The notes under the pieces are model-generated. The model saw only the letters and a list, made by a program, of their open reading frames with translations. It searched no databases and was not told where the DNA came from. Made by a program: the position numbers and the translations under genes. Shown one piece after another: positions 1-64,000 of a DNA stretch of 64,000 bases; position 1 is the stretch's first letter, and each line of letters begins with the position of its first letter. The DNA lies in contig NC_015578.1 in assembly GCF_000214375.1 (NCBI RefSeq), forward strand, positions 3,968,001 through 4,032,000, written 5' to 3'. Source of the DNA: Treponema primitia ZAS-2 (lineage in GTDB: Bacteria; Spirochaetota; Spirochaetia; Treponematales; Breznakiellaceae).

Positions 1-1044
1 CTGAACCCCAAGTCCCTCATAGGCAAAGTAGTACTCCGGCTTAAGCTTGACCAGGACCCCGTAATCCCGCTCCGCCCCCTCGTAGTCCCCTAGTTCGTCC
101 TTAATGCCGGCACTGTACACATAGGCAATGAATACCTCCGGGTCCATGGCAATGGCCCGGTTAAATTCCGGAAGGGCTTCCTGCTTGCGGTCCAAATCCA
201 CCAGGGTCATCCCCCGGTCCACGGCGATCCAGTAATCCTGCCCATTAAGCCGCTTTGCCCGATCCAGATCCTTCAAGGCATCGTCATAAAACCCTGCACC
301 CCGATACAGCCGGGCCCGCTCGCTGAAGGGGACAGACCACCGGGGGTAGAGGGTAATAGCCTTGTTCAGCAGGGACTCGGACTCCTTGGGTTTCCGCTGG
401 GACCGGTAGACCCCGGCCCGGCCGACCAGGGCGTCCCCATTATTGGGTTCCGCCGCCAAGGCCCGGTCAAAGTAGGACGCCGCATTTGTCAGGGAATTGC
501 CCTGGAAAGCTATCGTTCCAAGAGCACAAAGGGCCTGCACGTGCTTGGGATCTATTGTAAGTATCTTCTCCAAAAGCGCCCTCTGTTCCCGTGCCTTACC
601 CTGGGCGCTTTCCAGGGTGGCAAGCACAAAAAGGGCCTCCGTATTAGTGGGCTCTTTAAGGAGTATTTCATCCGCAATAGCCCGGGCGTCCCCCATACGG
701 CCTGCGGAACTTAAAACCGAAGCCCTTAAAAGGCGGATCCCCGTAGAAGCGGCGTCTTCAGGTTCAAGCCGGTCAAAACAGGCCAATGCGCCGTCATAGT
801 CCCCCTGGCTGAGAAATTCCGCCACCGCAGACAGTATGGCCTGAAGGCTCCCCTCAGGCGCCGCCAATGGCGCCAATGGCGCCGGCGGCGCAGGTGGCGC
901 TTCCGGGACAGGTTCCCCGGAAGGTACCGGAGCTTCCGGGGCAGGCGCCACCGGTATAGCACCGGGTTCCGAGCGGGAAGCACAAGAGAATATAAACGGA
1001 ATAGTGATTAACAGCAAGAAAAAAAACCGCAATCTGGTATTCAT
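1..1044 (-). CDS. TPR-repeat lipoprotein (3' end outside window)
   Basis: The reading frame is open from the ATG at 1044 to the window edge, so the C-terminus is missing. The N-terminus is a lipoprotein signal: basic start, long hydrophobic stretch, then the lipobox IFSC followed by ASRSEPG. A Pro/Ala-rich linker follows (PAPEAPVPSGEP, then APPAPPAPLAPL). From about residue 65 onward there are repeated helix pairs typical of tetratricopeptide repeats, for example GDYDGALACFDRLEP, NAASYFDRALAAEPNN, KESESLLNKAITLYP and DDALKDLDRAKRL. TPR lipoproteins usually act as periplasmic or outer-membrane scaffolds; the partner here is unknown. The start at 1044 is chosen because only this frame gives a signal peptide; ATGs at 1048 and 1051 lie in other frames. 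It is divergent from the gene at 1119 and shares a 74-bp promoter region with it. Confidence 0.8.
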   Translation of the reverse strand, partial: MNTRLRFFFLLLITIPFIFSCASRSEPGAIPVAPAPEAPVPSGEPVPEAPPAPPAPLAPLAAPEGSLQAILSAVAEFLSQGDYDGALACFDRLEPEDAASTGIRLLRASVLSSAGRMGDARAIADEILLKEPTNTEALFVLATLESAQGKAREQRALLEKILTIDPKHVQALCALGTIAFQGNSLTNAASYFDRALAAEPNNGDALVGRAGVYRSQRKPKESESLLNKAITLYPRWSVPFSERARLYRGAGFYDDALKDLDRAKRLNGQDYWIAVDRGMTLVDLDRKQEALPEFNRAIAMDPEVFIAYVYSAGIKDELGDYEGAERDYGVLVKLKPEYYFAYEGLGVQ

Positions 1045-1118
1045 CCATCATATAGTATACAATCCTCTTAAAAGCAACAAGTTGCAATTTGAACACCTAT
1101 AGGATATCTTAGAACAGA
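1045..1118. promoter_or_regulatory. Divergent promoter region, both sides almost leaderless
   Basis: On the plus strand TTGCAA (1082-1087), a 17-base spacer and TATCTT (1105-1110) are followed by only eight bases before the ATG at 1119. On the minus strand TATACT (complement of 1054-1059), with CTTGTT 16 bases upstream, lies nine bases before the ATG at 1044. A small inverted repeat, GCAAC-AA-GTTGC, sits between the two and overlaps the plus-strand -35 box. Expected transcription starts fall within about three bases of each start codon, so neither mRNA would carry a Shine-Dalgarno site. This is promoter reading by eye. Confidence 0.45.
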
Positions 1119-2966
1119 ATGAAAAAACCCATATTTCCCCGGATTGTCAGCCTCATCTTGATCTACTTGGGTGTCTTTATCCTTTTGGTAATGATCCAAT
1201 TCACCAGAAAGGGAAGTTTTACCCGGCAGATCGGTTCTTTTGTGGTCTCCGGCTACTATGGAAACTCTAATGGAAATACCGCCGAAATTGCCGGGGAACC
1301 GGATTCATCCCGGGATGACCAAAAGGCGGCTCCCCAGGTCGGCGAGTACCCTCTGGACGGAGAGGTGAGCATTTTTTTTGGAGGCATGGAATTCCTGCTG
1401 ACCGTTGATGATGACCATGACAGCCTGGGTATGGTAGGGGCGGACGGAAAAAAAGAAAACTCCAGACCTCTATCCATGTCTGTTTCAGGTGAAAGCGCTC
1501 GCTTCCTCCTGGCAGGCGGGGTGGAACTCAGTTTCGATACCCAGTATGCCGGCAGCAGCCAGGAACTGAGAATTTACGCCCTACTGCCTGAAGGCTTAAA
1601 ACGGCTGGAACTCCCCTACCGGCCCCTGCGAAGTTCCCGGATCAGGCACAGCGGCGACGGGGAATACCAAATCATCGCCGATGGGAAAAGCTACCGTTTT
1701 AACAATTCTACGGTTGATCCCGCCAGGCGGCTTGTCCTCATGGATAGCGCTGAACCGGTTATTTCTTACGGCGCCGTTCCCGGGGGAGAGGTTTTTGATC
1801 CCTCCAACTTAATTATTTCCTCCGCCAAGGATAAACAAAGTTATGATGAAGCCCTTAACCGGTTTCTGGATCGATCCTTTCCCCTCTGGCATCGGGAAAT
1901 CGAAAACAACCCAACCGATGATGCCGTCATAGCCTATATCACCGAATCAATACAGCGGAATGACTATTCGACTGCGGTGGCCGAAATACCCGAATCATTT
2001 CTGGGAAATTCCCGGCGGAACTATGAATCCTCAGCCTTTTTAGGGCGTATGGACCAGGGACTGCGTTCCATTGCCGCTTTTGAGCGAGATTCTGTCAACC
2101 GCCTCTCCCGGCTCATCCGTGATAAGTCTCCGGATTTCCTCAAGGACACCCATATCGTTGAATTTCTTGCCATCCGGGACCACAATGAGCTCCTTGACGA
2201 AACGCCGGGGATAATCGAAGCCATCGATCCCGCAGCCCTGGACCCGGCTCTGATCCCGGGTATCCTGGAAGGGTACACAGACTGGGAACTCTTCCGCAAG
2301 AATAAGGGAAACCCCTTTGAAGGGCTTACCGGCCAAGCCTGTTTTTCAATAACCGAAGATATCAAAGCGGATAAACAGGGAGAGCGTATCTTTGTATTTC
2401 ACCAGGGGGAAGCCAACACGGAATTCAACCTCCGTCTGGGCGCCGCCCTGGTGGCCTTTGGGGAAAACCCCGGCCAGGAAATATGGGGGGGCATAGGCCG
2501 TTCACTGATACTCTCGGCCCTCTCCCTGGCCGACACTGCCGGGATGATTCCCCAAACCCTGGGCCTGGCCGAAAACGGTTCCTTCACCCCGGCGGGCCTT
2601 CTCAGCAGCGCTCGCATTTACCGGGTCCTCCGACTTGGCGAAAATATTCCCCGGGCGTTAAACATAGACGCCATGGCAAGTAATATCTGGACCTGGACTG
2701 CGGCTACGGCGGTGCTGGCAAATTTCAACCAGGAAAACAAGGTACTGGATATTTCCGTGTCCTTCCCCAGCGGAGAAACCCATTACATGCTCATCCGGGG
2801 TATACAGTCCTTCCAGCAGATACAGCTTTACAATATCCCCTTCCGTACTGATCCCCAGTTTGAACGTTACGATTCCTCAGGTTGGTCCTACTCTCCTTCG
2901 GAACAGACCCTGATGATCAAGATGAAGCACCGGCTGACTACGGAGCATATACAGATTTTTTATTAA
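1119..2966 (+). CDS. Membrane-anchored protein of unknown function (615 aa)
   Basis: I do not recognise this family. The N-terminus has one clear membrane segment (about residues 8-27: IVSLILIYLGVFILLVMIQF), then a Ser/Gly/Asp-rich stretch. The remainder is a large soluble part, likely facing the periplasm, that alternates beta-rich and helical sequence. The central part (residues about 240-370) contains FPLWHREIENNPTDDAVIAY and a helical run. The start at 1119 follows a promoter whose -10 box ends eight bases upstream. The gene converges on mnmA, with 14 bases between the stop codons. The size and topology (anchor plus large external domain) suggest an envelope protein; no catalytic motif is visible. 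Confidence 0.8.
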   Translation: MKKPIFPRIVSLILIYLGVFILLVMIQFTRKGSFTRQIGSFVVSGYYGNSNGNTAEIAGEPDSSRDDQKAAPQVGEYPLDGEVSIFFGGMEFLLTVDDDHDSLGMVGADGKKENSRPLSMSVSGESARFLLAGGVELSFDTQYAGSSQELRIYALLPEGLKRLELPYRPLRSSRIRHSGDGEYQIIADGKSYRFNNSTVDPARRLVLMDSAEPVISYGAVPGGEVFDPSNLIISSAKDKQSYDEALNRFLDRSFPLWHREIENNPTDDAVIAYITESIQRNDYSTAVAEIPESFLGNSRRNYESSAFLGRMDQGLRSIAAFERDSVNRLSRLIRDKSPDFLKDTHIVEFLAIRDHNELLDETPGIIEAIDPAALDPALIPGILEGYTDWELFRKNKGNPFEGLTGQACFSITEDIKADKQGERIFVFHQGEANTEFNLRLGAALVAFGENPGQEIWGGIGRSLILSALSLADTAGMIPQTLGLAENGSFTPAGLLSSARIYRVLRLGENIPRALNIDAMASNIWTWTAATAVLANFNQENKVLDISVSFPSGETHYMLIRGIQSFQQIQLYNIPFRTDPQFERYDSSGWSYSPSEQTLMIKMKHRLTTEHIQIFY

Positions 2967-2980
2967 GGCTTAAATGGGCT

Positions 2981-4081
2981 TTAAAATTCCGCAGCCTTGA
3001 TAGTACCGCCGCCAACTACCACATCACCGTCATAGAGCACCACTGCCTGCCCCGGAGTAATGGCCCGCTGGGGCGCATCAAATTCAATACTCAGGGTATC
3101 CTCCCCAATCTGTTCCGCTATGGCCGGCTGTTCCGCCTGGAGGTAGCGGGTCTTCACGCTTAAGCGCAGGGGCCTTTCCAGCCGGGAATATGCAATAAGG
3201 TTAAGGTCAGAGGCGGTCAGAGATTTTGTGTAAAGGGATTCCTCAGGGCCTAGGGTAACCGTATTGTCGGCGACAGATTTGGCCTTCACATACACCGGCT
3301 CGTTCATGGCGACCCCCAGCCCCCTGCGTTGGCCTATGGTGTACCGGACCAGCCCCTTATGCCGCCCCAGAATGCGCCCCTCTTCGTCAATGATATTCCC
3401 CTGATCAAAAGTCTTCCCGCTATACTGCTCAATAAAGCTACCGTAGTCCCGGTCAGGAACAAAGCAGATATCCTGGCTGTCATGTTTCCTGGCATTCACA
3501 AAGCCCCGGGCTTCCGCAATGTCCCGGACCTGGGGCTTAGTCAATTCCCCCAGGGGAAATTGGGTATTTGCAAGCTGATCCTGGGTCATGGCATAGAGGA
3601 CATAGCTCTGGTCTTTCTTTGCATCCAGGGCCTTCTTTAACAGAAACCGGCCTTCAGGGCCATCCTGTTCTATCCGGGCATAGTGGCCGGTAACAATAGT
3701 GTCAAACTCAAGCTGCCTGGCCCGTTCCAGGAGCCTGGAAAATTTGATAAACCGGTTACAGTCAATACAAGGATTGGGGGTGGCCCCCTGTTCGTAGGTT
3801 TCGATAAAACGGCGTATCACCTTGTCCCGGAATTCCCCGGCAAAGTTAAGCACATAGTGGGGCATACCCAAACGGTCCGCCACTGCCCGGGCATCGTTCA
3901 CGTCATCAAGGGAACAGCAGCCTTTATGCGTGGCTCTACCATTGGCAGAGGGTTCAATATCATCATTGGTAAAGAGCTTCAGGGTGATGCCAATGCACTG
4001 GTACCCCCGCTCCAACATAAGCCAGGCCGCAACGGAGCTATCCACCCCGCCGGACATGGCGATTACGGCTTTATCCTTCAT
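2981..4081 (-). CDS. mnmA: tRNA-specific 2-thiouridylase MnmA
   Basis: MnmA transfers sulfur to U34 of tRNAs for Lys, Glu and Gln, activating the uridine with ATP. The 366-aa protein has the PP-loop SGGVDSS (residues 10-16), the first catalytic cysteine in TPNPCIDCN (Cys105) and the second in DSQDICFVPD (Cys206), plus the family's C-terminal beta-barrel (GQAVVLYDGDVVVGGG). Length is normal for the family. The start codon overlaps the stop of the upstream HD-domain gene by four bases (ATGA), so the two are translationally coupled and probably share the promoter just upstream of 4680. Confidence 0.96.
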   Translation of the reverse strand: MKDKAVIAMSGGVDSSVAAWLMLERGYQCIGITLKLFTNDDIEPSANGRATHKGCCSLDDVNDARAVADRLGMPHYVLNFAGEFRDKVIRRFIETYEQGATPNPCIDCNRFIKFSRLLERARQLEFDTIVTGHYARIEQDGPEGRFLLKKALDAKKDQSYVLYAMTQDQLANTQFPLGELTKPQVRDIAEARGFVNARKHDSQDICFVPDRDYGSFIEQYSGKTFDQGNIIDEEGRILGRHKGLVRYTIGQRRGLGVAMNEPVYVKAKSVADNTVTLGPEESLYTKSLTASDLNLIAYSRLERPLRLSVKTRYLQAEQPAIAEQIGEDTLSIEFDAPQRAITPGQAVVLYDGDVVVGGGTIKAAEF

Positions 4082-4680
4082 CCCTTCCCGGTAAGCCCTT
4101 CCATGAAAGCGTTGATATCACCCTCACAGGAACGCATGGCCAGGATGGTTTTTTCGATAAGCGTATCCAACTCCCAGCCCAGCATAGCCGCCCCTTTTTC
4201 GATAACCGGCCGGGAACAACCCGCCGCAAAAGCCGGGGTCTTGTACTTCTTCTTCACCGACTTCACTTCCATATCCTGAACGCTTTTTGAAGGCCGGATA
4301 ATAGCCACTGCCCAGATAAGCCCGGTTAGTTCGTCGGAAGCGTAGAGTACCTTCTCCATCTCGTGTTCCGGCTTCACGTCCACGGTCAGCTCATAGCCGT
4401 GGCTGCAAACCCCGTGGATAATGTCCTCCCCAACCCCGCCCTGGCGCAGCAGCTCCGGCGCCTTGATACAGTGCTCGGTAGGAAATTGCTCAAAGTCGAT
4501 ATCGTGGAGCAGCCCCACGATACCCCAAAAATCCTCTTCCGCCCCATAGCCCAGGTCCCGGGCAAACCATCGCAGAACCCCCTCCACCGTAAGGGCGTGT
4601 TGCAAATGAAAGGGGTCTTTATTGTAGGTCTTTAAAAGTTCCCAGGCCTGGTCCCGGGTTATCGTTTTTGAATCAGCCAT
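4078..4680 (-). CDS. HD-superfamily hydrolase
   Basis: This is a 200-aa member of the HD metal-dependent phosphohydrolase superfamily. Visible metal-ligand motifs are an N-terminal His (HLQHALTVEG), HD in GLLHDIDFEQFP (about residues 74-85) and later His/Asp residues (GVCSHGYE). This short, stand-alone type is usually annotated as a predicted hydrolase. Its substrate is not known; nucleotides are likely. It precedes mnmA with an ATGA overlap and so forms a two-gene operon with it. The promoter has its -10 box five bases from the ATG, and there is no Shine-Dalgarno sequence, which suggests a leaderless message. Confidence 0.85.
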   Translation of the reverse strand: MADSKTITRDQAWELLKTYNKDPFHLQHALTVEGVLRWFARDLGYGAEEDFWGIVGLLHDIDFEQFPTEHCIKAPELLRQGGVGEDIIHGVCSHGYELTVDVKPEHEMEKVLYASDELTGLIWAVAIIRPSKSVQDMEVKSVKKKYKTPAFAAGCSRPVIEKGAAMLGWELDTLIEKTILAMRSCEGDINAFMEGLTGKG

Positions 4681-4685
4681 AGGGT

Positions 4686-4715
4686 ATTTTATCCCACCCC
4701 CCGGGTAACAGACAA
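4686..4715 (-). promoter_or_regulatory. Leaderless promoter of the HD-mnmA operon
   Basis: Reading the minus strand, TTGTCT (complement of 4710-4715), an 18-base spacer and TAAAAT (complement of 4686-4691) are followed by ACCCT and then the ATG at 4680. Transcription should begin at or within two bases of the start codon. Confidence 0.5.
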
Positions 4716-4724
4716 GGCGTTCAC

Positions 4725-4764
4725 CAAAAAAGAGGGCGGCAGAGGGAGGAGACCTCTACCGCCC
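4725..4764 (-). terminator. Rho-independent terminator after metA
   Basis: Reading the minus strand, a G+C-rich inverted repeat (GGGCGGTAGAGG with its near-perfect complement, complement of 4734-4764) is followed by TCTTTTTT (complement of 4725-4732). It lies about 180 bases past the metA stop and before the HD gene promoter. A T-run also flanks it on the plus strand, but further from the stem. Confidence 0.7.
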
Positions 4765-4916
4765 ATTTCACCTCTTTTTTTTAAATGCCGGATCGGAAAT
4801 ACGCGGGATCCATCCGGTAAGTTTTTAATAAATGTATATTCATATAAAACATATGAATATACTAGGAATATAGCCAAAATAAAAATTTCTGTCAAGGGGA
4901 TTTTGCAAAAATTTTA

Positions 4917-4938
4917 AAAAAAGTGACTGTCACCTTTT
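4917..4938. repeat. Short palindrome GTGACTGTCAC (copy 1)
   Basis: An imperfect palindrome centred on GTGACTGTCAC, flanked by A-run and T-run, lies immediately after the metA stop codon. A similar element, GGTGACTGCCACC, occurs at 15598-15610. It could be a small dispersed repeat or a weak hairpin terminator for metA. Confidence 0.4.
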
Positions 4939-4940
4939 CC

Positions 4941-5858
4941 CTAAAGCTCCCCCAAGTCAAAAGGCGTCTCCTGGTACACATAGTTCAGCCAGTTCCGGAA
5001 AAATAAGTGGGCGTGGGCCCGCCAGCGAACCACCGGCTCCTTTGAAGGGTCGTCCCCGGGGTAGTAGTTCTTAGGCACGTTGATAAGAAGCCCCTTGTCC
5101 AAGTCCCGGCGATATTCCCTGTCCAGGGTCAGGGGGTCGTATTCCAGGTGGCCGGTCACGTAGAGCTCCCGACCCTCCCGGGCGGTGACGATGAAAACAC
5201 CCACTTCGTCGGTTTCAGACTCAATGGTCAACTCCGGTCTAGCGGCAATGGCCTTGCGGTCGCTTTCAGTATGCCGGGACTGGGGGGCAAGGAATTCATC
5301 ATCAAAGCCCCGAAAAATGGTGGTATGCCGTTCATTAACCCCATGGGGAAAGATGCCGAAAAGCTTGCGGGGCAGTTCCAGTTTCGGCACTCCATAGCGG
5401 TGATAGAGCCCTGCCTGGGCGCCCCAGCAGATGTGCAGGGTGGACCACACGTTTTTCGCCGAATAGTCCAAAACCGCCGCCAGTTCCTTCCAATAATCCA
5501 CTTCCTCAAAGGGCAAGGTCTCCACCGGGGCGCCGGTAATAATAAGCCCGTCATAACGGTAATCATTCCGGATGATTTCATCAGAACTGACATAAAAACG
5601 GTCCAGGTGCCCCGGAGGGGCGTTCCGGGACTCATGGCTCCCCATACGCAGGAAACTGATATCCACCTGAAGGGGGCTATTCCCCAAAAGCCGCAAAAGC
5701 TGTATCTCCGTGTCCACCGTGGTGGGCATGAGGTTGAGTATCCCCACCTTGAGGGGACGTATATCCTGGTGTTCAGCCCGGTCATCGGTTATAACAAAGA
5801 CATTTTCTTTGGTCAGGGCATTATAAGCGGGCAATGTTTTTGGAATTTTTATAGGCAT
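4941..5858 (-). CDS. metA: Homoserine O-acyltransferase MetA (acetyl type predicted)
   Basis: MetA activates the hydroxyl of L-homoserine, the first committed step of methionine synthesis, in the cytoplasm. The 305-aa protein keeps the family fold: ILNLMP near residue 40, nucleophile Cys in HICWGAQAG (about residue 143) and the His-Glu pair in VTGHLEYDP (about 236). The residue aligned with E. coli position 111 is Glu (GAPVETL, Glu113 here), not Gly. In the family Glu here is associated with acetyl-CoA and Gly with succinyl-CoA, so O-acetylhomoserine is the expected product. No Shine-Dalgarno is visible; the -10 box lies ten bases before the ATG. Confidence 0.95.
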
Positions 5859-5868
5859 GGTAAAATAT

Positions 5869-5896
5869 AGTATAAAAAAAACGGGGAAAAAACAAG
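5869..5896 (-). promoter_or_regulatory. metA promoter with very short leader
   Basis: On the minus strand TATACT (complement of 5869-5874) has CTTGTT 16 bases upstream (or TTGTTT at 15). Ten bases separate the -10 box from the metA ATG, so the 5' leader would be about three bases. The spacer contains a long T-run. Confidence 0.45.
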
Positions 5897-5907
5897 GGAG
5901 TCGATTT

Positions 5908-6486
5908 TCAACTCTGCCGTCTAAAACAATCCACCAGATGATCGTTCACCAACCCCGCGGACTGCATATAAGCATACACAATAGTAGACCCCACAAAGGA
6001 AAACCCCTTCTTTTTCATTTCCTTGGCAATCCGGTCCGAAAGCTCTGTGGTGGCAGGGACTTCCTTCATGGTTTTGTAATGATGGATAATGGGCTCCCCA
6101 TCCACCCAGTTCCAGAGCCATTTTGAAAAAGAAACTGGGCCTTCCATCATTTCAAGAAACACCTTGGAGTTTTCAATGGCCGACTGTATCTTCCGCCGGT
6201 TCCGAATAATCCGGGCGTCCCCCATGCAGCGTTCTATATCCTTATCCCCATACCGGGCGATTTTTTCAGGGTCCATCCCGTCAAAGACTTCCCGGTACCC
6301 GTTCCGGCGCTTAAGAATAGTCAGCCAGGAAAGCCCGGCCTGAGCCCCCTCCAGGACCAGCAGCTCAAAGAGCTTCCGGTTGTTTTTCAAGGGCCGCCCC
6401 CATTCCTTGTCATGGTAATGGGTATAATCGTCATCCCCAAGACACCAGGGGCAACGGATAAGATCCTCGCTGTGGGCTTCTGCCAT
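5908..6486 (-). CDS. tag: DNA-3-methyladenine glycosylase I
   Basis: Tag removes 3-methyladenine from alkylated DNA in base-excision repair. It is recognised by the zinc ligands in RCPWC and YHDKEWG near the N-terminus and HLVDCFRR at the C-terminus, the active-site stretch [17 protein letters not shown], and the helix-hairpin-helix region [16 protein letters not shown]. The frame could begin at a TTG at 6501. The ATG at 6486 is preferred because a good promoter (TTGCAA, 17 bases, TATAAC) overlaps the TTG and ends six bases before this ATG. The gene is divergent from the M16 peptidase. The protein is about 192 aa, normal for the family. Confidence 0.94.
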
Positions 6487-6492
6487 AAAAAG

Positions 6493-6521
6493 GTTATACA
6501 ACTTCTAAGCAGCCCTTGCAA
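6493..6521 (-). promoter_or_regulatory. Leaderless promoter of tag
   Basis: On the minus strand TTGCAA (complement of 6516-6521), a 17-base spacer and TATAAC (complement of 6493-6498) are followed by CTTTTT and the ATG at 6486. The predicted transcription start coincides with the start codon. Confidence 0.55.
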
Positions 6522-6538
6522 AGGCCGGGGCGTGCAAA

Positions 6539-6566
6539 TTGTACAAACCCGGCAAATCACTATAAT
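6539..6566 (+). promoter_or_regulatory. Leaderless promoter of the M16 peptidase gene
   Basis: TTGTAC (6539-6544), a 16-base spacer and a consensus TATAAT (6561-6566) are followed by AGGAAT and the ATG at 6573. The AGGA resembles a Shine-Dalgarno site, but it would lie upstream of, or at, the expected transcription start. Confidence 0.55.
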
Positions 6567-6572
6567 AGGAAT

Positions 6573-9449
6573 ATGTATACTTTTAAGAACCTGTCAAAAA
6601 TCCCCGGCCTCATGGCCCTCACCCTGAGTCTTACCCTTTTCTCCTGCGCCACATCAGGCGCCTACAAGCCGGCCCTTTATGGAAACCTGGGGGCGCCAAA
6701 AGACGCCGTGCCCTTCATGCCCGCCGCCCGGACCGGAACCCTTCCCAACGGCCTGAAGTACTATATCCTTGAAAATGCCATGCCCGAAGGCCGGGCCTAT
6801 TTGACCATGGCGGTACACGCCGGCTCCCTCCAGGAAGAGGACGACCAGCAGGGGCTGGCCCACTTTGTGGAACACATGGCTTTCAACGGGACTGAACGTT
6901 TCCCTAAGTCGGAGCTAATCGAATACCTCCGCTCCCTGGGTATGCGCTGGGGCCCGGAGGTAAACGCCTATACCTCCTACGACCAGACCGTCTACGGCAT
7001 TGAAGTCCCGGTGGAGGCCGATGGAGAAGGCCGCAAAATCGTCCCTGACCAGGCCCTTGCGGTTATTGATGACTGGACCCGGGCTGTCACCTTTGCACCG
7101 GAGGAAGTGGACAGCGAACGGGGGGTTGTATTGGAAGAATACCGGACCCGGCTGGGGGCCTGGGAACGGATATGGCGAAAAATGGCGGCGGTCATCTTCA
7201 AGGGAACCCCCTACGTTGACCGCTTCCCCATCGGGGTTCCGGAAATTATCGGGAGCGCCCCCAGGGAACGGCTGGTCGATTACTACCGGACCTGGTACCG
7301 GGCGGACAACATGGCCTTAGTTTTTGTAGGCGACTTTGATGGTGAAAAACTTGAGACAGAACTGGCCTCCCATTTTTCAGCTTCTGCCCCGGCAAGTTCC
7401 CTGGAACGGCCCAGCCTTATCCCCTCCAATCCGAAAAAGGGAAACCTCGCCGTGGAGATCAACACGGATCCTGAACTGCCCCACACCCGAATCGACCTTT
7501 TCTACAAACTTCCTGTCAATAAACTTACCAATGAAACTGATCTGGCTTCTTACCGGCAGGGGATAATCAACAACCTCATCGATCGTATGTTATCCATGCG
7601 CTTTGACGAAGCCGCCCATAAACCGGACACCCCCTATACCGCCGCAGGAGCCGGGCTCAGTGAATATGCCGGGGCTGTCAATAATTATATGTTCATAGCA
7701 ATTGCAAAAACCGGCAGCGCCGAAGCAGCCCTGAGCGCCCTACTTTTGGAAAAAGAAAAGATGGCCCGCTACGGCTTTACAGATTCAGAAATTGATCAGG
7801 CAAAACGGTCCCTCTTGGCGGATATGGAACGAATAGTCTCGGAAAAAGACCGGCAACATTCGTCGGGTTACCTCGACAGTTTTGTTAACCATTTTATTAA
7901 CGGCGACACGCCCACCGACACGTCCTGGGATTTGAACGCCCTGACCGTACTACTCCCGGGCATCAGTACACGGGAAATTGCCGGCGCTGCAAAAAACTAC
8001 TTTGCCTATAAGGACCTCACAGTATTCATCTCCGCCCCGGATGCAGATGCGGCTTCCCTGCCAAACCCCGACACGGTACGCAGGCTGGTCAAACAGAGCG
8101 AACGGGCCAGTGTCCCACGGCCAGTAAACGAAAACCTGGACGCCACACTCCTGGACCGGCGCCCAACGCCGGGAAGTATCAGCTCCGAAACCAAAGATGA
8201 ATCCAGCGGCACAATACAATGGGAACTCAGCAATGGTGCAAAGGTTATCCTTAAAGAAACGAAAAACAAAAACAACCAGATCGTCCTCTACGCCATGGCT
8301 CGGGGAGGGCTTACCTCGGTACCGGAAAACCAAATAGTTTCTGCGGACCTCAGCGCAGAAATGATGAGCGCCTCCGGGGTCGGCCCATATTCCCGGTCTG
8401 ATTTGGCAAAAAAACTTGCGGACAAGCAGGTTTCCATTTCTTTTGGCGTTTCGGGGATGCTGAGAAATGTCCAGGGTTCCTCCACCACCGGGGACCTCCA
8501 AACCCTCTTTGAGCTGCTCTACCTGCACTTTACCCAGCCCCGGATCGACCCCGAGCCGGTTGCTTCCCTGATCGATGACTACCGTACCGAGCTGGCCCAG
8601 CGCAACGAAAATCCGGAAGCGCTTTTCTATGACGAAGTAACCCGTACCCTCTACAATAATAATATCTACTATAAGCCCATGGCCATGGAAGATCTGGAAA
8701 AGATCAACATCGATGACGCCCTGGCTTTCCTGAAGCAGGCCAGCAACCCCGGGGATTACACCTTTGTCTTCACCGGCAACCTGGACATCCCAGCCCTGCG
8801 CAGCTTTACTGAAGCCTACCTGGCCTCCATACCCCCAGGTGAAACCTGGAACACCTGGACGGATCCCCAAATAGTCAGGCCGGAAAATGTCGAACGGGAA
8901 GTCCGAAAGGGATTGGAAGAAAAGAGCCTGGTATACCTAAGCTGGATGCTGCCCAAGACAGAATATACGGCGGCCGGGTCAGCCGCAGCGGATGTGCTGT
9001 CCGAATACCTGGACAATAAGCTGATGGAAAGAATCCGGAAACAAATGGGAGGCGCCTATTCTATCTCCGGTAACGTTTCCCTGTCGCCCCTGCCCTCGCC
9101 GGGAGAAACCACCATGAGCGTGTACTTTCCCTGCGATCCCCAGCGAGTACAGGAACTGCGCACCGCAGTTATGGAGGAACTTGAATTAGTCGCCAAGGGA
9201 ACCATCGATAAAGATGCCTTTAATAAATCTGTGGAGGGGCTGAAAAAATCCTTTGACCTCAAGATGCAGGACAATGGCTATATCGGCCGGAGCCTGGCCT
9301 ATTTGACCACGCTTTACAATTTGCCCCTGTCCCACCTGGAACAGCCGCCTGAGTTGTACCAAGCTGTTACGGTGCAGGATCTACAGGGGATGATGGGGAA
9401 ACTTTTGGCAAGGGGGGTTGTGTCGGTGATACTCTATCCGGCTAATTAG
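6573..9449 (+). CDS. M16-family zinc metalloprotease lipoprotein
   Basis: A 958-aa pitrilysin/insulinase-type peptidase made of two M16 halves. The active site of the first half is HFVEH (residues 97-101), with the distal zinc ligand in ERGVVLEEY. The second half (from about residue 540) has the M16 fold but no HxxEH, as usual for this arrangement. The N-terminus is a lipoprotein signal, GLMALTLSLTLFSC, so the enzyme is exported and lipid-anchored, probably degrading peptides in the periplasm or at the surface. An upstream TTG (6516) in the same frame is rejected because it would place 19 residues before the signal peptide and precedes the promoter. It is a single gene, divergent from tag. 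Confidence 0.93.
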   Translation: MYTFKNLSKIPGLMALTLSLTLFSCATSGAYKPALYGNLGAPKDAVPFMPAARTGTLPNGLKYYILENAMPEGRAYLTMAVHAGSLQEEDDQQGLAHFVEHMAFNGTERFPKSELIEYLRSLGMRWGPEVNAYTSYDQTVYGIEVPVEADGEGRKIVPDQALAVIDDWTRAVTFAPEEVDSERGVVLEEYRTRLGAWERIWRKMAAVIFKGTPYVDRFPIGVPEIIGSAPRERLVDYYRTWYRADNMALVFVGDFDGEKLETELASHFSASAPASSLERPSLIPSNPKKGNLAVEINTDPELPHTRIDLFYKLPVNKLTNETDLASYRQGIINNLIDRMLSMRFDEAAHKPDTPYTAAGAGLSEYAGAVNNYMFIAIAKTGSAEAALSALLLEKEKMARYGFTDSEIDQAKRSLLADMERIVSEKDRQHSSGYLDSFVNHFINGDTPTDTSWDLNALTVLLPGISTREIAGAAKNYFAYKDLTVFISAPDADAASLPNPDTVRRLVKQSERASVPRPVNENLDATLLDRRPTPGSISSETKDESSGTIQWELSNGAKVILKETKNKNNQIVLYAMARGGLTSVPENQIVSADLSAEMMSASGVGPYSRSDLAKKLADKQVSISFGVSGMLRNVQGSSTTGDLQTLFELLYLHFTQPRIDPEPVASLIDDYRTELAQRNENPEALFYDEVTRTLYNNNIYYKPMAMEDLEKINIDDALAFLKQASNPGDYTFVFTGNLDIPALRSFTEAYLASIPPGETWNTWTDPQIVRPENVEREVRKGLEEKSLVYLSWMLPKTEYTAAGSAAADVLSEYLDNKLMERIRKQMGGAYSISGNVSLSPLPSPGETTMSVYFPCDPQRVQELRTAVMEELELVAKGTIDKDAFNKSVEGLKKSFDLKMQDNGYIGRSLAYLTTLYNLPLSHLEQPPELYQAVTVQDLQGMMGKLLARGVVSVILYPAN

Positions 9450-9473
9450 AAAGAACACGTGAATTCTGTGCTA

Positions 9474-9502
9474 TTGAATAGGAATTTGATGAAAGATATA
9501 CT
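9474..9502 (+). promoter_or_regulatory. Promoter of the exported nitroreductase
   Basis: TTGAAT (9474-9479), 17 bases and TATACT (9497-9502). This leaves a leader of roughly 15 bases containing AAGGAAGGA just before the ATG at 9524. It is an ordinary leadered promoter and contrasts with the leaderless ones nearby. Confidence 0.5.
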
Positions 9503-9523
9503 CCATTGAAAAGGAAGGACCCT

Positions 9524-10102
9524 ATGAAAAAGATCGCTTTTTTAACCAGTTTCGCTCTTGCCGTTTTGATCTTCCAGCAGCCGAACCTTTTTGCGGCGGA
9601 CGTGGATGCCCGGGCTATCGGGGTCATCACCGGCCACTACGCCCCCCGGAATTTTGCCGCCGGTTCGGTAAGCCGCACCGACCTGGACAAGATCCTCTCG
9701 GCGGCGGTCCGTGCCCCCAGCGCCAGTAACCGCCAGCCATGGCATTTCACGGTGGTCCAGGACCAGAACCTGACCAAGCAAATCGTTTCTAACATCACCG
9801 ACGGCAACATCCTCATCGTCATCTCAGGCCCCGGGGACAGCAAAACCAACGGCGCGGTTATGCTGGACTGTGGCCTGGCAACCCAGAGCATCTATCTAGC
9901 AGCCCAATCCCTGGGTCTGGGCTCCCGGATCTACACCGGCCCCATAGACGCCCTCAACTCCAAGCTCAAGGCGGATCTCGGCCTCCCCAGCGGCTACAGC
10001 GCCGTTGCCCTGGTCCGTATAGGCCGCCTCCCCGCCGGAGCTGACGCCGTAAGCGGCGCCTCCACCCGGAAAGCCCTGAATGACCTGGTAACATACAAGT
10101 AA
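9524..10102 (+). CDS. Exported nitroreductase-family flavoprotein
   Basis: About 192 aa. The N-terminus is a typical Sec signal peptide (MKKIAFLTSFALAVLIFQQ, cleavage probably after LFAA). The mature part has the nitroreductase FMN site, RAPSASNRQPWHF, and the C-terminal LVRIGRLP. The middle (LDCGLATQSIYLAAQSLGLGS) matches the helix that completes the dimer and flavin pocket. Nitroreductases reduce nitro, quinone or flavin substrates with NAD(P)H, but most are cytoplasmic. Export would require loading FMN before or after transport and an electron donor outside, so the physiological substrate is open. The start at 9524 has a strong Shine-Dalgarno; a start at 9506 in the same frame lacks one. 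Confidence 0.88.
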   Translation: MKKIAFLTSFALAVLIFQQPNLFAADVDARAIGVITGHYAPRNFAAGSVSRTDLDKILSAAVRAPSASNRQPWHFTVVQDQNLTKQIVSNITDGNILIVISGPGDSKTNGAVMLDCGLATQSIYLAAQSLGLGSRIYTGPIDALNSKLKADLGLPSGYSAVALVRIGRLPAGADAVSGASTRKALNDLVTYK

Positions 10103-10116
10103 CAGTACGTGTTTTC

Positions 10117-10145
10117 TTGACACCCCTGCCCTCCACGGGTACAAT
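10117..10145 (+). promoter_or_regulatory. Near-consensus promoter of the hydrolase-murF-ddl operon
   Basis: Perfect TTGACA (10117-10122), 17-base spacer and TACAAT (10140-10145). Ten bases separate the -10 box from the ATG at 10156, giving a leader of about three or four bases with no Shine-Dalgarno site. Confidence 0.6.
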
Positions 10146-10155
10146 TCCTGTACAA

Positions 10156-10929
10156 ATGGATGTCAAAGGTATCGGAGTACATTATTTCAACCAAGGCCAA
10201 GGGGATACGGTGCTGTTCCTCCACGGGTGGGGCTCAGAATTTGGGTCGTTTAAGCAATTCCTGGACAACATTGCCCCCTACTATCGGGTCTGCGCCCTGG
10301 ACCTGCCGGGCTTCGGGGAAACCGGGGAACCCCCGGAAGGCTGGTCGGTGGATGATTACGCGGATTTTGTCCTCGCCTTCATGGAACAACTGGACATCGA
10401 AAAGGCAATACTCATTGGCCATTCCTTCGGGGGCAGGATCATCATAAAACTGGCAAGCAGGAAGGTTCTGCCGATAAAAATCGAAAAGATCATCCTGATA
10501 GATTCCGCAGGAATACGACGAAAAAGAACCGCCAAGCAAAAAATCAAACAGTGTTTTTATAAGGCCGTAAAGCAGCTCATTTCCCTGGAATACCTACGCC
10601 GGAAATTCCCTGAAGCCCTGGATCAATGGCGGCGAAAAAACAGTTCCCCTGACTACCTCAACGCAAGCCCGAGGATGCGGGAATGTTTTGTAAAGGTTAT
10701 CAACGAAGACCTGACCCCCCTGCTCCCGCAGATTTCCTATCCCACCCTGATAATCTGGGGAGACGCGGATCTTGAAACCCCCCTGGAGGACGGAAAAACC
10801 ATGGAACGCCTTATCCCTGATGCCGGATTAGTAACCCTGAAAAATGCCGGCCACTACTCCTTCCTGGACCAGAGCTTCACTTTTTCCCGGGTACTCGACT
10901 CATTCCTGAATATTACGAGGGCCTCATGA
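10156..10929 (+). CDS. Alpha/beta-hydrolase
   Basis: A 257-aa hydrolase with the oxyanion motif LFLHGWG, nucleophile elbow GHSFGG, a late Asp (IIWGDADLETP) and catalytic His in NAGHYSFLD. A basic, helical cap region lies between (RRKRTAKQKIKQ). The substrate cannot be told from sequence. Its stop overlaps the start of the MurF-like ligase by four bases (ATGA). It is the first gene of an operon otherwise devoted to D-Ala-D-Ala metabolism, so a role in envelope or peptidoglycan-precursor turnover is a reasonable guess. A TTG at 10117 in the same frame is actually the -35 box and is rejected as a start. Confidence 0.88.
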   Translation: MDVKGIGVHYFNQGQGDTVLFLHGWGSEFGSFKQFLDNIAPYYRVCALDLPGFGETGEPPEGWSVDDYADFVLAFMEQLDIEKAILIGHSFGGRIIIKLASRKVLPIKIEKIILIDSAGIRRKRTAKQKIKQCFYKAVKQLISLEYLRRKFPEALDQWRRKNSSPDYLNASPRMRECFVKVINEDLTPLLPQISYPTLIIWGDADLETPLEDGKTMERLIPDAGLVTLKNAGHYSFLDQSFTFSRVLDSFLNITRAS

Positions 10930-12482
10930 CACTTATCCTGCAAATCGCAGTACTACTGTCCTTCATCATCTGCTATTGCCTCAGTTCTCTCTACGACTAC
11001 CATATGTTTCAGCTCAATTCGTACAAACCTGCTACCCATCTCAAATGGATAGCCCATAATTTTTACAAAGCCTATTTATTACGCCACATACTGATACTGC
11101 CCATTTTCGGCGCAGCCTTCTTTCATTCCTACGCAGCCGCCGCAGTTTCATCCGCTTTGTTCTTAATACAAGCCTACTGTAACCGTCCCCGGAAAGCCAA
11201 AAAGCCCCTGGTGTTTACCAACCGGGTCAAGCGGATGCTGGTTACCAATATTCTGGCTTCAGGCGCCCTTGCTGCCTGTTCCTTCTCCCTGCCCCTTCCC
11301 CTGCAAATCGCCCTTCTTGCGCTGATAGTATTGCTAAGCCCCTTCTTTACGCTTCTATCCAATCTGATAAACACCCCCATAGAGAAGGGCGTAAACCAAT
11401 GGTACATCAATGACGCAAAACGGATATTGCGGGGCATGAAGAACCTGACCATTATCGGCATCACCGGCAGCTACGGGAAAACCAGCACCAAGTATTTTTT
11501 GCACAAAATCCTGTCCGTCAAATACAACGTGCTCATGACTCCGGAAAGCTACAATACCCCCATGGGGGTGGTCAAAACCATACGGTCCCAGCTGCGCCCC
11601 TTCCACGACATTTTCATCTGCGAAATGGGCGCCAAGTATGTAGGGGAAATAAAGGAAATCTGCGATATAGTCCACCCCAAACATGGCATTTTGACATCCA
11701 TAGGCCCCCAGCACCTGGAAACATTTAAAACCCTGGAAAACATCATCCGTACCAAATTCGAACTGGCAGAAGCCCTGCCAAAAGACGGGATATTGTTCCT
11801 GAATTATGAAAACGAGTATATCCGTAATACAAATTGTAATACCAAAAAAATCAGCTACGCCCTCTCAGTTGAAAACAGTGATTATACCGCCAGAAACATC
11901 TCCGCATCCGGTGAAGGCTGCTCCTTTGACCTACAATTATCGGATGGCAAAGAATACCGCTTTGTCACAAAACTGCTCGGCCTCCACAATGTAGAAAACA
12001 TAGCCGGCTGCATTGCTACCGCAGATTACTTGGGCGTCCCCCCGGCAGATATGGTCACCGCAGTCCGTAGGCTTGAGAGCGTACCCCACCGACTGCAGCT
12101 TTTGAACCGTTCCGGGATGACCATCATCGACGATGCCTTTAACTCAAACATCAGGGGTGCTATGATGGCCCTGGATGCCCTGAACACCTTTGATGGCTTC
12201 AAGATACTGGTGACCCCCGGCATGGTAGAGCTTGGGGACAAACAGGACAGCTACAATCGTGATTTTGGAACAAAGGCCGCCGAACTTTGCGATTTTGTGA
12301 TCCTGGTAGGGGCCAGGCAGACCGCGCCCATTGCGGAAGGCCTGCGAGGCGCCGGGTATTCGGAAGAAAAACTGTTCATTGCTGAAACGATAGAAGGGGC
12401 TTTTAAGAAGATTGGGCTTATCAACTCGGCGGGGAAGCGGAAGGTAGCGTTACTGGAAAACGATCTGCCGGATAACTATTAG
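10926..12482 (+). CDS. Membrane-anchored MurF-like ligase
   Basis: A 518-aa Mur ligase family protein. The C-terminal two thirds have the ATP site ITGSYGKTSTK (about residues 178-188), the middle-domain motif CEMGAKYVGEI, HNVENIAGCIATADYLG and the third-domain DDAFNSNIRG. The closest activity is UDP-MurNAc-tripeptide:D-Ala-D-Ala ligase (MurF). Unlike classic MurF, the first 150 or so residues are very hydrophobic, with probably three to four membrane segments (IAVLLSFIICYCL; LILPIFGAAFF; AACSFSLPLPLQIALLALIVLL) instead of the usual UDP-binding domain. It is followed 13 bases later by ddl, which makes its D-Ala-D-Ala substrate. This could be the organism's MurF or a specialised paralogue. Confidence 0.85.
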   Translation: MTLILQIAVLLSFIICYCLSSLYDYHMFQLNSYKPATHLKWIAHNFYKAYLLRHILILPIFGAAFFHSYAAAAVSSALFLIQAYCNRPRKAKKPLVFTNRVKRMLVTNILASGALAACSFSLPLPLQIALLALIVLLSPFFTLLSNLINTPIEKGVNQWYINDAKRILRGMKNLTIIGITGSYGKTSTKYFLHKILSVKYNVLMTPESYNTPMGVVKTIRSQLRPFHDIFICEMGAKYVGEIKEICDIVHPKHGILTSIGPQHLETFKTLENIIRTKFELAEALPKDGILFLNYENEYIRNTNCNTKKISYALSVENSDYTARNISASGEGCSFDLQLSDGKEYRFVTKLLGLHNVENIAGCIATADYLGVPPADMVTAVRRLESVPHRLQLLNRSGMTIIDDAFNSNIRGAMMALDALNTFDGFKILVTPGMVELGDKQDSYNRDFGTKAAELCDFVILVGARQTAPIAEGLRGAGYSEEKLFIAETIEGAFKKIGLINSAGKRKVALLENDLPDNY

Positions 12483-12495
12483 GGGAGGGGAATCG

Positions 12496-13674
12496 ATGCG
12501 GATACGGGTTGGGGTTTTATTTGGCGGGAAGAGCGTGGAGCACGAAGTTTCGGTCATTTCCGGCATACAGGCAATCAATGCCTTTGACCAGGAAAAGTAC
12601 GAAATCATTCCGATTTATATGACCCGGGAAGGGGAACTCTACACCGGGGACGTAGCAGACAAGATAGAGGAATACCGGGATATCCCCGCTCTTTTAAAAA
12701 AACTCCAGCGGGTTACCCTGATCAACGAAGCCGGCAAATACCTTTTGATCAAATACCCGGTTAAAGCCTGGGGCAAACAGAGCTGCGGCGAAGTGGACCT
12801 TATCTTCCCCATAGTACACGGCACCAATGTGGAAGACGGCGCACTCCAGGGCTATTTGAAAACCCTGTCCATCCCCTTTGCAGGCTGCGATGTATGCGCC
12901 TCTGCAGTAGGCATGGATAAGTACGTTCAGAAAGCAGTCTTAAAGTACAACAATATCCCTGTGCTGGACGGTGTGCGTGTTTTATCCAGCGCCTATTACA
13001 AGGACACAGAAAAACTGCTCAATGAAATTGAACAATTCGCCCCCTATCCCATAATAGTAAAACCCTCGAACCTGGGTTCCAGCATAGGCATCAAAAAAGC
13101 CTTTAACCGCGAAGAACTGACAGACGCCTTTGAATACACCTTTCAGTACGCCCACACGGCCCTGGTAGAACACGCTTTGACCAATTTCAGGGAAATTAAC
13201 TGCGCCGTGCTGGGCGATCAGGATTCAGCCATCGCCTCTGAGTGTGAAGAGCCCATCAATACGGACGCCATCCTGAGCTATAAGGATAAATACGTGTCCG
13301 GTGACAAAACAGGCTCCAAGGGGATGAGTTCCGCCAAACGGATACTGCCCGCGGACCTAAGCCCGGAACTCAGGGAAGAAATCCGTTCCCTGGCGCTGAA
13401 AACCTTTCAGGCCCTGGGCTGCAACGGGGTCTCCCGAATAGATTTATTTGTAGATAAAGACACTAATACTGTGCTGGTCAATGAGATCAACACCATCCCC
13501 GGTTCCCTGTCCTTTTATCTCTGGGAGCCCGTGGGAGTGCCCTACAAGGAACTCCTGGATAGGCTTGTCAGTCTGACCCTGAAACGGGAGCGGGAGGAGT
13601 CGAGCTTGTCGTTTTCAATAGAGACTAATATTTTAGTTAATTTTGCAGGCGGGGCTAAGGGCGGAAAGAGGTAA
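12496..13674 (+). CDS. ddl: D-alanine--D-alanine ligase
   Basis: Ddl joins two D-alanines with ATP to make the peptidoglycan terminus. The 392-aa protein starts with VLFGGKSVEHEVSVISG, has the ATP-grasp core (PIIVKPSNLGSSIGI; FREINCAVLG), the omega-loop region YKDKYVSG, the serine-rich KGMSSAKRILPA, and the metal site NEINTIPGSLSFYLWEP. It is somewhat longer than E. coli Ddl and of the type common in spirochaetes and Firmicutes. A strong Shine-Dalgarno (GGGGAGGGG) precedes the ATG. It sits directly after the MurF-like gene, so the two steps are co-expressed. Confidence 0.95.
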   Translation: MRIRVGVLFGGKSVEHEVSVISGIQAINAFDQEKYEIIPIYMTREGELYTGDVADKIEEYRDIPALLKKLQRVTLINEAGKYLLIKYPVKAWGKQSCGEVDLIFPIVHGTNVEDGALQGYLKTLSIPFAGCDVCASAVGMDKYVQKAVLKYNNIPVLDGVRVLSSAYYKDTEKLLNEIEQFAPYPIIVKPSNLGSSIGIKKAFNREELTDAFEYTFQYAHTALVEHALTNFREINCAVLGDQDSAIASECEEPINTDAILSYKDKYVSGDKTGSKGMSSAKRILPADLSPELREEIRSLALKTFQALGCNGVSRIDLFVDKDTNTVLVNEINTIPGSLSFYLWEPVGVPYKELLDRLVSLTLKREREESSLSFSIETNILVNFAGGAKGGKR

Positions 13675-13728
13675 GGCAAAACACGGGCAATTAGATCCCG
13701 AAGGATTAGGAAAGTTTACCTGGGGCCA

Positions 13729-15252
13729 TTAACGGGAAACAAGCAGAGTCACGCTGATAAAGGTGGTGACAATAGACAGCATGGTTGTTACCACCGGCGC
13801 ATAGTGGTTAAAGTAATATAATCCGGCGTTAGTCCTGGCGGTTATTATTGTTTCCGGGCTTACAGGATCCGTCTTTTTCATCACCCGCCCGCCAATGTCC
13901 TGTATGGCCACGGATTCCCGGGAGTTCCGTTCCATGACAAACCCCCCGGCCAAGGCCACATAGTAATCCCATCCCCGGTCCGGAATGTAGGGGTAACGCC
14001 CGGGAACCGCGACCGCGCCGGCCACGGTTACAAAGTACTGCCGGAAAGGGATGATGAGCACATCGTTTCTTTCCACAAAATATTGGCTCCGGTAGCTTGA
14101 GTCGTACAGCATAGGGTTGATGTTCAGGGGAATCCGTTCCGCTCCCCGAATAACGTAGGCATTCTGGGTGTCCGATATGGCCGTGAACCAGACACGGTTC
14201 CGCTGCACCAGGGAGGCATAATTTTCCCCATGATTAAAGCGCACCGTAAGCCGATTCGCAACGTTGCTGCCGGCAATCACCAGGGAATCGCTGCTCTCCT
14301 GCACTGCGCCCTCCACAAACATAACCGGTATCAAGTCGATAATCGAAGGAACGGTAAGCTCATCAAGGTGATGCAGCGGGTAGTTATCCTGTATATCCTG
14401 CCCGGTAAGATATATCTTATCCCCGGAATCGGTTTCTGTTTCAATGTGGCGCACCAGCTCTATCCTGCTGGGATCGGCGACAGGCTCCAGGCCGGAAGCA
14501 TAGCGCAGTATTAAATCTGATAAATTCTCCCCAGGTAATAATTGATATTCCCCGGGCCGCTCCACCGCCCCGTGAACGGCAACCACCCTGTCAATCCGGT
14601 TCACCTTAACAGTGTCCCCGGGCCGCAGGTAAGGATCCTGACCAAGGTCACCGTCACGCTGGGCCTTAAACAGATCATAGGTTTTACTTTGCCCGGACAT
14701 GGGGATCACCGTGATATCCCGGATTGACGAATAGGCGCTTAAGGCGCCATCCATAAGCGAAGACAAACGGGCTAAAGCCCAGGCCGAATATTCCCGTGGC
14801 TCCAGGACCTCTCCTGAAACATACACCGTAAAAAGCGCCGGCTGGGTTAAAACCAACTGAACCCCGCTTAGGGGATAGTTATTGGTCACAATTGCCTCCG
14901 CCTCGGTTTTAAACTGCCGATATGTTTTCCCCGCAGCATTAACAATCCCCAAATTGGACACCCGCACACGATAACTGCTATCAACAACTATAACATAAAT
15001 AACAGCTTTTCCTTCTGCCGCATAGGTGAGGGTATACATATCCCCGGCGGTTACTCTGTAATCGGGGCTGGACAAGGCAAGCAGGGCATGCTGCTCAATT
15101 GGCGAATCCTTGGAATTCCCAGGAACCTTAGAAAGCTCAGGAACTTTGGAAACCTTGGAAACTTCAGGATCCTTAGAATCTTTAGAAACCTCTGCATACA
15201 CCCCAAAAATGATGGAGAAAAAGATACCCGCCAGGCAGGCCAAGCGCTTCAT
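13729..15252 (-). CDS. SLBB-domain polysaccharide export protein, paralogue A
   Basis: A 507-aa Wza-type export protein: N-terminal signal peptide (LACLAGIFFSIIFGVYA), Poly_export domain (YRVTAGDMYTLTYA; YPLSGVQLVLTQPA) and several SLBB segments (VAVHGAVERPGEYQLLPGE; VTVAGAVAVPGRYPY). Near the C-terminus there is a hydrophobic segment (TTMLSIVTTFISVTLLV) that would anchor it. Such proteins form outer-membrane or periplasmic channels for capsule or exopolysaccharide. Between signal and domain is a low-complexity linker built from VSK/DSK/VPELSK units. It is closely similar along its length to the protein encoded at 20224-21690. It appears monocistronic, with AAGGA before the ATG, and is separated from the rest of the locus by the decayed region. 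Confidence 0.9.
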   Translation of the reverse strand: MKRLACLAGIFFSIIFGVYAEVSKDSKDPEVSKVSKVPELSKVPGNSKDSPIEQHALLALSSPDYRVTAGDMYTLTYAAEGKAVIYVIVVDSSYRVRVSNLGIVNAAGKTYRQFKTEAEAIVTNNYPLSGVQLVLTQPALFTVYVSGEVLEPREYSAWALARLSSLMDGALSAYSSIRDITVIPMSGQSKTYDLFKAQRDGDLGQDPYLRPGDTVKVNRIDRVVAVHGAVERPGEYQLLPGENLSDLILRYASGLEPVADPSRIELVRHIETETDSGDKIYLTGQDIQDNYPLHHLDELTVPSIIDLIPVMFVEGAVQESSDSLVIAGSNVANRLTVRFNHGENYASLVQRNRVWFTAISDTQNAYVIRGAERIPLNINPMLYDSSYRSQYFVERNDVLIIPFRQYFVTVAGAVAVPGRYPYIPDRGWDYYVALAGGFVMERNSRESVAIQDIGGRVMKKTDPVSPETIITARTNAGLYYFNHYAPVVTTMLSIVTTFISVTLLVSR

Positions 15253-15458
15253 AGTTGTTTTCCTTGCTATTTTGTAATTGCTTACAGTTTCTTTAGATTT
15301 TAACCATAGGCATTACAAAAACCAAGGAAAACAAAAAAATATTTTAACGAATGTAGATAATACTACAAGATTTTCATGGAAAGTACCGATCATCGCCATT
15401 TCTTCGATAAGATTGTCTAAAAGCCTGTGGTAATAGTGCATTTATCATCCTTGTAAAT

Positions 15459-15499
15459 ATGGTATCGTAATCCCTATATTCTCGGGATTACGATACCAT
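15459..15499. repeat. Perfect 16-bp inverted repeat hairpin
   Basis: Positions 15459-15474 (ATGGTATCGTAATCCC) are exactly complementary to 15484-15499, with a nine-base loop. No T-run follows on either side, so it is not a standard terminator. It lies in the 364-base gene-free stretch 15253-15616 between SLBB exporter A and a broken gene; apart from this hairpin and the direct repeat beside it I see nothing else in the stretch. It could be a mobile-element end, a protein-binding site or an RNA structure. Confidence 0.75.
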
Positions 15500-15545
15500 T
15501 ATTTCACTATGTCAAATTTATCGAGAACTATGCGGAAAATACCCC

Positions 15546-15593
15546 TTTATTATGACGTTTTTCTAAAATGTGTCATTCTTGAGAAAAATAAAA
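15546..15593 (+). repeat. 48-bp direct repeat, copy 1
   Basis: Begins TTTATTATGACGTTTTTCT and ends CATTCTTGAGAAAAATAAAA. It matches 17010-17058 with only a few differences. The two copies flank about 1.4 kb containing a small gene, a frameshifted gene and a broken ATPase gene. Confidence 0.75.
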
Positions 15594-15594
15594 C

Positions 15595-15613
15595 AAGGTG
15601 ACTGCCACCTTTG
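15595..15613. repeat. Short palindrome GTGACTGCCAC (copy 2)
   Basis: AAGGTGACTGCCACCTTTG, an imperfect palindrome like the one after metA (4917-4938), directly follows the direct repeat and precedes the stop codon of the frameshifted gene. Confidence 0.4.
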
Positions 15614-15616
15614 GTT

Positions 15617-16105
15617 TCATATATTCAGAGCCTCTTTTTGTTTTTCGATATAGCCGTTTTGGGCGGTGTTTATTCCGGGAGAGCGGAGAACATTGCGGAT
15701 CCTTGTCCGGTGGGCAATACAGGCAATATGAAAAGCGTCTTTTGGAAAGCCGCTTATGCGGTACTTGGGGTTGGTGGGATGGGTTTTTCGGCTCCCCGGT
15801 AAATAGCGGAATCTGCAACGGCTTCAAGGGAACGGAGGGCATCATCAAAACTCTGTATTGCCTGGGTAAGACTACTTAAGGTATCAGTATCAGTTTCATG
15901 GCAAAACTGTAATTCCTGTTGCAAAAAGGTCAGCTCGGCAAGGATAAGAGTTTGGGGATCGGCGGTGGGTTTGGGCCTCTTGAAAAACGGTTAAAGCGCC
16001 GGTAATCCCCGTTTCATAGGCGATACGGCCTTCAAGACCTTTGCGGCCTAAATCAATATCGTTGGCATGGGAAGTGAGGTCATCAAGAAAGGAAATCAGA
16101 GCCAT
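15617..16105 (-). pseudogene. Frameshifted gene of unknown family
   Basis: Reading down from the ATG at 16105, a protein beginning MALISFLDDLTSHANDIDLG can be followed across two single-base shifts. The first is at the C/A-rich run at 15966-15979, after VFQEA, continuing as TLILAELTFLQQELQFC. The second is at the A-run 15782-15789, after IYRGAEK, continuing as KYRISGFPKDAFHIACIAH and ending at the TGA at 15617. The intact product would be about 163 aa, soluble and helical. Both shifts are in homopolymers and compensate in direction, so sequencing error is possible, but the neighbourhood is full of decay. The start overlaps the end of the small gene upstream by 23 bases, so the two were a pair. 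I do not recognise the family. Confidence 0.6.
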
Positions 16106-16316
16106 ATTTCGCTACCGCCTCCGACAAATTCCAGCCGGTCTTTAAGAGGGCGCCAAGGCCAAGGTGTTCCTTGTAGAATTTTGCCAGATATGGCGCTAAG
16201 GGTATCTGTTTTTTAAGTTTTTCGGCCTCCACCAATTTACCCTGTTTTTCCAGTTCAAGGCTTTTCATTCGCATATCGAGTTTTTCACCTATGGTCATAC
16301 TTTGGGCTTGCGGCAT
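16083..16316 (-). CDS. Small conserved-looking protein of unknown function (77 aa)
   Basis: A 77-aa, charged, helical protein: MTIGEKLDMRMKSLELE at the start, a Lys/Glu-rich coiled-coil-like middle, then APYLAKFYKEHLG and TGWNLSEAVAKYG. GGGAGAA lies eight or so bases before the ATG and a TATACT is a short distance upstream. It overlaps the following frameshifted gene by 23 bases, an arrangement seen in toxin-antitoxin and other two-gene modules. No function can be assigned. Confidence 0.55.
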   Translation of the reverse strand: MPQAQSMTIGEKLDMRMKSLELEKQGKLVEAEKLKKQIPLAPYLAKFYKEHLGLGALLKTGWNLSEAVAKYGSDFLS

Positions 16317-16475
16317 AAAAATTCTCCCTGATTTGAGTATACCGGGTTCTACGGGGGGCTGGGCAAGGGAAATTTCTTATAGAAGGGTAACCGCTAGGGG
16401 GAGAAATTGGGCTTTCACCGTTTTCGATTTTAGTTTCAAAGTTGTTTTATCCAGCCCATTTACTATAGATTCTCG

Positions 16476-16978
16476 TTAAATTAATTTTACAGCATTAATT
16501 GCCTGATCCAGAAAATCCTTCACGGCATAGCTTAAAGGATGCACCTCAATCTGAATATACCGCCCGGCCAAATAAGTCGCCGACTCCCCTGACAAAAGAT
16601 GGGCATTGCTTCCGGTGATGTACAAATCGCATTTTTCTTCAGCAAACAAGGACCGCACTGCAATCTCAAACCGGATTATATCCTGAATCTCGTCAATAAA
16701 TACATACTTTGCCTTTTGTGCATCAAGTCGGCTCGCAATGTGCTGATATAAATCACTATCGTTCGTATATCCCAGTATTCGGCCAACTCAGTATTGATAT
16801 AAATGACAGCGGCCTGGGGGGTTTCCTTCCTGATTTCATCAATCAGCTAGTACAGGATATCGCTCTCTCCCGCCCGCCGCTAGCCGGCCAATACCTTGAT
16901 AATATAGGAATTAATATAGGGCTGTATCCGTTAGATATAAAAGAGCCTAGGGGTGTATTTTGGGATGGATTCCATCAT
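16476..16978 (-). pseudogene. Broken AAA ATPase of the DUF4143/AAA_14 type
   Basis: Starting at ATG 16978 (or 16975), the minus strand reads through an ATPase of the type encoded intact at 52348-53559, but it is inactivated. In-frame stops are at 16931-16933, 16880-16882 and 16847-16849. The Walker A equivalent reads RRAGES, with Glu where Lys is expected. A one-base shift near 16760 separates YINTELAEYWDIRT from DSDLYQHIASRLD. After it come an intact Walker B (YVFIDEIQD) and the sensor-like DLYITGSNAHLLSGE. The frame ends at 16476, so the C-terminal DUF4143 half is missing. This class is common in spirochaete genomes, with poorly known roles. Confidence 0.7.
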
Positions 16979-17009
16979 GATGGAAAGAGTAAATACATAG
17001 CAGAATAAG

Positions 17010-17058
17010 TTTATTATGACATTTTTCTAAAATCTTTCATTCTTGAGAGAAAATAAAA
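17010..17058 (+). repeat. 48-bp direct repeat, copy 2
   Basis: TTTATTATGACATTTTTCT through CATTCTTGAGAGAAAATAAAA; see copy 1 at 15546-15593. This copy lies at the 3' end of the first SGNH-protein remnant and overlaps its last codons. Confidence 0.75.
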
Positions 17059-17160
17059 TGCCACACCCCATCCATTAATGGTGCAACAATAAGTACCTTC
17101 TAAATATTGACTAAAAATTTCCGCGCCTTTATAGTTTAAATGATTAATTCCATCAATCAT
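17014..17160 (-). pseudogene. C-terminal remnant of an SGNH-type protein (remnant 1)
   Basis: The minus strand from 17160 encodes INHLNYKGAEIFSQYLEG and then runs into unrelated sequence to a stop at 17014. The motif H-L-N-x-K-G is the C-terminal catalytic-His segment found in the intact protein at 17646-18557 (AYHLNSKGREI). No upstream part of the gene is present. Confidence 0.5.
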
Positions 17161-17172
17161 TAATTTCAATAA

Positions 17173-17265
17173 ACAAAGACTATCTTTACAGATTTTTTAC
17201 TCCATATCGAGATTTGTAAAATAATTTTCCAGATACTGACTGAATATCACAGCGCCTTTATGATT
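17173..17265 (+). repeat. About 95-bp imperfect direct repeat, copy 1
   Basis: Starts ACAAAGACTATCTTTACAG and carries the complement of the coding sequence for KGAVIFSQYLENYF plus the 3' flank. It matches 17548-17640 at a spacing of 375 bases, with scattered mismatches. The repeats include gene 3' ends and downstream DNA, as expected for old tandem duplication. Confidence 0.65.
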
Positions 17266-17463
17266 TAAGTGAGATATATCCATATAAGCGGATTCAGGCA
17301 AAAAAAAATTGGAATAATCTAGCTAAGTTGTACCTTGTAAATAAGTATCGTGATAGTTGATTAGCTTTTCCAAGTGGTAATATACTAGACAAAAAATATT
17401 TGATATGCAAAAAGCGATACTCAAGGATAAGATAATTCTAAAAACCTTATTTACAACTACCAT
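17197..17463 (-). pseudogene. Internally deleted SGNH-type protein gene (remnant 2)
   Basis: One continuous frame from ATG 17463 to TAA 17197, interrupted by a single TAG (after YLQGTT). It encodes an N-terminal membrane anchor (FRIILSLSIAFCISNIFCL) and then, after a short stretch, the C-terminal segment SAYMDISHLNHKGAVIFSQ. The roughly 200 residues expected between these parts are absent, so the gene has lost its core and gained a stop. Confidence 0.6.
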
Positions 17464-17547
17464 ATTTTTATGTTTTCAAATAACCCAGCTTTATCCAGTT
17501 TGATAATCTGGCATCATACAAAACAGGGACAACCAGATCACGTTTTC

Positions 17548-17640
17548 ACAAAGACTATCTTTACAGGATTTTATCTTATTCAATGTCTGTAAAATAATCA
17601 TCTAGATACTGACTGAATATTACTGCACCTTTATGATATC
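17548..17640 (+). repeat. About 95-bp imperfect direct repeat, copy 2
   Basis: Second copy of the repeat at 17173-17265. It lies immediately after the stop codon of the intact SGNH protein gene. Confidence 0.65.
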
Positions 17641-17645
17641 TAAAA
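17576..17645 (-). pseudogene. C-terminal remnant of an SGNH-type protein (remnant 3)
   Basis: Directly after the stop of the gene at 17646-18557, the minus strand encodes YHKGAVIFSQYLDDYFTDIE and a stop at 17576. This is a third copy of the same C-terminal segment, with no start of its own. It may be what is left of a neighbour that recombined with the intact gene. Confidence 0.5.
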
Positions 17646-18557
17646 TTAGTTTGCTATCCCAATGTATCGCGTAATATCTTGTACCAACCGAGCGGTTCGG
17701 ATTTCCCGGCCCTTCGAGTTAAGGTGGTAGGCTGTATCGTAAAAATAATTCGTAGGAAAGCAATAATCTTCCGGGGACGAGATAACCGTCATCGCTCGTT
17801 CTTCCTGTAAAGCCATATCTAATTCATTGATCATGTCTATAGAATATTGAAATGATATTTCCTCATAGGAAGGGTAAGTAATAAATACCTGAATCCCCTG
17901 TTTTTTAAAAGAATCGACAATACGATAAAACGCGGAAAGATAGGATGCGTTGATCTTTCCCGATACAGACAATGATTCAAATGGCTGATTTTCTAATTCT
18001 AGATGTTTTATGTAATCACCGTATTCATTAAACCCATCCCGTGAGTATGAAATAGGATTGGACGACCGAGGTATCAAAGCAAGTATCTTGTTTTTTGCAT
18101 AAATAATGAAACTGTTTCCGAAAGGCATCTTATAAAACGATGAATGCTTTGCAAGCGGATAGTTATGCATATCAAAAATCAGCTCGTAAGCAGGTACACT
18201 ACCATTCCAGGCATCAGTAAAACATTGGTATTCTGGAGCTATTACCAGTATATCGCCTGTACTGAGATAGGGCATTATGTCATCAAGGGTGCGACCTAAA
18301 CCGATACCAACATGAATTCCGGTATTTATCACAGAAATATTTAGCGTTTCTTGCATCATTTTACTATCAATCCCAAATGCAAGATTTGACCCACCTGCAA
18401 GAACAATACGTGGCGATTCGGTGTTTGATAACCTTTGATGTTTATCAATAATCGCAAACAAATAATTATTATGTGAAGATGGAAGCAACACAATAATTAG
18501 CATAGGTATAAAAAGCAAGAAGAAAAGAACAACTAATTTATAAAATAATTTTTTCAT
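17646..18557 (-). CDS. SGNH/DHHW-type protein, partner of the AlgI-like acyltransferase
   Basis: A 303-aa protein with an N-terminal membrane anchor (LVVLFFLLFIPMLIIVLL) and a periplasmic SGNH-hydrolase-like domain. The catalytic Ser block is LAGGSNLAFGID (about residues 53-64) and the C-terminal Asp-His pair is in YDTAYHLNSKGREI. AlgJ/AlgX/DltD-type proteins of this build work with MBOAT acyltransferases to acetylate polysaccharides outside the membrane. Consistent with that, an AlgI-like gene lies 15 bases upstream. No obvious Shine-Dalgarno is seen at this start. Three degraded copies of its C-terminal segment lie downstream. Confidence 0.82.
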   Translation of the reverse strand: MKKLFYKLVVLFFLLFIPMLIIVLLPSSHNNYLFAIIDKHQRLSNTESPRIVLAGGSNLAFGIDSKMMQETLNISVINTGIHVGIGLGRTLDDIMPYLSTGDILVIAPEYQCFTDAWNGSVPAYELIFDMHNYPLAKHSSFYKMPFGNSFIIYAKNKILALIPRSSNPISYSRDGFNEYGDYIKHLELENQPFESLSVSGKINASYLSAFYRIVDSFKKQGIQVFITYPSYEEISFQYSIDMINELDMALQEERAMTVISSPEDYCFPTNYFYDTAYHLNSKGREIRTARLVQDITRYIGIAN

Positions 18558-18572
18558 TGTGTGCCAAATATT

Positions 18573-20132
18573 TTAAAAAGTAAAATAGATAAATTGCGAG
18601 GTATCCACATTCCAATTCAGAATGATGGCCAGAATCAACGCATAGTATCCAGCCCAACGAATGACCAGAGGGAGGCATATTACCCGTTTTGTCTCCGCAA
18701 TAACTTTTGTCCACCAATCACCAAAGAGCAGTATTACTATCAATATCATAGAAAAGAACCAATTGAATAGTCCAAATCCCATAATTGAATGGATCACACC
18801 CTGACTTTTTGCCCCTAACTGAAACGCAATCCGTGCCGTACCGACAATACCCTGCTTCGGAATCAGTGCAAAATATTCCACACACTCAGCCAGGAGGGTG
18901 GTCAGTTTCCCAATTATAAGAACTGCATCCCTTGTAGTATTTGCGCGGAAAAATATCCAGGCCAAGCATACAAGCAAAAAAGTGAAACCCATCTGCAAAA
19001 CTGGGATTTTCTTGAGCCCCTCACTAACCCGTTCGGGGATACTCCGTTCAATTACCTGGAATAGCCCATGTAAAAGCCCCCAGATTACAAAATGCCAAGC
19101 GGCTCCATGCCAGAGGCCGCTAAGCAAAAAAGTAAAAAGCAGATTCAGCTTTTGCCTGAACATACCCTTCCGGTTGCCACCCAGAGGAATATAGATATAA
19201 TCTTTGAGCCAAGTAGAAAGGGAAATATGCCAGCATCGCCAAAATTCGGTGATTGACTTGGAAAAATAGGGCCTTCGGAAATTAGTCATCAGATCAAAAC
19301 CCAGAACCCGAGCTGTACCGATTGCGATATCCGAGTAACCTGAAAAATCACAGTAAATCTGAAAAGTAAAAAAGAAAGTCGCCAAAAGCAGCGCCGCTGC
19401 AGGATATACACCGGGTTCACCATAGACAGTGTTTACATATACCGCGATACGGTCGGCAATAACAACCTTTTTGAACATCCCCCAGGTAGCAAGCTTCAAG
19501 CCTGAAGTTACCCGGTCGTAATTAAAGGTATGGTCAACTTTAAATTGGGGCAACAGGTTTCCGGTTCGTTCAATCGGCCCTGCAACCAGTTGGGGAAAAA
19601 AAGTGACAAAAAGGGCGTAGCTCACAAAATTCCGTTCCGCCGTCACAGTTCCACGAAACACATCAATCGAATAACCCAAGGCTTGAAAAGTGTAAAAGGA
19701 AATCCCTACCGGCAGAAGCACACTGAAGGCGGGAAATGTTGCGCTGAGTCTCATTTTGAACAGGAGAGGATTCACGGTATCAGCAAAAAAATTATAGTAC
19801 TTGAAGAAAAACAGGATGCCCAAATTCAAAACCAGGGACTCGATAAGGATGAATTTCCGCCTCTCCTGCGTTGCCCCTGCCATCAGTATCCCAGACAGCC
19901 AAGTAACGACAACTGAAAATAGCATCAGCCCAAGGTAGACCGGATTCCACCAGGCATAGAAAAACAAAGATGAGGTAAGCAGAAGAAGTCGGGACAGGGT
20001 GTTGCTACCAATCACTCCGATAGGTTTACTAAGATATGCCGATTCTCGTCTTTTCGGAAATATGGCAATGACAAAATACAGCGCCGAAACGACCAAGAAA
20101 AATACCAGAAACTGCCAGGAATTGAAATTCAT
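18573..20132 (-). CDS. AlgI-like MBOAT O-acyltransferase
   Basis: A 519-aa polytopic membrane protein of the MBOAT family. Recognisable are the conserved FRRPYFSKSITEFWRCWHIS-type block (about residues 285-310) followed by LSTWLKDYIYIPLGGN, and the histidine motif SGLWHGAAWHFVIWG (about 340-355). It moves acetyl groups from a cytoplasmic donor across the membrane for O-acetylation of an exported polysaccharide, handing them to the SGNH partner encoded next. AGGAAAT precedes the ATG. It lies downstream of the second SLBB exporter, 90 bases away, in the same direction. Confidence 0.93.
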   Translation of the reverse strand: MNFNSWQFLVFFLVVSALYFVIAIFPKRRESAYLSKPIGVIGSNTLSRLLLLTSSLFFYAWWNPVYLGLMLFSVVVTWLSGILMAGATQERRKFILIESLVLNLGILFFFKYYNFFADTVNPLLFKMRLSATFPAFSVLLPVGISFYTFQALGYSIDVFRGTVTAERNFVSYALFVTFFPQLVAGPIERTGNLLPQFKVDHTFNYDRVTSGLKLATWGMFKKVVIADRIAVYVNTVYGEPGVYPAAALLLATFFFTFQIYCDFSGYSDIAIGTARVLGFDLMTNFRRPYFSKSITEFWRCWHISLSTWLKDYIYIPLGGNRKGMFRQKLNLLFTFLLSGLWHGAAWHFVIWGLLHGLFQVIERSIPERVSEGLKKIPVLQMGFTFLLVCLAWIFFRANTTRDAVLIIGKLTTLLAECVEYFALIPKQGIVGTARIAFQLGAKSQGVIHSIMGFGLFNWFFSMILIVILLFGDWWTKVIAETKRVICLPLVIRWAGYYALILAIILNWNVDTSQFIYFTF

Positions 20133-20223
20133 CGAAATTTCCTATCGCCTTTATTCAGAAGAGGAATATCAACTATTGAATTCAATGAGATTGGATTTTA
20201 GGAAAAATAGAAAAACTGGGCGT

Positions 20224-21690
20224 TTACTGCGTAATAAGCAACGTAATAGTAATGAAGGTAGAAACGACAGACAATACGGTGGTAATCACCGGCGCATACT
20301 GGTTAAAATAATACAGCCCACTGTTCGCCCGGGCATTGATGTTTGTCTCCGGGGTAATAATATCTTTCTTCGTCAGCTTCTTCCCTGCCAAGTCCACGAT
20401 ATCCACTTTCTCACGAGAGTTACGTTCAGGAAGGAAGCCCCCAGCTAGGCCAATATAGTAATCCCAGGAACGGTCCGGAATATAAGGGAAGCGTCCCGGA
20501 GAATAGACCGCCCCGGATACTGTTACAAAGTACTGTCGGAAGGGGATGATCAGGGTATCGTTATGCTCCACAAAATACTGGCTACGGTATGATGAATCAT
20601 AGAGCATAGGGTTCAGGTTCAGAGGAATACGTTCAGCCCCCCGGATGAGATAGGCGTTTTTAGTATCCGAAATAGCCGAGAACCAGACCTGGTTCTGCTG
20701 CACCAAGGAAGCGTAGTTCTCCCCCATATTGAACCGTACCGTCAGCCGGGTAGCAGTGGTTAGTTCATCGCCTTCCTCGGTCACCCGGACCGCCCCTTCC
20801 ACGAACATCACCGGAATCAGTTCGGTAATCGAAGGAACCCGGATAGTGTCCAGATGCTGCAAGGGGTAGCCGGCGTCAATAGCCTCCCGGGTCAGGTATA
20901 TTTTATCCCCCGAATCGACAGCGCTTTCCACCTGCCGCACCAGTTCTATCCGGGAGGGGTCAGCTATCGGGGAGAGCCCACTGGCATAGTAGCCAATCAG
21001 TTCCCGAAGGCTTTCCCCGGGTAGAAGCTGGTATTCCCCGGGGCGTTCAATCTCCCCAGCCACGGAGACCACTCGGGTTATGCGGTTCACCGTAATCACG
21101 TCCCCAGGGCGGACATAGGGGTCCTGGGACATATCCCCGAAACGCTGTGCCTTAAATAGGTCATAGGTCCGGGTTTGGCCATTCAAGGCAGTTACCGACA
21201 CATCCCTGAGGGAGGAATAAGAGGTGCGGTTATCAGCATCCAAAAGACCGGAAAGCCGGGCTAAGGCCCAAGTTGCGATTTCTTGGGAATTTCGTACCTC
21301 CCCAGTGATTCGGACTCGGAAAGAGGCGGGTTCGGTGAGAACCAACTGGACCCCGCTTAAGGGGTAGTTATTGGTAACGATGGCTTCGACCTCAGCCTTA
21401 AGCTGCTGGTAACTTTTCCCGGAAGCGTTAATCACCCCAAGGTTAGAGACCTTGATCCGGTAACTGGTATCCACGACGATCTTATAGATCACGGGGACAG
21501 TACTTGCGGCGTATTCCAAGGTATAGATATCCCCGGCGGTTACCCGATAATCAGAGCTCGAGAGGGCCAACTGGGCAAATTGGTTTAACGTATTGGATTC
21601 CGCTACTTCGGGAACACTTAACTCCTGCGCAAAGGCGCTCAGAGCATTAAGCAATAGCAAAAAACAGAAGATAACCGGTCGCCGCTTCAC
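20224..21690 (-). CDS. SLBB-domain polysaccharide export protein, paralogue B
   Basis: A 488-aa Wza-like exporter: signal peptide (VIFCFLLLLNALSAFAQ), Poly_export domain (YRVTAGDIYTLEYA; YPLSGVQLVLTEPA), SLBB repeats (VSVAGEIERPGEYQLLPGE; VTVSGAVYSPGRFPY) and a C-terminal membrane segment (VITTVLSVVSTFITITLLI). It is closely similar to the protein at 13729-15252 but lacks its VSK-rich linker. It starts with GTG at 21690, overlapping the stop of the Wzz-like gene by four bases (GTGA), so exporter and chain-length regulator are translationally coupled. It probably forms the export channel for the polymer made by the cluster upstream. Confidence 0.92.
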   Translation of the reverse strand: MKRRPVIFCFLLLLNALSAFAQELSVPEVAESNTLNQFAQLALSSSDYRVTAGDIYTLEYAASTVPVIYKIVVDTSYRIKVSNLGVINASGKSYQQLKAEVEAIVTNNYPLSGVQLVLTEPASFRVRITGEVRNSQEIATWALARLSGLLDADNRTSYSSLRDVSVTALNGQTRTYDLFKAQRFGDMSQDPYVRPGDVITVNRITRVVSVAGEIERPGEYQLLPGESLRELIGYYASGLSPIADPSRIELVRQVESAVDSGDKIYLTREAIDAGYPLQHLDTIRVPSITELIPVMFVEGAVRVTEEGDELTTATRLTVRFNMGENYASLVQQNQVWFSAISDTKNAYLIRGAERIPLNLNPMLYDSSYRSQYFVEHNDTLIIPFRQYFVTVSGAVYSPGRFPYIPDRSWDYYIGLAGGFLPERNSREKVDIVDLAGKKLTKKDIITPETNINARANSGLYYFNQYAPVITTVLSVVSTFITITLLITQ

Positions 21691-22694
21691 GTGTGGGTCC
21701 CCCGTAGTTTTGCCATAGCTTCGGGATCTTTTTTGACATTGTCTATGGCATTTAAACTAAAAGCGAGGAACACCGAGAAGAACCCAGCAGCAAAAGTGAC
21801 GATGACACAGATCATTCCCCGACCGGGACCGGATTTCTGGTCCGGAATCTCAGCCATTTCTAGGATTTGGAAAACCGGTTTTTCACTAGCCATAGTTACC
21901 TTGAGGAGTTCATATTGGACTTTAAGCTGAGTATAGACCTGCTGCTGAGCGCCCAATTCAAGAGCGATACGGCGCTGTTCTAAGGCGATTGACGGGATAC
22001 TAGCTGCCCCGCCACTTGTAACAGACATCCCCAACTTCTGGCTTTCCTGTTCCAAGTTCTGTATTTCCCGAAAGGTATTTTCAATATTCCTTTCCAGGTT
22101 TTCCCGTTCCAGTTTATTTTTATCAATTCCCAATTCATTAAACCAACTTTCAAGATAGTGCATACAGAAGTTAACTACCTTCTGGGCAAGAACTGGATCA
22201 TAATCCTCAAAGGAAAAACTAAAAACACCACTTTTTTCTTCAGAAGATGCAGTTAAATGTTTTTTTAATACTTTACGACTTTCCGTGCGCGGAAATTTTT
22301 CAATTTTGTATCGGACAATAAGGCCAAATTCATCAACCACTGCGTCCAAGAAGGAATTAGTACTGACGAGATAAATTGCGAGGTCACTGAAGGATGAACC
22401 GGTACTAACTCCGGCAAGACCTGCCAACCCACCAAGACCGCTTGAATTAAGCATGGAGGCCATGCCACTGTTTGATGAGGAACTATTATTGATAAGCATG
22501 AGGGCTGTGGGAGTATATTGATTGGGAAGTGGAGATGTTTCAGGAGGCAATATGATGGAGATAATTGAAAAAGTTACCGTGCCAATTATTGCGATAATGG
22601 TAATAGCAATAATAATGATTTTTCGATGCCACAGGACCGCAAAAAGGTCAATAAGACTTATTTCACTGTAATCAATATTTTTCTCTTCGTTCAT
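21687..22694 (-). CDS. Wzz/GNVR-type chain-length determinant
   Basis: A 335-aa inner-membrane protein with two membrane segments, near residues 28-50 (IIIIAITIIAIIGTVTF) and 300-320 (GMICVIVTFAAGFFSVFLAF). A large periplasmic part between them contains a Gly/Ser-rich stretch and a coiled coil (residues about 195-225). It lacks a C-terminal tyrosine-kinase domain. The Pro-rich second membrane junction (PDQKSGPGR) fits Wzz-type polysaccharide copolymerases that control chain length in Wzy-dependent pathways. It overlaps the exporter gene by four bases and sits 11 bases after the dehydratase gene. Confidence 0.88.
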   Translation of the reverse strand: MNEEKNIDYSEISLIDLFAVLWHRKIIIIAITIIAIIGTVTFSIISIILPPETSPLPNQYTPTALMLINNSSSSNSGMASMLNSSGLGGLAGLAGVSTGSSFSDLAIYLVSTNSFLDAVVDEFGLIVRYKIEKFPRTESRKVLKKHLTASSEEKSGVFSFSFEDYDPVLAQKVVNFCMHYLESWFNELGIDKNKLERENLERNIENTFREIQNLEQESQKLGMSVTSGGAASIPSIALEQRRIALELGAQQQVYTQLKVQYELLKVTMASEKPVFQILEMAEIPDQKSGPGRGMICVIVTFAAGFFSVFLAFSLNAIDNVKKDPEAMAKLRGTHT

Positions 22695-22705
22695 ATCTTA
22701 AAATT

Positions 22706-23896
22706 CTACATCCTTCCATCAAGAAATTTACCCGTTTCTTGGTGATTAAACTCAGGTATCATTTGATTAAATAAATCTATTAGCTCCAACCTCGACCAGG
22801 TACCTCTTCGCCGCCAAACCGAAATTTCTTCTGAAAACATATTTAATTTGTGATCATCATATATCGGTGCATTTTCTATAATCCCTATCGATTTAAAGCG
22901 ATCCATATCTAAAATTTCTTTTTCTGTATAGAACTCTTCAAAATATTTCTCTCCAGTAGTATCGCTCTTAAAAAAAAATACCGGGTATTTCTTTTGTTTC
23001 TTAAACTCTGTTACCCGCTGCCGGGCTTCTTCTTCTGTAGAGCATTGAACAGGCTCATATCCAATGTTTTCAAGGTATCGTCCCGCTATTTCACTAAAGG
23101 TTATCAGGTTCAGATTATTATCAAGTTTAGGGAAAAAAATATCCCTATTTTCACCTAACAGGCATGACATAAGGCATAGTTCCCCCGCCTCCTGGGGAGT
23201 TATAAAATACCGACGAACATCATTCGGCGCCGATAGGGGCTGTTCTTTCTCAATACGCCTATTAAACCCATACAAAAGACTGCCATCAGAGAATGCAACA
23301 TTGGCAAAACGGGCGGTTGATACCGGTAATTCAAGAGAACGGCGCATCAGGAACATCTCCATTATTCTTTTTGAAGCTCCCATCATATTTACCGGATTTG
23401 CCGCCTTGTCTGTAGAAACACAAAAATATTTTTTTGACTCGATTTCCTTTGCTTGTTGTATATTTTTATCTGTATTAAAGATATTCACATCTATCATGCG
23501 CATAAGCGTATAAGGCTCTTTTTCACTCCGCACATGCTTAAGCGCAGAAAGGTTGAGAATATAATCATAGCCTTGGCCATTCTTGATGAATGCATCAAAA
23601 ATATCGGATCCACAATCTATTGCAAAAGTAGTAAAATCGCCTTTAATATAGCCAAGGGAACTACGAATATCACGGACCAATTCCACCAGATTATTTTCGC
23701 TAATATCGACAACATGAAGCAATTTAGGGTTTCGCTTGAATATTTCCCGTATAACAGCGGAACCAATTGATCCAGCTCCGCCAATTACAAGAAAGCGCGA
23801 AGATGCAACGATGGTAGAAACTTCTGGTTCATGGGCCATTATATCTTGCAAAAAAAGCGGTTCTGAACGGCCTATGAGGGATAAGATAGAAAACAT
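22706..23896 (-). CDS. CapD/FlaA1-type UDP-sugar 4,6-dehydratase
   Basis: A 396-aa short-chain dehydrogenase-type enzyme: NAD site VIGGAGSIGSAV (about residues 37-48), STDKAANPVNMMGASKR (about 165-180) with Met in place of the usual Tyr of YxxxK, as in the CapD/FlaA1/PglF group, and a long C-terminal extension. Members convert UDP-GlcNAc to a 4-keto-6-deoxy sugar, the entry to QuiNAc, FucNAc or bacillosamine. Its neighbours are a sugar-phosphate transferase and an NAD-dependent reductase, which suggests production of the first sugar on the lipid carrier. Confidence 0.85.
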   Translation of the reverse strand: MFSILSLIGRSEPLFLQDIMAHEPEVSTIVASSRFLVIGGAGSIGSAVIREIFKRNPKLLHVVDISENNLVELVRDIRSSLGYIKGDFTTFAIDCGSDIFDAFIKNGQGYDYILNLSALKHVRSEKEPYTLMRMIDVNIFNTDKNIQQAKEIESKKYFCVSTDKAANPVNMMGASKRIMEMFLMRRSLELPVSTARFANVAFSDGSLLYGFNRRIEKEQPLSAPNDVRRYFITPQEAGELCLMSCLLGENRDIFFPKLDNNLNLITFSEIAGRYLENIGYEPVQCSTEEEARQRVTEFKKQKKYPVFFFKSDTTGEKYFEEFYTEKEILDMDRFKSIGIIENAPIYDDHKLNMFSEEISVWRRRGTWSRLELIDLFNQMIPEFNHQETGKFLDGRM

Positions 23897-23907
23897 AATA
23901 ACATATC

Positions 23908-24573
23908 CTAAATATACGATTTCAATTCATGCGGTACTGGCGGAATATCACAAAAATACTTTTTCCAAATACCCGTTTTATGATTCAACAAAACATTAAT
24001 TGTAACTACAATGATTTTAAAGTAAACAAATAAACTTCTATTATCTATATACCAACTTTCAAGCATCGCTTTATATGGAATGATAACATTTTGATGGTAC
24101 TTATTTTTATCTTCAAATTGCTGTAATATTTCTTCTTCATTTCTGAACACGATAGACCCTATACCAGTTAGCCCTGGTTTTGAATGATAGAGTTTTTGTT
24201 TGACACAATCGGGATATGCATTAAAATGCTCTCGAACGGTTGGCCTGTATCCAACAATACTCATTTGGCCAATAAAAATATTAATCAGTTGAGGCAGCTC
24301 ATTTATTTTTGTTTTACGCAAGAATTTACCCATAGGGAGCATGCGCGGATCATTTATGCTGGTAAATAAACCGCCGGGCAAATTTGGGGATTCTTTAAGC
24401 ATTGTTGCAAATTTCAATAACTCAAATTCACGGCCATAGCGTCCAATTCGTTTTTGTTCATAAAAAACATAGTGTTCTCCTGTTAACTTTAGCCCAATTA
24501 TTATAGGAATCATGAATGGTATCAAGATAATAATCGCAATACCAGAGAAAATAATATCAAAAAATCGAATCAT
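23908..24573 (-). CDS. Initiating undecaprenyl-phosphate sugar-1-phosphate transferase
   Basis: A 221-aa short-form bacterial sugar transferase: one N-terminal membrane segment (FDIIFSGIAIIILIPFMIPI), then the catalytic block YEQKRIGRYGREFELLKFAT, LRKTKINELPQLINIF and QMSIVGYRPTVREH, and KPGLTGIGS. It transfers sugar-1-phosphate from a UDP-sugar to undecaprenyl phosphate, starting repeat-unit assembly on the inner face of the membrane. Its start overlaps the upstream reductase stop by four bases. The adjacent 4,6-dehydratase and reductase point to a 6-deoxy-HexNAc as the first sugar. Confidence 0.93.
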   Translation of the reverse strand: MIRFFDIIFSGIAIIILIPFMIPIIIGLKLTGEHYVFYEQKRIGRYGREFELLKFATMLKESPNLPGGLFTSINDPRMLPMGKFLRKTKINELPQLINIFIGQMSIVGYRPTVREHFNAYPDCVKQKLYHSKPGLTGIGSIVFRNEEEILQQFEDKNKYHQNVIIPYKAMLESWYIDNRSLFVYFKIIVVTINVLLNHKTGIWKKYFCDIPPVPHELKSYI

Positions 24574-25445
24574 GGGACAGTCTTTATAGATTGAACGCAG
24601 CGTTGGATAGATTCTTCAAAAGTAAATATATTATATGCTTCTATATTTGGGGATAATTTTCTGTCATATATCCTTGAACCAAATATTTTTCTAATAAGCC
24701 CAATTCTTCTTGATACTAAATAAAGCAAAGGATTAAATATCGTAATAAAATGGACACTCTTCCCCTGGCATTTTCTTGCGCATTCTATGATACTACTTGT
24801 TCCTACATATTCACTATTTTGGGGGTATACAATACCCGTTATGTTATTATAAAGGCAATTTAGAACAAACTCACAGAGATTGAAAATATATATCATGCTT
24901 CGCTGATTAGGTATATCAGGAAATATCATTGCTTTTCGACTAAATGAAATCAGCTTTTGAAAATTGCCTTTACAATTTTCACCATATACCATTGGCGTTC
25001 TAATTACAGTAACACAAAAATCTTCACTAACTAACTGTAATAATTGAATTTCTGCTTCAAGCTTGCTTTTCCCATAAAAATTAGAAGGCTTTGGTTTCGT
25101 TGTATTAGTAATAAACAATGTTTCATTAATTTGTAAATCATCGCCAAAAACAATCATACTGCTAAAAAAAACAAATTGCTTTACGCCTGCCATTTTTGCT
25201 TTTTTTGCAATTAAAATTGGCAAATCGCGATTTATTGCATAATATTTTTGTTCCATTTTTGGATCTGTAGATATATGCGCTATTCCAATTGTACATAGAA
25301 TTATATCATAAATGCTAAAATCACTATCCATCCATGTATTATTACGCGCGGATACAAAATCAACGCTTACATCTTTTTTCCGTTCGCAATGCTTGCCAAA
25401 GGATTGCCCGATATAACTGTGTTCACCCAGAACCCCAATTTTAAT
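24570..25445 (-). CDS. NAD-dependent sugar epimerase/reductase with a probable ATT start
   Basis: An extended short-chain dehydrogenase. The N-terminal Rossmann motif reads GVLGEHSYIGQSFG, followed by IILCTIGIAHIS, FFSSMIVFG and SNFYGKSKLEAE (YxxxK). The first ATG in frame (25331) would remove the whole nucleotide-binding loop. The frame is open upstream to a TAG at 25455-25457, and the only plausible initiator between is ATT at 25445, placed eight bases after a strong AGGGGG. I therefore call an ATT start, giving about 292 aa. Function is probably 4-keto reduction of the dehydratase product (WbpV/WreQ-like); this is inferred from context. Confidence 0.72.
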   Translation of the reverse strand: MKIGVLGEHSYIGQSFGKHCERKKDVSVDFVSARNNTWMDSDFSIYDIILCTIGIAHISTDPKMEQKYYAINRDLPILIAKKAKMAGVKQFVFFSSMIVFGDDLQINETLFITNTTKPKPSNFYGKSKLEAEIQLLQLVSEDFCVTVIRTPMVYGENCKGNFQKLISFSRKAMIFPDIPNQRSMIYIFNLCEFVLNCLYNNITGIVYPQNSEYVGTSSIIECARKCQGKSVHFITIFNPLLYLVSRRIGLIRKIFGSRIYDRKLSPNIEAYNIFTFEESIQRCVQSIKTVP

Positions 25446-25486
25446 TTTTACTTCCCCCTAGGATTTATCAAAATTTGATCTCGGAG

Positions 25487-26239
25487 TTAAGTGAGTAATT
25501 TATTATAGATTTCTAAATGTGTCTCTATCACACTTTTTAACGAAAAATTTATTTCGGCTAATTTTCTTGAATTCTCTCCCATCGTTTTTCTTAATGATTT
25601 ATCATCTATCAATAGTTTGATTTTTTCAGCCAATATCTTGCTATTTTTTATAGGTACCAAATACCCATTGTACCCATCGATAACGGTATCTTTACAACCA
25701 ATTGAATTAGTGGTAATTATTGGCCTACCTGCCGCGCATGCCTCAATGAGGGATTTTGGAATTCCCTCTCCGTAATAGGACGGAAATGCGAAAATATGCG
25801 ATTCTTCAAGAATTTCTTGTATGTCTGTCCTGTGGCCAAGCCATTTAATATACGTCCCATCAGACAAAGCTTCCAACTCGGATCTTGTAAGCGATCTTGG
25901 GTTATCGTCAATATCGCCGCAGAGCAAAAATTCGACTTTATCTTGATATGAGTCTTTAAGTATAAGAGCCGCATCAACTAATTCGATAACCCCTTTGTCT
26001 CTTAACATTCTGGCGGTAAATAGAACTCGGATTTTTTTATCAGCAGATTCGGATTTATATTTAAATACATCTAAATCAACACCGGAACCTTTCAGTTTAT
26101 AGGATTGATTTTTCTCTATTATGTTATTATTAATAAATACTTTTCGATCTTCGTCATTTTGAAATATAACAATACAATTCATATTTTTATGGGCGAATTT
26201 AAGCGCTTTTAGTATTATCGTTTTCACGAATTTATTCAT
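25487..26239 (-). CDS. Glycosyltransferase family 4, C-terminal part of a split gene
   Basis: A 250-aa GT4 C-terminal region: GSGVDLDVFKY, VLFTARMLRDKGVIELVDA, then the donor-binding E-x7-E stretch EGIPKSLIEACAAGRPII. It lacks the N-terminal acceptor domain, which is encoded by the preceding frame at 26232-26606. The two frames overlap by eight bases. The ATG assigned here lies within the sequence that would be continuous in an intact gene. Either a one-base shift has split the enzyme, or the halves are made separately by coupled re-initiation. Confidence 0.75.
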   Translation of the reverse strand: MNKFVKTIILKALKFAHKNMNCIVIFQNDEDRKVFINNNIIEKNQSYKLKGSGVDLDVFKYKSESADKKIRVLFTARMLRDKGVIELVDAALILKDSYQDKVEFLLCGDIDDNPRSLTRSELEALSDGTYIKWLGHRTDIQEILEESHIFAFPSYYGEGIPKSLIEACAAGRPIITTNSIGCKDTVIDGYNGYLVPIKNSKILAEKIKLLIDDKSLRKTMGENSRKLAEINFSLKSVIETHLEIYNKLLT

Positions 26240-26606
26240 TGCTAAAAATAATCCCTAAACCGCTTATTGCATTGACAACATTTTTTATGCCAGCTATTTT
26301 TGCGGCAATAGTTCCATAAAGAATAAGTTTCAATCCAACATGATGTATAATATCTGGTTTATTATCTTTATATATTCGTAGTAAATATAGGAATATATTG
26401 AACTCTTTAAATATATTCTGGATCGATCGTGGTTTAGGCAAATTAATAAAATTCAACCCCAATGATTCTATTTTATCTTTATTCCCAGTATCATAACTTA
26501 TTATTGTAACATCAAACCCACTATTTTTTGCGGCAATAGCGATTTCCTTTCTATGGGAAAGAAAAAACCAGTCTACAATTACAACAATAAAGAGTTTTTT
26601 ACTCAT
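26232..26606 (-). CDS. Glycosyltransferase family 4, N-terminal part of a split gene
   Basis: A 124-aa N-terminal GT4 domain: VVDWFFLSHRKEIAIAAKNSG, DIIHHVGLKLILYGTIAAK and NAISGLGIIFSNE, then a stop. In intact enzymes of this group the SGLG motif is followed by residues like those encoded in the next frame (KTIILKALKFAHKN). A one-base shift at the AATGAATAA junction (26232-26239) would fuse both. It overlaps the ATP-grasp gene upstream by eight bases. Confidence 0.7.
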   Translation of the reverse strand: MSKKLFIVVIVDWFFLSHRKEIAIAAKNSGFDVTIISYDTGNKDKIESLGLNFINLPKPRSIQNIFKEFNIFLYLLRIYKDNKPDIIHHVGLKLILYGTIAAKIAGIKNVVNAISGLGIIFSNE

Positions 26607-27648
26607 GATCCATAAGGATATTTTTTAGTATTTCTTCCGGGGCGTTCAGTGGTTCATCATACCAATTTCCATTTCTATCAAAATAACCTTTTGATTGTAA
26701 AAGCGTATTATGCGAAAAGGCGTAACTCATTTCAACAATTAAACCTTTCCCTGTATCAGAATTAACAACATAATCATATCCCATACATTGGAACCCTAGT
26801 TTATCACTGGCCTCAAAGGCGGAATTTATTATATCTTCGGTAATTAATAATTTATCGAAAAATATATCCCCTCCCCCAGACGCCCTAAAATCATTCTTTC
26901 TGACACGGCGCCCTATAAAACCAAGTTTGTTACCCACTACTATTATTTTCAAATCATATCCATAATTAGGAATAAACTCTTGAAAATAAACATATCCCCT
27001 TTCACGAGGAAATCGTGATGCATGTTTAAACGTTTTTAAAAACTCCGGGGTTCTTTTAATTCTTGATTTCATCAAATTCCAATTCTTCTTTGAAGAATCA
27101 TAATTAGCCTTTGCCTTACCAAATATGCTGGGATGTGGACTATACCCATGTCCAAACATCTGTTTAGAATAATTCATTATTTGGCGCTTTGATCTTAATA
27201 GTTTTACGTTATGGGCGCCTGAACCATTTCTTAATTTAGCGATAATTGGCAACTGCCGTACTTCGTCTGTTAACCATTGTTTTACACTTTCGAGAGAATA
27301 AAACATATAAGACTCAGGAGTTGGAACATCGGCTGATTGCAATAGATATGTTTCAGCTATTTTATCATCAAAATGCCATACATCATTATAGCCAGGGAAT
27401 ATTTTTATATTTAGATGATTTGCAGTATATAAGATATTACGGGACATCTGCATATCCGTATGACTATAATTGTTAATGTGCCATAAAAGACAATCATAAT
27501 TTTTTAATTTTTCTATAATATGTGCTTCATAACAGTCAACTATTTCATAATTTAATTTAGTTTTATCACAATACGATATCCATGCCTCTGTCCAAAGTGT
27601 CGAATGATCAAAAATTTTTTTGTTTTGATGTATTGCAATTCGTTTCAT
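26599..27648 (-). CDS. ATP-grasp enzyme of the polysaccharide cluster
   Basis: About 349 aa with an ATP-grasp fold of the RimK-like kind: an N-terminal domain (YDCLLWHINNYSH), the ATP-binding part (LPIIAKLRNGSGAHNVKLL; YVYFQEFIPNYGYDLKIIVVG), a Lys/Arg-rich loop and the C-terminal metal site (YDYVVNSDTGKGLIVEMSYAFS). Such enzymes ligate a carboxylate to an amine. In this setting it may add an amino acid to a sugar or a uronic acid. The start is taken at ATG 27648, after GAGAT; the TTG at 27666 in the same frame is weaker. It lies between the DUF362 gene and the split glycosyltransferase. Confidence 0.78.
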   Translation of the reverse strand: MKRIAIHQNKKIFDHSTLWTEAWISYCDKTKLNYEIVDCYEAHIIEKLKNYDCLLWHINNYSHTDMQMSRNILYTANHLNIKIFPGYNDVWHFDDKIAETYLLQSADVPTPESYMFYSLESVKQWLTDEVRQLPIIAKLRNGSGAHNVKLLRSKRQIMNYSKQMFGHGYSPHPSIFGKAKANYDSSKKNWNLMKSRIKRTPEFLKTFKHASRFPRERGYVYFQEFIPNYGYDLKIIVVGNKLGFIGRRVRKNDFRASGGGDIFFDKLLITEDIINSAFEASDKLGFQCMGYDYVVNSDTGKGLIVEMSYAFSHNTLLQSKGYFDRNGNWYDEPLNAPEEILKNILMDHE

Positions 27649-27668
27649 ATATTTATCTCGATTCAAAT

Positions 27669-29126
27669 TTAATTATTGATTATTTCTTCCCATGCTGAAT
27701 TTGGTTTAAACCGCCAATCCATAGGAAATGAGATATTATTTAATAAAATATTAGATAAATCCTCTTGATTAGAACACATACTTATTTTATCAAGCGAATC
27801 TCTAAATAAAAATTTATTGCCAATTGAGTTTTTAACAGTCGGAATAAGGGTATAATCAAATTGAGCTATTTTACAAAATATATAATCAAATAATGCACTA
27901 TTATTTGACACCAGAATTATACCCAACGGTTTAGGCGAAGGCTTTAATGGGCCTTCTTTTTCGCCAGATATAATCATATCGCCTATAGTAAGAATATTTC
28001 GTGGCGGCGAATTAAAATCAAGGTTACCATCTGCATGTCCATAAAGCAGAAGTGAATTTACATCTAAAATCGTTCTCCAGATTGTATCATTTCCATGCCA
28101 TCTCCCATTGAAAAAATATTGCCCACTGGCAAATATATTTTTATATTTCATAATACAATATTGCATAAAACCGTAAAAAAACTGCATAAAAATATTTCTT
28201 TTTTCAATGTTTTTGCATCGTTGTCGGTCAAGCAAGGAAAAAATTTTACCTAATATAGATAATTTGTTACTTTCATCACCGCTATTCTCGGGTGCTCCAA
28301 TTCTATAATGTGGTAAATAATCCTTTTCTGAACATATTCCAATAAAATTCTTTTGCGCTGCTGTTATTCCAGCAAATCGATGTGATTTTGGTTTTGGTAA
28401 ATTTATTATCAAATCAGCTGTAAATATAGATTTATTAATTAAATATTTATGGTGATTTTTATTATGTCGATTATTAAGCTTATCATCCGGATAATTTATA
28501 CTTCTATATCGTTGGTTTTGTTCTATATTCCCAAAATTGGAATTTCCTACTAAATCAAATTCAACAACTTCACATCTATTTTTATTTTTATTTTGTAATA
28601 TAATTCTTTTTGATAAAAAATATTTAGATACAGTTATTCGAAAATCACTAACTAGAATATCAACACCTTTATTACGAACATAATCAAATAAACGGCGATA
28701 CCCATGTGTTTCCATAAGAAAATCAAAATTACAATCTTGTATAGGCGCATCTCCGATTTCAATTATTTTCGCTTTAGCAACAACACAATAGTCAATTATA
28801 CATCTTATTACGGATGGATGGGTAACAGTACAATCCAATCCTCCAATTTTGTTAACATGGTTCACCCAATTTGGTTTTAATAATATTCTTGATCCTGGCC
28901 TTACATAGTCTCCCAATGGGTTCCATTCTTTATTGCCAAAGTTTTCGCTATCCAACCCCATCCCGAACAAAGAATATCTGACCATATCATATACTTCGTT
29001 TTTAAATGGACTAATTGTATCATCAGAAAATGGATACTCTGGATAATGAATATGTGGACTGAAATATGCCTCTGAAGACGGATATGTGAAACAGTCACGT
29101 TTTTCCAAGTATATTTTACAATTCAA
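27669..29126 (-). CDS. DUF362-domain protein
   Basis: A 485-aa protein of the DUF362 family (COG2006), recognised by ILLKPNWVNHVNK, CTVTHPSVIRCIIDYC, IIEIGDAPIQDCNFDFL and LIINLPKPKSHRFAGITAAQKNFIG. Members are often linked to iron-sulfur or flavin chemistry, but their reactions are largely unknown. The family's C-terminal ferredoxin-like CxxCxxC cluster is not apparent here. The start is a TTG at 29126, with AAGGA six bases upstream. It is part of the minus-strand sugar cluster, between an ATP-grasp and a methyltransferase gene, which is unusual for the family. Confidence 0.78.
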   Translation of the reverse strand: MNCKIYLEKRDCFTYPSSEAYFSPHIHYPEYPFSDDTISPFKNEVYDMVRYSLFGMGLDSENFGNKEWNPLGDYVRPGSRILLKPNWVNHVNKIGGLDCTVTHPSVIRCIIDYCVVAKAKIIEIGDAPIQDCNFDFLMETHGYRRLFDYVRNKGVDILVSDFRITVSKYFLSKRIILQNKNKNRCEVVEFDLVGNSNFGNIEQNQRYRSINYPDDKLNNRHNKNHHKYLINKSIFTADLIINLPKPKSHRFAGITAAQKNFIGICSEKDYLPHYRIGAPENSGDESNKLSILGKIFSLLDRQRCKNIEKRNIFMQFFYGFMQYCIMKYKNIFASGQYFFNGRWHGNDTIWRTILDVNSLLLYGHADGNLDFNSPPRNILTIGDMIISGEKEGPLKPSPKPLGIILVSNNSALFDYIFCKIAQFDYTLIPTVKNSIGNKFLFRDSLDKISMCSNQEDLSNILLNNISFPMDWRFKPNSAWEEIINN

Positions 29127-29222
29127 GGCTAATCCTTATTCAGCTAAAATAACTATAAGTCAAATCACATATATTATTAGGAATATTAAATGTAAGACAC
29201 TTTATAGCGGCTATGCCTTTTA

Positions 29223-30230
29223 TTACTCTTTTTTTGCTAAAATAAAACAAGATGATGTGTCATAGTCCTCATCAGACATATTTAAAAATCTGTCTGACAA
29301 TTTGCTTCTTTTTATTGTTGGCCGCCCATATTGAGTTGCAGAATGGCATTCTTTTTCAAGAATAATAAATTTATTTCTTTTTAAGAATTCTAAATGAGTC
29401 GATAATGGTTCTCTATTAATTAAATATGGTCGCGCTCCTCTAATTTTTTTCCACTTTTTATTAGATATGGCCCAATGCCCATTCCATTCATATGTCTCTC
29501 CATGAGATTTAAAATCAATTTCATGTGAGGTAAAGCAACCGGAGTTTAATATCTGGGCCATAACAAAATAAAACTGTGGCAAATTATCTATATGTTCAAG
29601 TACTGCCTGAGATAATACAAAATCAACATTTGGATAATTTCCGGAATAATTTTCCCATGGCACAATATATTTAATTTTTATATTACCACTTGTATCTAGT
29701 GATGACTCTGTTAATAATTGTTTGATATTGTTAATCCGTTTATCTGAAAGAGCTTCATTTAAAATATTTTCATTAAATATATGAGAAGGAAATGAATAAT
29801 CATCTAACAATGGCTTAATATTTGAAAATTCATTATTGTCCGGTATAGGGCTTTTTTCTTTAAACAAATTTATCAACTCATTGAAAATAGCAAGATTGGT
29901 ACTTTTATTTGCATGCTCAACGATGTCAAAGGCATAATATTCATCTACCCCGGCAAGCATCATACATAATCCAATTCCCAGCGAATCGCCAGGTCCAAAT
30001 TCCGCTATACTTCTTGGAATTTGTTTCATACCATTATTAAATAAATGAACAATATGCCTCATACAAATTGAATAACAATATCTTGCAGAATTAGTTCCAC
30101 CAGTTCCTCTCTTTGGCTTAAAATCAGGATACTTTATTTTAATAATTCTTATACATAAATAATAAATTTTTCTGATAAAATATAATACCAAAAAATATAA
30201 TTTTGATTTTTTCAATTTAAAGCCTTCCAT
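29223..30230 (-). CDS. SAM-dependent methyltransferase-like protein
   Basis: About 335 aa. A class I methyltransferase fold is suggested by motif I, IAEFGPGDSLGIGLCMMLAG, followed by YYAFDIVEH, and by FVLSQAVLEHIDNLPQFYFVMAQ, which resembles the motif IV region. The N-terminus has a hydrophobic stretch (LYFLVLYFIRKIYYLCIRI) that may associate with the membrane. It could methylate a sugar or be a distant relative with another role. ATG 30230 is chosen over TTG 30233. It overlaps the dehydrogenase gene upstream by 14 bases. Confidence 0.7.
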   Translation of the reverse strand: MEGFKLKKSKLYFLVLYFIRKIYYLCIRIIKIKYPDFKPKRGTGGTNSARYCYSICMRHIVHLFNNGMKQIPRSIAEFGPGDSLGIGLCMMLAGVDEYYAFDIVEHANKSTNLAIFNELINLFKEKSPIPDNNEFSNIKPLLDDYSFPSHIFNENILNEALSDKRINNIKQLLTESSLDTSGNIKIKYIVPWENYSGNYPNVDFVLSQAVLEHIDNLPQFYFVMAQILNSGCFTSHEIDFKSHGETYEWNGHWAISNKKWKKIRGARPYLINREPLSTHLEFLKRNKFIILEKECHSATQYGRPTIKRSKLSDRFLNMSDEDYDTSSCFILAKKE

Positions 30231-31482
30231 CAACTATTGATTTATCCAGTACAGCCTTAGCATCATAAACAACATGAGAAGTTTTTAATAGCGATAAAAC
30301 ATCAATGGTATCAAATATCTTATGTCCAACCGCCAATACTACGCCATCAAATTTTTGTGTGGGACATTCTTTTATTATATCAATATTATATTCATGTTTA
30401 ACTATCGCTTTGTCAGCTAATGGTTCATATATTGTAGTATTGATATTATATTCTTTAAAGACATTATAAATATCTATTACCCTTGTATTACGTACATCAG
30501 GGCAATTTTCTTTAAAAGTAAAACCCAATATTAAAATATTAGAATTTAATACATTTAACTGCTTTTTTATCATTAACTTTATTACCTGATTGGCGACATA
30601 TTCTCCCATACCATCATTTGTTCTACGTCCTGCAAGAATAATTTCCGGGTGGTACCCATAATTTTGCGCACACTGCGCTAAATAATATGGATCAACGCCG
30701 ATACAATGCCCGCCAACTAATCCAGGCTTAAAAGATAAAAAATTCCACTTAGTACCGGCAGCCTCTAATACATCATGGGTATCTATTTCCATTAAATTAA
30801 ATATTTTTGATAATTCATTTACAAAGGCTATATTAATATCCCGTTGAGCATTTTCTATTACCTTAGCCGCTTCAGCGACTTTAATTGAAGGCGCCAAATG
30901 GGTTCCCGCTTCAATTACAGATGCATAAACTTCATTTATCTTTTTACCCGATTCATAAGTTGATCCTGATGTAATCTTTTTGATTTTTTCAACCGTATGC
31001 AATTTATCGCCGGGGTTTATTCGTTCAGGAGAATATCCTGCAAAAAAGTCTTGATTAAATCGTAATCCCGAAATTCTTTCAACGATAGGGATACATTCTT
31101 CTTCTGTAACTCCCGGATAAACCGTCGATTCATAGACAACAATATCTCCGTTTGAAATAACTGCGCCTACGACTTCACTGGCTTTATAAAGCGGCGTTAA
31201 ATCAGGGTTATTATTCTTGTCGACAGGCGTTGGAACTGCCACAATATAAAAGTTACATTCCCTTATATCATCTATGGTGGAGGTACATATAAACCCATCA
31301 CGTAAAGCGGATTGTAATAATTCGTCTGTAATTTCTAAGGTTGTATCATGGCCTGTTAATAAAGCTTTCACCCGTTCACTATTTATATCAAAACCAACTG
31401 TTGGATATTTAGTTGAAAACAACCGTGCCAATGGGAGACCAACATAACCAAGGCCAAGTACAGCAACCTTTATGTTTTCCAT
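30217..31482 (-). CDS. UDP-N-acetylhexosamine 6-dehydrogenase (TviB/WbpA-like)
   Basis: A 421-aa UDP-sugar dehydrogenase: NAD site AVLGLGYVGLPLARLFS, the family block SPERINPGDK, KVIENAQRDINIAFVNELS, and catalytic Cys in GLVGGHCIGVDPYYLA. Sequence features fit the TviB/WbpO subgroup, which oxidises UDP-GlcNAc or UDP-GalNAc at C6 to the uronic acid. The TviC-like epimerase encoded next upstream completes the usual pair for GalNAc-uronate. It is followed by the methyltransferase, with a 14-base overlap. Confidence 0.92.
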   Translation of the reverse strand: MENIKVAVLGLGYVGLPLARLFSTKYPTVGFDINSERVKALLTGHDTTLEITDELLQSALRDGFICTSTIDDIRECNFYIVAVPTPVDKNNNPDLTPLYKASEVVGAVISNGDIVVYESTVYPGVTEEECIPIVERISGLRFNQDFFAGYSPERINPGDKLHTVEKIKKITSGSTYESGKKINEVYASVIEAGTHLAPSIKVAEAAKVIENAQRDINIAFVNELSKIFNLMEIDTHDVLEAAGTKWNFLSFKPGLVGGHCIGVDPYYLAQCAQNYGYHPEIILAGRRTNDGMGEYVANQVIKLMIKKQLNVLNSNILILGFTFKENCPDVRNTRVIDIYNVFKEYNINTTIYEPLADKAIVKHEYNIDIIKECPTQKFDGVVLAVGHKIFDTIDVLSLLKTSHVVYDAKAVLDKSIVDGRL

Positions 31483-31488
31483 AAAAAC

Positions 31489-32460
31489 CTACTTTAAGTT
31501 TTTCCAATACCAGTCTATAGATTCTTTGAGGCCATCATATATATTTTGCTTTGGAATATATCCGAGTAACTTTTTTGCCTTCTCGATGCTAGCCAATGAA
31601 TGTGGAATATCTCCTGCCCGCTCTTTTCCATGTAAAATTTCAATTTTTTCTATCTCTGAATCATATTGACATAGTAATTCCTTCAAATACACAACTAATT
31701 GATTTAATGTCGTTTTCTCTCCGCATGCAGTATTATAAATTTGATTAAGGGCTTTCTGGTTATCAGTATTTATTGCTAACATATTCATCTGAATCACATT
31801 ATCAATAAAAGTAAAATCACGGCTATATTGTCCATCTCCATTAATAACAGGACTTTCGTGATTTATAAAATTTTTTATGAATAGAGGAATAACCGCTGCA
31901 TAGGCGCCAAAAGGATCTTGTCTTCGGCCAAATACATTAAAATACCGTAAACCTATACATTCAACACCATAGGTCTTAGAAAAAACATCTGCATAAAGTT
32001 CATTTACGTATTTAGTTACGGCATAAGGGGAAAGAGGCTTTCCTATCACATCCTCTTCTTTTGGCAATATTTCGCTGTTTCCATAGGTAGAAGAACTTGC
32101 AGCATATATAAAACGTTTTATTTTTGCATCACATGAAGACACAAGCATATTAAGAAAACCTGAAATATTAACTTCATTAGTTGTTATAGGATCTTTTATA
32201 GATCGTGGAACTGATCCTAATGCCGCTTCATGTAACACAACGTCAACTCCTTCAACCGCTTTCCTACAATCAGAAATATTACGGATATCTCCAACTTGCA
32301 ATTCAAATGTATTGGGGTATTGTAGTAAAAAATTAGTAATATTTTCGACTTTTCCGGTTGAAAAATTATCAAAACATACAATATTATGAGCATTTTTCAA
32401 AAAATATTCACAAAGGTTAGATCCAATAAAACCCGCTCCGCCTGTAATCAATATTTTCAC
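31489..32460 (-). CDS. UDP-N-acetylhexosamine 4-epimerase (TviC/WbpP-like)
   Basis: A 323-aa extended short-chain dehydrogenase: ILITGGAGFIGSNLCEYF, DVVLHEAALGSVPRSIKDP, the Ser-Ser-Ser/Tyr-Lys catalytic set YAASSSTYG and SPYAVTKYVNELYA, and GLRYFNVFGRRQDPFGAYA. The AALGSVPRS motif is characteristic of WbpP/TviC epimerases acting on N-acetylated UDP-hexosamines and their uronates. It sits seven bases from the TviB-like gene, reproducing the pair that makes the Vi-antigen precursor UDP-GalNAcA. Confidence 0.92.
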   Translation of the reverse strand: MKILITGGAGFIGSNLCEYFLKNAHNIVCFDNFSTGKVENITNFLLQYPNTFELQVGDIRNISDCRKAVEGVDVVLHEAALGSVPRSIKDPITTNEVNISGFLNMLVSSCDAKIKRFIYAASSSTYGNSEILPKEEDVIGKPLSPYAVTKYVNELYADVFSKTYGVECIGLRYFNVFGRRQDPFGAYAAVIPLFIKNFINHESPVINGDGQYSRDFTFIDNVIQMNMLAINTDNQKALNQIYNTACGEKTTLNQLVVYLKELLCQYDSEIEKIEILHGKERAGDIPHSLASIEKAKKLLGYIPKQNIYDGLKESIDWYWKNLK

Positions 32461-32475
32461 TATGGATATCCTTTT

Positions 32476-33561
32476 TCATTGTACCGCTTTTTCAATTGCT
32501 TCTATAAAATGATTAATAGAACGTTTCTCTAACTCTCTATCAAATAACTCTCGATTGGATTGTGTATCTGTATTTAAGCATTCCATAATTTTTTTCGCTA
32601 AATCATGTACATCATCGGGGTTACAGATATACAATCCTTTTATATATTCACTTTCCTTAATAAATCTTGTAGCAACAATTTTTGTATTCTGAGAAATCAT
32701 TTGAAATAAAACATTTGGGGAATTATCTATTATTGATGGTACGACACATAGCTTTGCATTTCTAAAATATGGATATACATTATCAACATATCCAAGTAAA
32801 TGAACTTTTTTATATAAATTTAATTTTTCAATTAACTTATTTAATTCTTTCTTATATTCCCCATCGCCAAGAATTAACAATGAACAATCTTCGAGATTTA
32901 ATTCTTTGAATGCCCTTATTAAAATGTGAAAACCTTTTAACCAAAGAAGCCTGCCAGCAGCCACAATATAATTATTTGCTATTCCATTATATTGAAAGAG
33001 CGATTTTTCACTAGCCTGAATATATTTCAAATCAACCGGATTAGGAATAACCTTTATTAATATTTTTTGAAAAAGTTCTTTTTTATGAAATAAAAAATTC
33101 TTATTCATTTCATTTGTCTGATGTATAAGCAAATCAATTGCCGAATACCCAATATTTAATAATAGGTTACAATAAAAAAATCGTTTAATAATATTTGGCT
33201 CATCAAAATACATTTCGCTATCTCTTCCGATAAAATATTTTATATTTATAATTTTTAATTGCTTTAATAAACCAATAAATGAATTACAGTAAACATGGCT
33301 TGTAAATCCATATGTATATTCACACTTTGTTTTTTTCATGATGAAAAAAAGTTCTATAAATCCAAATATTTTTGAAGAAGTATTAGTATACATTAAATTT
33401 ATTTTATCTTTTAAATCTTTCCAATAGTCAGCCTTTGGTTTTGTCAAAAAATATACATCAACAGTACATCCGCATTGAATAAAATAGCTGGCGATCATTT
33501 TCAAAACCTGTTCAGCGCCACCAACTGCATCGTCGATCGAACAAATCATTATTTTTGACAT
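32476..33561 (-). CDS. Glycosyltransferase family 4 (361 aa)
   Basis: A GT-B fold retaining glycosyltransferase. Visible are the N-terminal GGAEQVLKMIASYF, the hinge VIPNPVDLKYI, YIVAAGRLLWLKGFHILIRAF, ILGDGEYKKELNKLI and the late stretch VVPSIIDNSPNVLFQMIS, which corresponds to the donor-binding loop; its first Glu is replaced (DNSPNV). It adds one sugar of the repeat unit on the cytoplasmic side. Its start overlaps the stop of the next gene upstream by 13 bases. Confidence 0.88.
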   Translation of the reverse strand: MSKIMICSIDDAVGGAEQVLKMIASYFIQCGCTVDVYFLTKPKADYWKDLKDKINLMYTNTSSKIFGFIELFFIMKKTKCEYTYGFTSHVYCNSFIGLLKQLKIINIKYFIGRDSEMYFDEPNIIKRFFYCNLLLNIGYSAIDLLIHQTNEMNKNFLFHKKELFQKILIKVIPNPVDLKYIQASEKSLFQYNGIANNYIVAAGRLLWLKGFHILIRAFKELNLEDCSLLILGDGEYKKELNKLIEKLNLYKKVHLLGYVDNVYPYFRNAKLCVVPSIIDNSPNVLFQMISQNTKIVATRFIKESEYIKGLYICNPDDVHDLAKKIMECLNTDTQSNRELFDRELEKRSINHFIEAIEKAVQ

Positions 33562-34652
33562 TTGTCAAATATTTCCAAATAAAATTGCTGCAATTTTTTT
33601 ACAGCCTGAATAATATTATATCCGGATTTAGTTACCTGGTCATACATATCATGCCGTATAAATCCATCCTGATATACCAACAAACGAGTAACCCATATAC
33701 TAATTTGGTCAATAGGCAGAAATTCTACCAAATCGGTAATTTTAGTCTCTCTTGTTATAGTATTTGACAATAAACACGGAAGACCCATAGCCTGCGCTTC
33801 GATTACCACACCCGGAAGTCCTTCCCACAAAGAGGGTAAAACAAATATATCACCAGCCTGCATCAAATCAGGTATATCATCTCGAAATCCAAGTAATTGA
33901 ACGGCATTGTCTATTCGCAATTCAGATATTTTTTTAACCAATAATTCAAGCATGTTTCCCTCACCAGCAATTAGCAATACAGCCCGAGGGCACAATTTTA
34001 AAAAACCAGCGAAAACATCCAGAAGAAATGATTGATTTTTTATATTACTTAATCTTCCTATATGAAGAATAACAAAATTACTGTCAATATTTAATGTTTT
34101 TCGAATTACATCTCTGGATTTTTTATTATATATTAACCTGCTTATATCTCTTGCATTTGGGAAAAGAATAACTTCATTATTTATTATGGCTTTCTTTCCG
34201 AATAAGGCCGATCCTGCTTCACTTGAACACGCCAACATTTTAGTTGTAAACATACGCAGCAAAGGACGCAACAACCGTTCTAGCAGAGAAATATTTTCTC
34301 TTGCATTTCTTGAATGAACAATTCTGATTGGTACACCGCATAGCCATGCTATAAAAACATCAAAAAACACTATGGGTGTCGAATGATGAATATGTATCAT
34401 TTTATATTCTTTATGTTTTAACAGTATAGACATTAAAATAAAAGTGTTCATAATAACATTTTGCGTTCTCATAGGGCGCCGAAAAATGTGAGATCCTAAA
34501 GCAATTGCTTCCGTTTCATAATAATCATTATAAGTTGTTATAAGAAAATCAAACTGGATCCTTGTTCGATCTATATTTCTATAATAATTCATGATTGTTG
34601 TCTCAGCGCCTCCGCAATTCAGAGATCCAATAATATTTAATATGCGAATCAT
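33549..34652 (-). CDS. Glycosyltransferase family 4 (367 aa)
   Basis: A GT4 enzyme with LNCGGAETTIMNYYRNID, IHIHHSTPIVFF, VHSRNARENISLLERLLR, FPNARDISRLIY, ILHIGRLSNIKNQSFLLDVF, and the donor site PSLWEGLPGVVIEAQAMG with both glutamates. It transfers a sugar to the lipid-linked oligosaccharide. Its start overlaps the polymerase-like gene by four bases and its end overlaps the next glycosyltransferase by 13, so all three are tightly coupled. Confidence 0.92.
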   Translation of the reverse strand: MIRILNIIGSLNCGGAETTIMNYYRNIDRTRIQFDFLITTYNDYYETEAIALGSHIFRRPMRTQNVIMNTFILMSILLKHKEYKMIHIHHSTPIVFFDVFIAWLCGVPIRIVHSRNARENISLLERLLRPLLRMFTTKMLACSSEAGSALFGKKAIINNEVILFPNARDISRLIYNKKSRDVIRKTLNIDSNFVILHIGRLSNIKNQSFLLDVFAGFLKLCPRAVLLIAGEGNMLELLVKKISELRIDNAVQLLGFRDDIPDLMQAGDIFVLPSLWEGLPGVVIEAQAMGLPCLLSNTITRETKITDLVEFLPIDQISIWVTRLLVYQDGFIRHDMYDQVTKSGYNIIQAVKKLQQFYLEIFDKCQK

Positions 34653-35821
34653 GATATATATCCAGTGTAATATTTAACCCTATCGGACATGTAAAAAATT
34701 GAACAATAAATTAAGTATAGATAATTAATATATTCTACAAATGGCCTTTGATACATAGTTCCAAATAATATTAGTAAAAATGCAATAAGTGTTTTTTGAA
34801 AACCAAGATAACTAAATGCGATAAAGGAAACCATAAAACAATATATACAAAAAAAAATAAATCCATATCGTAATATAATATTTTTGTATGATGATGATCC
34901 ATCTCGAAATATATAATAATCAGCTGTTTTACTGTCTATACCCCAAAAATAATTATTGGTTTTTTTATATCTATTATACCCATAATCAAAAAATTGATTT
35001 GTCCTATTGTCACCTATTAATTTTCCGTTTTTTATTTCCAATCTGCGGAAAGTATAATTTTTAACAAATTCATTTTCATTAAATACATATAAAAACAAAA
35101 TTGATATGATTAAAAGTATAACTATTTTATACTTCACCTTTAAAAATAATACAATATATATAAACATTAGCAAATAAAATGCAAATGATAAAGAAAGTAA
35201 ACCTGCAATTAAAATAGGAATATTGGCTTTTCTTTTTATAGTAAATCCATTAGCAATGAATAATATACTACACGCAGTACCTAGTTGTCCTGGTTCCGAA
35301 TAATAAGCACAAAACCTCAATACATTAACAACATTAGGGTGGATAAGGAAAGGAAAAGCATTATAGCTGTAGTCTCTTGCAGGTATTGATATTATTATGT
35401 TTGGAATTTTAATCCTAATAAAATATACCAAAATGTATATAACAATTGATGGTATAAGCATTATAGAAAATAATATTAAATATTTTCTAAATGTATTTTT
35501 TAGAAATATTGGTGAAGCTATAAATAAACTCCAAAATGCTAATGCAAGTCCAAAATTCATATTAGTGTTTTTAAGTGAAACTATTAAATACAAATAAAAT
35601 AATATCGAAATACAAATTCCATTTTTTTTATTTGGTGCAAAGTTAAAAATAAAAATAGCCGAACAGACAACTATAGAATATTTATATAATAAATTATTCC
35701 ACGTATAAAATGGCTGCCCTGTAAAAAAAAGAAAAATGACAAATATCCATTCAAGTATAGACTTATATGAAACATTTAATATTTTTATTTTTCTAAATTT
35801 AAAATATAGAAAATTATTCAT
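34649..35821 (-). CDS. O-antigen polymerase-like membrane protein (Wzy candidate)
   Basis: A 390-aa highly hydrophobic protein with about ten to twelve predicted membrane segments (for example WIFVIFLFFTGQPFYTW and LILFGTMYQRPFVEYINYLY). A large loop in the middle contains AYYSEPGQLGTACS and a second hydrophilic part carries WGIDSKTADYYIF. Sequence identity between Wzy proteins is very low, so the call rests on topology and on its place between glycosyltransferases, together with a separate Wzx flippase at 38967. It would polymerise repeat units in the periplasm. Confidence 0.75.
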   Translation of the reverse strand: MNNFLYFKFRKIKILNVSYKSILEWIFVIFLFFTGQPFYTWNNLLYKYSIVVCSAIFIFNFAPNKKNGICISILFYLYLIVSLKNTNMNFGLALAFWSLFIASPIFLKNTFRKYLILFSIMLIPSIVIYILVYFIRIKIPNIIISIPARDYSYNAFPFLIHPNVVNVLRFCAYYSEPGQLGTACSILFIANGFTIKRKANIPILIAGLLSLSFAFYLLMFIYIVLFLKVKYKIVILLIISILFLYVFNENEFVKNYTFRRLEIKNGKLIGDNRTNQFFDYGYNRYKKTNNYFWGIDSKTADYYIFRDGSSSYKNIILRYGFIFFCIYCFMVSFIAFSYLGFQKTLIAFLLILFGTMYQRPFVEYINYLYLIYCSIFYMSDRVKYYTGYIS

Positions 35822-35890
35822 TTTTAATTTCTCTATTATTGATACTAGTCTAAAACCTGGATTAGGATCCTATTATTAGTTTATAGTAAT

Positions 35891-37780
35891 TCATCCAAGC
35901 CATTTTTCTTTCCACATCTGAAACATTAATACAACCCAAAGTCTGGTAAAATTTGCTTTTTTATTGGATATATAATCATCTCTTAATTGAATTACACTTT
36001 CTGTATTAAATATATCTTCATTTTTTAATTTATCGACGCTTAAATACTGCATTATATACTGTTTTAATTCATCCCGAAGCCATATATCTATAGGAATACC
36101 AAATCCTTTTTTAGGTCTATCCATCATATCTTGTGGGATATATTTATGTGTTATCTGCTTTAAAAGATATTTTTTGGTACCATTTTTTATTTTCAATGCA
36201 GGATCAAGCCGTGCAACATACTCAATAATTCTATGATCCAGTAACGGCTCCCGTCCCTCCAGGCTAACCGCCATTGTCGCCCTATCTACTTTCATTAATA
36301 TGTCATCAACCATATATGTCTTATAATCGACCGAAAGTAAATTATCCAACCATATACCACGTAAACGCTCGTCAAAATCAGTAGGAGGTATTTTATAATC
36401 AAAACTTACCAATTCTTTTAATTCATTCCCGGTAAATCTTGATGCATCTATAGACAATATTTCATTTTCATCACATCCCAACATATAAGACCAACGAAGA
36501 AGCCGTTCCTTTGCATTATACATACCAACTGAATCCGCAAAAAAGTGAGTTGTCGGGTTCCTTAATATCCATCGGTAAAATCTATTAGCCAATGGCGGTG
36601 TGGATTTTAAAGCTCGGTATTTTTTGTAAACTGTGTTATATTTATAATACCCCCCAAACGTTTCATCCCCTGCATCAGCGCTTAAAGCTACGGTTACCTG
36701 TTTGCGGGCTAGTCGGCTTACCAGCAAGGTTGGTATCGCAGAGGAATCAGCGGCAGGTTCGTCCCACATTTCTGGTATTAATGGCAATATGTCGATGGCA
36801 TCCTGGGAAGTACAATAATATTCCGTATGATCTGTTCCTAAATATTCAGCTATTTTTTTTGCCTCTTGCGCTTCGTTATATTTTTCTTCACGAAAACCAA
36901 TAGTAAATGTTTTTATTTTTTCAGTTCGGTTTGCCTGTAAAATTGCGGTGACAATAGTAGAATCATAGCCGCCGCTTAAAAACACACCAACAGGAACATC
37001 AGAAACCATACGGTATTCAAATGCTGATTTTAATATCTTTTCAGTTTCATCAATGGCTTCTTGTTCAGATATTTGCAATTTTGGCTGGCGATAACAGTCC
37101 ATCACATCCCAATATTTTGTATCGGTTATATTTTTATTCCTTAAATTTATTGAAAGAGAGTGCCCTGCTTTTAATTTATGGCAATCATTAAATATTGTAT
37201 AGGGCTGAGGAATATAGCCATATTTAAAATATAATGCAAGTCCATCATTGTCTAATTCTTTAACAAAATGCGGATGCTGATGAAAGCTTTTTAATTCGCT
37301 TGCAAACAAAAATAATCCATTTTTAAAATAATAATATAATGGCTTGACTCCGGCGCGGTCCCGGAATAAGCGTACTGTCTGATTTTCTTTATCATATAGA
37401 GCAAAAGCAAACATACCATTAAATCGGCTAATCATATCCGTGCCCCAACAATGGTATGCTTTTAATATAACCTCAGTATCCGTATTTGAATCAAAAGAAT
37501 AGTCCTTTTTTTCAAGTTCGGCTCTTATTTCCTTAAAATTATATATCTCTCCATTAAAAATAATGGTTAGATTTCGAAAATGCATCGGCTGATGTCCCTG
37601 CATGGATAAATCCAAAATAGACAGGCGGCGATGCCCAAGCCCTATATAAACTGATTCGGTTTTATCCAGATAATAACCGCTGTCATCAGGCCCACGGTGG
37701 TGCAAAATATCCGTCATTGATCGCAGGATAAATTCCTCTGTCCTGCAGTTAAAATCAAGAAAACCTGTTATTCCGCACAT
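35891..37780 (-). CDS. asnB: Glutamine-dependent asparagine synthetase-type amidotransferase
   Basis: A 629-aa AsnB-family enzyme. The N-terminus is the class II glutaminase MCGITGF with catalytic Cys2, followed by GHRRLSILDLS and the glutamine site IIFNGEIYNF. The synthetase domain has the PP-loop FLSGGYDSTIVTA (about residues 260-272) and the RATMAVSLEGREPLLDH block. In polysaccharide clusters AsnB homologues often amidate the carboxylate of a uronic acid. A TviB-type dehydrogenase here supplies such a sugar, so sugar amidation is the favoured role over free asparagine synthesis; this is inference. Confidence 0.92.
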   Translation of the reverse strand: MCGITGFLDFNCRTEEFILRSMTDILHHRGPDDSGYYLDKTESVYIGLGHRRLSILDLSMQGHQPMHFRNLTIIFNGEIYNFKEIRAELEKKDYSFDSNTDTEVILKAYHCWGTDMISRFNGMFAFALYDKENQTVRLFRDRAGVKPLYYYFKNGLFLFASELKSFHQHPHFVKELDNDGLALYFKYGYIPQPYTIFNDCHKLKAGHSLSINLRNKNITDTKYWDVMDCYRQPKLQISEQEAIDETEKILKSAFEYRMVSDVPVGVFLSGGYDSTIVTAILQANRTEKIKTFTIGFREEKYNEAQEAKKIAEYLGTDHTEYYCTSQDAIDILPLIPEMWDEPAADSSAIPTLLVSRLARKQVTVALSADAGDETFGGYYKYNTVYKKYRALKSTPPLANRFYRWILRNPTTHFFADSVGMYNAKERLLRWSYMLGCDENEILSIDASRFTGNELKELVSFDYKIPPTDFDERLRGIWLDNLLSVDYKTYMVDDILMKVDRATMAVSLEGREPLLDHRIIEYVARLDPALKIKNGTKKYLLKQITHKYIPQDMMDRPKKGFGIPIDIWLRDELKQYIMQYLSVDKLKNEDIFNTESVIQLRDDYISNKKANFTRLWVVLMFQMWKEKWLG

Positions 37781-37805
37781 ATAACCTCATCAAATAATTT
37801 TCTCA

Positions 37806-38897
37806 TTAAAAATTATTCCATACATCAATATATTGTTCAGCTATTTTTATATAATTATGATTTTCTTCAACAAACGCTCTGCCTTCATAACCAATTTTTT
37901 CAATATTGTTTTTATTATCCAATATCCATTCAACTTTTCTTACAATGTCATCAACATCTGGTAAAATATTAATTATCGGTGACTTATCTACTCCTAATAG
38001 AGCTAATGATTCCGGTTCAGCACCTCCCATTACTATTTTCCCCATAGCCAACGCATAGATAGCATTCATCCCACATGAATATCCATATGTTTGATCTACA
38101 ACAACATTAGTACGCCTCATAACATCAAGATAAATATTTAAAGGCATCTTTCCATCAATGATAAGTTCAAGATCGTGTGGATATTTTTCTTGCAATATTT
38201 TAAAAGCCTTTTCTATAAATCTTGTTCCCTTAGAACCATATCTATTTAAACCATGAAATATAACTATTTTATCGCGAACAATATTAGGAGAATATGATAT
38301 ACTGTCAGTATTTATTGGCAGAGGAATAAATTTGCGACAATTATTATGAATTTTATATGAGATCGCGTATTCATAGCTAATTGGAATAATTCCTTTACAA
38401 TTATCCGCGATAAATTGATTAAAAGCAATAAAATCAGGTTTTTCACAAACAGATTTATTCTTTTTTATATCATATTTAAGGCTATCTTCAAAAGGTCCAT
38501 ATCTTAATTGTTTCCGTCCATATTTCCAATAATAAGCATCATCTCCAGCTGCACTTAAAAAGGTTTTTTTATTGTTTCTTAATAATGACTTTATTATATA
38601 ATAAGAAGGGAAAAATTTTAGGCGTAAAATCCATGGATTTATTAATTGTACTATATCATACTTTTTTATATTTGATAAAACATGATACCACTTATAACGG
38701 TATTTTAATTTTTCTATAATATTATTATTATTCTGCTTTATCAGAATATCAACATCAATATTTTTCCACCCATCTCCAGAAGCTATTACTCTGGAATTAT
38801 GTCCAAGTGCCCTTAGCCCTTCATTTAGGTTTTTATTAAATCCGCTAAATTCCCCTAATAAAACAATATCCATAGATCCAATCTTTCCTTTTTTCAT
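37806..38897 (-). CDS. Glycosyltransferase, GT4-like (363 aa)
   Basis: A GT-B-type protein: DIVLLGEFSGFNKNLNEGL, a nucleotide-sugar half with IVIFHGLNRYGSKGTRFIEKAF and NVVVDQTYGYSCGMNAIYALAMGKIVMGG, and a C-terminal helix EGRAFVEENHNYIKIAEQYIDVW. The E-x7-E motif is not well kept, so it is a divergent member. A second ATG in frame at 38873 (beginning MDIVLLG) also has a Shine-Dalgarno-like GGAAAG and may be the true start. It lies between asnB and the flippase. Confidence 0.82.
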   Translation of the reverse strand: MKKGKIGSMDIVLLGEFSGFNKNLNEGLRALGHNSRVIASGDGWKNIDVDILIKQNNNNIIEKLKYRYKWYHVLSNIKKYDIVQLINPWILRLKFFPSYYIIKSLLRNNKKTFLSAAGDDAYYWKYGRKQLRYGPFEDSLKYDIKKNKSVCEKPDFIAFNQFIADNCKGIIPISYEYAISYKIHNNCRKFIPLPINTDSISYSPNIVRDKIVIFHGLNRYGSKGTRFIEKAFKILQEKYPHDLELIIDGKMPLNIYLDVMRRTNVVVDQTYGYSCGMNAIYALAMGKIVMGGAEPESLALLGVDKSPIINILPDVDDIVRKVEWILDNKNNIEKIGYEGRAFVEENHNYIKIAEQYIDVWNNF

Positions 38898-38966
38898 ACA
38901 CCTTTTAACATAACTAGCTTCAATAAATTAAGTTTATATATTCATAAGGAGCTATGACATTATACT

Positions 38967-40277
38967 TTATAGATCAGCTTCTAATTTAAAGCCGTTGTTA
39001 ATTAATAAATAAACCATTAAAGAAAAATATATAAAATAATTAATCGCATATCCCAACATAATTCCTTGCATGGCTATCAAATTACTCAATAAAATTGATA
39101 GAATGATTTCTAATGAAGAAAAAATAATTTCAGTACTTATCAAAAGTTTTGCCATGGCTTTAGCGTGCATAAGATAGGCAATTAGCCAGCTTGCCACTTT
39201 AAAAAAATCTCCAATGAGCCTCCAAAAAAGTAAATTAGACATTTCATAAAATTCAGAAGAAAACAAAATGTCAATTATTAGAAATCTATTAAAATAAACA
39301 CTACTTAAGCCTACCACTAAACATGGAATAATAACTTTACAAGCCGTTTTTATTTCGCGTTTTATACTAACCGCGCTAGATAGTTCGGATAATTTAGGTA
39401 AATAATAAACACTAAAAGATGATGTAATTATCATTAAATATGCATGGGACAGTCTATTTATACCTTCCCACCACCCAGCTGCCTGCATTGAAAAATTATC
39501 AATTATATACCTCCTGAGTATAAGCTGTGAAACCGGTGTACAAAAGGCTGAAACTAAAGTCATCAGAGAAAAACGAAAAAAATGCGCAGCCTTTGACTTA
39601 TCAAACCTGTTCCAAATATAATTTTTTGATAGATAAGGAACATTCGCTTTTTTAATTAAAAAAAGAAGAATAATAAATACAAAGCTTTGACTAGTCACTG
39701 TATTTATCAAAGCGCCATTCACACCAAACGGAATAACTAAGCATAATGAAAGACATAATCCAATGATACTTGATATGATTGAAATTTTTACATATAAATT
39801 GAATTGTTTATATCCATTGATAATGGCAAGTAATAAAGTATTACCAACATAAAAACTTAATGCTAATCCGAATATAATAAATATAAAACTATATTTTGTA
39901 TCAAGTAATATTTTAAAAGCAAGAAATCGAGATGTCAGTATTAAAAGTAATCCACAGATAAAGCTTAAACTGAGAGTTATTTTAACTGCAGTACCAATAT
40001 ACGCCCTAACAGCATCTGTATCATCTTTGTATTGAGCTATATATTTTATGACTCCAGTTATAATTCCTCCAGTTGCAATAGCCATTATTATGGAACTAAA
40101 ATTGTTAAGTTGGCCAACAAGGGCTACTCCAGTAGGGCCAATAATTACAGCCACTACCTTAACGCCAATAAACCCAGATGCCATCTTAACTAATGTTGAA
40201 ATTGAAGTAAATGAAAAAACCTTTATGATATCTAATTTAAAAATCTTTTTTATTTTTCGTGAAATTCTATTTACCAT
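38967..40277 (-). CDS. Wzx-type O-antigen flippase
   Basis: A 436-aa polytopic MATE/MOP-superfamily protein with about twelve to fourteen membrane segments. The N-terminus ([39 protein letters not shown]) is typical of Wzx proteins of the WzxE kind. It moves lipid-linked repeat units across the inner membrane. Its start overlaps the stop of the aminotransferase gene by seven bases. Confidence 0.9.
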
Positions 40278-41371
40278 TGATTAACCGTATCAATTACATA
40301 TTGAATCTGATTATCTGTAAGCATTGGACTCATAGGCAAACTCAATTCTTCATCATGGATTTGTTCAGTAATGGGGAATGATTTATCATTCCATTCTATA
40401 TAGCATTGTTGTTTATGGGGCGGTATAGGATAATGGATTAAGGTTTGTATGCCATTTTTTGCAAGATATTCCTGCAGTTCATCTCTCCCCTTTGTACGAA
40501 TCGGAAATATATGAAATACATTATTGCTGTAGTCCATAACATTTGGAAGTATGATCTTTGAATTGTTAATGCCATTAATATACTTCTTAGCAACTGTTTT
40601 TCGTAAATTGTTATCTTCATCTAGGTATTGTAATTTAATAGCAAGTATAGCCGCCTGAATTTCATCAAGGCGGCTATTGCGCCCCAAATATTGAAAGACA
40701 TATTTCTTTGACGAACCATAATTAGCTAATGAATGTACCACATTAGCTAATTTCTTATCGCTAGTGGTTACTGCGCCAGCATCCCCCAAAGCGCCGAGGT
40801 TCTTTCCGGGATAAAAGCTGTGCCCTGCAGCATCTCCAAGAGAGCCCGTTTTCCGCCCATTAAATAAGCATCCATGGGCTTGGGCATTATCCTCTATCAG
40901 CTTTAGATTATAGTTTTTACAAATCTGCCCTACCTTTTCGGTATACGCACAACGTCCATACAAATGGACAATCATAATTGCCTTTGTTTTTTTGGTTATC
41001 GCAGCTTCAATTCTTGAATCATCAATTTGATAGGTGTTTATATCCGGTTCAATTAAAACAGGAACAAGTCGGTTCTCAGTGATCGCCAATATAGACGCGA
41101 TATAGGTATTTGCAGGGACAATTACTTCATCACCGGGAGAAATAACACCCAGTTCGATGTATGCTCGTAATATCCAGATGAGAGCGTCAAGGCCATTGGC
41201 AACACCAATAGTATATTGTGTTCCGATATATCGGGAATAATTTGCCTCAAATGCAGTATTTTCACTACCTTGTAAATACCAACCAGAATCTATAACACGG
41301 TTTACCACATTGTGGATTTCTTCACTGTATTTACCGGTTATATCTTTTAACGATAGAAAAGGAATATCCAT
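40271..41371 (-). CDS. DegT/DnrJ-type sugar aminotransferase (QdtB/FdtB-like)
   Basis: A 366-aa PLP-dependent sugar aminotransferase: [14 protein letters not shown] (cofactor phosphate), [33 protein letters not shown], the PLP lysine in [18 protein letters not shown], and [10 protein letters not shown]. These features match the 3-aminotransferases that work on dTDP-3-keto-6-deoxyhexoses after a QdtA/FdtA ketoisomerase. Two such ketoisomerase genes lie at 47961-48793, so a 3-amino-3,6-dideoxyhexose is a likely component. rmlA and rmlB, which would supply dTDP-4-keto-6-deoxyglucose, are not in the window. Confidence 0.9.
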
Positions 41372-41427
41372 TTTGTCCTCGAAATATACAATTAACTGGG
41401 AGATAATTTTTCTATATTAGAACTAGA

Positions 41428-42048
41428 TTATCTATTTAATAGTGTACTAATGTCATAAATATTATCTATAATTAAATCAGGCGTATATTCAAAAAGTGCT
41501 TCTCTTGATAAAAAACCATAACTTACTGCTATAGTTTTTAAGCCAAGTTCTTTTCCATTTAAAACATCATGACCAGTATCACCTATAAGATAATCATCTG
41601 AATGAATTGAACAATGGTCTTTTACTATTTCTACTTTTGTCATTTTTTGTTCTGTAATAAAAACATTTTCAAAATATTCTGATAATCCAAATTTTTCCAA
41701 TTGATTATATACCATGAAAGAGCTTTGGCGGGCCGTGACTAAATTAAGATTATAATCCGTCTTTATTTTCTCAAGAGTTTCTTCAACACCATCATAAAGT
41801 ACATCTTTTTCAAGATATTCAGAGGTCTCTATTAAATTCATCCATTTATTTTGAAAATAAAAAAACTCAGTTTCAGAATAATTAAATTTTTCTATAAGGA
41901 TTTTCTTATGATTTATTTTACTTCGTTTTAAATCCCAATACCCTGTAATTGTTAATTGCGATTGTGGAACAAGATATTGAAAAAGATCATAAAGCCTTTT
42001 TTGAGCATTAATTAAAGTTCCGTCTAAATCAAAAAATATCTTGCTCAT
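41428..42048 (-). CDS. HAD-family phosphatase
   Basis: A 206-aa haloacid dehalogenase-type hydrolase with motif I FFDLDGTLINAQKR, motif II LNLVTARQSS and motif III/IV YLIGDTGHDVLNGKELGLKTIAV. Length and cap region resemble phosphoglycolate phosphatase and sugar-phosphate phosphatases. In this cluster it may remove phosphate from a sugar made by the neighbouring transketolase pair. It stands 56 bases from each neighbour and does not overlap them. Confidence 0.85.
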   Translation of the reverse strand: MSKIFFDLDGTLINAQKRLYDLFQYLVPQSQLTITGYWDLKRSKINHKKILIEKFNYSETEFFYFQNKWMNLIETSEYLEKDVLYDGVEETLEKIKTDYNLNLVTARQSSFMVYNQLEKFGLSEYFENVFITEQKMTKVEIVKDHCSIHSDDYLIGDTGHDVLNGKELGLKTIAVSYGFLSREALFEYTPDLIIDNIYDISTLLNR

Positions 42049-42103
42049 ATATTCTCGAGTTTAATCTTGAAATGCAGCAAAGCAATCAATGTAAATGCAT
42101 CTA

Positions 42104-43045
42104 CTAGGGGTGGAGGCAATCCCTTTTGTCATTATAAATTATTTTGCATTTTTCATAAATATGTAGTGGAGACAATCCATACATTCTCTTTAAATCCTGA
42201 TGCCATCCATAATCATTACAAAAAGTATCATTAAATCCCATAATATCAAATATGACAGTAACACCTGCCTTACATAAAACTTCACTAACGGCACACCCCA
42301 ATCCTCCTATAACATTATGCTCTTCGACGGTAATAACCTTTTTCGTTTTCAGAGCAGATTTAATAATTGATTCTTTATCAATAGGTTTTATTGTTGACAT
42401 ATTAATAATTTCCGCAGTTATGTCATCTTTCTTCAACATTTCCGCAGCTTCAATTACATCTGCAATAATAGAACCTGTGGAGATTATTGTTATATCTTCC
42501 CCCTCAGACATCAATGTGCTTTTACCTATTTCAAATGGCGAGATACTTTCATATATTTCTCGCTCAAAAGCTTTCCCTAAACGAATATAAACAGGACCGT
42601 TATAATCTACACTTTTTTCCAAAACAACTGAAACTTCTTTTGGACTTCCGGGAGAAACTAATATCAAATTAGGTAATGCCCGTAAAGCCGCAATATCTTC
42701 AGTTGAATGATGAGTTGGACCAAGAGTATTTGCAATAACACCAGCAGCCAATCCAATTATTTTTACATTGCGTTTCTGAAGACATATATCATCACGGATA
42801 AATTCCAATGCACGGTAGGCCAAGAAACTATTAAGCGCATATACAAGGGGGATATATCCTTCCTTCGCAAATCCTGCAGATATTGCAATCATATTAGATT
42901 CAGCAATGCCAAAATCAAAAAATCTATCCGGGTATTTATTTTTTATTTTTTTATATTCAGATAAATCACTATCAGATACTAAAAATACAATTTTAGAATT
43001 TGCGCCTAAGAGATCATAAATATATTTTTCAAATACTTTTCTCAT
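42104..43045 (-). CDS. Transketolase, C-terminal subunit
   Basis: A 313-aa pyrimidine-binding half of transketolase: FDFGIAESNMIAISAGFAKEG with the catalytic Glu, LGPTHHSTEDIAALRALPNL, then the C-terminal domain VITVEEHNVIGGLGCAVSEVLCK. Together with the N-terminal half encoded upstream (four-base overlap) it would form a thiamine diphosphate enzyme that moves two-carbon ketol units. Split transketolases of this type occur beside carbohydrate clusters and may build an unusual branched or higher sugar rather than serve central metabolism. Confidence 0.9.
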   Translation of the reverse strand: MRKVFEKYIYDLLGANSKIVFLVSDSDLSEYKKIKNKYPDRFFDFGIAESNMIAISAGFAKEGYIPLVYALNSFLAYRALEFIRDDICLQKRNVKIIGLAAGVIANTLGPTHHSTEDIAALRALPNLILVSPGSPKEVSVVLEKSVDYNGPVYIRLGKAFEREIYESISPFEIGKSTLMSEGEDITIISTGSIIADVIEAAEMLKKDDITAEIINMSTIKPIDKESIIKSALKTKKVITVEEHNVIGGLGCAVSEVLCKAGVTVIFDIMGFNDTFCNDYGWHQDLKRMYGLSPLHIYEKCKIIYNDKRDCLHP

Positions 43046-43878
43046 AATTCCTCAAAATCTTTTTTAGTTATCCCCAATTGTTCAATAATGATATTCAATT
43101 CTTCTTCAATTGGTACTCTTCCATGCCAATTCTCTTTATCTTCGCATAATGGGATCCCCTTCCCCTTGATTGTATGCAAAATAATTGCGCGTGGTTTTAT
43201 CGGCAAATTGAATTTATCAACTTTCAAAACACTTATTAAATCATTATAATTATGCCCATTTGCTGAAACAACATCAAAGCCAAATGCTTCCAGTTTTTTA
43301 TCCAATGGATCAATATTCATTACTTCAGAGATTCTTCCATTAACTTGTCTGCCATTATAATCAATAATCCATATTAAATTATTTAATTTAAAATTTGTAA
43401 TCGACATTGCGGCTTCCCAAATACACCCTTCCTGACATTCCCCGTCTCCTGTCAAAACATAGGTTAAATGCGATGCTTTCTTTAATTTTGCAGATAAAGC
43501 TATCCCAACTCCAAAAGACAATCCATGTCCCAAAGATCCGGTTGCACCTTCAATTCCCGGGATTTTTGGCGTTGGTTCCGCGCCAAAAATTGTACCGGGT
43601 TTACAAAAAGTCATTAATGAATTCCATTGAAAAAATCCTGCCTCGCATAAAACATTATACAATGCCAATGCAGCATGACCTTTACTTAATATAAATCGAT
43701 CTCTTTCTTCCATTTCCGGGTCTTGGTTATTAAATTGTAATATATCTCCAAAATATAATGTGATCAAAATATCGAGCGCTGAAAGTGAAGATGTAATATG
43801 TCCACCTTTACCCAACCAACATAATTTTATAATTTTTCTCCTTAAATTAATTGCAATTTTATCTAAATCATTTTTCAT
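43042..43878 (-). CDS. Transketolase, N-terminal subunit
   Basis: A 278-aa thiamine diphosphate-binding half: GHITSSLSALDILITLYFG, LSKGHAALALYNVL, GSLGHGLSFGVGIALSAKL, and the ThDP motif LTGDGECQEGCIWEAAMSI followed by IIDYNGRQVNG. It is paired with the C-terminal subunit downstream through an ATGA overlap. Confidence 0.92.
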   Translation of the reverse strand: MKNDLDKIAINLRRKIIKLCWLGKGGHITSSLSALDILITLYFGDILQFNNQDPEMEERDRFILSKGHAALALYNVLCEAGFFQWNSLMTFCKPGTIFGAEPTPKIPGIEGATGSLGHGLSFGVGIALSAKLKKASHLTYVLTGDGECQEGCIWEAAMSITNFKLNNLIWIIDYNGRQVNGRISEVMNIDPLDKKLEAFGFDVVSANGHNYNDLISVLKVDKFNLPIKPRAIILHTIKGKGIPLCEDKENWHGRVPIEEELNIIIEQLGITKKDFEEL

Positions 43879-43923
43879 AATTTTATTACTTTCTTTTTAT
43901 AATTAATTATAGCGAAGCCACAA

Positions 43924-44799
43924 CTATTTATAACTCTCATAAGCTTCTTTTAACCCCTCATAATAATCTATTTTAATACCATCATAATTTTTTACTAACA
44001 GATTATTATTGTAAATCGTATTATGATATATTTTTTCATTTATAATATTTTCAATCATCAAATTTTTTCCACTTATTTTTATCAAAATATCAATTAATGT
44101 TTTTATTGATATATTCTGATCCGAAACAATATTAATTATCTTATCATCAATTTTCTTAAATAATGATTGGTAAATTACTCTTGAACAGTCAGATACATTG
44201 ACAAAAGACTTCAATTCATTACCGCCATTAAAAACAACTGGATTTTTATTTTCCCTAATATTCTTTATTACCGTCGGGATAATCCACATCTGAGGATCTT
44301 CAGGTCCGTAAAGAACACCCGATCGAAATATTTGATAGTCAATATTATTTTTTTTACAGAATGATTCTATTATTTTTTCACAAAATAATTTAGATGCCCC
44401 ATACATAGTATCTGGTTTTGTTTGTGTAGTTTCATCTATTAAATCATCATTTTTACTATTATATACGCTTATAGAACTAATAAAAATAATTTTAGTCGGC
44501 AGACAAGATAAATTTTCCAATAGGTAATTTGTGGTCATTATATTTTCTGCAACATTATCAACACAATCTAACGATTCGTTACTCTTTGGGCTAAATGCCC
44601 CCATATGTATAAGAACATCAATGTTATGCGGTAATTCATCTCTGCCATACGTATAATTTTTATGTATTATACAATTGTAACCTTCAATATTCTTTGAAAC
44701 TAACAAAAAAATTTTAATGGCATTACTTTTATACTGCTGTATATATTTTAATAAATTTTTCCCCAAAAATCCACTTGCTCCTGTAATTAGAATATTCAT
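43924..44799 (-). CDS. NAD-dependent sugar epimerase/dehydratase family protein
   Basis: A 291-aa extended short-chain dehydrogenase: NILITGASGFLGKNLLKYI, VLIHMGAFSPKSNESL, IIFISSISVYNSK, and the active-site TMYGASKLFCEKII (YxxxK), then FRSGVLYGPEDPQM. It probably acts on a nucleotide sugar as an epimerase or reductase; the substrate is unknown. It lies directly upstream (in transcription) of the split transketolase genes, so it may modify the same sugar. Confidence 0.85.
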   Translation of the reverse strand: MNILITGASGFLGKNLLKYIQQYKSNAIKIFLLVSKNIEGYNCIIHKNYTYGRDELPHNIDVLIHMGAFSPKSNESLDCVDNVAENIMTTNYLLENLSCLPTKIIFISSISVYNSKNDDLIDETTQTKPDTMYGASKLFCEKIIESFCKKNNIDYQIFRSGVLYGPEDPQMWIIPTVIKNIRENKNPVVFNGGNELKSFVNVSDCSRVIYQSLFKKIDDKIINIVSDQNISIKTLIDILIKISGKNLMIENIINEKIYHNTIYNNNLLVKNYDGIKIDYYEGLKEAYESYK

Positions 44800-44887
44800 A
44801 ATGTATGATTCTCCCGTTTTATTTTTTGCCCTTCACCATTCATCAACTGTGGTTTTATATCAATGCCTTAATTACAAAAGTCGTCTT

Positions 44888-45970
44888 TTATAGGTACTTT
44901 AATTTTCTATCCCCCGTTAATATAGGAAAATGTTTTTGAATAATTATTATTGGGATTATAGTTAATAACACATTTACTACTGATACTATCATTATAATCA
45001 TCAAATTTACTTCGATACCAATTATGTTTATAATTCTTAATAAATATCCGTTTAATAATTGATGGAATGCCAATATTATTACTGTTCCATTTGATAATAT
45101 TGTTATTATTTTGCTACAATTACAATATAACTGTGATAAGTTTATTGTCGATATTATTCCTACTATTCCAAATGTATAAAATAATAACCCATCTTTTCCA
45201 TATTGAAAATTATTAATATCTACTCTCCCATTATAATTTACGCCTAATATTATTAGCATATAACCCAATATTGCAATTAGAATTTTGATTAATACCTTCA
45301 ACTTATTTGCGTTTAAGTTATTTGTTTTTATTAAGTTTTTCATTCGTGAAATATTCCCAATGGCATAAAATGGAAATGCTAAAATCGCACAATCAATAGA
45401 TAGTATCAAGCGTTTACTTAGCAATATAAGCATGAATATAATAATAACATCTATCCCCATCCCCATTATATAATACTCAATCCTTTCCTTGACAATCATA
45501 AAAATTATTTTGTGAATTATTTTTACAAAAAATAGACCCCACAGAAACCATAATGGAGGAATAAGCATAATTGAATATGGTGTATTACTGCCTATCCCTA
45601 ATAACATTCCTATAATAGGTTTGCCTAGTGCTGATATAATTGATTCATCTACATATAATTCCTGATGACGTAAAAACACAGCTACAAACCAATATGTATA
45701 ATATAGACTGTATAACAATATATAGGGAATTATTAATACTTTTATTCCCTGTATTATCGTTTCTTTGAAATTCCTATTGTTTTTTTCTAAATAGCCAGAT
45801 ATAAAAAAAAATAATGGCATATGAAATGCCAAAATAAAATTATACATAGTTTCTGGAATCACCGTGTGTCCAAAAACCACCAACCATATTCCAAATGTTT
45901 TTGCGAAGTCAATCCATAATATTCGGGGAGGTTGTTGTGAGGGGGCAACAAGTCCCTTAACGATATTCAA
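44888..45970 (-). CDS. Acyltransferase family 3 membrane protein
   Basis: A 360-aa protein with about ten membrane segments. The N-terminal motif RILWIDFAKTFGIWLVVFGHT matches acyltransferase_3 proteins (the His near residue 35 is catalytic in the family), followed by FHMPLFFFISGYLEKNN. The enzymes O-acetylate sugars of capsules, LPS or Nod factors. The start overlaps the stop of the ATP-grasp gene upstream by four bases. It is distinct from the AlgI/SGNH acetylation system elsewhere in the locus. Confidence 0.9.
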   Translation of the reverse strand: MNIVKGLVAPSQQPPRILWIDFAKTFGIWLVVFGHTVIPETMYNFILAFHMPLFFFISGYLEKNNRNFKETIIQGIKVLIIPYILLYSLYYTYWFVAVFLRHQELYVDESIISALGKPIIGMLLGIGSNTPYSIMLIPPLWFLWGLFFVKIIHKIIFMIVKERIEYYIMGMGIDVIIIFMLILLSKRLILSIDCAILAFPFYAIGNISRMKNLIKTNNLNANKLKVLIKILIAILGYMLIILGVNYNGRVDINNFQYGKDGLLFYTFGIVGIISTINLSQLYCNCSKIITILSNGTVIILAFHQLLNGYLLRIINIIGIEVNLMIIMIVSVVNVLLTIIPIIIIQKHFPILTGDRKLKYL

Positions 45971-47037
45971 AATGTGATAACCTCTTGTTTAATTTCTTTT
46001 CTGGTCATTAATCGGGGCTTTGAATCCATACCCCGCAACCACAAAAGACCGTCTTTTAAAGGATTTATTTTCTTATTCAGCTTAGGGTACTCATTATATA
46101 ACGCCAAATCTTTAAATAATACCGGCATATTCAAGCCAGCCTGGGTAAAAAAAAGAATTGTTGTAAAAAATCGAGATATATTAATCTCAGTCGGATTTGG
46201 AATACCATCTTTATTATAGGTCAAATCAACACCAAAAATACCATGGGGTTTATCGGAAACCGCCTTTATTGATTTAATGGCTATTTCATCAACTAAGATG
46301 TCAGAACAGGTTTCACCTACCTTCGTAACACCGGTAATTCCAGAAGCGCTTCGGTTTCCATGTACCCATCCAGTCCTTTTCCTGGTTTGAGCCACAACCA
46401 ACTCACCTTCATACCATATAGATAACCAGGTTATGGTATCAGCGGTTAACATTTCGGCCGCAACAAAATCACCCCAACCATTATTTCGATTTATCCAGCC
46501 CCGCGCTAATTCAAAATCATTGGTCGGAATTGAACCTTTACCACCGCCGCCTATAGAGGCGGATCTGAGCCAAATATTTCCATCTTTATCGGATAATTTT
46601 TTAAAAGCCTTTTGCAGGTCATTCTCATTTTGTATCATTAAATTTTCAGGAACTGTAATTCCAGCCGATTTGAATCGCAAATACGATTTATATTTATGGA
46701 CACAAATGTCGATAACATCATGTTCAGGCATAAATGTTTTTACACCTAATTCATGGATATAATTTCTTAAAAAAGAAGCGTGATATATTTCTAGATCATT
46801 TTGAAAATGTATAAAATCCGGCTTCTCTTTTTTTATTATTTTTATTAAAACATCTTTGTAATCAGGTGAATTCGCATAAGGTATATAATATTTTCTCTGT
46901 GCATTTGATAAAACCAAATCTGTCGGTTCAGAACCTATTCCAATAATTGTTTCCTTTTTTTCCGATAATAACAATGAATTGATAACACCTTCAGATGGCG
47001 CACCTCCGGCACCACCGATTAATATTTTTTTTAACAT
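45967..47037 (-). CDS. Carbamoyl-phosphate-synthase-like ATP-grasp enzyme
   Basis: A 356-aa ATP-grasp protein: N-terminal Rossmann-type domain (KILIGGAGGAPSEGVINSLL, IIGIGSEPTDLVLSN), YKSYLRFKSAGITVPENLM at the start of the grasp domain, IWLRSASIGGGGKGSIP as the glycine-rich ATP loop, GDFVAAEMLTADTITWLSI and the metal site GVDLTYNKDGIPNPTEINISRF. The group ligates amines to carboxylates via acyl-phosphate. It is coupled by overlap to an acyltransferase gene, so the pair may decorate one sugar. Substrate unknown. Confidence 0.85.
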   Translation of the reverse strand: MLKKILIGGAGGAPSEGVINSLLLSEKKETIIGIGSEPTDLVLSNAQRKYYIPYANSPDYKDVLIKIIKKEKPDFIHFQNDLEIYHASFLRNYIHELGVKTFMPEHDVIDICVHKYKSYLRFKSAGITVPENLMIQNENDLQKAFKKLSDKDGNIWLRSASIGGGGKGSIPTNDFELARGWINRNNGWGDFVAAEMLTADTITWLSIWYEGELVVAQTRKRTGWVHGNRSASGITGVTKVGETCSDILVDEIAIKSIKAVSDKPHGIFGVDLTYNKDGIPNPTEINISRFFTTILFFTQAGLNMPVLFKDLALYNEYPKLNKKINPLKDGLLWLRGMDSKPRLMTRKEIKQEVITF

Positions 47038-47094
47038 AATTTTGCCTTCTTAAAAAGAAAGATAAAATTTAGCAATTCCACCATCATTAAGTAT

Positions 47095-47815
47095 TCACGA
47101 TTTTGCAATAATACAGATTTCACCTACAATATCAGGCATTTTCTCTCCAAGATAAAAAAATGCATCTATCATTTGATTAGTATAATATGTTTCTATTTGC
47201 ATATCAGAGAATGGTTTCAACCAATATCCTCCAGTAACAACCTCATCAAGCCCTGCTTTTATAAAGCATCCCGAAAAAGAATCTATTCCAAATATTCTTC
47301 TGTGTCCATGTCGTTTATCTTTTTCGCCAAAATCATCTAGCCTTGATAGAAGGCCCATTTGTACTGCTGTTTGCCGATGTAAGCTGTTTTTATTAGGAAC
47401 TGCAGCTAATATTACCCCTCGCCCCGTCTTTCTTTAGTCATTTTTTGCATGAACTCAGAATAGAAACCGGATCTAAAATATGCTCAAGAACATGTCCTAA
47501 TATAATATTATCATATTTTTCACTTACAGATGAATTAAATTCTTCAAATATGAAAGTTGCAGCGTTAATACCTGGATATCTATTTTTAATCTGATCGGTA
47601 AATATTGAACTCCCATCAACAACTGTATACCCGTCTGGGCGTATAGGATACAATTTATCTGTCATTATTCCTTCAGCAGGCCCTAGCTCAAGTATGTTTC
47701 CTGGCCTAAGATATCACAGGAATATTTTACAACAATATTCTTGCGTGATTTTGCTTATTCCATGTGAATAAATGGAATTCTTAGCTATTTTTTCCAATCT
47801 TTCTTTTTCTTCCAT
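47095..47815 (-). pseudogene. Degraded SAM-dependent methyltransferase
   Basis: Starting at ATG 47815 (after GAGGAG) the frame reads a class I methyltransferase with motif I ILELGPAEGIMTDKL, VVDGSSIFTDQI and HVLEHILDPVSILSSC. It is broken by TGA codons at 47714-47716 (after CKIFL) and 47438-47440 (a likely lost Trp), then a one-base shift within 47417-47437. Beyond it VPNKNSLHRQTAVQMG, HGHRRIFGIDSF and the end at 47095 follow in a single frame. The intact protein would have about 240 residues. Confidence 0.75.
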
Positions 47816-47831
47816 AAATGCTCCTCGGAAA

Positions 47832-47905
47832 CTACAAGCGTCCTATATATTCGTTTTTCCAAACTGAATATTCTTGATATTCCCTTATATAATCATTCCA
47901 ATGCC
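47832..47905 (-). pseudogene. Tail fragment resembling a third QdtA/FdtA-like gene
   Basis: One frame reads WHWNDYIREYQEYSVWKNEY and stops at 47832. The segment DYIREYQEYSVWK resembles the C-terminal ends of the two intact ketoisomerases next door (DYLRDYESFLKWR and DYILNYTEFLSLR). No upstream part is present, so this is a short and uncertain relic. Confidence 0.35.
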
Positions 47906-47960
47906 ATCGCAACTGTCGCAACTATATAAAATTGTACTATTCTCTGAATATGGAGATTCA

Positions 47961-48398
47961 CTATATTTTTTTTAAATTTAAATTGGCCCGCCATTTTAAA
48001 AAACTTTCATAATCGCGGAGATAATCCATCTCATCATAAGCGTGAGAAGCCAGCACAAGGCAAACAGAACCAGATGAAAAGCTATCTAACTCCCGCCAGA
48101 TACCGGGAACTACTAATAAACCTTGATATGACCGATTTAGGGTGAATACTCGTTTAATATTACCGTCATTTAAGATGACATCAAAACTACCTGATGCCGC
48201 GACAATCAATTGTCTTAACTCTTTGTGGGCATGCCCCCCACGGGATTCTCCTCCAGGGATATCATATAAATAATAAATCCGTTGTACATTAAAAGGAACT
48301 TCTTTTTCATTTTCAACTACTGTCAAATTCCCTTTTTCGCGGTGATTTATTGGTAGTTCTATTATAGAACAATCATATACGGTAGTTATATTCGTCAT
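47961..48398 (-). CDS. QdtA/FdtA-like sugar 3,4-ketoisomerase (copy 1, 145 aa)
   Basis: A small cupin of the WxcM/QdtA/FdtA family: RIYYLYDIPGGESRGGHAHKE, LIVAASGSFDVILNDG, LVVPGIWRELDSFSSGSVCLVLASHAYDEMDYLRDYE. Members convert dTDP-4-keto-6-deoxyglucose to the 3-keto isomer before 3-amination. The metal-free active-site histidines GGHAHK are present. It overlaps the upstream paralogue by four bases (ATGA). Together with the DegT aminotransferase at 40271 it fits a Qui3N/Fuc3N-type sugar. Confidence 0.9.
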   Translation of the reverse strand: MTNITTVYDCSIIELPINHREKGNLTVVENEKEVPFNVQRIYYLYDIPGGESRGGHAHKELRQLIVAASGSFDVILNDGNIKRVFTLNRSYQGLLVVPGIWRELDSFSSGSVCLVLASHAYDEMDYLRDYESFLKWRANLNLKKI

Positions 48399-48793
48399 TT
48401 TCTTAACGACAAAAATTCAGTATAATTAAGAATATAATCATTTTTATTATATTCCACATTCGACACTATCAATGCTAAAGAATTAGTTGAAAAATTGTTT
48501 ATTTCTCTCCAGTATAATTTAGGGACGTACAAACCATAATACGATCTGTTTAAATTATATGTATTTTTTTCTTTTCCATCATCAATGATTACATCAAAAC
48601 TGCCGGATAGAGCTATGATAAATTCCTCATTTTTTTTATATGCATGTCCGCCACGGAATTCCCCACCGGGCACATCATAAATCCAATACGTCCGTTTTAT
48701 CCTAAAAGGGATCTGATTGTCATTTTCAAAAAAAGAAAGGTTTCCTCGTTTGTCTAATATTTTAGGAAGATCAATGATTTGAGGTTTTTGCAT
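48395..48793 (-). CDS. QdtA/FdtA-like sugar 3,4-ketoisomerase (copy 2, 132 aa)
   Basis: Paralogue of the next gene: RTYWIYDVPGGEFRGGHAYKK, FIIALSGSFDVIIDDG, LYVPKLYWREINNFSTNSLALIVSNVEYNKNDYIL. The second active-site histidine of GGHAHK is Tyr here (GGHAYKK). Since FdtA and QdtA differ at a His/Tyr pair that sets C4 stereochemistry, the two copies could make different epimers; a heteromeric enzyme is another possibility. It is the first intact gene of the minus-strand sugar cluster. Confidence 0.88.
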   Translation of the reverse strand: MQKPQIIDLPKILDKRGNLSFFENDNQIPFRIKRTYWIYDVPGGEFRGGHAYKKNEEFIIALSGSFDVIIDDGKEKNTYNLNRSYYGLYVPKLYWREINNFSTNSLALIVSNVEYNKNDYILNYTEFLSLRK

Positions 48794-48902
48794 ATTTAAA
48801 CTATTACTTGTAAAAAAATAATTTATATCGTTATCTAGATGATTGTTTCCGATATAATAGGATAACTACATTTTTTAAAAATTGTTTAACACTCATAAAC
48901 AT

Positions 48903-49210
48903 TTATTTTTTAATAAGATAGACTAAATATCCTGGCAGAATGCAGAACCATGCAAAAAACCGTTTATGTCCTTTGTTCAGTTTTTTTATTGAAAGAACTA
49001 TTTTTTGTTTCGTTTCAAATGAAAATCGAATAAAATTGAGATAATTTTTTACTATTTCAGGAAAATATAAATGCATTTTTTATGGTATTTATTTATTACT
49101 TCCTCAAGATAGAATACCTGACCAGTGGAATGCAATCCTTTTTCATGTGTTGATGCGTGGTAGTTTCCATCATTTACAGACCTTTTTCGGTAAAGGCCTT
49201 TGCCTTGTAT
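48903..49210 (-). pseudogene. Relic of a polysaccharide-cluster gene
   Basis: On the minus strand a coding-like frame reads SVNDGNYHASTHEKGLHSTG and QVFYLEEVINKYHKKC. A one-base shift near 49075 leads into FPEIVKNYLNFIRFSFETKQ, KIVLSIKKLNKGHKRFFAWF and CILPGYLVYLIKK, ending at the TAA at 48903. No start codon belongs to it. I cannot name the family. It fills most of the 420-base gap between the first ketoisomerase gene and vapC and marks decay at the 5' edge of the cluster. Confidence 0.5.
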
Positions 49211-49215
49211 GCGGT

Positions 49216-49611
49216 TTATACCCAATTCTCTAATTTAAGTTTTCTAATTCTCTGAAATTCCTGCACATTATTTGTTACAAAAATATAATCCCGGCTTAAA
49301 GCCTGGGAAGCAAGCTGCATGTCATAAGGGCCTATAACTTCTCCATTCCGTTCCAACTCGGCCAGTATTATCCCGTAAATCTCTGCATCCTTAAGATCAA
49401 AAGGAATTATTTCAAATGATGTCAAAAAATCCCGTAAGGCATTTCTGTTTTTTTCGGGATAGGCGCTTTTGGCAGCCCCATATTCCATTTCAGCTATTGA
49501 TACAGCCGATATTTTTATCTCTGCAGGTTCATGCAGACTAATTTTCTCTATGATCTTTTGCGGCCGTTTATTAATTATATAAATGCAAATATTAGTATCT
49601 AATAAATACAC
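49216..49611 (-). CDS. vapC: VapC-type PIN-domain toxin
   Basis: About 131 aa. PIN-domain acidic residues: Asp in YLLDTNICIYIINKRP, Glu in VSIAEMEYGAAKS, Asp in IGPYDMQLASQALS, and late VTNNVQEFQRI. PIN toxins are Mg-dependent RNases, many cutting initiator tRNA. The start is taken at GTG 49611, four bases after the vapB stop, which places MYLLDTN at the N-terminus as in the family; the frame extends further upstream inside vapB. Confidence 0.92.
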   Translation of the reverse strand: MYLLDTNICIYIINKRPQKIIEKISLHEPAEIKISAVSIAEMEYGAAKSAYPEKNRNALRDFLTSFEIIPFDLKDAEIYGIILAELERNGEVIGPYDMQLASQALSRDYIFVTNNVQEFQRIRKLKLENWV

Positions 49612-49615
49612 GATA

Positions 49616-49840
49616 CTAAAAACGCTTCTGCATCGGAGGTTGATTTCTCCCATCAAAAAGAAAATCATCTGAAAATTCAGTTAGGCTTTTCTTAAATAAT
49701 TCCCATGGATCATTTTTCGGGAAAAGGACTATTGTATTGCCAATTTTATTGATACATAGCTCATCTTCATCAACTTGATATTCCTTGGGAATACGTATTG
49801 CCTGGCTATTTCCGCTTTTAAAAACCTTCGTCATTTGCAT
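49616..49840 (-). CDS. vapB: VapB-type antitoxin
   Basis: About 74 aa with an N-terminal AbrB-like DNA-binding fold, MTKVFKSGNSQAIRIPKEYQ, and a C-terminal toxin-binding tail with WELFKKSLTEFSDDF. It neutralises the PIN toxin and represses its own promoter. The ATG at 49840 is preceded by a GGCGGTGG stretch. The promoter at 49863-49891 overlaps an inverted repeat. Confidence 0.9.
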   Translation of the reverse strand: MQMTKVFKSGNSQAIRIPKEYQVDEDELCINKIGNTIVLFPKNDPWELFKKSLTEFSDDFLFDGRNQPPMQKRF

Positions 49841-49862
49841 TGTACCACCGCCTGTATTATTT

Positions 49863-49891
49863 AGTATATACAGGTGTGTATACAAAGTCAA
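49863..49891 (-). promoter_or_regulatory. vapBC promoter overlapping an inverted repeat operator
   Basis: Minus strand: TTGACT (complement of 49886-49891), 17-base spacer, TATACT (complement of 49863-49868). Within the spacer and -10 box lies GTATA-N10-GTATAC-type dyad symmetry (about 49864-49883, GTATATAC...GTGTATAC), a likely VapB binding site. The leader is about 16 bases. Confidence 0.6.
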
Positions 49892-49920
49892 GGGCCGCAG
49901 CTTGGCCAATTTCTTTAGGT

Positions 49921-49975
49921 TTCTCGATATATCGAGGATTTTCTCGTGATTGCTTGAATATTCTCGATATATCGA
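49921..49975. promoter_or_regulatory. Phased operator array upstream of abiE
   Basis: Two identical 15-bp palindromes, TTCTCGATATATCGA, occupy 49921-49935 and 49961-49975, exactly 40 bases apart. Midway, at 49941, a third TTCTCG begins a degenerate copy (TTCTCGTGATTGCTTGA). Three sites at 20-base steps would sit on one face of the helix. The array lies between divergent vapBC and abiE and just upstream of the abiE promoter; AbiEi-type antitoxins bind inverted repeats to repress their own operon. Confidence 0.6.
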
Positions 49976-49994
49976 AATTTTGTGTTTTTATCCC

Positions 49995-50023
49995 TTGTTT
50001 ATCTCCAGAAAGTATCGTATATT
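49995..50023 (+). promoter_or_regulatory. Candidate abiE promoter
   Basis: TTGTTT (49995-50000), a 17-base spacer and TATATT (50018-50023), leaving a short leader with CCGGAG before the ATG at 50043. The palindrome array ends 20 bases upstream of the -35 box. Confidence 0.45.
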
Positions 50024-50042
50024 TGTACTTACCGGAGATACA

Positions 50043-50633
50043 ATGATTAAGACCCATTTGATGGTTATGGATGAACTCGCAGGCTATGCTTCCCCCCAAG
50101 CGCGGCTTACCCGGCTTTTAAAGGCCGGCGCCCTGGTACAGTTGCGGAAAGGCCTCTTTGTGGACGATCCCGCAACTCCCCACCCGCCTATTGCCCCGCT
50201 GCTCTACGGACCTTCCTATATTTCCTTTCAGTACGCCCTGGCCGATGCAGGCCTTATCCCTGAACGGGTACGGGTGGTAACATCCGCAAGCTTCAATAAA
50301 AACAAGGACAAGGTGTTCCGCACTCCTCTGGGGGAATTCCGGTATTTCTATCTTCCCCCTACGGTGTATCCCTATGGCATTACCGTGCGGGAAGAGGCGG
50401 GATTACCCTATCTTATCGCTTCGCCGGAAAAGGCCCTCTGCGATATGGTCTATAAAAATCCGTCAATTACTTCCCTGAACGATATGGGGTCCCTGCTCCT
50501 AGAGGACTGGCGCATTGACCGCCAAGATCTCCGCAATCTGGATGGCGCCTTTATCCGCTGGATTGCTCCGCTCTACCGCAGAAAATCACTGCTGGCCCTG
50601 GCCGATTGGCTGGGCAAGGAAGTATACCAATGA
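50043..50633 (+). CDS. AbiEi-type antitoxin / transcriptional regulator
   Basis: A 196-aa protein with an N-terminal winged-helix segment (MVMDELAGYASPQARLTRLLKAG, LVQLRKGLFVDD) and the C-terminal AbiEi region (ISFQYALADAGLIPE, RVVTSASFNKNKDKVF, LIASPEKALCDMVY). AbiEi is the antitoxin of the AbiE system, which can stop phage and stabilise mobile DNA. ATG 50043 is chosen because it follows GGAG and begins directly at the winged-helix. The last codons overlap the toxin start (ATGA). Paired operators lie upstream. Confidence 0.88.
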   Translation: MIKTHLMVMDELAGYASPQARLTRLLKAGALVQLRKGLFVDDPATPHPPIAPLLYGPSYISFQYALADAGLIPERVRVVTSASFNKNKDKVFRTPLGEFRYFYLPPTVYPYGITVREEAGLPYLIASPEKALCDMVYKNPSITSLNDMGSLLLEDWRIDRQDLRNLDGAFIRWIAPLYRRKSLLALADWLGKEVYQ

Positions 50634-51508
50634 ACACCAAATCACCGGTACAAATAATGTTTGAGCAGTACCATTGTACTACTACCGAAGAACGCCGGGA
50701 CGCCCTCAAGGAGATTATTCAGGAAATCACCCTGGCAGCCCTTGACCGCGCCCATTTTTTTACCCACGCTGCTTTCTATGGAGGAACGGCCCTCCGTATC
50801 TTTCACCAGCTCGACCGTTTTTCCGAAGATCTGGATTTCAGTCTTATGGAACCGGACTCATCCTTTGACTTAGGTCTCTATCTGAACGCTGTCTGGGACG
50901 AGCTGGGATCATACGGTTTTGACATGACCGTAGAAACGAAAGAAAAGGTGACTGACACCGCCGTTCAGTCAGCCTTTATTAAAGGGGGAACCCTGCTTCA
51001 TCTTTTAAAGATAGGTTCCATCACCCCGCCGGTTCCCGGTGTTCCCCCAAATGAACTGATTAAGGTCAAATTTGAAGTTGATACGAACCCCTACCCGGGC
51101 GCTGGCTACGAAGTCAAATATGGCCTTATGCCGATCCCCTATTCGGTCCGGCTCTTTGACCTTCCATCGCTTTTCGCGGGCAAACTTCACGCGCTCCTGT
51201 ACCGCTCCTGGAAATCCCGCGCCAAGGGCCGTGATTTTTACGACTACCTCTGGTACCTTTCAAAGGGCATCCCGGTCAATCGCCGGTACTTAGAAGCCGG
51301 CATACGCCAGGGCGGGCACTGGGCCGGGCCGGAGCCTCTCGCCCTAAAAGATATACTCCGCTTGCTAACAGACCGCTTTTCATCGGTTGATTATAAGCAG
51401 ATAAAAAACGATGTGCTCCCTTTTATCAGGGACACCCGCCCACTGGACTTATGGAGCAAGGATTTTTTCATTTCCCTTTCACAAGAAAAGCTGCGCATCA
51501 CCCCTTGA
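50630..51508 (+). CDS. AbiEii-type nucleotidyltransferase toxin
   Basis: A 292-aa member of the AbiEii/AbiGii (DUF1814) nucleotidyltransferase family. The catalytic signature is FYGGTALRIFHQLDRFSEDLDFSL, with GG-T and D-x-D residues. Further conserved parts are KVKFEVDTNPYPG and PSLFAGKLHALLYR followed by KGRDFYDYLWYL. Toxins of this family modify tRNA or other targets by transferring nucleotides. It overlaps its antitoxin by four bases. It is more G+C-rich than the sugar cluster to its left. Confidence 0.9.
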   Translation: MNTKSPVQIMFEQYHCTTTEERRDALKEIIQEITLAALDRAHFFTHAAFYGGTALRIFHQLDRFSEDLDFSLMEPDSSFDLGLYLNAVWDELGSYGFDMTVETKEKVTDTAVQSAFIKGGTLLHLLKIGSITPPVPGVPPNELIKVKFEVDTNPYPGAGYEVKYGLMPIPYSVRLFDLPSLFAGKLHALLYRSWKSRAKGRDFYDYLWYLSKGIPVNRRYLEAGIRQGGHWAGPEPLALKDILRLLTDRFSSVDYKQIKNDVLPFIRDTRPLDLWSKDFFISLSQEKLRITP

Positions 51509-51555
51509 GCAACCTTTCCACGATATAGATACTTTCTGCATAAGTCAGAACGATT

Positions 51556-51957
51556 CTACCAAATATATTTTAATCCATCTTTTTTATATAATTCATTCTT
51601 GGTATCGCGGCTTACAAATATATAGTTATTGCGTATGCATTGATAAATCAGCATCCGGTCGAATGGATCCTTATGTTTTTCTTTTTGCGCTAAGGCAAAG
51701 CTTTCCAATGCTTCCACAGGATTTAACGGTATCAGTTCAAAGCCCATCTTTTTGCAATAATAGGGAATATCTTTTATATCAAAAGAGCTAAGAACTAATT
51801 TCCCAATGCTCTGTTTTAATGCCAGTTCCCATAATGATACGGCGCTTACTAAAATATCATTATTAGTATCTTCCAGTTCCTGTATAACTTTTTTTGATAA
51901 CTCATCGCTTTTCCCTATAGACCATAGGAGCGTATGGGAATCCAGCAGTAATTTCAT
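51556..51957 (-). CDS. PIN-domain toxin of a Phd-type module
   Basis: A 133-aa PIN protein: LLLDSHTLLWSIGKSDEL, VSAVSLWELALKQSIGK, HKDPFDRMLIYQCIRNN and IFVSRDTKNELY. It is probably an RNase toxin. This subgroup (COG3744-like, with HTLLW) is usually paired with Phd/YefM-type antitoxins, as here. Its start overlaps the antitoxin stop by four bases. Confidence 0.92.
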   Translation of the reverse strand: MKLLLDSHTLLWSIGKSDELSKKVIQELEDTNNDILVSAVSLWELALKQSIGKLVLSSFDIKDIPYYCKKMGFELIPLNPVEALESFALAQKEKHKDPFDRMLIYQCIRNNYIFVSRDTKNELYKKDGLKYIW

Positions 51958-52193
51958 TTTACAGCGAGCAATTCTTCTACGGTCATTTCAAAATCGGGCA
52001 TAAATTTCACGGTCATCTTTCCGTCCAAAATTCCTATTTTCCTCTTTTTAACTTTTTCTTCAACGTACGGGACAATCATAGCGACCGGTTTTTTGGCCCT
52101 GCCGTATAAAATCCCCACCGTGCTTCCCTGCCTCACTTCTTCAAGGACCTCTGAAAAGTGCGTTTTAACTTCCCCAACCGGCATTGCTTTCAT
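51954..52193 (-). CDS. Phd/YefM-type antitoxin
   Basis: A 79-aa antitoxin: MPVGEVKTHFSEVLEEVRQG, ILYGRAKKPVAMIVPY, then a basic linker and an acidic C-terminal tail for toxin binding (MPDFEMTVEELLAVK). The promoter's -10 box ends six bases before the ATG and there is no Shine-Dalgarno, so the message should be leaderless. Confidence 0.9.
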   Translation of the reverse strand: MKAMPVGEVKTHFSEVLEEVRQGSTVGILYGRAKKPVAMIVPYVEEKVKKRKIGILDGKMTVKFMPDFEMTVEELLAVK

Positions 52194-52199
52194 ATGTTT

Positions 52200-52228
52200 A
52201 GTATCGCTCTATTTTGTCAACTTGTCAA
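52200..52228 (-). promoter_or_regulatory. Leaderless promoter of the Phd-PIN module
   Basis: Minus strand: perfect TTGACA (complement of 52223-52228), 17 bases, GATACT (complement of 52200-52205), then AAACAT and the ATG at 52193. A second TTGACA lies eight bases inside the first (complement of 52215-52220), making a short direct repeat that may be part of the operator. The 120 bases to the left of the ATPase gene end (52229-52347) show nothing else. Confidence 0.6.
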
Positions 52229-52347
52229 GTATATGGTATGTCGCTTTCTCTGAGCAGTCTCAGGCCTTGCTGCAACGGTGATCCCACTCACCATAATAGC
52301 TATTTCTGTCTAGTTAAAAAGCCGGCGTCCCGGCCTGTACCAGGGCT

Positions 52348-53559
52348 TTACCCCGCAAATTCCCACGCCGGAATTACCCTGATTGTCTTCCCGTCCTTGA
52401 CGATAAGGTCCCGGGTGTCCCGGGTAACAATCACCCCTTCCTTCAGTTCAAAAAAATCCAGGGCTGTGCAAAGCCCCTTTATTTCCCGGTCCTCATTATC
52501 AGCATGCAGTTCATAGCATACCTGAAAACACTGGCGTTCTTTCTTTTTGCCCTGGGGAGCAACAACAAAATCACATTCCCCGGCGTCATCTGCAAAGTAA
52601 TAAATTTCCTTATAACTAAGCCGCAGCTGATTAAAAACAAAGTTCTCAAGCAGGGCGCCGGAATTCTCCATCCCGGAAACCGAGCCGGTCCGGATTATCC
52701 CGGTGTCCGCGATATACAGCTTCTTGGGGGCCAGGCTCCGGGCTTTTACGGACCACGCAAATCGCGGCACCAGAGCCAAGAGGTAAGATGCCTCTAAATA
52801 GGAAAAATATTCCAGTATGGTTGAAGGCGACTTAACGCCCGCAACATGGATCAGCTTGCTGGGCGAGACCAGCTGCGCGGCATTCGATACCAGGTATATA
52901 TAAAGCTGCCTGAGGGAAGCACTGTCCCGCAGCCCGTACCGTACCGCAATATCCCGGTAGAGGATATCCGTTTGCAGCTGCTCCAAAATCTCCCGGTTCC
53001 CCGTCTTGAGATATTCGGGGAATCCTCCGGACCCCAGGTAGTGGTCCAGGCTCACCGCGCCGGGGTCTTTCCCGGTAAAGCGCAGGAACTCCCGGTATGA
53101 AAAAGGAAACAGTTCCCGGGAAAGGTGCCGCCCGGTTAATTTGCTTCCCAGTTCCCGGCTCAGAAGGGATGCATTGGATCCCGTCAGGATAACCTGAAAC
53201 CCTTCATCCAGTTTCTGCCGGACATACAGTTCCCAACGGGGCGCCGCCTGGACTTCGTCAAAAAAAAGAAGCCCCGGCAACGATTCCGCCATCAGCGTAT
53301 CAAGGAGCCGGTAATCGGCGGTGGTAAAATCCGCCAGCCGGAGATCCTCAAAGGTCAAATAAAACGAATCCCGCCCCAAAGACCGGACAAACTGGTGGAG
53401 CAGGGTGCTTTTCCCGCAGCGCCTGATGCCGCTCACAATAAGGGCATGGGTTTTCGTGTCCGGCAGGTCCGGCAATATATCCCGTTCTAGCCCGGTATCC
53501 CGTGCCCCGGCAGCCTCTTTTTGAGACCGGCCAATCTCCCGTAAATCGGACAACTTCAT
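52348..53559 (-). CDS. AAA ATPase with DUF4143 (AAA_14 type)
   Basis: A 403-aa protein: Walker A GIRRCGKSTLLHQF (about residues 43-57), Walker B LLFFDEVQAAPRWE, sensor ILTGSNASLLSRELG, and the R-rich HLSRELFPFSYREFLRF. The C-terminal DUF4143 part starts near residue 195 and contains SPSKLIHVAGVKSPSTILEY and a nuclease-like YFADDAGECDFVV. The class is widespread in anaerobes and near mobile or TA genes; its role is not settled. A broken relative lies at 16476-16978. It appears to be transcribed alone from a leaderless promoter. Confidence 0.9.
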   Translation of the reverse strand: MKLSDLREIGRSQKEAAGARDTGLERDILPDLPDTKTHALIVSGIRRCGKSTLLHQFVRSLGRDSFYLTFEDLRLADFTTADYRLLDTLMAESLPGLLFFDEVQAAPRWELYVRQKLDEGFQVILTGSNASLLSRELGSKLTGRHLSRELFPFSYREFLRFTGKDPGAVSLDHYLGSGGFPEYLKTGNREILEQLQTDILYRDIAVRYGLRDSASLRQLYIYLVSNAAQLVSPSKLIHVAGVKSPSTILEYFSYLEASYLLALVPRFAWSVKARSLAPKKLYIADTGIIRTGSVSGMENSGALLENFVFNQLRLSYKEIYYFADDAGECDFVVAPQGKKKERQCFQVCYELHADNEDREIKGLCTALDFFELKEGVIVTRDTRDLIVKDGKTIRVIPAWEFAG

Positions 53560-53565
53560 AGGATA

Positions 53566-53571
53566 AGTATA
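53566..53571 (-). promoter_or_regulatory. -10 box of the DUF4143 ATPase gene
   Basis: Minus strand TATACT (complement of 53566-53571) is followed by TATCCT and the ATG at 53559, six bases away. A convincing -35 box is not seen; TGGAAT lies at about the right distance. Confidence 0.4.
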
Positions 53572-53635
53572 ACCGAAAACAGGATATTATTCCAGTACTA
53601 ATGGAATATATGATTTGTTAGTATTGGAATATCAG

Positions 53636-54088
53636 TTAGCTGGTCCTGGTGTACCGTTCACAATACTGTAAAAAGCGCTCGGCAATCGAAAACACCCTAG
53701 GCGTTGCTTCCAAAACCGCCGCAAACAGGTCTTTTAAATCATTTGGCTCGTATTCGTGGGTTATCTCATTTCTAAGATCTTTGAGTTCCCGCAGAGCCGA
53801 AACTGAATCAATAATCCCCCGTTTTTCTGCCCGGTTGGCGGCGTCTATTATACTGCCGCTATCTGTTAATTCAACTGTATCCAGGCTTCTAAACAGCTTG
53901 CTTATAAGAAGATCCGTTGTCCTTGCGTAACGGGAAGTAAGGTTTTCAAACTGATCGTATTCATCGTCAGTATATTCGTCTTTAATAGTCAGAACGGTAC
54001 AGCGTTCAAAGGAACGGCGCAGCCAGGTTAAACTTGAATTAAGATTCCCCAGATCCCTTTGCAGGTTCTCTAAAGCTAAATCACCCAT
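53636..54088 (-). CDS. hepT: HepT-type HEPN toxin
   Basis: A 150-aa helical HEPN protein. The active-site motif R-x4-H-x-Y is present as RNEITHEY (about residues 109-116). In characterised HepT this Tyr is adenylylated by the partner MntA. HEPN toxins are RNases. The stop of the MntA gene overlaps this start by eight bases. An N-terminal WLRRSFERC helix and a DDEYDQFENL region complete the bundle. Confidence 0.87.
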   Translation of the reverse strand: MGDLALENLQRDLGNLNSSLTWLRRSFERCTVLTIKDEYTDDEYDQFENLTSRYARTTDLLISKLFRSLDTVELTDSGSIIDAANRAEKRGIIDSVSALRELKDLRNEITHEYEPNDLKDLFAAVLEATPRVFSIAERFLQYCERYTRTS

Positions 54089-54368
54089 CCAGCCGTATTC
54101 CCTTCTCCACCGCTAGGCGGAAAAACGGCTCATCGCCCTTCGCAGAAACTACAATGTCGATTTTTTGCTCCCCCAGGGAATCCACAATGTTTCTGCGAAT
54201 CTTCATTCGCCCGTTTATATCAATTTTCGGGGAAAGGACCGCGATGTCAATATCTCCGCCCTTCTTTGCATCATCTGCCCGGGAACCAAAAAGCCACACA
54301 TGGGCATCATGGTCAATCTCCTGTACAGCCTCGGTCAGGACTTTCCGTTCAGCTTCGGTTATTCTCAT
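54081..54368 (-). CDS. mntA: MntA-type nucleotidyltransferase antitoxin
   Basis: About 95 aa of minimal nucleotidyltransferase: HVWLFGSRADDAKKGGDIDIAV, the GS-x9-D-x-D signature of MntA, then RRNIVDSLGEQKIDIVVSA with the third acid. MntA adds AMP to HepT and so blocks its RNase activity. The ATG at 54368 is chosen because it overlaps the VanZ stop (ATGA) and begins right at the domain; a longer frame to 54416 lies inside vanZ. Confidence 0.9.
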   Translation of the reverse strand: MRITEAERKVLTEAVQEIDHDAHVWLFGSRADDAKKGGDIDIAVLSPKIDINGRMKIRRNIVDSLGEQKIDIVVSAKGDEPFFRLAVEKGIRLDG

Positions 54369-54778
54369 GGCGTCACCGGTTGATTTTCTTCGGCCTTGCT
54401 TTTCCTGAACAAACACCGGCAGACAGGCAGTGCTGCAGCGGCGCCTAAAAAAGAGCCGATGGTATCTGCAACCCAGTCCCAGACATTGCAGTCCCGGCCG
54501 GGGACAAAATACTGGTGGATCTCATCACTTATTCCATATAAAGAACTGATGAAGGTGGCTAACAACAGGGTCCTCAGCCGGTGAGATTGCCATTGTTCCC
54601 GGGGAAACCAGGGGACTATAGTCCCCGCCAAAACCAGGTAGGCTATCAAATGCTGGAGTTTGTCAAAACCCAGGAGGCCCTTGGGGCTGGGGAGTATACT
54701 CTGGGATGAGAGAAAAAAAATCCCTCCTATTACAACAAAGGTGGGTATTTTGGGCAGTATTTTCTGGGTGATGTTCAC
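54365..54778 (-). CDS. VanZ-like membrane protein
   Basis: A 137-aa protein with four likely membrane segments: FVVIGGIFFLSSQSIL, LQHLIAYLVLAGTIVPWF, LLLATFISSLYGISDEIHQYF and WVADTIGSFLGAAAAL. The LQHLIAY and SDEIHQYFVPGRDCNVWDWVAD motifs are VanZ-family hallmarks. Function is unclear; some members affect teicoplanin resistance. It starts with GTG after a strong GGAAGGAAG and forms an operon with mntA and hepT through overlapping ends, an unusual partner for a TA pair. Confidence 0.9.
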   Translation of the reverse strand: MNITQKILPKIPTFVVIGGIFFLSSQSILPSPKGLLGFDKLQHLIAYLVLAGTIVPWFPREQWQSHRLRTLLLATFISSLYGISDEIHQYFVPGRDCNVWDWVADTIGSFLGAAAALPVCRCLFRKSKAEENQPVTP

Positions 54779-54819
54779 TATCTTCCTTCCGGCGGAGTAA
54801 AACGGCTTTTGCTCATCCT

Positions 54820-54969
54820 ATGAGCGCACCAGGACCACTGGCGTGGCTTGAAAAAGCCGTCAGTCCATACCTTACCCCTATAGAGAAACCCAGCCGCCGC
54901 CGAAACTGGCTTGCCGGATTTGCGGACGGAACGCGGCCGCTGTCTAAAACAACCATATCGTACTCATAA
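54820..54969 (+). CDS. Possible small protein (49 aa), unrecognised
   Basis: In the 340-base gap between vanZ and uppP, an ATG frame encodes PLAWLEKAVSPYLTPIEKPS, a basic SRRRNWLAGF and a stop at 54967. Codon use looks plausible but there is no clear Shine-Dalgarno and no family is recognised. It could be a transposase relic or a chance frame. Confidence 0.2.
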   Translation: MSAPGPLAWLEKAVSPYLTPIEKPSRRRNWLAGFADGTRPLSKTTISYS

Positions 54970-54992
54970 AAAAAATACAATACTCCACTTCA

Positions 54993-55019
54993 AAAGTTGT
55001 TCAAAAAATGAACAAACTT
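54993..55019 (+). terminator. Terminator-like hairpin before uppP
   Basis: AAAG-TTGTTCA (54993-55003) pairs with TGAACAA-A-CTTT (55009-55019) around a loop of five A, followed by TT. The stem is A+T-rich and hence weak. It would end transcription coming from the small frame at 54820, if that is expressed. Confidence 0.35.
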
Positions 55020-55049
55020 TTTCCGGCAAACCGGGGATTCCACTCCGGC

Positions 55050-55078
55050 TTGCACAGACCTGGATATATTATTATGGT
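55050..55078 (+). promoter_or_regulatory. uppP promoter
   Basis: TTGCAC (55050-55055), 17-base spacer, TATGGT (55073-55078). The leader is about 35 bases and contains the hairpin at 55092-55111. Confidence 0.45.
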
Positions 55079-55091
55079 AACTTAAACAGTG

Positions 55092-55111
55092 CACGGCTAC
55101 CGTAAGCCGTG
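55092..55111 (+). promoter_or_regulatory. Leader hairpin abutting the uppP ribosome-binding site
   Basis: CACGGCT (55092-55098) pairs perfectly with AGCCGTG (55105-55111) around a six-base loop. The last G of the stem is the first base of the Shine-Dalgarno GGAGGA (55111-55116). It might limit ribosome access or protect the 5' end. Confidence 0.4.
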
Positions 55112-55120
55112 GAGGAATTT

Positions 55121-55918
55121 ATGAACATTTTCGAAGCAATTATCCTGGGAGTGGTCCAGGGGCTTACTGAATTTTTGCCCGTAAGCAGCTCCGGCCATTT
55201 GGTACTTTTACAGAAGATCTTCGGCATTTCTGAACCAGTACTGCTTTTTGACACCATGGTCCATCTGGGGACCTTGGTTGCTGTTTTTATCGTACTTTGG
55301 GAGGATATTTGGTCTATTCTGCGCCGGATTGTCCAGCCCCTTACGGGTTTTCTTATCCTGGGGACCATTCCTACGGTTATTATCGCCCTGGTCTTTAAAG
55401 ACACCATCGAAGGGGCCTTCCAATCGGCGGCCTTCCTGGGCTTTTCCTTCCTTTTCACCGCAGCGGCCCTCATGGGGTCAGAATTTCTGTCCCATCGGCC
55501 CGGAAAAGCACGGCCCCAAACTGCTATGGGCTGGTTTGATGCCTTGATTATCGGAATTTGCCAGGCAATTGCCATTATTCCCGGGGTTTCCCGGTCCGGG
55601 CTGACCCTTTCGGGGTCCCTGTCCCGTAAGCTAGACCGGGATTTTGCCGCCCGCTTCTCCTTTCTCCTGTCCATTCCGGCGATCCTGGGCGCCCTGGTAT
55701 TGCAACTGAAGGGTGTCCTTGACGGGGAGCCCCTGGGCAGCATCGGGATAGCGCCCATCATTGCCGGGACCCTGTCCGCCGGGGTGGTGGGCTTCTTTGC
55801 GATAAAATTCATGCTGCGGATCGTGAAAACCCGCTCCCTCCGGGGCTTTGCCCTCTATGTAGCCATCCTCGGCGTCCTGGTCCTGGGAGATCAATATGCA
55901 TTTCACTTCTTTTTTTAA
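55121..55918 (+). CDS. uppP: Undecaprenyl-diphosphatase UppP
   Basis: A 265-aa integral membrane phosphatase (BacA/UppP) that recycles undecaprenyl pyrophosphate for peptidoglycan and polysaccharide synthesis. The hallmark motifs are GLTEFLPVSSSGHLVL near the N-terminus and IPGVSRSGLTLSGSL (about residues 150-165). There are about eight membrane segments. ATG 55121 follows GGAGGA; a GTG at 55109 in frame lies in the leader hairpin. The enzyme serves the lipid carrier used by the polysaccharide cluster and cell wall. Confidence 0.95.
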   Translation: MNIFEAIILGVVQGLTEFLPVSSSGHLVLLQKIFGISEPVLLFDTMVHLGTLVAVFIVLWEDIWSILRRIVQPLTGFLILGTIPTVIIALVFKDTIEGAFQSAAFLGFSFLFTAAALMGSEFLSHRPGKARPQTAMGWFDALIIGICQAIAIIPGVSRSGLTLSGSLSRKLDRDFAARFSFLLSIPAILGALVLQLKGVLDGEPLGSIGIAPIIAGTLSAGVVGFFAIKFMLRIVKTRSLRGFALYVAILGVLVLGDQYAFHFFF

Positions 55919-56035
55919 TCTTTTACTTGACCTTTGCATGGTCCTATAAGTATTTTTTCATTATATAAGCAAAAACTATAAAAAGGCTTTCTAATCCCAA
56001 GGACTAGGGGGCTTTAAAAAGTACAGGAAGTTTTC

Positions 56036-56719
56036 ATGCCCAAAAATGCATCTCACGAGAAGGACCAGGAAGAAACCTCAGAAAATACCGTGAACGGCGT
56101 TTCTGGCGTGGAAAACCCGGGTGGAGAGCCCGGGGCCACCGATTCTGTGGGGCCGGAACCCACAACTGCCGGGACAGAGGCGGCTGGCGGCGATCCTGCT
56201 ATCGAGGGCAGCCAGGCCCCGGAACTGACGGCGGAGGAGCAGATTGCAGCCCTGGAGGAACAGCTCCGGGAGGTAAAGGACCAATATCTGCGGAAGGCAG
56301 CGGATTTTGAGAATTTCCGCAAGCGGATGAACCGGGAAAAGCAGGAGGCTATCGACTTTGCGAACCAGAGCCTGCTCCTGGACCTTATCCTTATCATCGA
56401 TGATTTTGAGCGGGCTATTAAATCCGTGGAAAGCCTGAGTTCCGCTTCGAAAGAATTTGACAGTTTCTATGAGGGCATCAACATGATTGAAAAGCGCCTT
56501 ACCTCCCAGTTGGAAAACAAATGGGGGCTTAAGCGCTTTGACTCTGCCGGGGAAGCCTTTGATCCGAACCGGCATGAAGCCCTTATGATGGAAAAATCCC
56601 CCGAAATTGCCGAACCGGTAGTCAAGGAGGAGTTTCTCAAGGGGTATACCCTTAAGGACCGGGTTGTCCGAAGCGCCAAGGTTAAGGTTTTGATGCCCGG
56701 AGAAGCCACAGAGCAATAG
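56036..56719 (+). CDS. grpE: Nucleotide exchange factor GrpE
   Basis: A 227-aa GrpE. The first 75 residues are disordered and acidic/Gly-Pro rich; then a long coiled coil (LEEQLREVKDQYLRKAADFENFRKR), the family core LLLDLILIIDDFERAI and the C-terminal beta wing FDPNRHEALMMEKSPE with GYTLKDRVVRSAKVKV. GrpE speeds ADP release from DnaK. AGGAAG precedes the ATG. No CIRCE element is seen upstream (55919-56035). Confidence 0.96.
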   Translation: MPKNASHEKDQEETSENTVNGVSGVENPGGEPGATDSVGPEPTTAGTEAAGGDPAIEGSQAPELTAEEQIAALEEQLREVKDQYLRKAADFENFRKRMNREKQEAIDFANQSLLLDLILIIDDFERAIKSVESLSSASKEFDSFYEGINMIEKRLTSQLENKWGLKRFDSAGEAFDPNRHEALMMEKSPEIAEPVVKEEFLKGYTLKDRVVRSAKVKVLMPGEATEQ

Positions 56720-56760
56720 ATTTTAGTATATTATAGTATATAGAAAGGAGCCGATGTAAA

Positions 56761-58704
56761 ATGGGCAAAATTATTGGTATTGACTTGGGAACCACAAACT
56801 CGTGCGTAGCTGTCCTTGAGGGCGGCGAACCGGTGGTTATCCAAAATTCTGAAGGGGGACGGACTACTCCCTCCATCGTGGGTTTTACCAGCAAGGGTGA
56901 GCGGGTTGTAGGTCCGCCTGCAAAAAATCAGATGATCACCAACCCCGAAAACACGATCTATTCCATTAAAAGGTTTATGGGCCGCCGGTTTTCCGAAACC
57001 ACGGATGAACGGAAACTGGTTCCCTATAAAGTAGTGGAACAGGGTGATGATGTTCGGGTGGACATTGACGGAAAAATGTATTCCCCCCAGGAAATTTCCG
57101 CCTTCGTCCTTCAGAAGATGAAGAAGACCGCCGAGGACTATCTGGGCGAGGCGGTTACCGAGGCGGTTATCACCGTCCCGGCCTACTTTAACGACGCCCA
57201 GCGCCAGGCCACCAAGGATGCGGGAAAGATCGCCGGCCTTGATGTTAAACGGATCATCAACGAACCCACTGCGGCCTCCCTGGCTTTCGGGTTCAACAAG
57301 GACCAAAAGAAAGAAAAAACCATCGCCGTCTACGACCTGGGGGGCGGCACCTTCGACGTTTCCATCCTGGAACTGGGGGAAGGGGTCTTTGAGGTAAAGT
57401 CTACCAACGGCGATACCCACTTAGGGGGGGACGATTTTGACCGCCGTATCATGGAGTGGCTTATCACCGAATTCAAACAGGATGCGGGGATCGATCTTTC
57501 CAAGGACCGCATGGCTTTACAGCGGCTTCGGGAAGCATCGGAAAAGGCCAAAATAGAACTTTCCGCCATGCAGACCACCGAGATAAACCTTCCCTTTATC
57601 ACTGCTGACCAGAATGGTCCCAAACACCTTCAGAAATCCCTGACCAGGGCAAAGTTTGAGCAGATGGTATCAGACCTGCTGGAACGGTCCAAGGAGCCCT
57701 GTAAGAAAGCCCTGATCGATGCAGGGCTCAACGCGGATCAGATCGATGAGGTTATCCTGGTAGGCGGTTCCACCCGTATTCCCGCGGTTCAGCAGATTGT
57801 CAAAGACCTTTTCAAAAAGGATCCCAATAAGGGGGTCAACCCCGACGAAGCGGTGGCTATTGGCGCCGCCATCCAGGGCGGTATCCTGGGCGGGGATGTG
57901 AAGGACGTGCTGCTCCTGGATGTAACTCCCCTCTCTCTGGGTATCGAAACCCTGGGCGGGGTTATGACCAAGCTCATCCCCAGGAACACCACCATCCCCA
58001 CACGGAAGAGCCAGATCTTTTCCACCGCCGCGGATGGTCAGAACGCGGTTTCCATCAACGTGCTCCAGGGTGAGCGGGAAATGGCTAACCAGAACCGCAC
58101 CCTGGGCCGCTTTGACCTGGTAGGTCTGCCCCCGGCGCCCCGTGGGGTTCCCCAGATTGAAGTTGCCTTCGATATCGATGCCAACGGCATAGTCCACGTC
58201 TCCGCCAAGGACCTGGGCACCGGCAAGGAACAGAAGATCCGCATAGAAAGCTCCTCGGGGCTGAACGACCAGGACATTGAGCGTATGGTCAAGGAAGCGG
58301 AACTCCACGCCGAAGAAGATAAGAAGGAACGGGAGAAAGCGGAGGTCCGCAATGAAGCGGACACCATGATCTACAGTACTGAAAAGAACATCAAGGATCT
58401 TGGGGACAAGATAAGCGCTGAGGATAAGTCCAAGACCGAAGAGGCCATTGCGGACCTGCGCCGTGCCCTGGAGAGCGGAGAAATCCAGACCATCAAGGAC
58501 AAGACTGAGGCGCTGAAGCAAGTGTCCTACAAGATCGCCGAGGAACTCTACAAACAGCAAGCTGCCCAACAGGGCGCAGCCGGTCCCGGACCGGGCGCGG
58601 GCCCCGAAGCAGGGGGTCCCGGCAGCAGCGGTGATTCTTCCGGCGGCAACAACACCAAGAGCGCCGAGGATGTAGACTACGAAGTTGTAGACGACAATAA
58701 GTAA
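56761..58704 (+). CDS. dnaK: Molecular chaperone DnaK
   Basis: The 647-aa Hsp70. The ATPase domain begins [21 protein letters not shown] and includes [38 protein letters not shown] and the [12 protein letters not shown] block. The linker [15 protein letters not shown] leads to the substrate domain, and the protein ends in the Gly/Ala tail and [10 protein letters not shown]. It folds or refolds proteins with DnaJ and GrpE. It follows grpE by 41 bases with AAAGGAG before the ATG. Confidence 0.98.
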
Positions 58705-58710
58705 ACAACG

Positions 58711-58732
58711 GCCCCGCCCTTAAAGGCGGGGC
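58711..58732 (+). terminator. G+C-rich hairpin between dnaK and dnaJ
   Basis: GCCCCGCC (58711-58718) pairs with GGCGGGGC (58725-58732), with a six-base loop. There is no T-run after it, so it is likely a partial terminator or an RNA-stability element that lowers dnaJ relative to dnaK. Confidence 0.5.
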
Positions 58733-58761
58733 ACGTTAATTCTGTAAAAGGGTGATATAAA

Positions 58762-59886
58762 TTGGCAAAGCGCGATTACTACGAAGTATTGGGAATACAA
58801 AAAGACGCCTCCAAGGATGATATAAAAAAGGCGTACCGCAAGCTTGCCATACAATACCACCCGGATAAAAACCCGGGGAACAAGGAAGCGGAAGAGAAGT
58901 TCAAGGAAGCCACCGAAGCCTACGAGATACTCTCGGACGACCAGAAGCGGCCCGCCTACGATCAGTTCGGCCATGCCGGGGTTGAAGGTATGGGCGGCGG
59001 TCAGGACTTTTCCCAGGCCTTCCGGGGATTTGAGGATATATTCTCCGGGGATTTAGGCGGCATCTTTGAGACCTTCTTTGGGGGCGGCGGGCGCCGGTCT
59101 TCCGGCGGGGGACAGGGCGGGGTCCGGCAGGGCGCCAACCTCCGCTACGATATCGAAATACCCTTTAAGGACGCCATATTCGGCAGCAAAGTTGAGATAC
59201 AGTATTCCCGGAATGAAAGCTGCCCCACCTGCAAAGGTTCCGGTGCGGCCAACGGCGCAGGGAAAAAGGTCTGTCCCACCTGCCAGGGTTCCGGTCAGGT
59301 CCGCCATAGCCAGGGATTTTTCTCTGTGGCCAGTGCCTGTCCTTCCTGCGGAGGGGAGGGGTACATCATTGAACATCCCTGTAAGGACTGCGGCGGCACG
59401 GGAACCCAGAAAAAACGGCAAAAGATCATGGTCACCATCCCGGCGGGGGTGGAAAACGGCAGAAGGGTGGTTATACCCCGGCAGGGAGACGCCGGCCCGA
59501 ACGGCGGGCCTCCGGGGGATCTCTACGTGTTTATCCGGGTTAAAGCCCACGAATACTTTGAACGCCAGGACGATGACCTCTACTGTGCGGTACCCATTTC
59601 CATAACCCAGGCCAGTCTGGGGGCGGACATACAGGTGCCAACTCTGGACGGAAAAACCATTAAAGTTAAAATTCCCCCGGGAATCCAAAACGGCAAACTC
59701 CTGCGTATCCGTGATGAAGGGGTTCCCAACGGGTCCCGCCGGGGTAACCTCTACATCAAGGTAATAGTCCAGATACCCGCAAAACTCTCCAAACGGGGAC
59801 GGGAACTTATGGAAGAACTGGCCAAGGTTGAAGGAGAGGTGGATTCGCCAAAACCCATTTCCCTTTCCGAGCTGGCCGGGCAATGA
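58762..59886 (+). CDS. dnaJ: Co-chaperone DnaJ
   Basis: A 374-aa type I DnaJ. J-domain [22 protein letters not shown] with YHPDKNPG (HPD), a Gly/Phe region, four CxxCxGxG zinc repeats ([32 protein letters not shown]) and the C-terminal substrate domain. It stimulates DnaK ATPase. The start is TTG at 58762, preceded by GGGTGAT. Confidence 0.97.
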
Positions 59887-59960
59887 GCCTCCGCTGTATC
59901 AACTAAATTATGCGACACAAATTGTTAATATAGTTTCTTATATATATATAATAATAAAAC

Positions 59961-59989
59961 TTGACGGCTACTCAATTAAAGACTAATAT
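59961..59989 (+). promoter_or_regulatory. rnf operon promoter
   Basis: TTGACG (59961-59966), 17-base spacer and TAATAT (59984-59989). This gives a leader of about 95 bases ending in AAAGGAGAAG before rnfC. The region 59887-60092 is A+T-rich, with a TATATATATATAATAATA stretch just upstream of the -35 box that could act as an UP element. Confidence 0.6.
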
Positions 59990-60092
59990 GTCCTTACCCA
60001 TATTTGATCATATGCTTTTACCTAATACAAACTCTAAATTTTTGTTCTAAACCTGCAATTTAGACAAATTTTTATTAAAGGAGAAGCCACTA

Positions 60093-61496
60093 ATGGCGGT
60101 AAGCACATTTAAGAGAGGTCTGTTGCTTCCAACCCGGAAACATGCGACCGAGGGGACGCCCGTAGAACTGGCCCCCCTTCCCAAACAGGTGGTAATTCCC
60201 ATTAACCAGCACTTCGGCGCGCCGAATAAGTGTCTGGTAAATGTAGGAGACCATGTCAGACGGGGACAGAAGATTGCCGATGCGGCGGCTCCGGGCCCAA
60301 TGACTGTACCGGTCCACGCATCCATAAGCGGTGTAGTAAAGAAGATTGAGCCCCGGACTCAGTCCAATAACACCGAAGGGATCTGCGTAACTATTGAAGC
60401 GGATCCGGACGCAGCGGGTGGGGAAGAATTTCTCCCCCCCCTGGACCCCTTTACCTGTACCAAAGAGGAAGCCCTGGCCCGGATTCGGGAGGCGGGGATC
60501 ACCGGTATGGGGGGCGCGGCCTTCCCCTGCCACGTAAAACTCAACCCGCCACCGAATAAGCCCATTGATTTTATCATTGCCGACGGCGCCGAGTGTGAGC
60601 CCTACCTTACCACAGATGAAGCGGTATTGACCGAAAAACCCAACATGCTGATCCTTGGCCTTACCATCGTCATGAAGATCACCGGGGTCAAAAAGGCCAT
60701 CATCGGGATGGAGGACAACAAAGAAAAACTCATCCCCATGATAGAACGGGAAATCCGGCTGAATGAACAAGCCGCCTCGGTAGGTGAAATCAGCATAGGG
60801 CTCTGTAAGACCCGGTATCCCCAGGGTGGGGAGAAACTGCTCATCACCGCCCTGACCGGCCGGGAGGTTCCCTCCGGGGGGCTGCCCATGGATGCGGGCT
60901 GTATAGTCCAGAATGTAGGGACCCTGGTGGCTATAGCCGAAGCCTTTACCCTGGGCAAGCCCTTGGTGGACCGGGACCTGACCGTAAGCGGCGGCGCCTG
61001 TAAGATGCCCAAAAACATCCGGGCCCCCATCGGCACCCTGTTAACTGATCTGCCCCCGGTATTTATGGAAGTTGATTACGATAAACTCAAGAAAATTCTT
61101 TTCGGCGGCCCCATGATGGGCAACGCGGTACCGAACCTGAATATTCCCATACAGAAAAATACCTCCGGGATCATCCTCCTCACTGCTGCGGAAACCGTGG
61201 CGGAATTGGAAGGTCCCTGTATCCGCTGCGGACGTTGTATCAGAAACTGTTCGGCCAGGCTTTCCCCGGTCATCATGAACATGGCCCTGGAAGCGGGAGA
61301 CCTGGACGAAGCGGTCGCCGCCGGGCTGATGGATTGTATTGAATGCGGCAGCTGCACCTTCATGTGTCCCGCCCGGATTAAGCTGGTCCAGCGTTTCCGG
61401 ATCGGGAAACAGCGCCTGAGGATACGACAGCAAGCCCAACAGGCTGCTCAAGCGGCCAAGGCGGCGGCTGCACAGCCCGCCCCGGCAAAAACCTAA
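60093..61496 (+). CDS. rnfC: Rnf complex subunit RnfC
   Basis: A 467-aa electron-transfer subunit, peripheral on the cytoplasmic face. The N-terminal barrel (VPVHASISGVVKKIEPR) is followed by the NADH/FMN-binding domain (GITGMGGAAFPCHVKL, GAECEPYLTTDE), SLBB-like part and two 4Fe-4S sites CIRCGRCIRNC and CIECGSCTFMCPARI. An Ala/Gln-rich tail ends the protein. RnfC is the entry for electrons from NADH in the ferredoxin:NAD+ oxidoreductase. It is the first gene of the operon. Confidence 0.96.
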   Translation: MAVSTFKRGLLLPTRKHATEGTPVELAPLPKQVVIPINQHFGAPNKCLVNVGDHVRRGQKIADAAAPGPMTVPVHASISGVVKKIEPRTQSNNTEGICVTIEADPDAAGGEEFLPPLDPFTCTKEEALARIREAGITGMGGAAFPCHVKLNPPPNKPIDFIIADGAECEPYLTTDEAVLTEKPNMLILGLTIVMKITGVKKAIIGMEDNKEKLIPMIEREIRLNEQAASVGEISIGLCKTRYPQGGEKLLITALTGREVPSGGLPMDAGCIVQNVGTLVAIAEAFTLGKPLVDRDLTVSGGACKMPKNIRAPIGTLLTDLPPVFMEVDYDKLKKILFGGPMMGNAVPNLNIPIQKNTSGIILLTAAETVAELEGPCIRCGRCIRNCSARLSPVIMNMALEAGDLDEAVAAGLMDCIECGSCTFMCPARIKLVQRFRIGKQRLRIRQQAQQAAQAAKAAAAQPAPAKT

Positions 61497-61507
61497 GGAG
61501 CATTGTA

Positions 61508-62560
61508 ATGGCACAAAATGAATCTCTCTCTCAGGAGCTTTTCCTCTCCTCAAGCCCTCACATTGCATCAAAAGTTGCTGCCCGTAACCTGATGACCAAT
61601 GTGCTGATTGCCCTGGCGCCTGCCACGGTCTTCGGGGTGCTTATCTACGGAATTCCCGCACTGTTGAACATCCTGGTATCCATAGTGGCAGCGGTAGCGG
61701 GGGAATCCCTGTTCCGGTGCATCACCAAACAAGATATCCGGGCTAAGGACCTTTCCGCCGTGGTAACCGGGCTGCTTTTAGCCCTGGTACTTCCCCCCAC
61801 AACCCCCCTCTGGATGACCGCCCTGGGAGCGGTTTTCGCCGTGGTGGTGGCCAAGGAATTCTTCGGCGGCCTGGGGGCCAATGTGTTTAACCCCGCCCTC
61901 ATCGGCCGGGCTTTTCTCCTCATGAGTTTCCCCGCTTCCATAGCCACCTGGGCCCGGCCCCTGGGCTTTGGAACCACCCTGACCGATGCGGTAACCGGCC
62001 CCACTCCCCTGGGAATTTTTAAACTGAGCGGAGGTTTACCGGGGGTGGGCGCGGACTTTGTCGCCGCCGGGCTGGCCAAAACTCCCGACTACTGGACCAC
62101 TATAAAGACCCTCTTTATCGGTATCCACGGGGGCACCACCGGTGAATCATCCATACTGCTTATCCTGGTCGGGGCGATCTTCCTCCTGGCCACAAAAACC
62201 ATTGACTGGCGGGCGCCGCTCACCATGATTGTGTCCGCCTGTATCCTGTCCCTGATACTGGGGATGGATCCCCTTTTCAGCATATTTTCCGGGGGGCTCA
62301 TTTTCGGTGCCTTCTTCATGGCCACTGACTATGTATCCGCCCCCCTCACCGCCAAAGGAAAACTCATCTTCGGCTGCGGCGCGGGGATCATCGCGGTACT
62401 TATCAGGGTATTCGGGAACTACCCCGAGGGGGTTTCCTACGGCATCCTGATCATGAACGCCGCCACCCCATTCCTCAACCGCTTCCTTCAAAAAAAATAT
62501 GGCTTTGTGCCTAAGAAAAAGCCCGCCCCTGCCGGCGGCGCACAGGGGGGTACAAAATGA
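61508..62560 (+). CDS. rnfD: Rnf complex subunit RnfD
   Basis: A 350-aa polytopic subunit with about eight to ten membrane segments. LSSSPHIASKVAARNLMTNV marks the N-terminus, FNPALIGRAFLLMSFP is conserved, and TDAVTGPTPLGIF holds the Thr that carries covalent FMN. It belongs to the membrane path of the Rnf ion pump. It follows rnfC by 11 bases and overlaps rnfG by four. Confidence 0.96.
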   Translation: MAQNESLSQELFLSSSPHIASKVAARNLMTNVLIALAPATVFGVLIYGIPALLNILVSIVAAVAGESLFRCITKQDIRAKDLSAVVTGLLLALVLPPTTPLWMTALGAVFAVVVAKEFFGGLGANVFNPALIGRAFLLMSFPASIATWARPLGFGTTLTDAVTGPTPLGIFKLSGGLPGVGADFVAAGLAKTPDYWTTIKTLFIGIHGGTTGESSILLILVGAIFLLATKTIDWRAPLTMIVSACILSLILGMDPLFSIFSGGLIFGAFFMATDYVSAPLTAKGKLIFGCGAGIIAVLIRVFGNYPEGVSYGILIMNAATPFLNRFLQKKYGFVPKKKPAPAGGAQGGTK

Positions 62561-63168
62561 AGGGAACGAAAGTTTCAGGTATTTTAAAACTCGGTATCAT
62601 CCTGACCCTCTACGCCACTGTGGCCTGCGTGGGCCTGGCCTTCGTGTATTCCGCCACGGAAAAGGTTATCGAAGAGCGTCAGCAGGCGGATCTGGAAGCC
62701 GCCCTGAAGGAGCTGTTTCCCGATGCAGATGGCTTCGATGATCTTAAGGGTGCAATTAAAAGCCCCGACCCGTCGGTTAGCTTTGGGGACCAATACAAAG
62801 TTCTCCGGGGGGGCAGCGTTATAGGCGCCGCCATCCGGGCTACCGGCGCCAGTTACGGCGGGCCGGCAACGATCTTGGCCGGTGTGGACACCGGCGGAAA
62901 AATCAGCGGCGTTAAAATACTGGAGAGCTCCGATACCCCCGGGCTGGGGGCAAATGCCGGGTCCCCCACTTATTTTGTGGATAAAGCAAAGGGCTTAACC
63001 TTTTACGGCCAGTTCGCCGGGAAATCTGTAAACGACCCCTTTGAAGTGAAGGGCGATGTGATCGCCATTACGGCGTCCACCATCACCAGCCGATCCATTA
63101 CCCACATCGTTAAAACCGCAGGATCCGCGGTCCGGACTTGGCTGGAAACTTCAGGAGGCGTTAAATGA
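62557..63168 (+). CDS. rnfG: Rnf complex subunit RnfG
   Basis: A 203-aa subunit with one N-terminal membrane segment (LGIILTLYATVACVGLAFVY) and a periplasmic FMN domain. The covalent-flavin motif lies near the C-terminus (VIAITASTITSRSITHIV), and GLGANAGSPTYFVDKAKG is conserved. It passes electrons outside the membrane within the Rnf complex. It overlaps rnfD and rnfE by four bases each. Confidence 0.95.
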   Translation: MKGTKVSGILKLGIILTLYATVACVGLAFVYSATEKVIEERQQADLEAALKELFPDADGFDDLKGAIKSPDPSVSFGDQYKVLRGGSVIGAAIRATGASYGGPATILAGVDTGGKISGVKILESSDTPGLGANAGSPTYFVDKAKGLTFYGQFAGKSVNDPFEVKGDVIAITASTITSRSITHIVKTAGSAVRTWLETSGGVK

Positions 63169-63773
63169 ACCGGTTCTTCAAAATATTTACCAATGGCTTG
63201 ATAAAGGAAAATCCCCTGCTGGTGCTGATGATAGGGCTCTGTTCATCCCTGGCAGTTACCACTTCGGTGGTTAACGGTATAGGTATGGGGCTTTCCATGA
63301 CCTTCGTGCTCCTCATGTCGGAAGTGGTGATCAGTATCTTCCGGAAACTCATCCCCGAGTCCATCCGTATACCGGTGTTCATCATCGTTATCGCCGCCTT
63401 TACCACCGTAATAGACTATATGCTCAAGGCCTACTTTCCGGATCTGTCCAAGGCCATGGGGGTCTTTATCCCCCTTATCGTGGTTAACTGCATCATCATG
63501 GGCCGGGTCGAATCCTTTGCATCCAAACAGCCCTTGGGAAATGTAATCTTTGACGCCCTGGGCATGGGCTTGGGGTATACCTGGGTACTTACGGGAATAT
63601 CCCTTGTCAGGGAACTTCTGGGGAACGGCACCATCCTGGGTATCCAGATCTTCCCCGACAGCTATACCCCGATTCTGTTCTTCATCCTGCCCCCGGGAGG
63701 GTTCTTTATCTTTGCCCTCTTCATCAGTTTCAATCTCTTTCTTAAATCCAAGAACAAGGAGGCCCGGACATGA
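63165..63773 (+). CDS. rnfE: Rnf complex subunit RnfE
   Basis: A 202-aa membrane subunit with about six segments: NGLIKENPLLVLMIGLCSSLAV, VIVAAFTTVIDYM-like segment, PLIVVNCIIMGRVESFASKQ and LLGNGTILG. These are hallmarks of the RnfE/NqrD family, including the NCIIMGR motif with the cysteine of the intramembrane iron site. It forms the paired core with RnfA. Confidence 0.96.
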   Translation: MNRFFKIFTNGLIKENPLLVLMIGLCSSLAVTTSVVNGIGMGLSMTFVLLMSEVVISIFRKLIPESIRIPVFIIVIAAFTTVIDYMLKAYFPDLSKAMGVFIPLIVVNCIIMGRVESFASKQPLGNVIFDALGMGLGYTWVLTGISLVRELLGNGTILGIQIFPDSYTPILFFILPPGGFFIFALFISFNLFLKSKNKEART

Positions 63774-64000
63774 TCCTCTTCAAGATCTTCATCTCCGCCT
63801 TTCTCATTAATAACGTTGTGCTCATGCGCTTTATCGCCCTTTGCCCCTTCATAGGGATGAGTACCGATGAGGACAAGTCCGTCGGTATGGGCTTGGCGGT
63901 TACCTTCGTAGTAGTCCTGGCAACCTGCGTTACCTGGCCTATTTACCGCTTTATCCTGGAACCTAACGGCCTGGTGTTTCTCCAACTTCTGGTGTTCATC
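63770..64000 (+). CDS. rnfA: Rnf complex subunit RnfA (3' end outside window)
   Basis: ATG at 63770 overlaps the rnfE stop by four bases and follows AAGGAGG. The first 77 residues encode FKIFISAFLINNVVLMRFI, ALCPFIGMSTDEDKSVGMG and a second membrane segment (AVTFVVVLATCVTWPIYRF), matching RnfA/NqrE. Usual length is about 190 aa, so roughly 60% is missing; rnfB would be expected next. Confidence 0.93.
   Translation, partial: MILFKIFISAFLINNVVLMRFIALCPFIGMSTDEDKSVGMGLAVTFVVVLATCVTWPIYRFILEPNGLVFLQLLVFI

Follow-up and report, generated by a model that had tools for sequence, protein, structure and literature searches.

The 64,000-nucleotide stretch of the Treponema primitia ZAS-2 genome analysed here (the window) carries both halves of a split transketolase among genes for a surface polysaccharide, which raises the question of whether the enzyme serves central metabolism or instead contributes to the polymer itself. 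A preliminary description of the locus had favoured the latter role, proposing that the pair transfers a two-carbon unit in the formation of a branched or longer sugar, in the company of an adjoining epimerase and phosphatase.

Gene content of the cluster

The four genes in question were confirmed to be adjacent and co-directional, each forming an open frame on the minus strand, and together with their immediate neighbours they are transcribed in the order Acyl_transf_3, SDR, transketolase N-half, transketolase C-half, HAD and DegT (Table 1). The domain scores of the SDR, the N-half, the C-half and the HAD all exceed their Pfam cut-offs, and thereby rule out chance or mis-annotation as an explanation for the four genes. 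Gaps of 45 bases and 58 bases separate the SDR from the N-half and the C-half from the HAD, respectively, and the two transketolase halves overlap by 4 bases (comprising the TGA stop of the N-half and the ATG of the C-half), as in the arrangement of coupled subunits, to which this junction may be likened.

Table 1. Features of the transketolase locus and its neighbours, in window coordinates
Feature	Coordinates	Strand	Profile match
SDR, NAD-dependent epimerase/dehydratase family, 291 aa	43924..44799	-	PF01370, 99 bits
Transketolase N-half, ThDP-binding, 278 aa	43042..43878	-	PF00456 (Transketolase_N), 114.8 bits
Transketolase C-half, 313 aa	42104..43045	-	PF02779 (Transket_pyr), 96.5 bits; PF02780 (Transketolase_C), 94.3 bits
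HAD_2-type phosphatase, 206 aa	41428..42048	-	PF13419 (HAD_2), 62.5 bits
DegT/FdtB-like aminotransferase	40271..41371	-	PF01041, 336 bits
Two FdtA-type ketoisomerase genes	47961..48793	-	PF05523
ATP-grasp-like (PRK12767-like) protein	45967..47037	-	NF009402, 75.7 bits (below cut-off of 218)

The assignment of these genes to a sugar cluster was likewise borne out by the presence of glycan synthesis and export genes on the same strand as the pair. Pfam and profile searches identified glycosyltransferases, a UDP-sugar dehydrogenase, the DegT aminotransferase and two FdtA ketoisomerases on that strand, which also encodes Wzz-like and SLBB export proteins. The cluster further includes a Wzx-type flippase (PF01943, 45.1 bits, with an NF011679 match that falls under its cut-off), and a Wzy-like role was assigned by eye to the gene at 34649-35821, where a Pfam search returned no match. 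The locus is a surface polysaccharide cluster of the Wzx/Wzy type, and it is AT-rich: G+C content is 26-38% across 22-50 kb of the window and 48-56% outside, with a mixed stretch at 14-22 kb, and the low value relative to the flanks suggests that the 22-50 kb region is an acquired island. The genome as a whole yields three FlaA (PF04620) matches, versus zero in each of 14 control genomes, which indicates a spirochaete host. No sugar nucleotidyltransferase adjoins the trio of SDR, N-half and C-half in the window. Promoter-like sites in the window number 56, which is equal to the expectation from shuffled sequence (mean 56.6).

Residues of the pair and the other transketolases of the genome

Matches to Transketolase_N, Transket_pyr and Transketolase_C, all over their Pfam cut-offs, place the two halves in the split-form transketolase family and settle the predicted fold of the pair. 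The same two-chain organisation of N and C halves is found in the split transketolase of Carboxydothermus hydrogenoformans (PDB 6yaj/6yak), the N chain of which matches the window N-half at 226.2 bits (6yak), and which was matched at 292.8 bits (6yaj) by a C-half profile built from four members of the subfamily.

Residues are numbered here according to E. coli TktA, with that numbering having been checked. H26, H66, D155, N185, H261, E411 and H473 are taken to be the ThDP-binding or catalytic residues, while R358, S385, H461, D469, R520 and H100 are presumed to contact the phosphate or hydroxyl groups of the substrates. The equivalents of the entire first group are retained in the window pair (the first five in the N-half, and E411 and H473 in the C-half), which therefore displays the ThDP and catalytic residues of a transketolase. 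The canonical contacts to pentose phosphates are largely replaced: the equivalent of R358 is kept, those of H461, D469 and R520 in the C-half are A, L and K, that of H100 in the N-half is E, and that of S385 is ambiguous owing to a loop that is one residue shorter. Read across positions 358, 385, 411, 461, 469, 473 and 520, the window pair displays RLEALHK (with 385 uncertain) versus RSEHDHR in E. coli TktA. The C. hydrogenoformans chain differs from the window pair in this respect, having H, D and R aligned to H461, D469 and R520.

The preliminary description had recognized that its proposal depended on the pair not being the only transketolase of the genome. A search with PF00456 ruled out such a sole enzyme, returning matches at four genomic places: besides the window pair, these are a DXS and two more pairs of the split type. 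One of the other split pairs adjoins a LacI-type regulator and ABC-transporter-like genes; another, at C1:2996685, lies in an operon with TRAP-transporter-like genes and departs from the canonical set at just one of the seven positions; its sister is found in G348, a genome of the same family. At the seven positions listed above these two pairs display RSESDHR and RCEDNHR, so that neither is fully canonical. That observation could be taken to favour a housekeeping role in the pentose phosphate pathway for the window pair, which would then lie in the cluster by chance. However, the window pair is the furthest of the three from the canonical residue set, the pair at C1:2996685 (with its sister in the same family) is closer to that set, the window pair is located within the AT-rich island, and for the 11 further genomes of its family that were sampled none of the matches listed exceeds 43% N-half identity; a housekeeping function is consequently regarded as very unlikely. 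A two-gene transketolase from Brachyspira has been described within the pentose phosphate pathway (PMC2650404), and another report mentions transketolase once, in the legend to a figure of precursor routes (PMC11766843).

Relatives in glycan and envelope clusters

Relatives of the pair were sought in the phylum of the window and in the phylum of a Lysinibacillus genome, using partly overlapping sets of 394, 398, 392 and 300 genomes. A search of 394 same-class genomes with the N-half returned G071 as its best match (57% identity), with the others among the matches listed at 47% or below, and C-half profiles recovered G423 and G798, followed by G1242, G1155, G1064, G1197, G1131, G1251, G1215 and G1179. 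The last of the C-half profile searches placed 30 genomes over threshold, and 10 of their neighbourhoods were inspected (nine new ones, and G423); when labelled by hand from translations and profile searches, eight of the nine new neighbourhoods were of glycan or envelope type, and one (G1002) was housekeeping. A scan with the N-half returned one relative in a contig collection (28%), a scan of viral contigs returned one locus (31%), and the best among the matches listed were at 45.4% in plasmids and 44.7% in a phage collection.

The closest relative, G071, displays the gene order rfbF, rfbG, methyltransferase, HMGL aldolase, acetolactate-synthase-like gene, transketolase N-half, C-half and SDR, in which rfbF (386.5 bits) and rfbG (450.5 bits) both score above their cut-offs, and which is flanked (at locus L114) by rmlABCD-like genes recognized by eye, an FdtA pair and DegT. 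G798 shares with it the core order of aldolase, acetolactate-synthase-like gene, N-half, C-half and SDR. The DegT protein of the window is 67% identical to that of G071, the same genome that carries the closest transketolase pair, and the occurrence of FdtA/DegT and transketolase genes in both clusters indicates that they share an amino-sugar unit as well as a transketolase unit. The aldolase and acetolactate-synthase-like genes found in G071 and G798 are absent from the window cluster, and an obligatory link to them was rejected on the basis that the T. primitia genome contains distant matches only (the best at 55 and 133 bits, respectively). A CDP-sugar acceptor produced by the window cluster was also rejected: the one above-cut-off rfbG match of the genome lies away from the cluster, at C1:1.85 Mb, where it adjoins rfbH (above its cut-off) and an rfbF-like gene recognized by eye.

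The remaining neighbourhoods are more varied. G1242 carries two SDR genes followed by the N-half and C-half; G1131, G1215 and G1179 carry SIS, SDR, HldE-like and radical SAM genes together with an N-half, C-half and SDR; and G1251 displays the order radical SAM, N-half, C-half, SDR. In G423, SIS, HldE-like and radical-SAM genes are found near the pair and no reductase is directly adjacent, while in G1155, G1064 and G1197 an aldo-keto reductase (AKR) lies beside the pair and the vicinity includes FkbH-like, MaoC-like and MBOAT genes (some of them assigned by resemblance to L131). An SDR or AKR family gene directly adjoins the pair in 11 of these 12 genomes, the window included (SDR in eight, AKR in three).

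The SIS-domain and HldE-like kinase/nucleotidyltransferase genes in four of these clusters, as well as GmhA-like and HddA-like genes in the T. primitia genome itself (at C1:1.828 Mb, with scores of 143 and 454 bits that fall short of their NCBIfam cut-offs), would be compatible with a different function, in which the pair is a local source of sedoheptulose 7-phosphate for a surface-glycan heptose made by way of GmhA/HldE or HddA. Such a function is nonetheless improbable for the window pair, given that the presumed substrate contacts have been lost, that the subset of window cluster proteins searched includes no SIS/GmhA-type isomerase or heptose kinase/nucleotidyltransferase, that in contig coordinates a distance of about 2.2 Mb separates the heptose-type genes of the genome from the cluster, and that for eight of the 12 relatives no such genes occur in the stretches inspected.

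A maximum-likelihood tree of 68 C-halves, its rows gathered by similarity to the window and with wide neighbourhoods fetched for part of them (L081 being on a 3-kb contig), placed the 12 pairs of glycan or envelope context in one clade (support 100/96), within which the window, G071 and G798 are grouped together (support 100/99); an earlier tree of 57 rows agrees. The clade spans two phyla, Spirochaetota and Bacillota, and each of the 12 members sampled is situated in a cluster of glycan or envelope type. H26, H66, D155, N185 and H261 are kept in every member, as are E411 and H473, which are also kept in all 56 other rows. In contrast, H461, D469 and R520 are kept in none of the 12, versus 32, 23 and 47 of the 56 others, and all three are lost together in 12/12 clade members versus 8/56 others. 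S385 is also scored as absent throughout the clade (0/12), at a loop that is one residue shorter there and ambiguously aligned.

One of the eight other rows that have lost all three residues is G056; among the remaining seven, the four inspected (L008, L014, L021 and L033) have neighbourhoods that look catabolic or pentose-related; the signature therefore marks changed substrates, and not surface function as such. G056 (L045) represents a thirteenth glycan-context pair, counted among the 56 others despite that context, which has lost the same residues, whose surroundings include DegT, nucleotidyltransferase and dehydratase genes as well as an SDR immediately upstream, and which is found on a long branch outside the clade, so that the glycan-context label is not confined to one clade. 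Moreover, because the contexts within the clade differ (heptose-like, CDP-hexose, and FkbH-like/MBOAT), a reaction common to all of its members is not implied.

H100 is kept in four of the 12 clade members versus 62 of 63 others; the position is occupied by E in the window pair and in each of the three pairs that adjoin an AKR, by L in four members, and by H in G071, G798, G423 and G1131, and this variation indicates that donors may differ within the clade. The residue presumably contacts the C1 hydroxyl of the donor, and ThDP enzymes are able to build branches of the acetyl and hydroxyethyl type. The glutamate of the window pair might accordingly be read in favour of pyruvate, instead of a ketol, as the donor, in an acetyl transfer such as that associated with C-4 acetyl- and hydroxyethyl-branched octoses, which are reported from polysaccharides and antibiotics (PMC4753412). 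That reading is unlikely, however, in view of the histidine retained in four relatives, two of which (G071 and G798) encode an acetolactate-synthase-like enzyme in addition to the pair.

Taken together, these comparisons suggest that the window pair belongs to a little-noticed branch of transketolases that is sited in glycan clusters beside a reductase. The claim of a dedicated, non-central enzyme thus gains support from the presence of other pairs in the genome, the glycan-associated clade, the retained ThDP residues and the altered substrate contacts.

Proposed reaction and the adjoining phosphatase

The SDR directly upstream of the N-half displays a GASGFLG nucleotide motif and Y133-x3-K137, and its best match outside its own genome, among the fetched loci, is the first of the two SDR proteins of G1242 (26% over 258 positions). 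It is a probable partner of the transketolase, acting as a carbonyl reductase or an epimerase, two activities that SDR or AKR family membership alone does not separate. The SDR and the two halves would then form a small unit, consisting of a two-chain transketolase dedicated to a surface-glycan precursor and an accompanying oxidoreductase. In such a unit: (i) the two-chain enzyme, with its ThDP chemistry retained, would accept a two-carbon unit, of ketol (or acyl) type, from a donor; (ii) that unit would be added to a carbonyl acceptor, for which a nucleotide-activated sugar in keto or aldehydo form is the likeliest candidate in place of the customary aldose phosphates; and (iii) the adjoining SDR would reduce (or epimerise) the adduct, generating a sugar with a C2 branch or a C2 extension, destined for the polymer.

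The probable role of the pair is the addition of a two-carbon unit to an unusual sugar and not a part in central metabolism, and a specialised C2 transfer followed by reduction or epimerisation, with a predicted donor, acceptor, order of steps and product, is the best reading of the locus, favoured by somewhat better than an even chance. The C2 transfer put forward in the preliminary description is a plausible proposal in light of the dedicated transketolase, its clade and its residues, with a branched or longer product as one possible outcome.

This scheme is similar to the YerE/YerF route to yersiniose, a branched octose, in which ThDP-dependent formation of a C-C bond on a nucleotide keto sugar is followed by the action of an SDR reductase. 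The two differ in that YerE is presumably of the acetolactate-synthase type and the window pair is of the transketolase type; no acetolactate-synthase-type gene is found in the window, and the 133-bit match of the genome to the G071/G798 enzyme lies elsewhere. AptAB (apulose 4-phosphate) and SqwGH (sulfofructose) are further examples of split transketolases with specialised functions outside the pentose phosphate pathway, and are catabolic, unlike the role proposed for the window pair.

The further assertion that standard surface-glycan pathways do not use transketolase needs to be qualified, both by the 12 additional pairs of glycan or envelope context described above and by a prediction for Actinoplanes missouriensis, whose wps-2 exopolysaccharide cluster is assigned a split transketolase (AMIS_56710/56720) by domain prediction only (PMC13390465). 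As described there, that pair adjoins DegT genes and a SAM-methyltransferase, and the cluster also includes Wzx, Wzy and Wzz-like genes (PMC13390465). It is the one precedent found for such a pair among exopolysaccharide genes, within a partial coverage of the literature in which prior work on the subfamily may exist.

A broader generalization, in which a transketolase subfamily has moved off sugar phosphates to deliver a C2 ketol unit to nucleotide- or carrier-linked carbonyls and, together with a partner reductase, makes C2-branched or C2-extended sugars for the cell surface of Spirochaetota and Bacillota, transketolase having been recruited to glycan clusters at least twice, is offered tentatively, as an idea more apt to fail than to hold. 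If the proposed function is correct, branched or higher-carbon surface sugars would be accessible through the chemistry of an enzyme class normally filed under central metabolism, and annotators would be cautioned against assuming that a two-gene transketolase found in a glycan cluster is a pentose-phosphate enzyme. The clear gene unit of SDR, N-half and C-half lends itself to a direct in vitro assay of the reaction.

The involvement of the HAD phosphatase with the transketolase found no support, in that the one relative recovered from 247 genomes of the phylum was found in a cluster without a transketolase on the contig. That search (E <= 1e-18) matched only the window genome and G835, whose HAD is 33% identical to that of the window over 211 positions, and a search of 250 genomes of the class of G423, run without a positive control, was empty. 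In the other fetched transketolase loci no HAD relative was matched apart from the window's own copies, and the best match in plasmids was at 24%.

The 7-kb contig of G835 carries FdtA (202 bits), an ATP-grasp-like gene, an SDR, a SAM-methyltransferase-like gene, the HAD and DegT, and no transketolase. The window contains a similar set of genes, in which the methyltransferase-like gene is broken; its DegT is 48% identical to that of G835, and its ATP-grasp-like protein is a weak match (27% over 132 positions). On the strength of this one relative, the HAD probably belongs to the adjoining ATP-grasp/FdtA/DegT module, which it would most likely serve in the formation of an amino sugar, rather than being a partner of the transketolase. 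The product of that module, as suggested by the combination of FdtA genes and DegT, is presumably a dTDP-3-amino-3,6-dideoxyhexose.

A second polysaccharide cluster in the same genome

The same genome carries a second polysaccharide cluster, in which profile matches above their cut-offs identified rfbG and rfbH, and in which rfbF-like, rmlABCD-like and Gmd/Fcl-like genes were recognized by eye; GmhA-like and HddA-like genes are also present. The cluster also encodes a PEP mutase, whose profile match of 398 bits exceeds its cut-off, adjoined by a ThDP enzyme that looks like a phosphonopyruvate decarboxylase; its product is likely a phosphonate-bearing glycan.

Features of the window and of contig 1 of its genome (G000:C1)
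Feature	Location	Position	Strand
RimK-like ATP-grasp protein	window, polysaccharide cluster	26599-27666	
DUF362 protein	window, polysaccharide cluster	27669-29126	
Two short ORF pieces (87 aa + 75 aa)	window	47095-47665	minus
PIN/AbiEii block (3.1 kb), first copy	window	49210-52312	
PIN/AbiEii block, second copy	locus L112	4462-7564 (contig, about 66.5-69.6 kb)	
Second polysaccharide cluster	loci L108-L109	contig, about 1.828-1.868 Mb	

A broken gene and a repeated block

The two ORF pieces look like remnants of a single broken SAM-methyltransferase-like gene, and the shorter one aligns across 80 positions, at 33% identity, with an unbroken methyltransferase-like protein from a cluster on a 7-kb contig of another sampled genome (G835). 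The repeated block holds a pair of PIN-domain genes together with AbiEii and, assigned by eye, an AbiEi-like gene; its copies, which are 99.5% identical, lie in inverted orientation approximately 3.95 Mb apart in contig coordinates. The L112 copy adjoins other polysaccharide-type genes.

Transketolase pairs in other genomes

At three main-clade loci (L131, L132 and L133), an aldo-keto reductase adjoins the transketolase pair and is accompanied by FkbH-like, MaoC-like and MBOAT genes, a gene content of the envelope-modification type. A further pair (L045, genome G056), positioned outside the main clade in the 68-row C-half tree, resides within a glycan-type cluster that also harbors two SDRs, DegT and, by eye, KAS III-like and acyl-activating-like genes.
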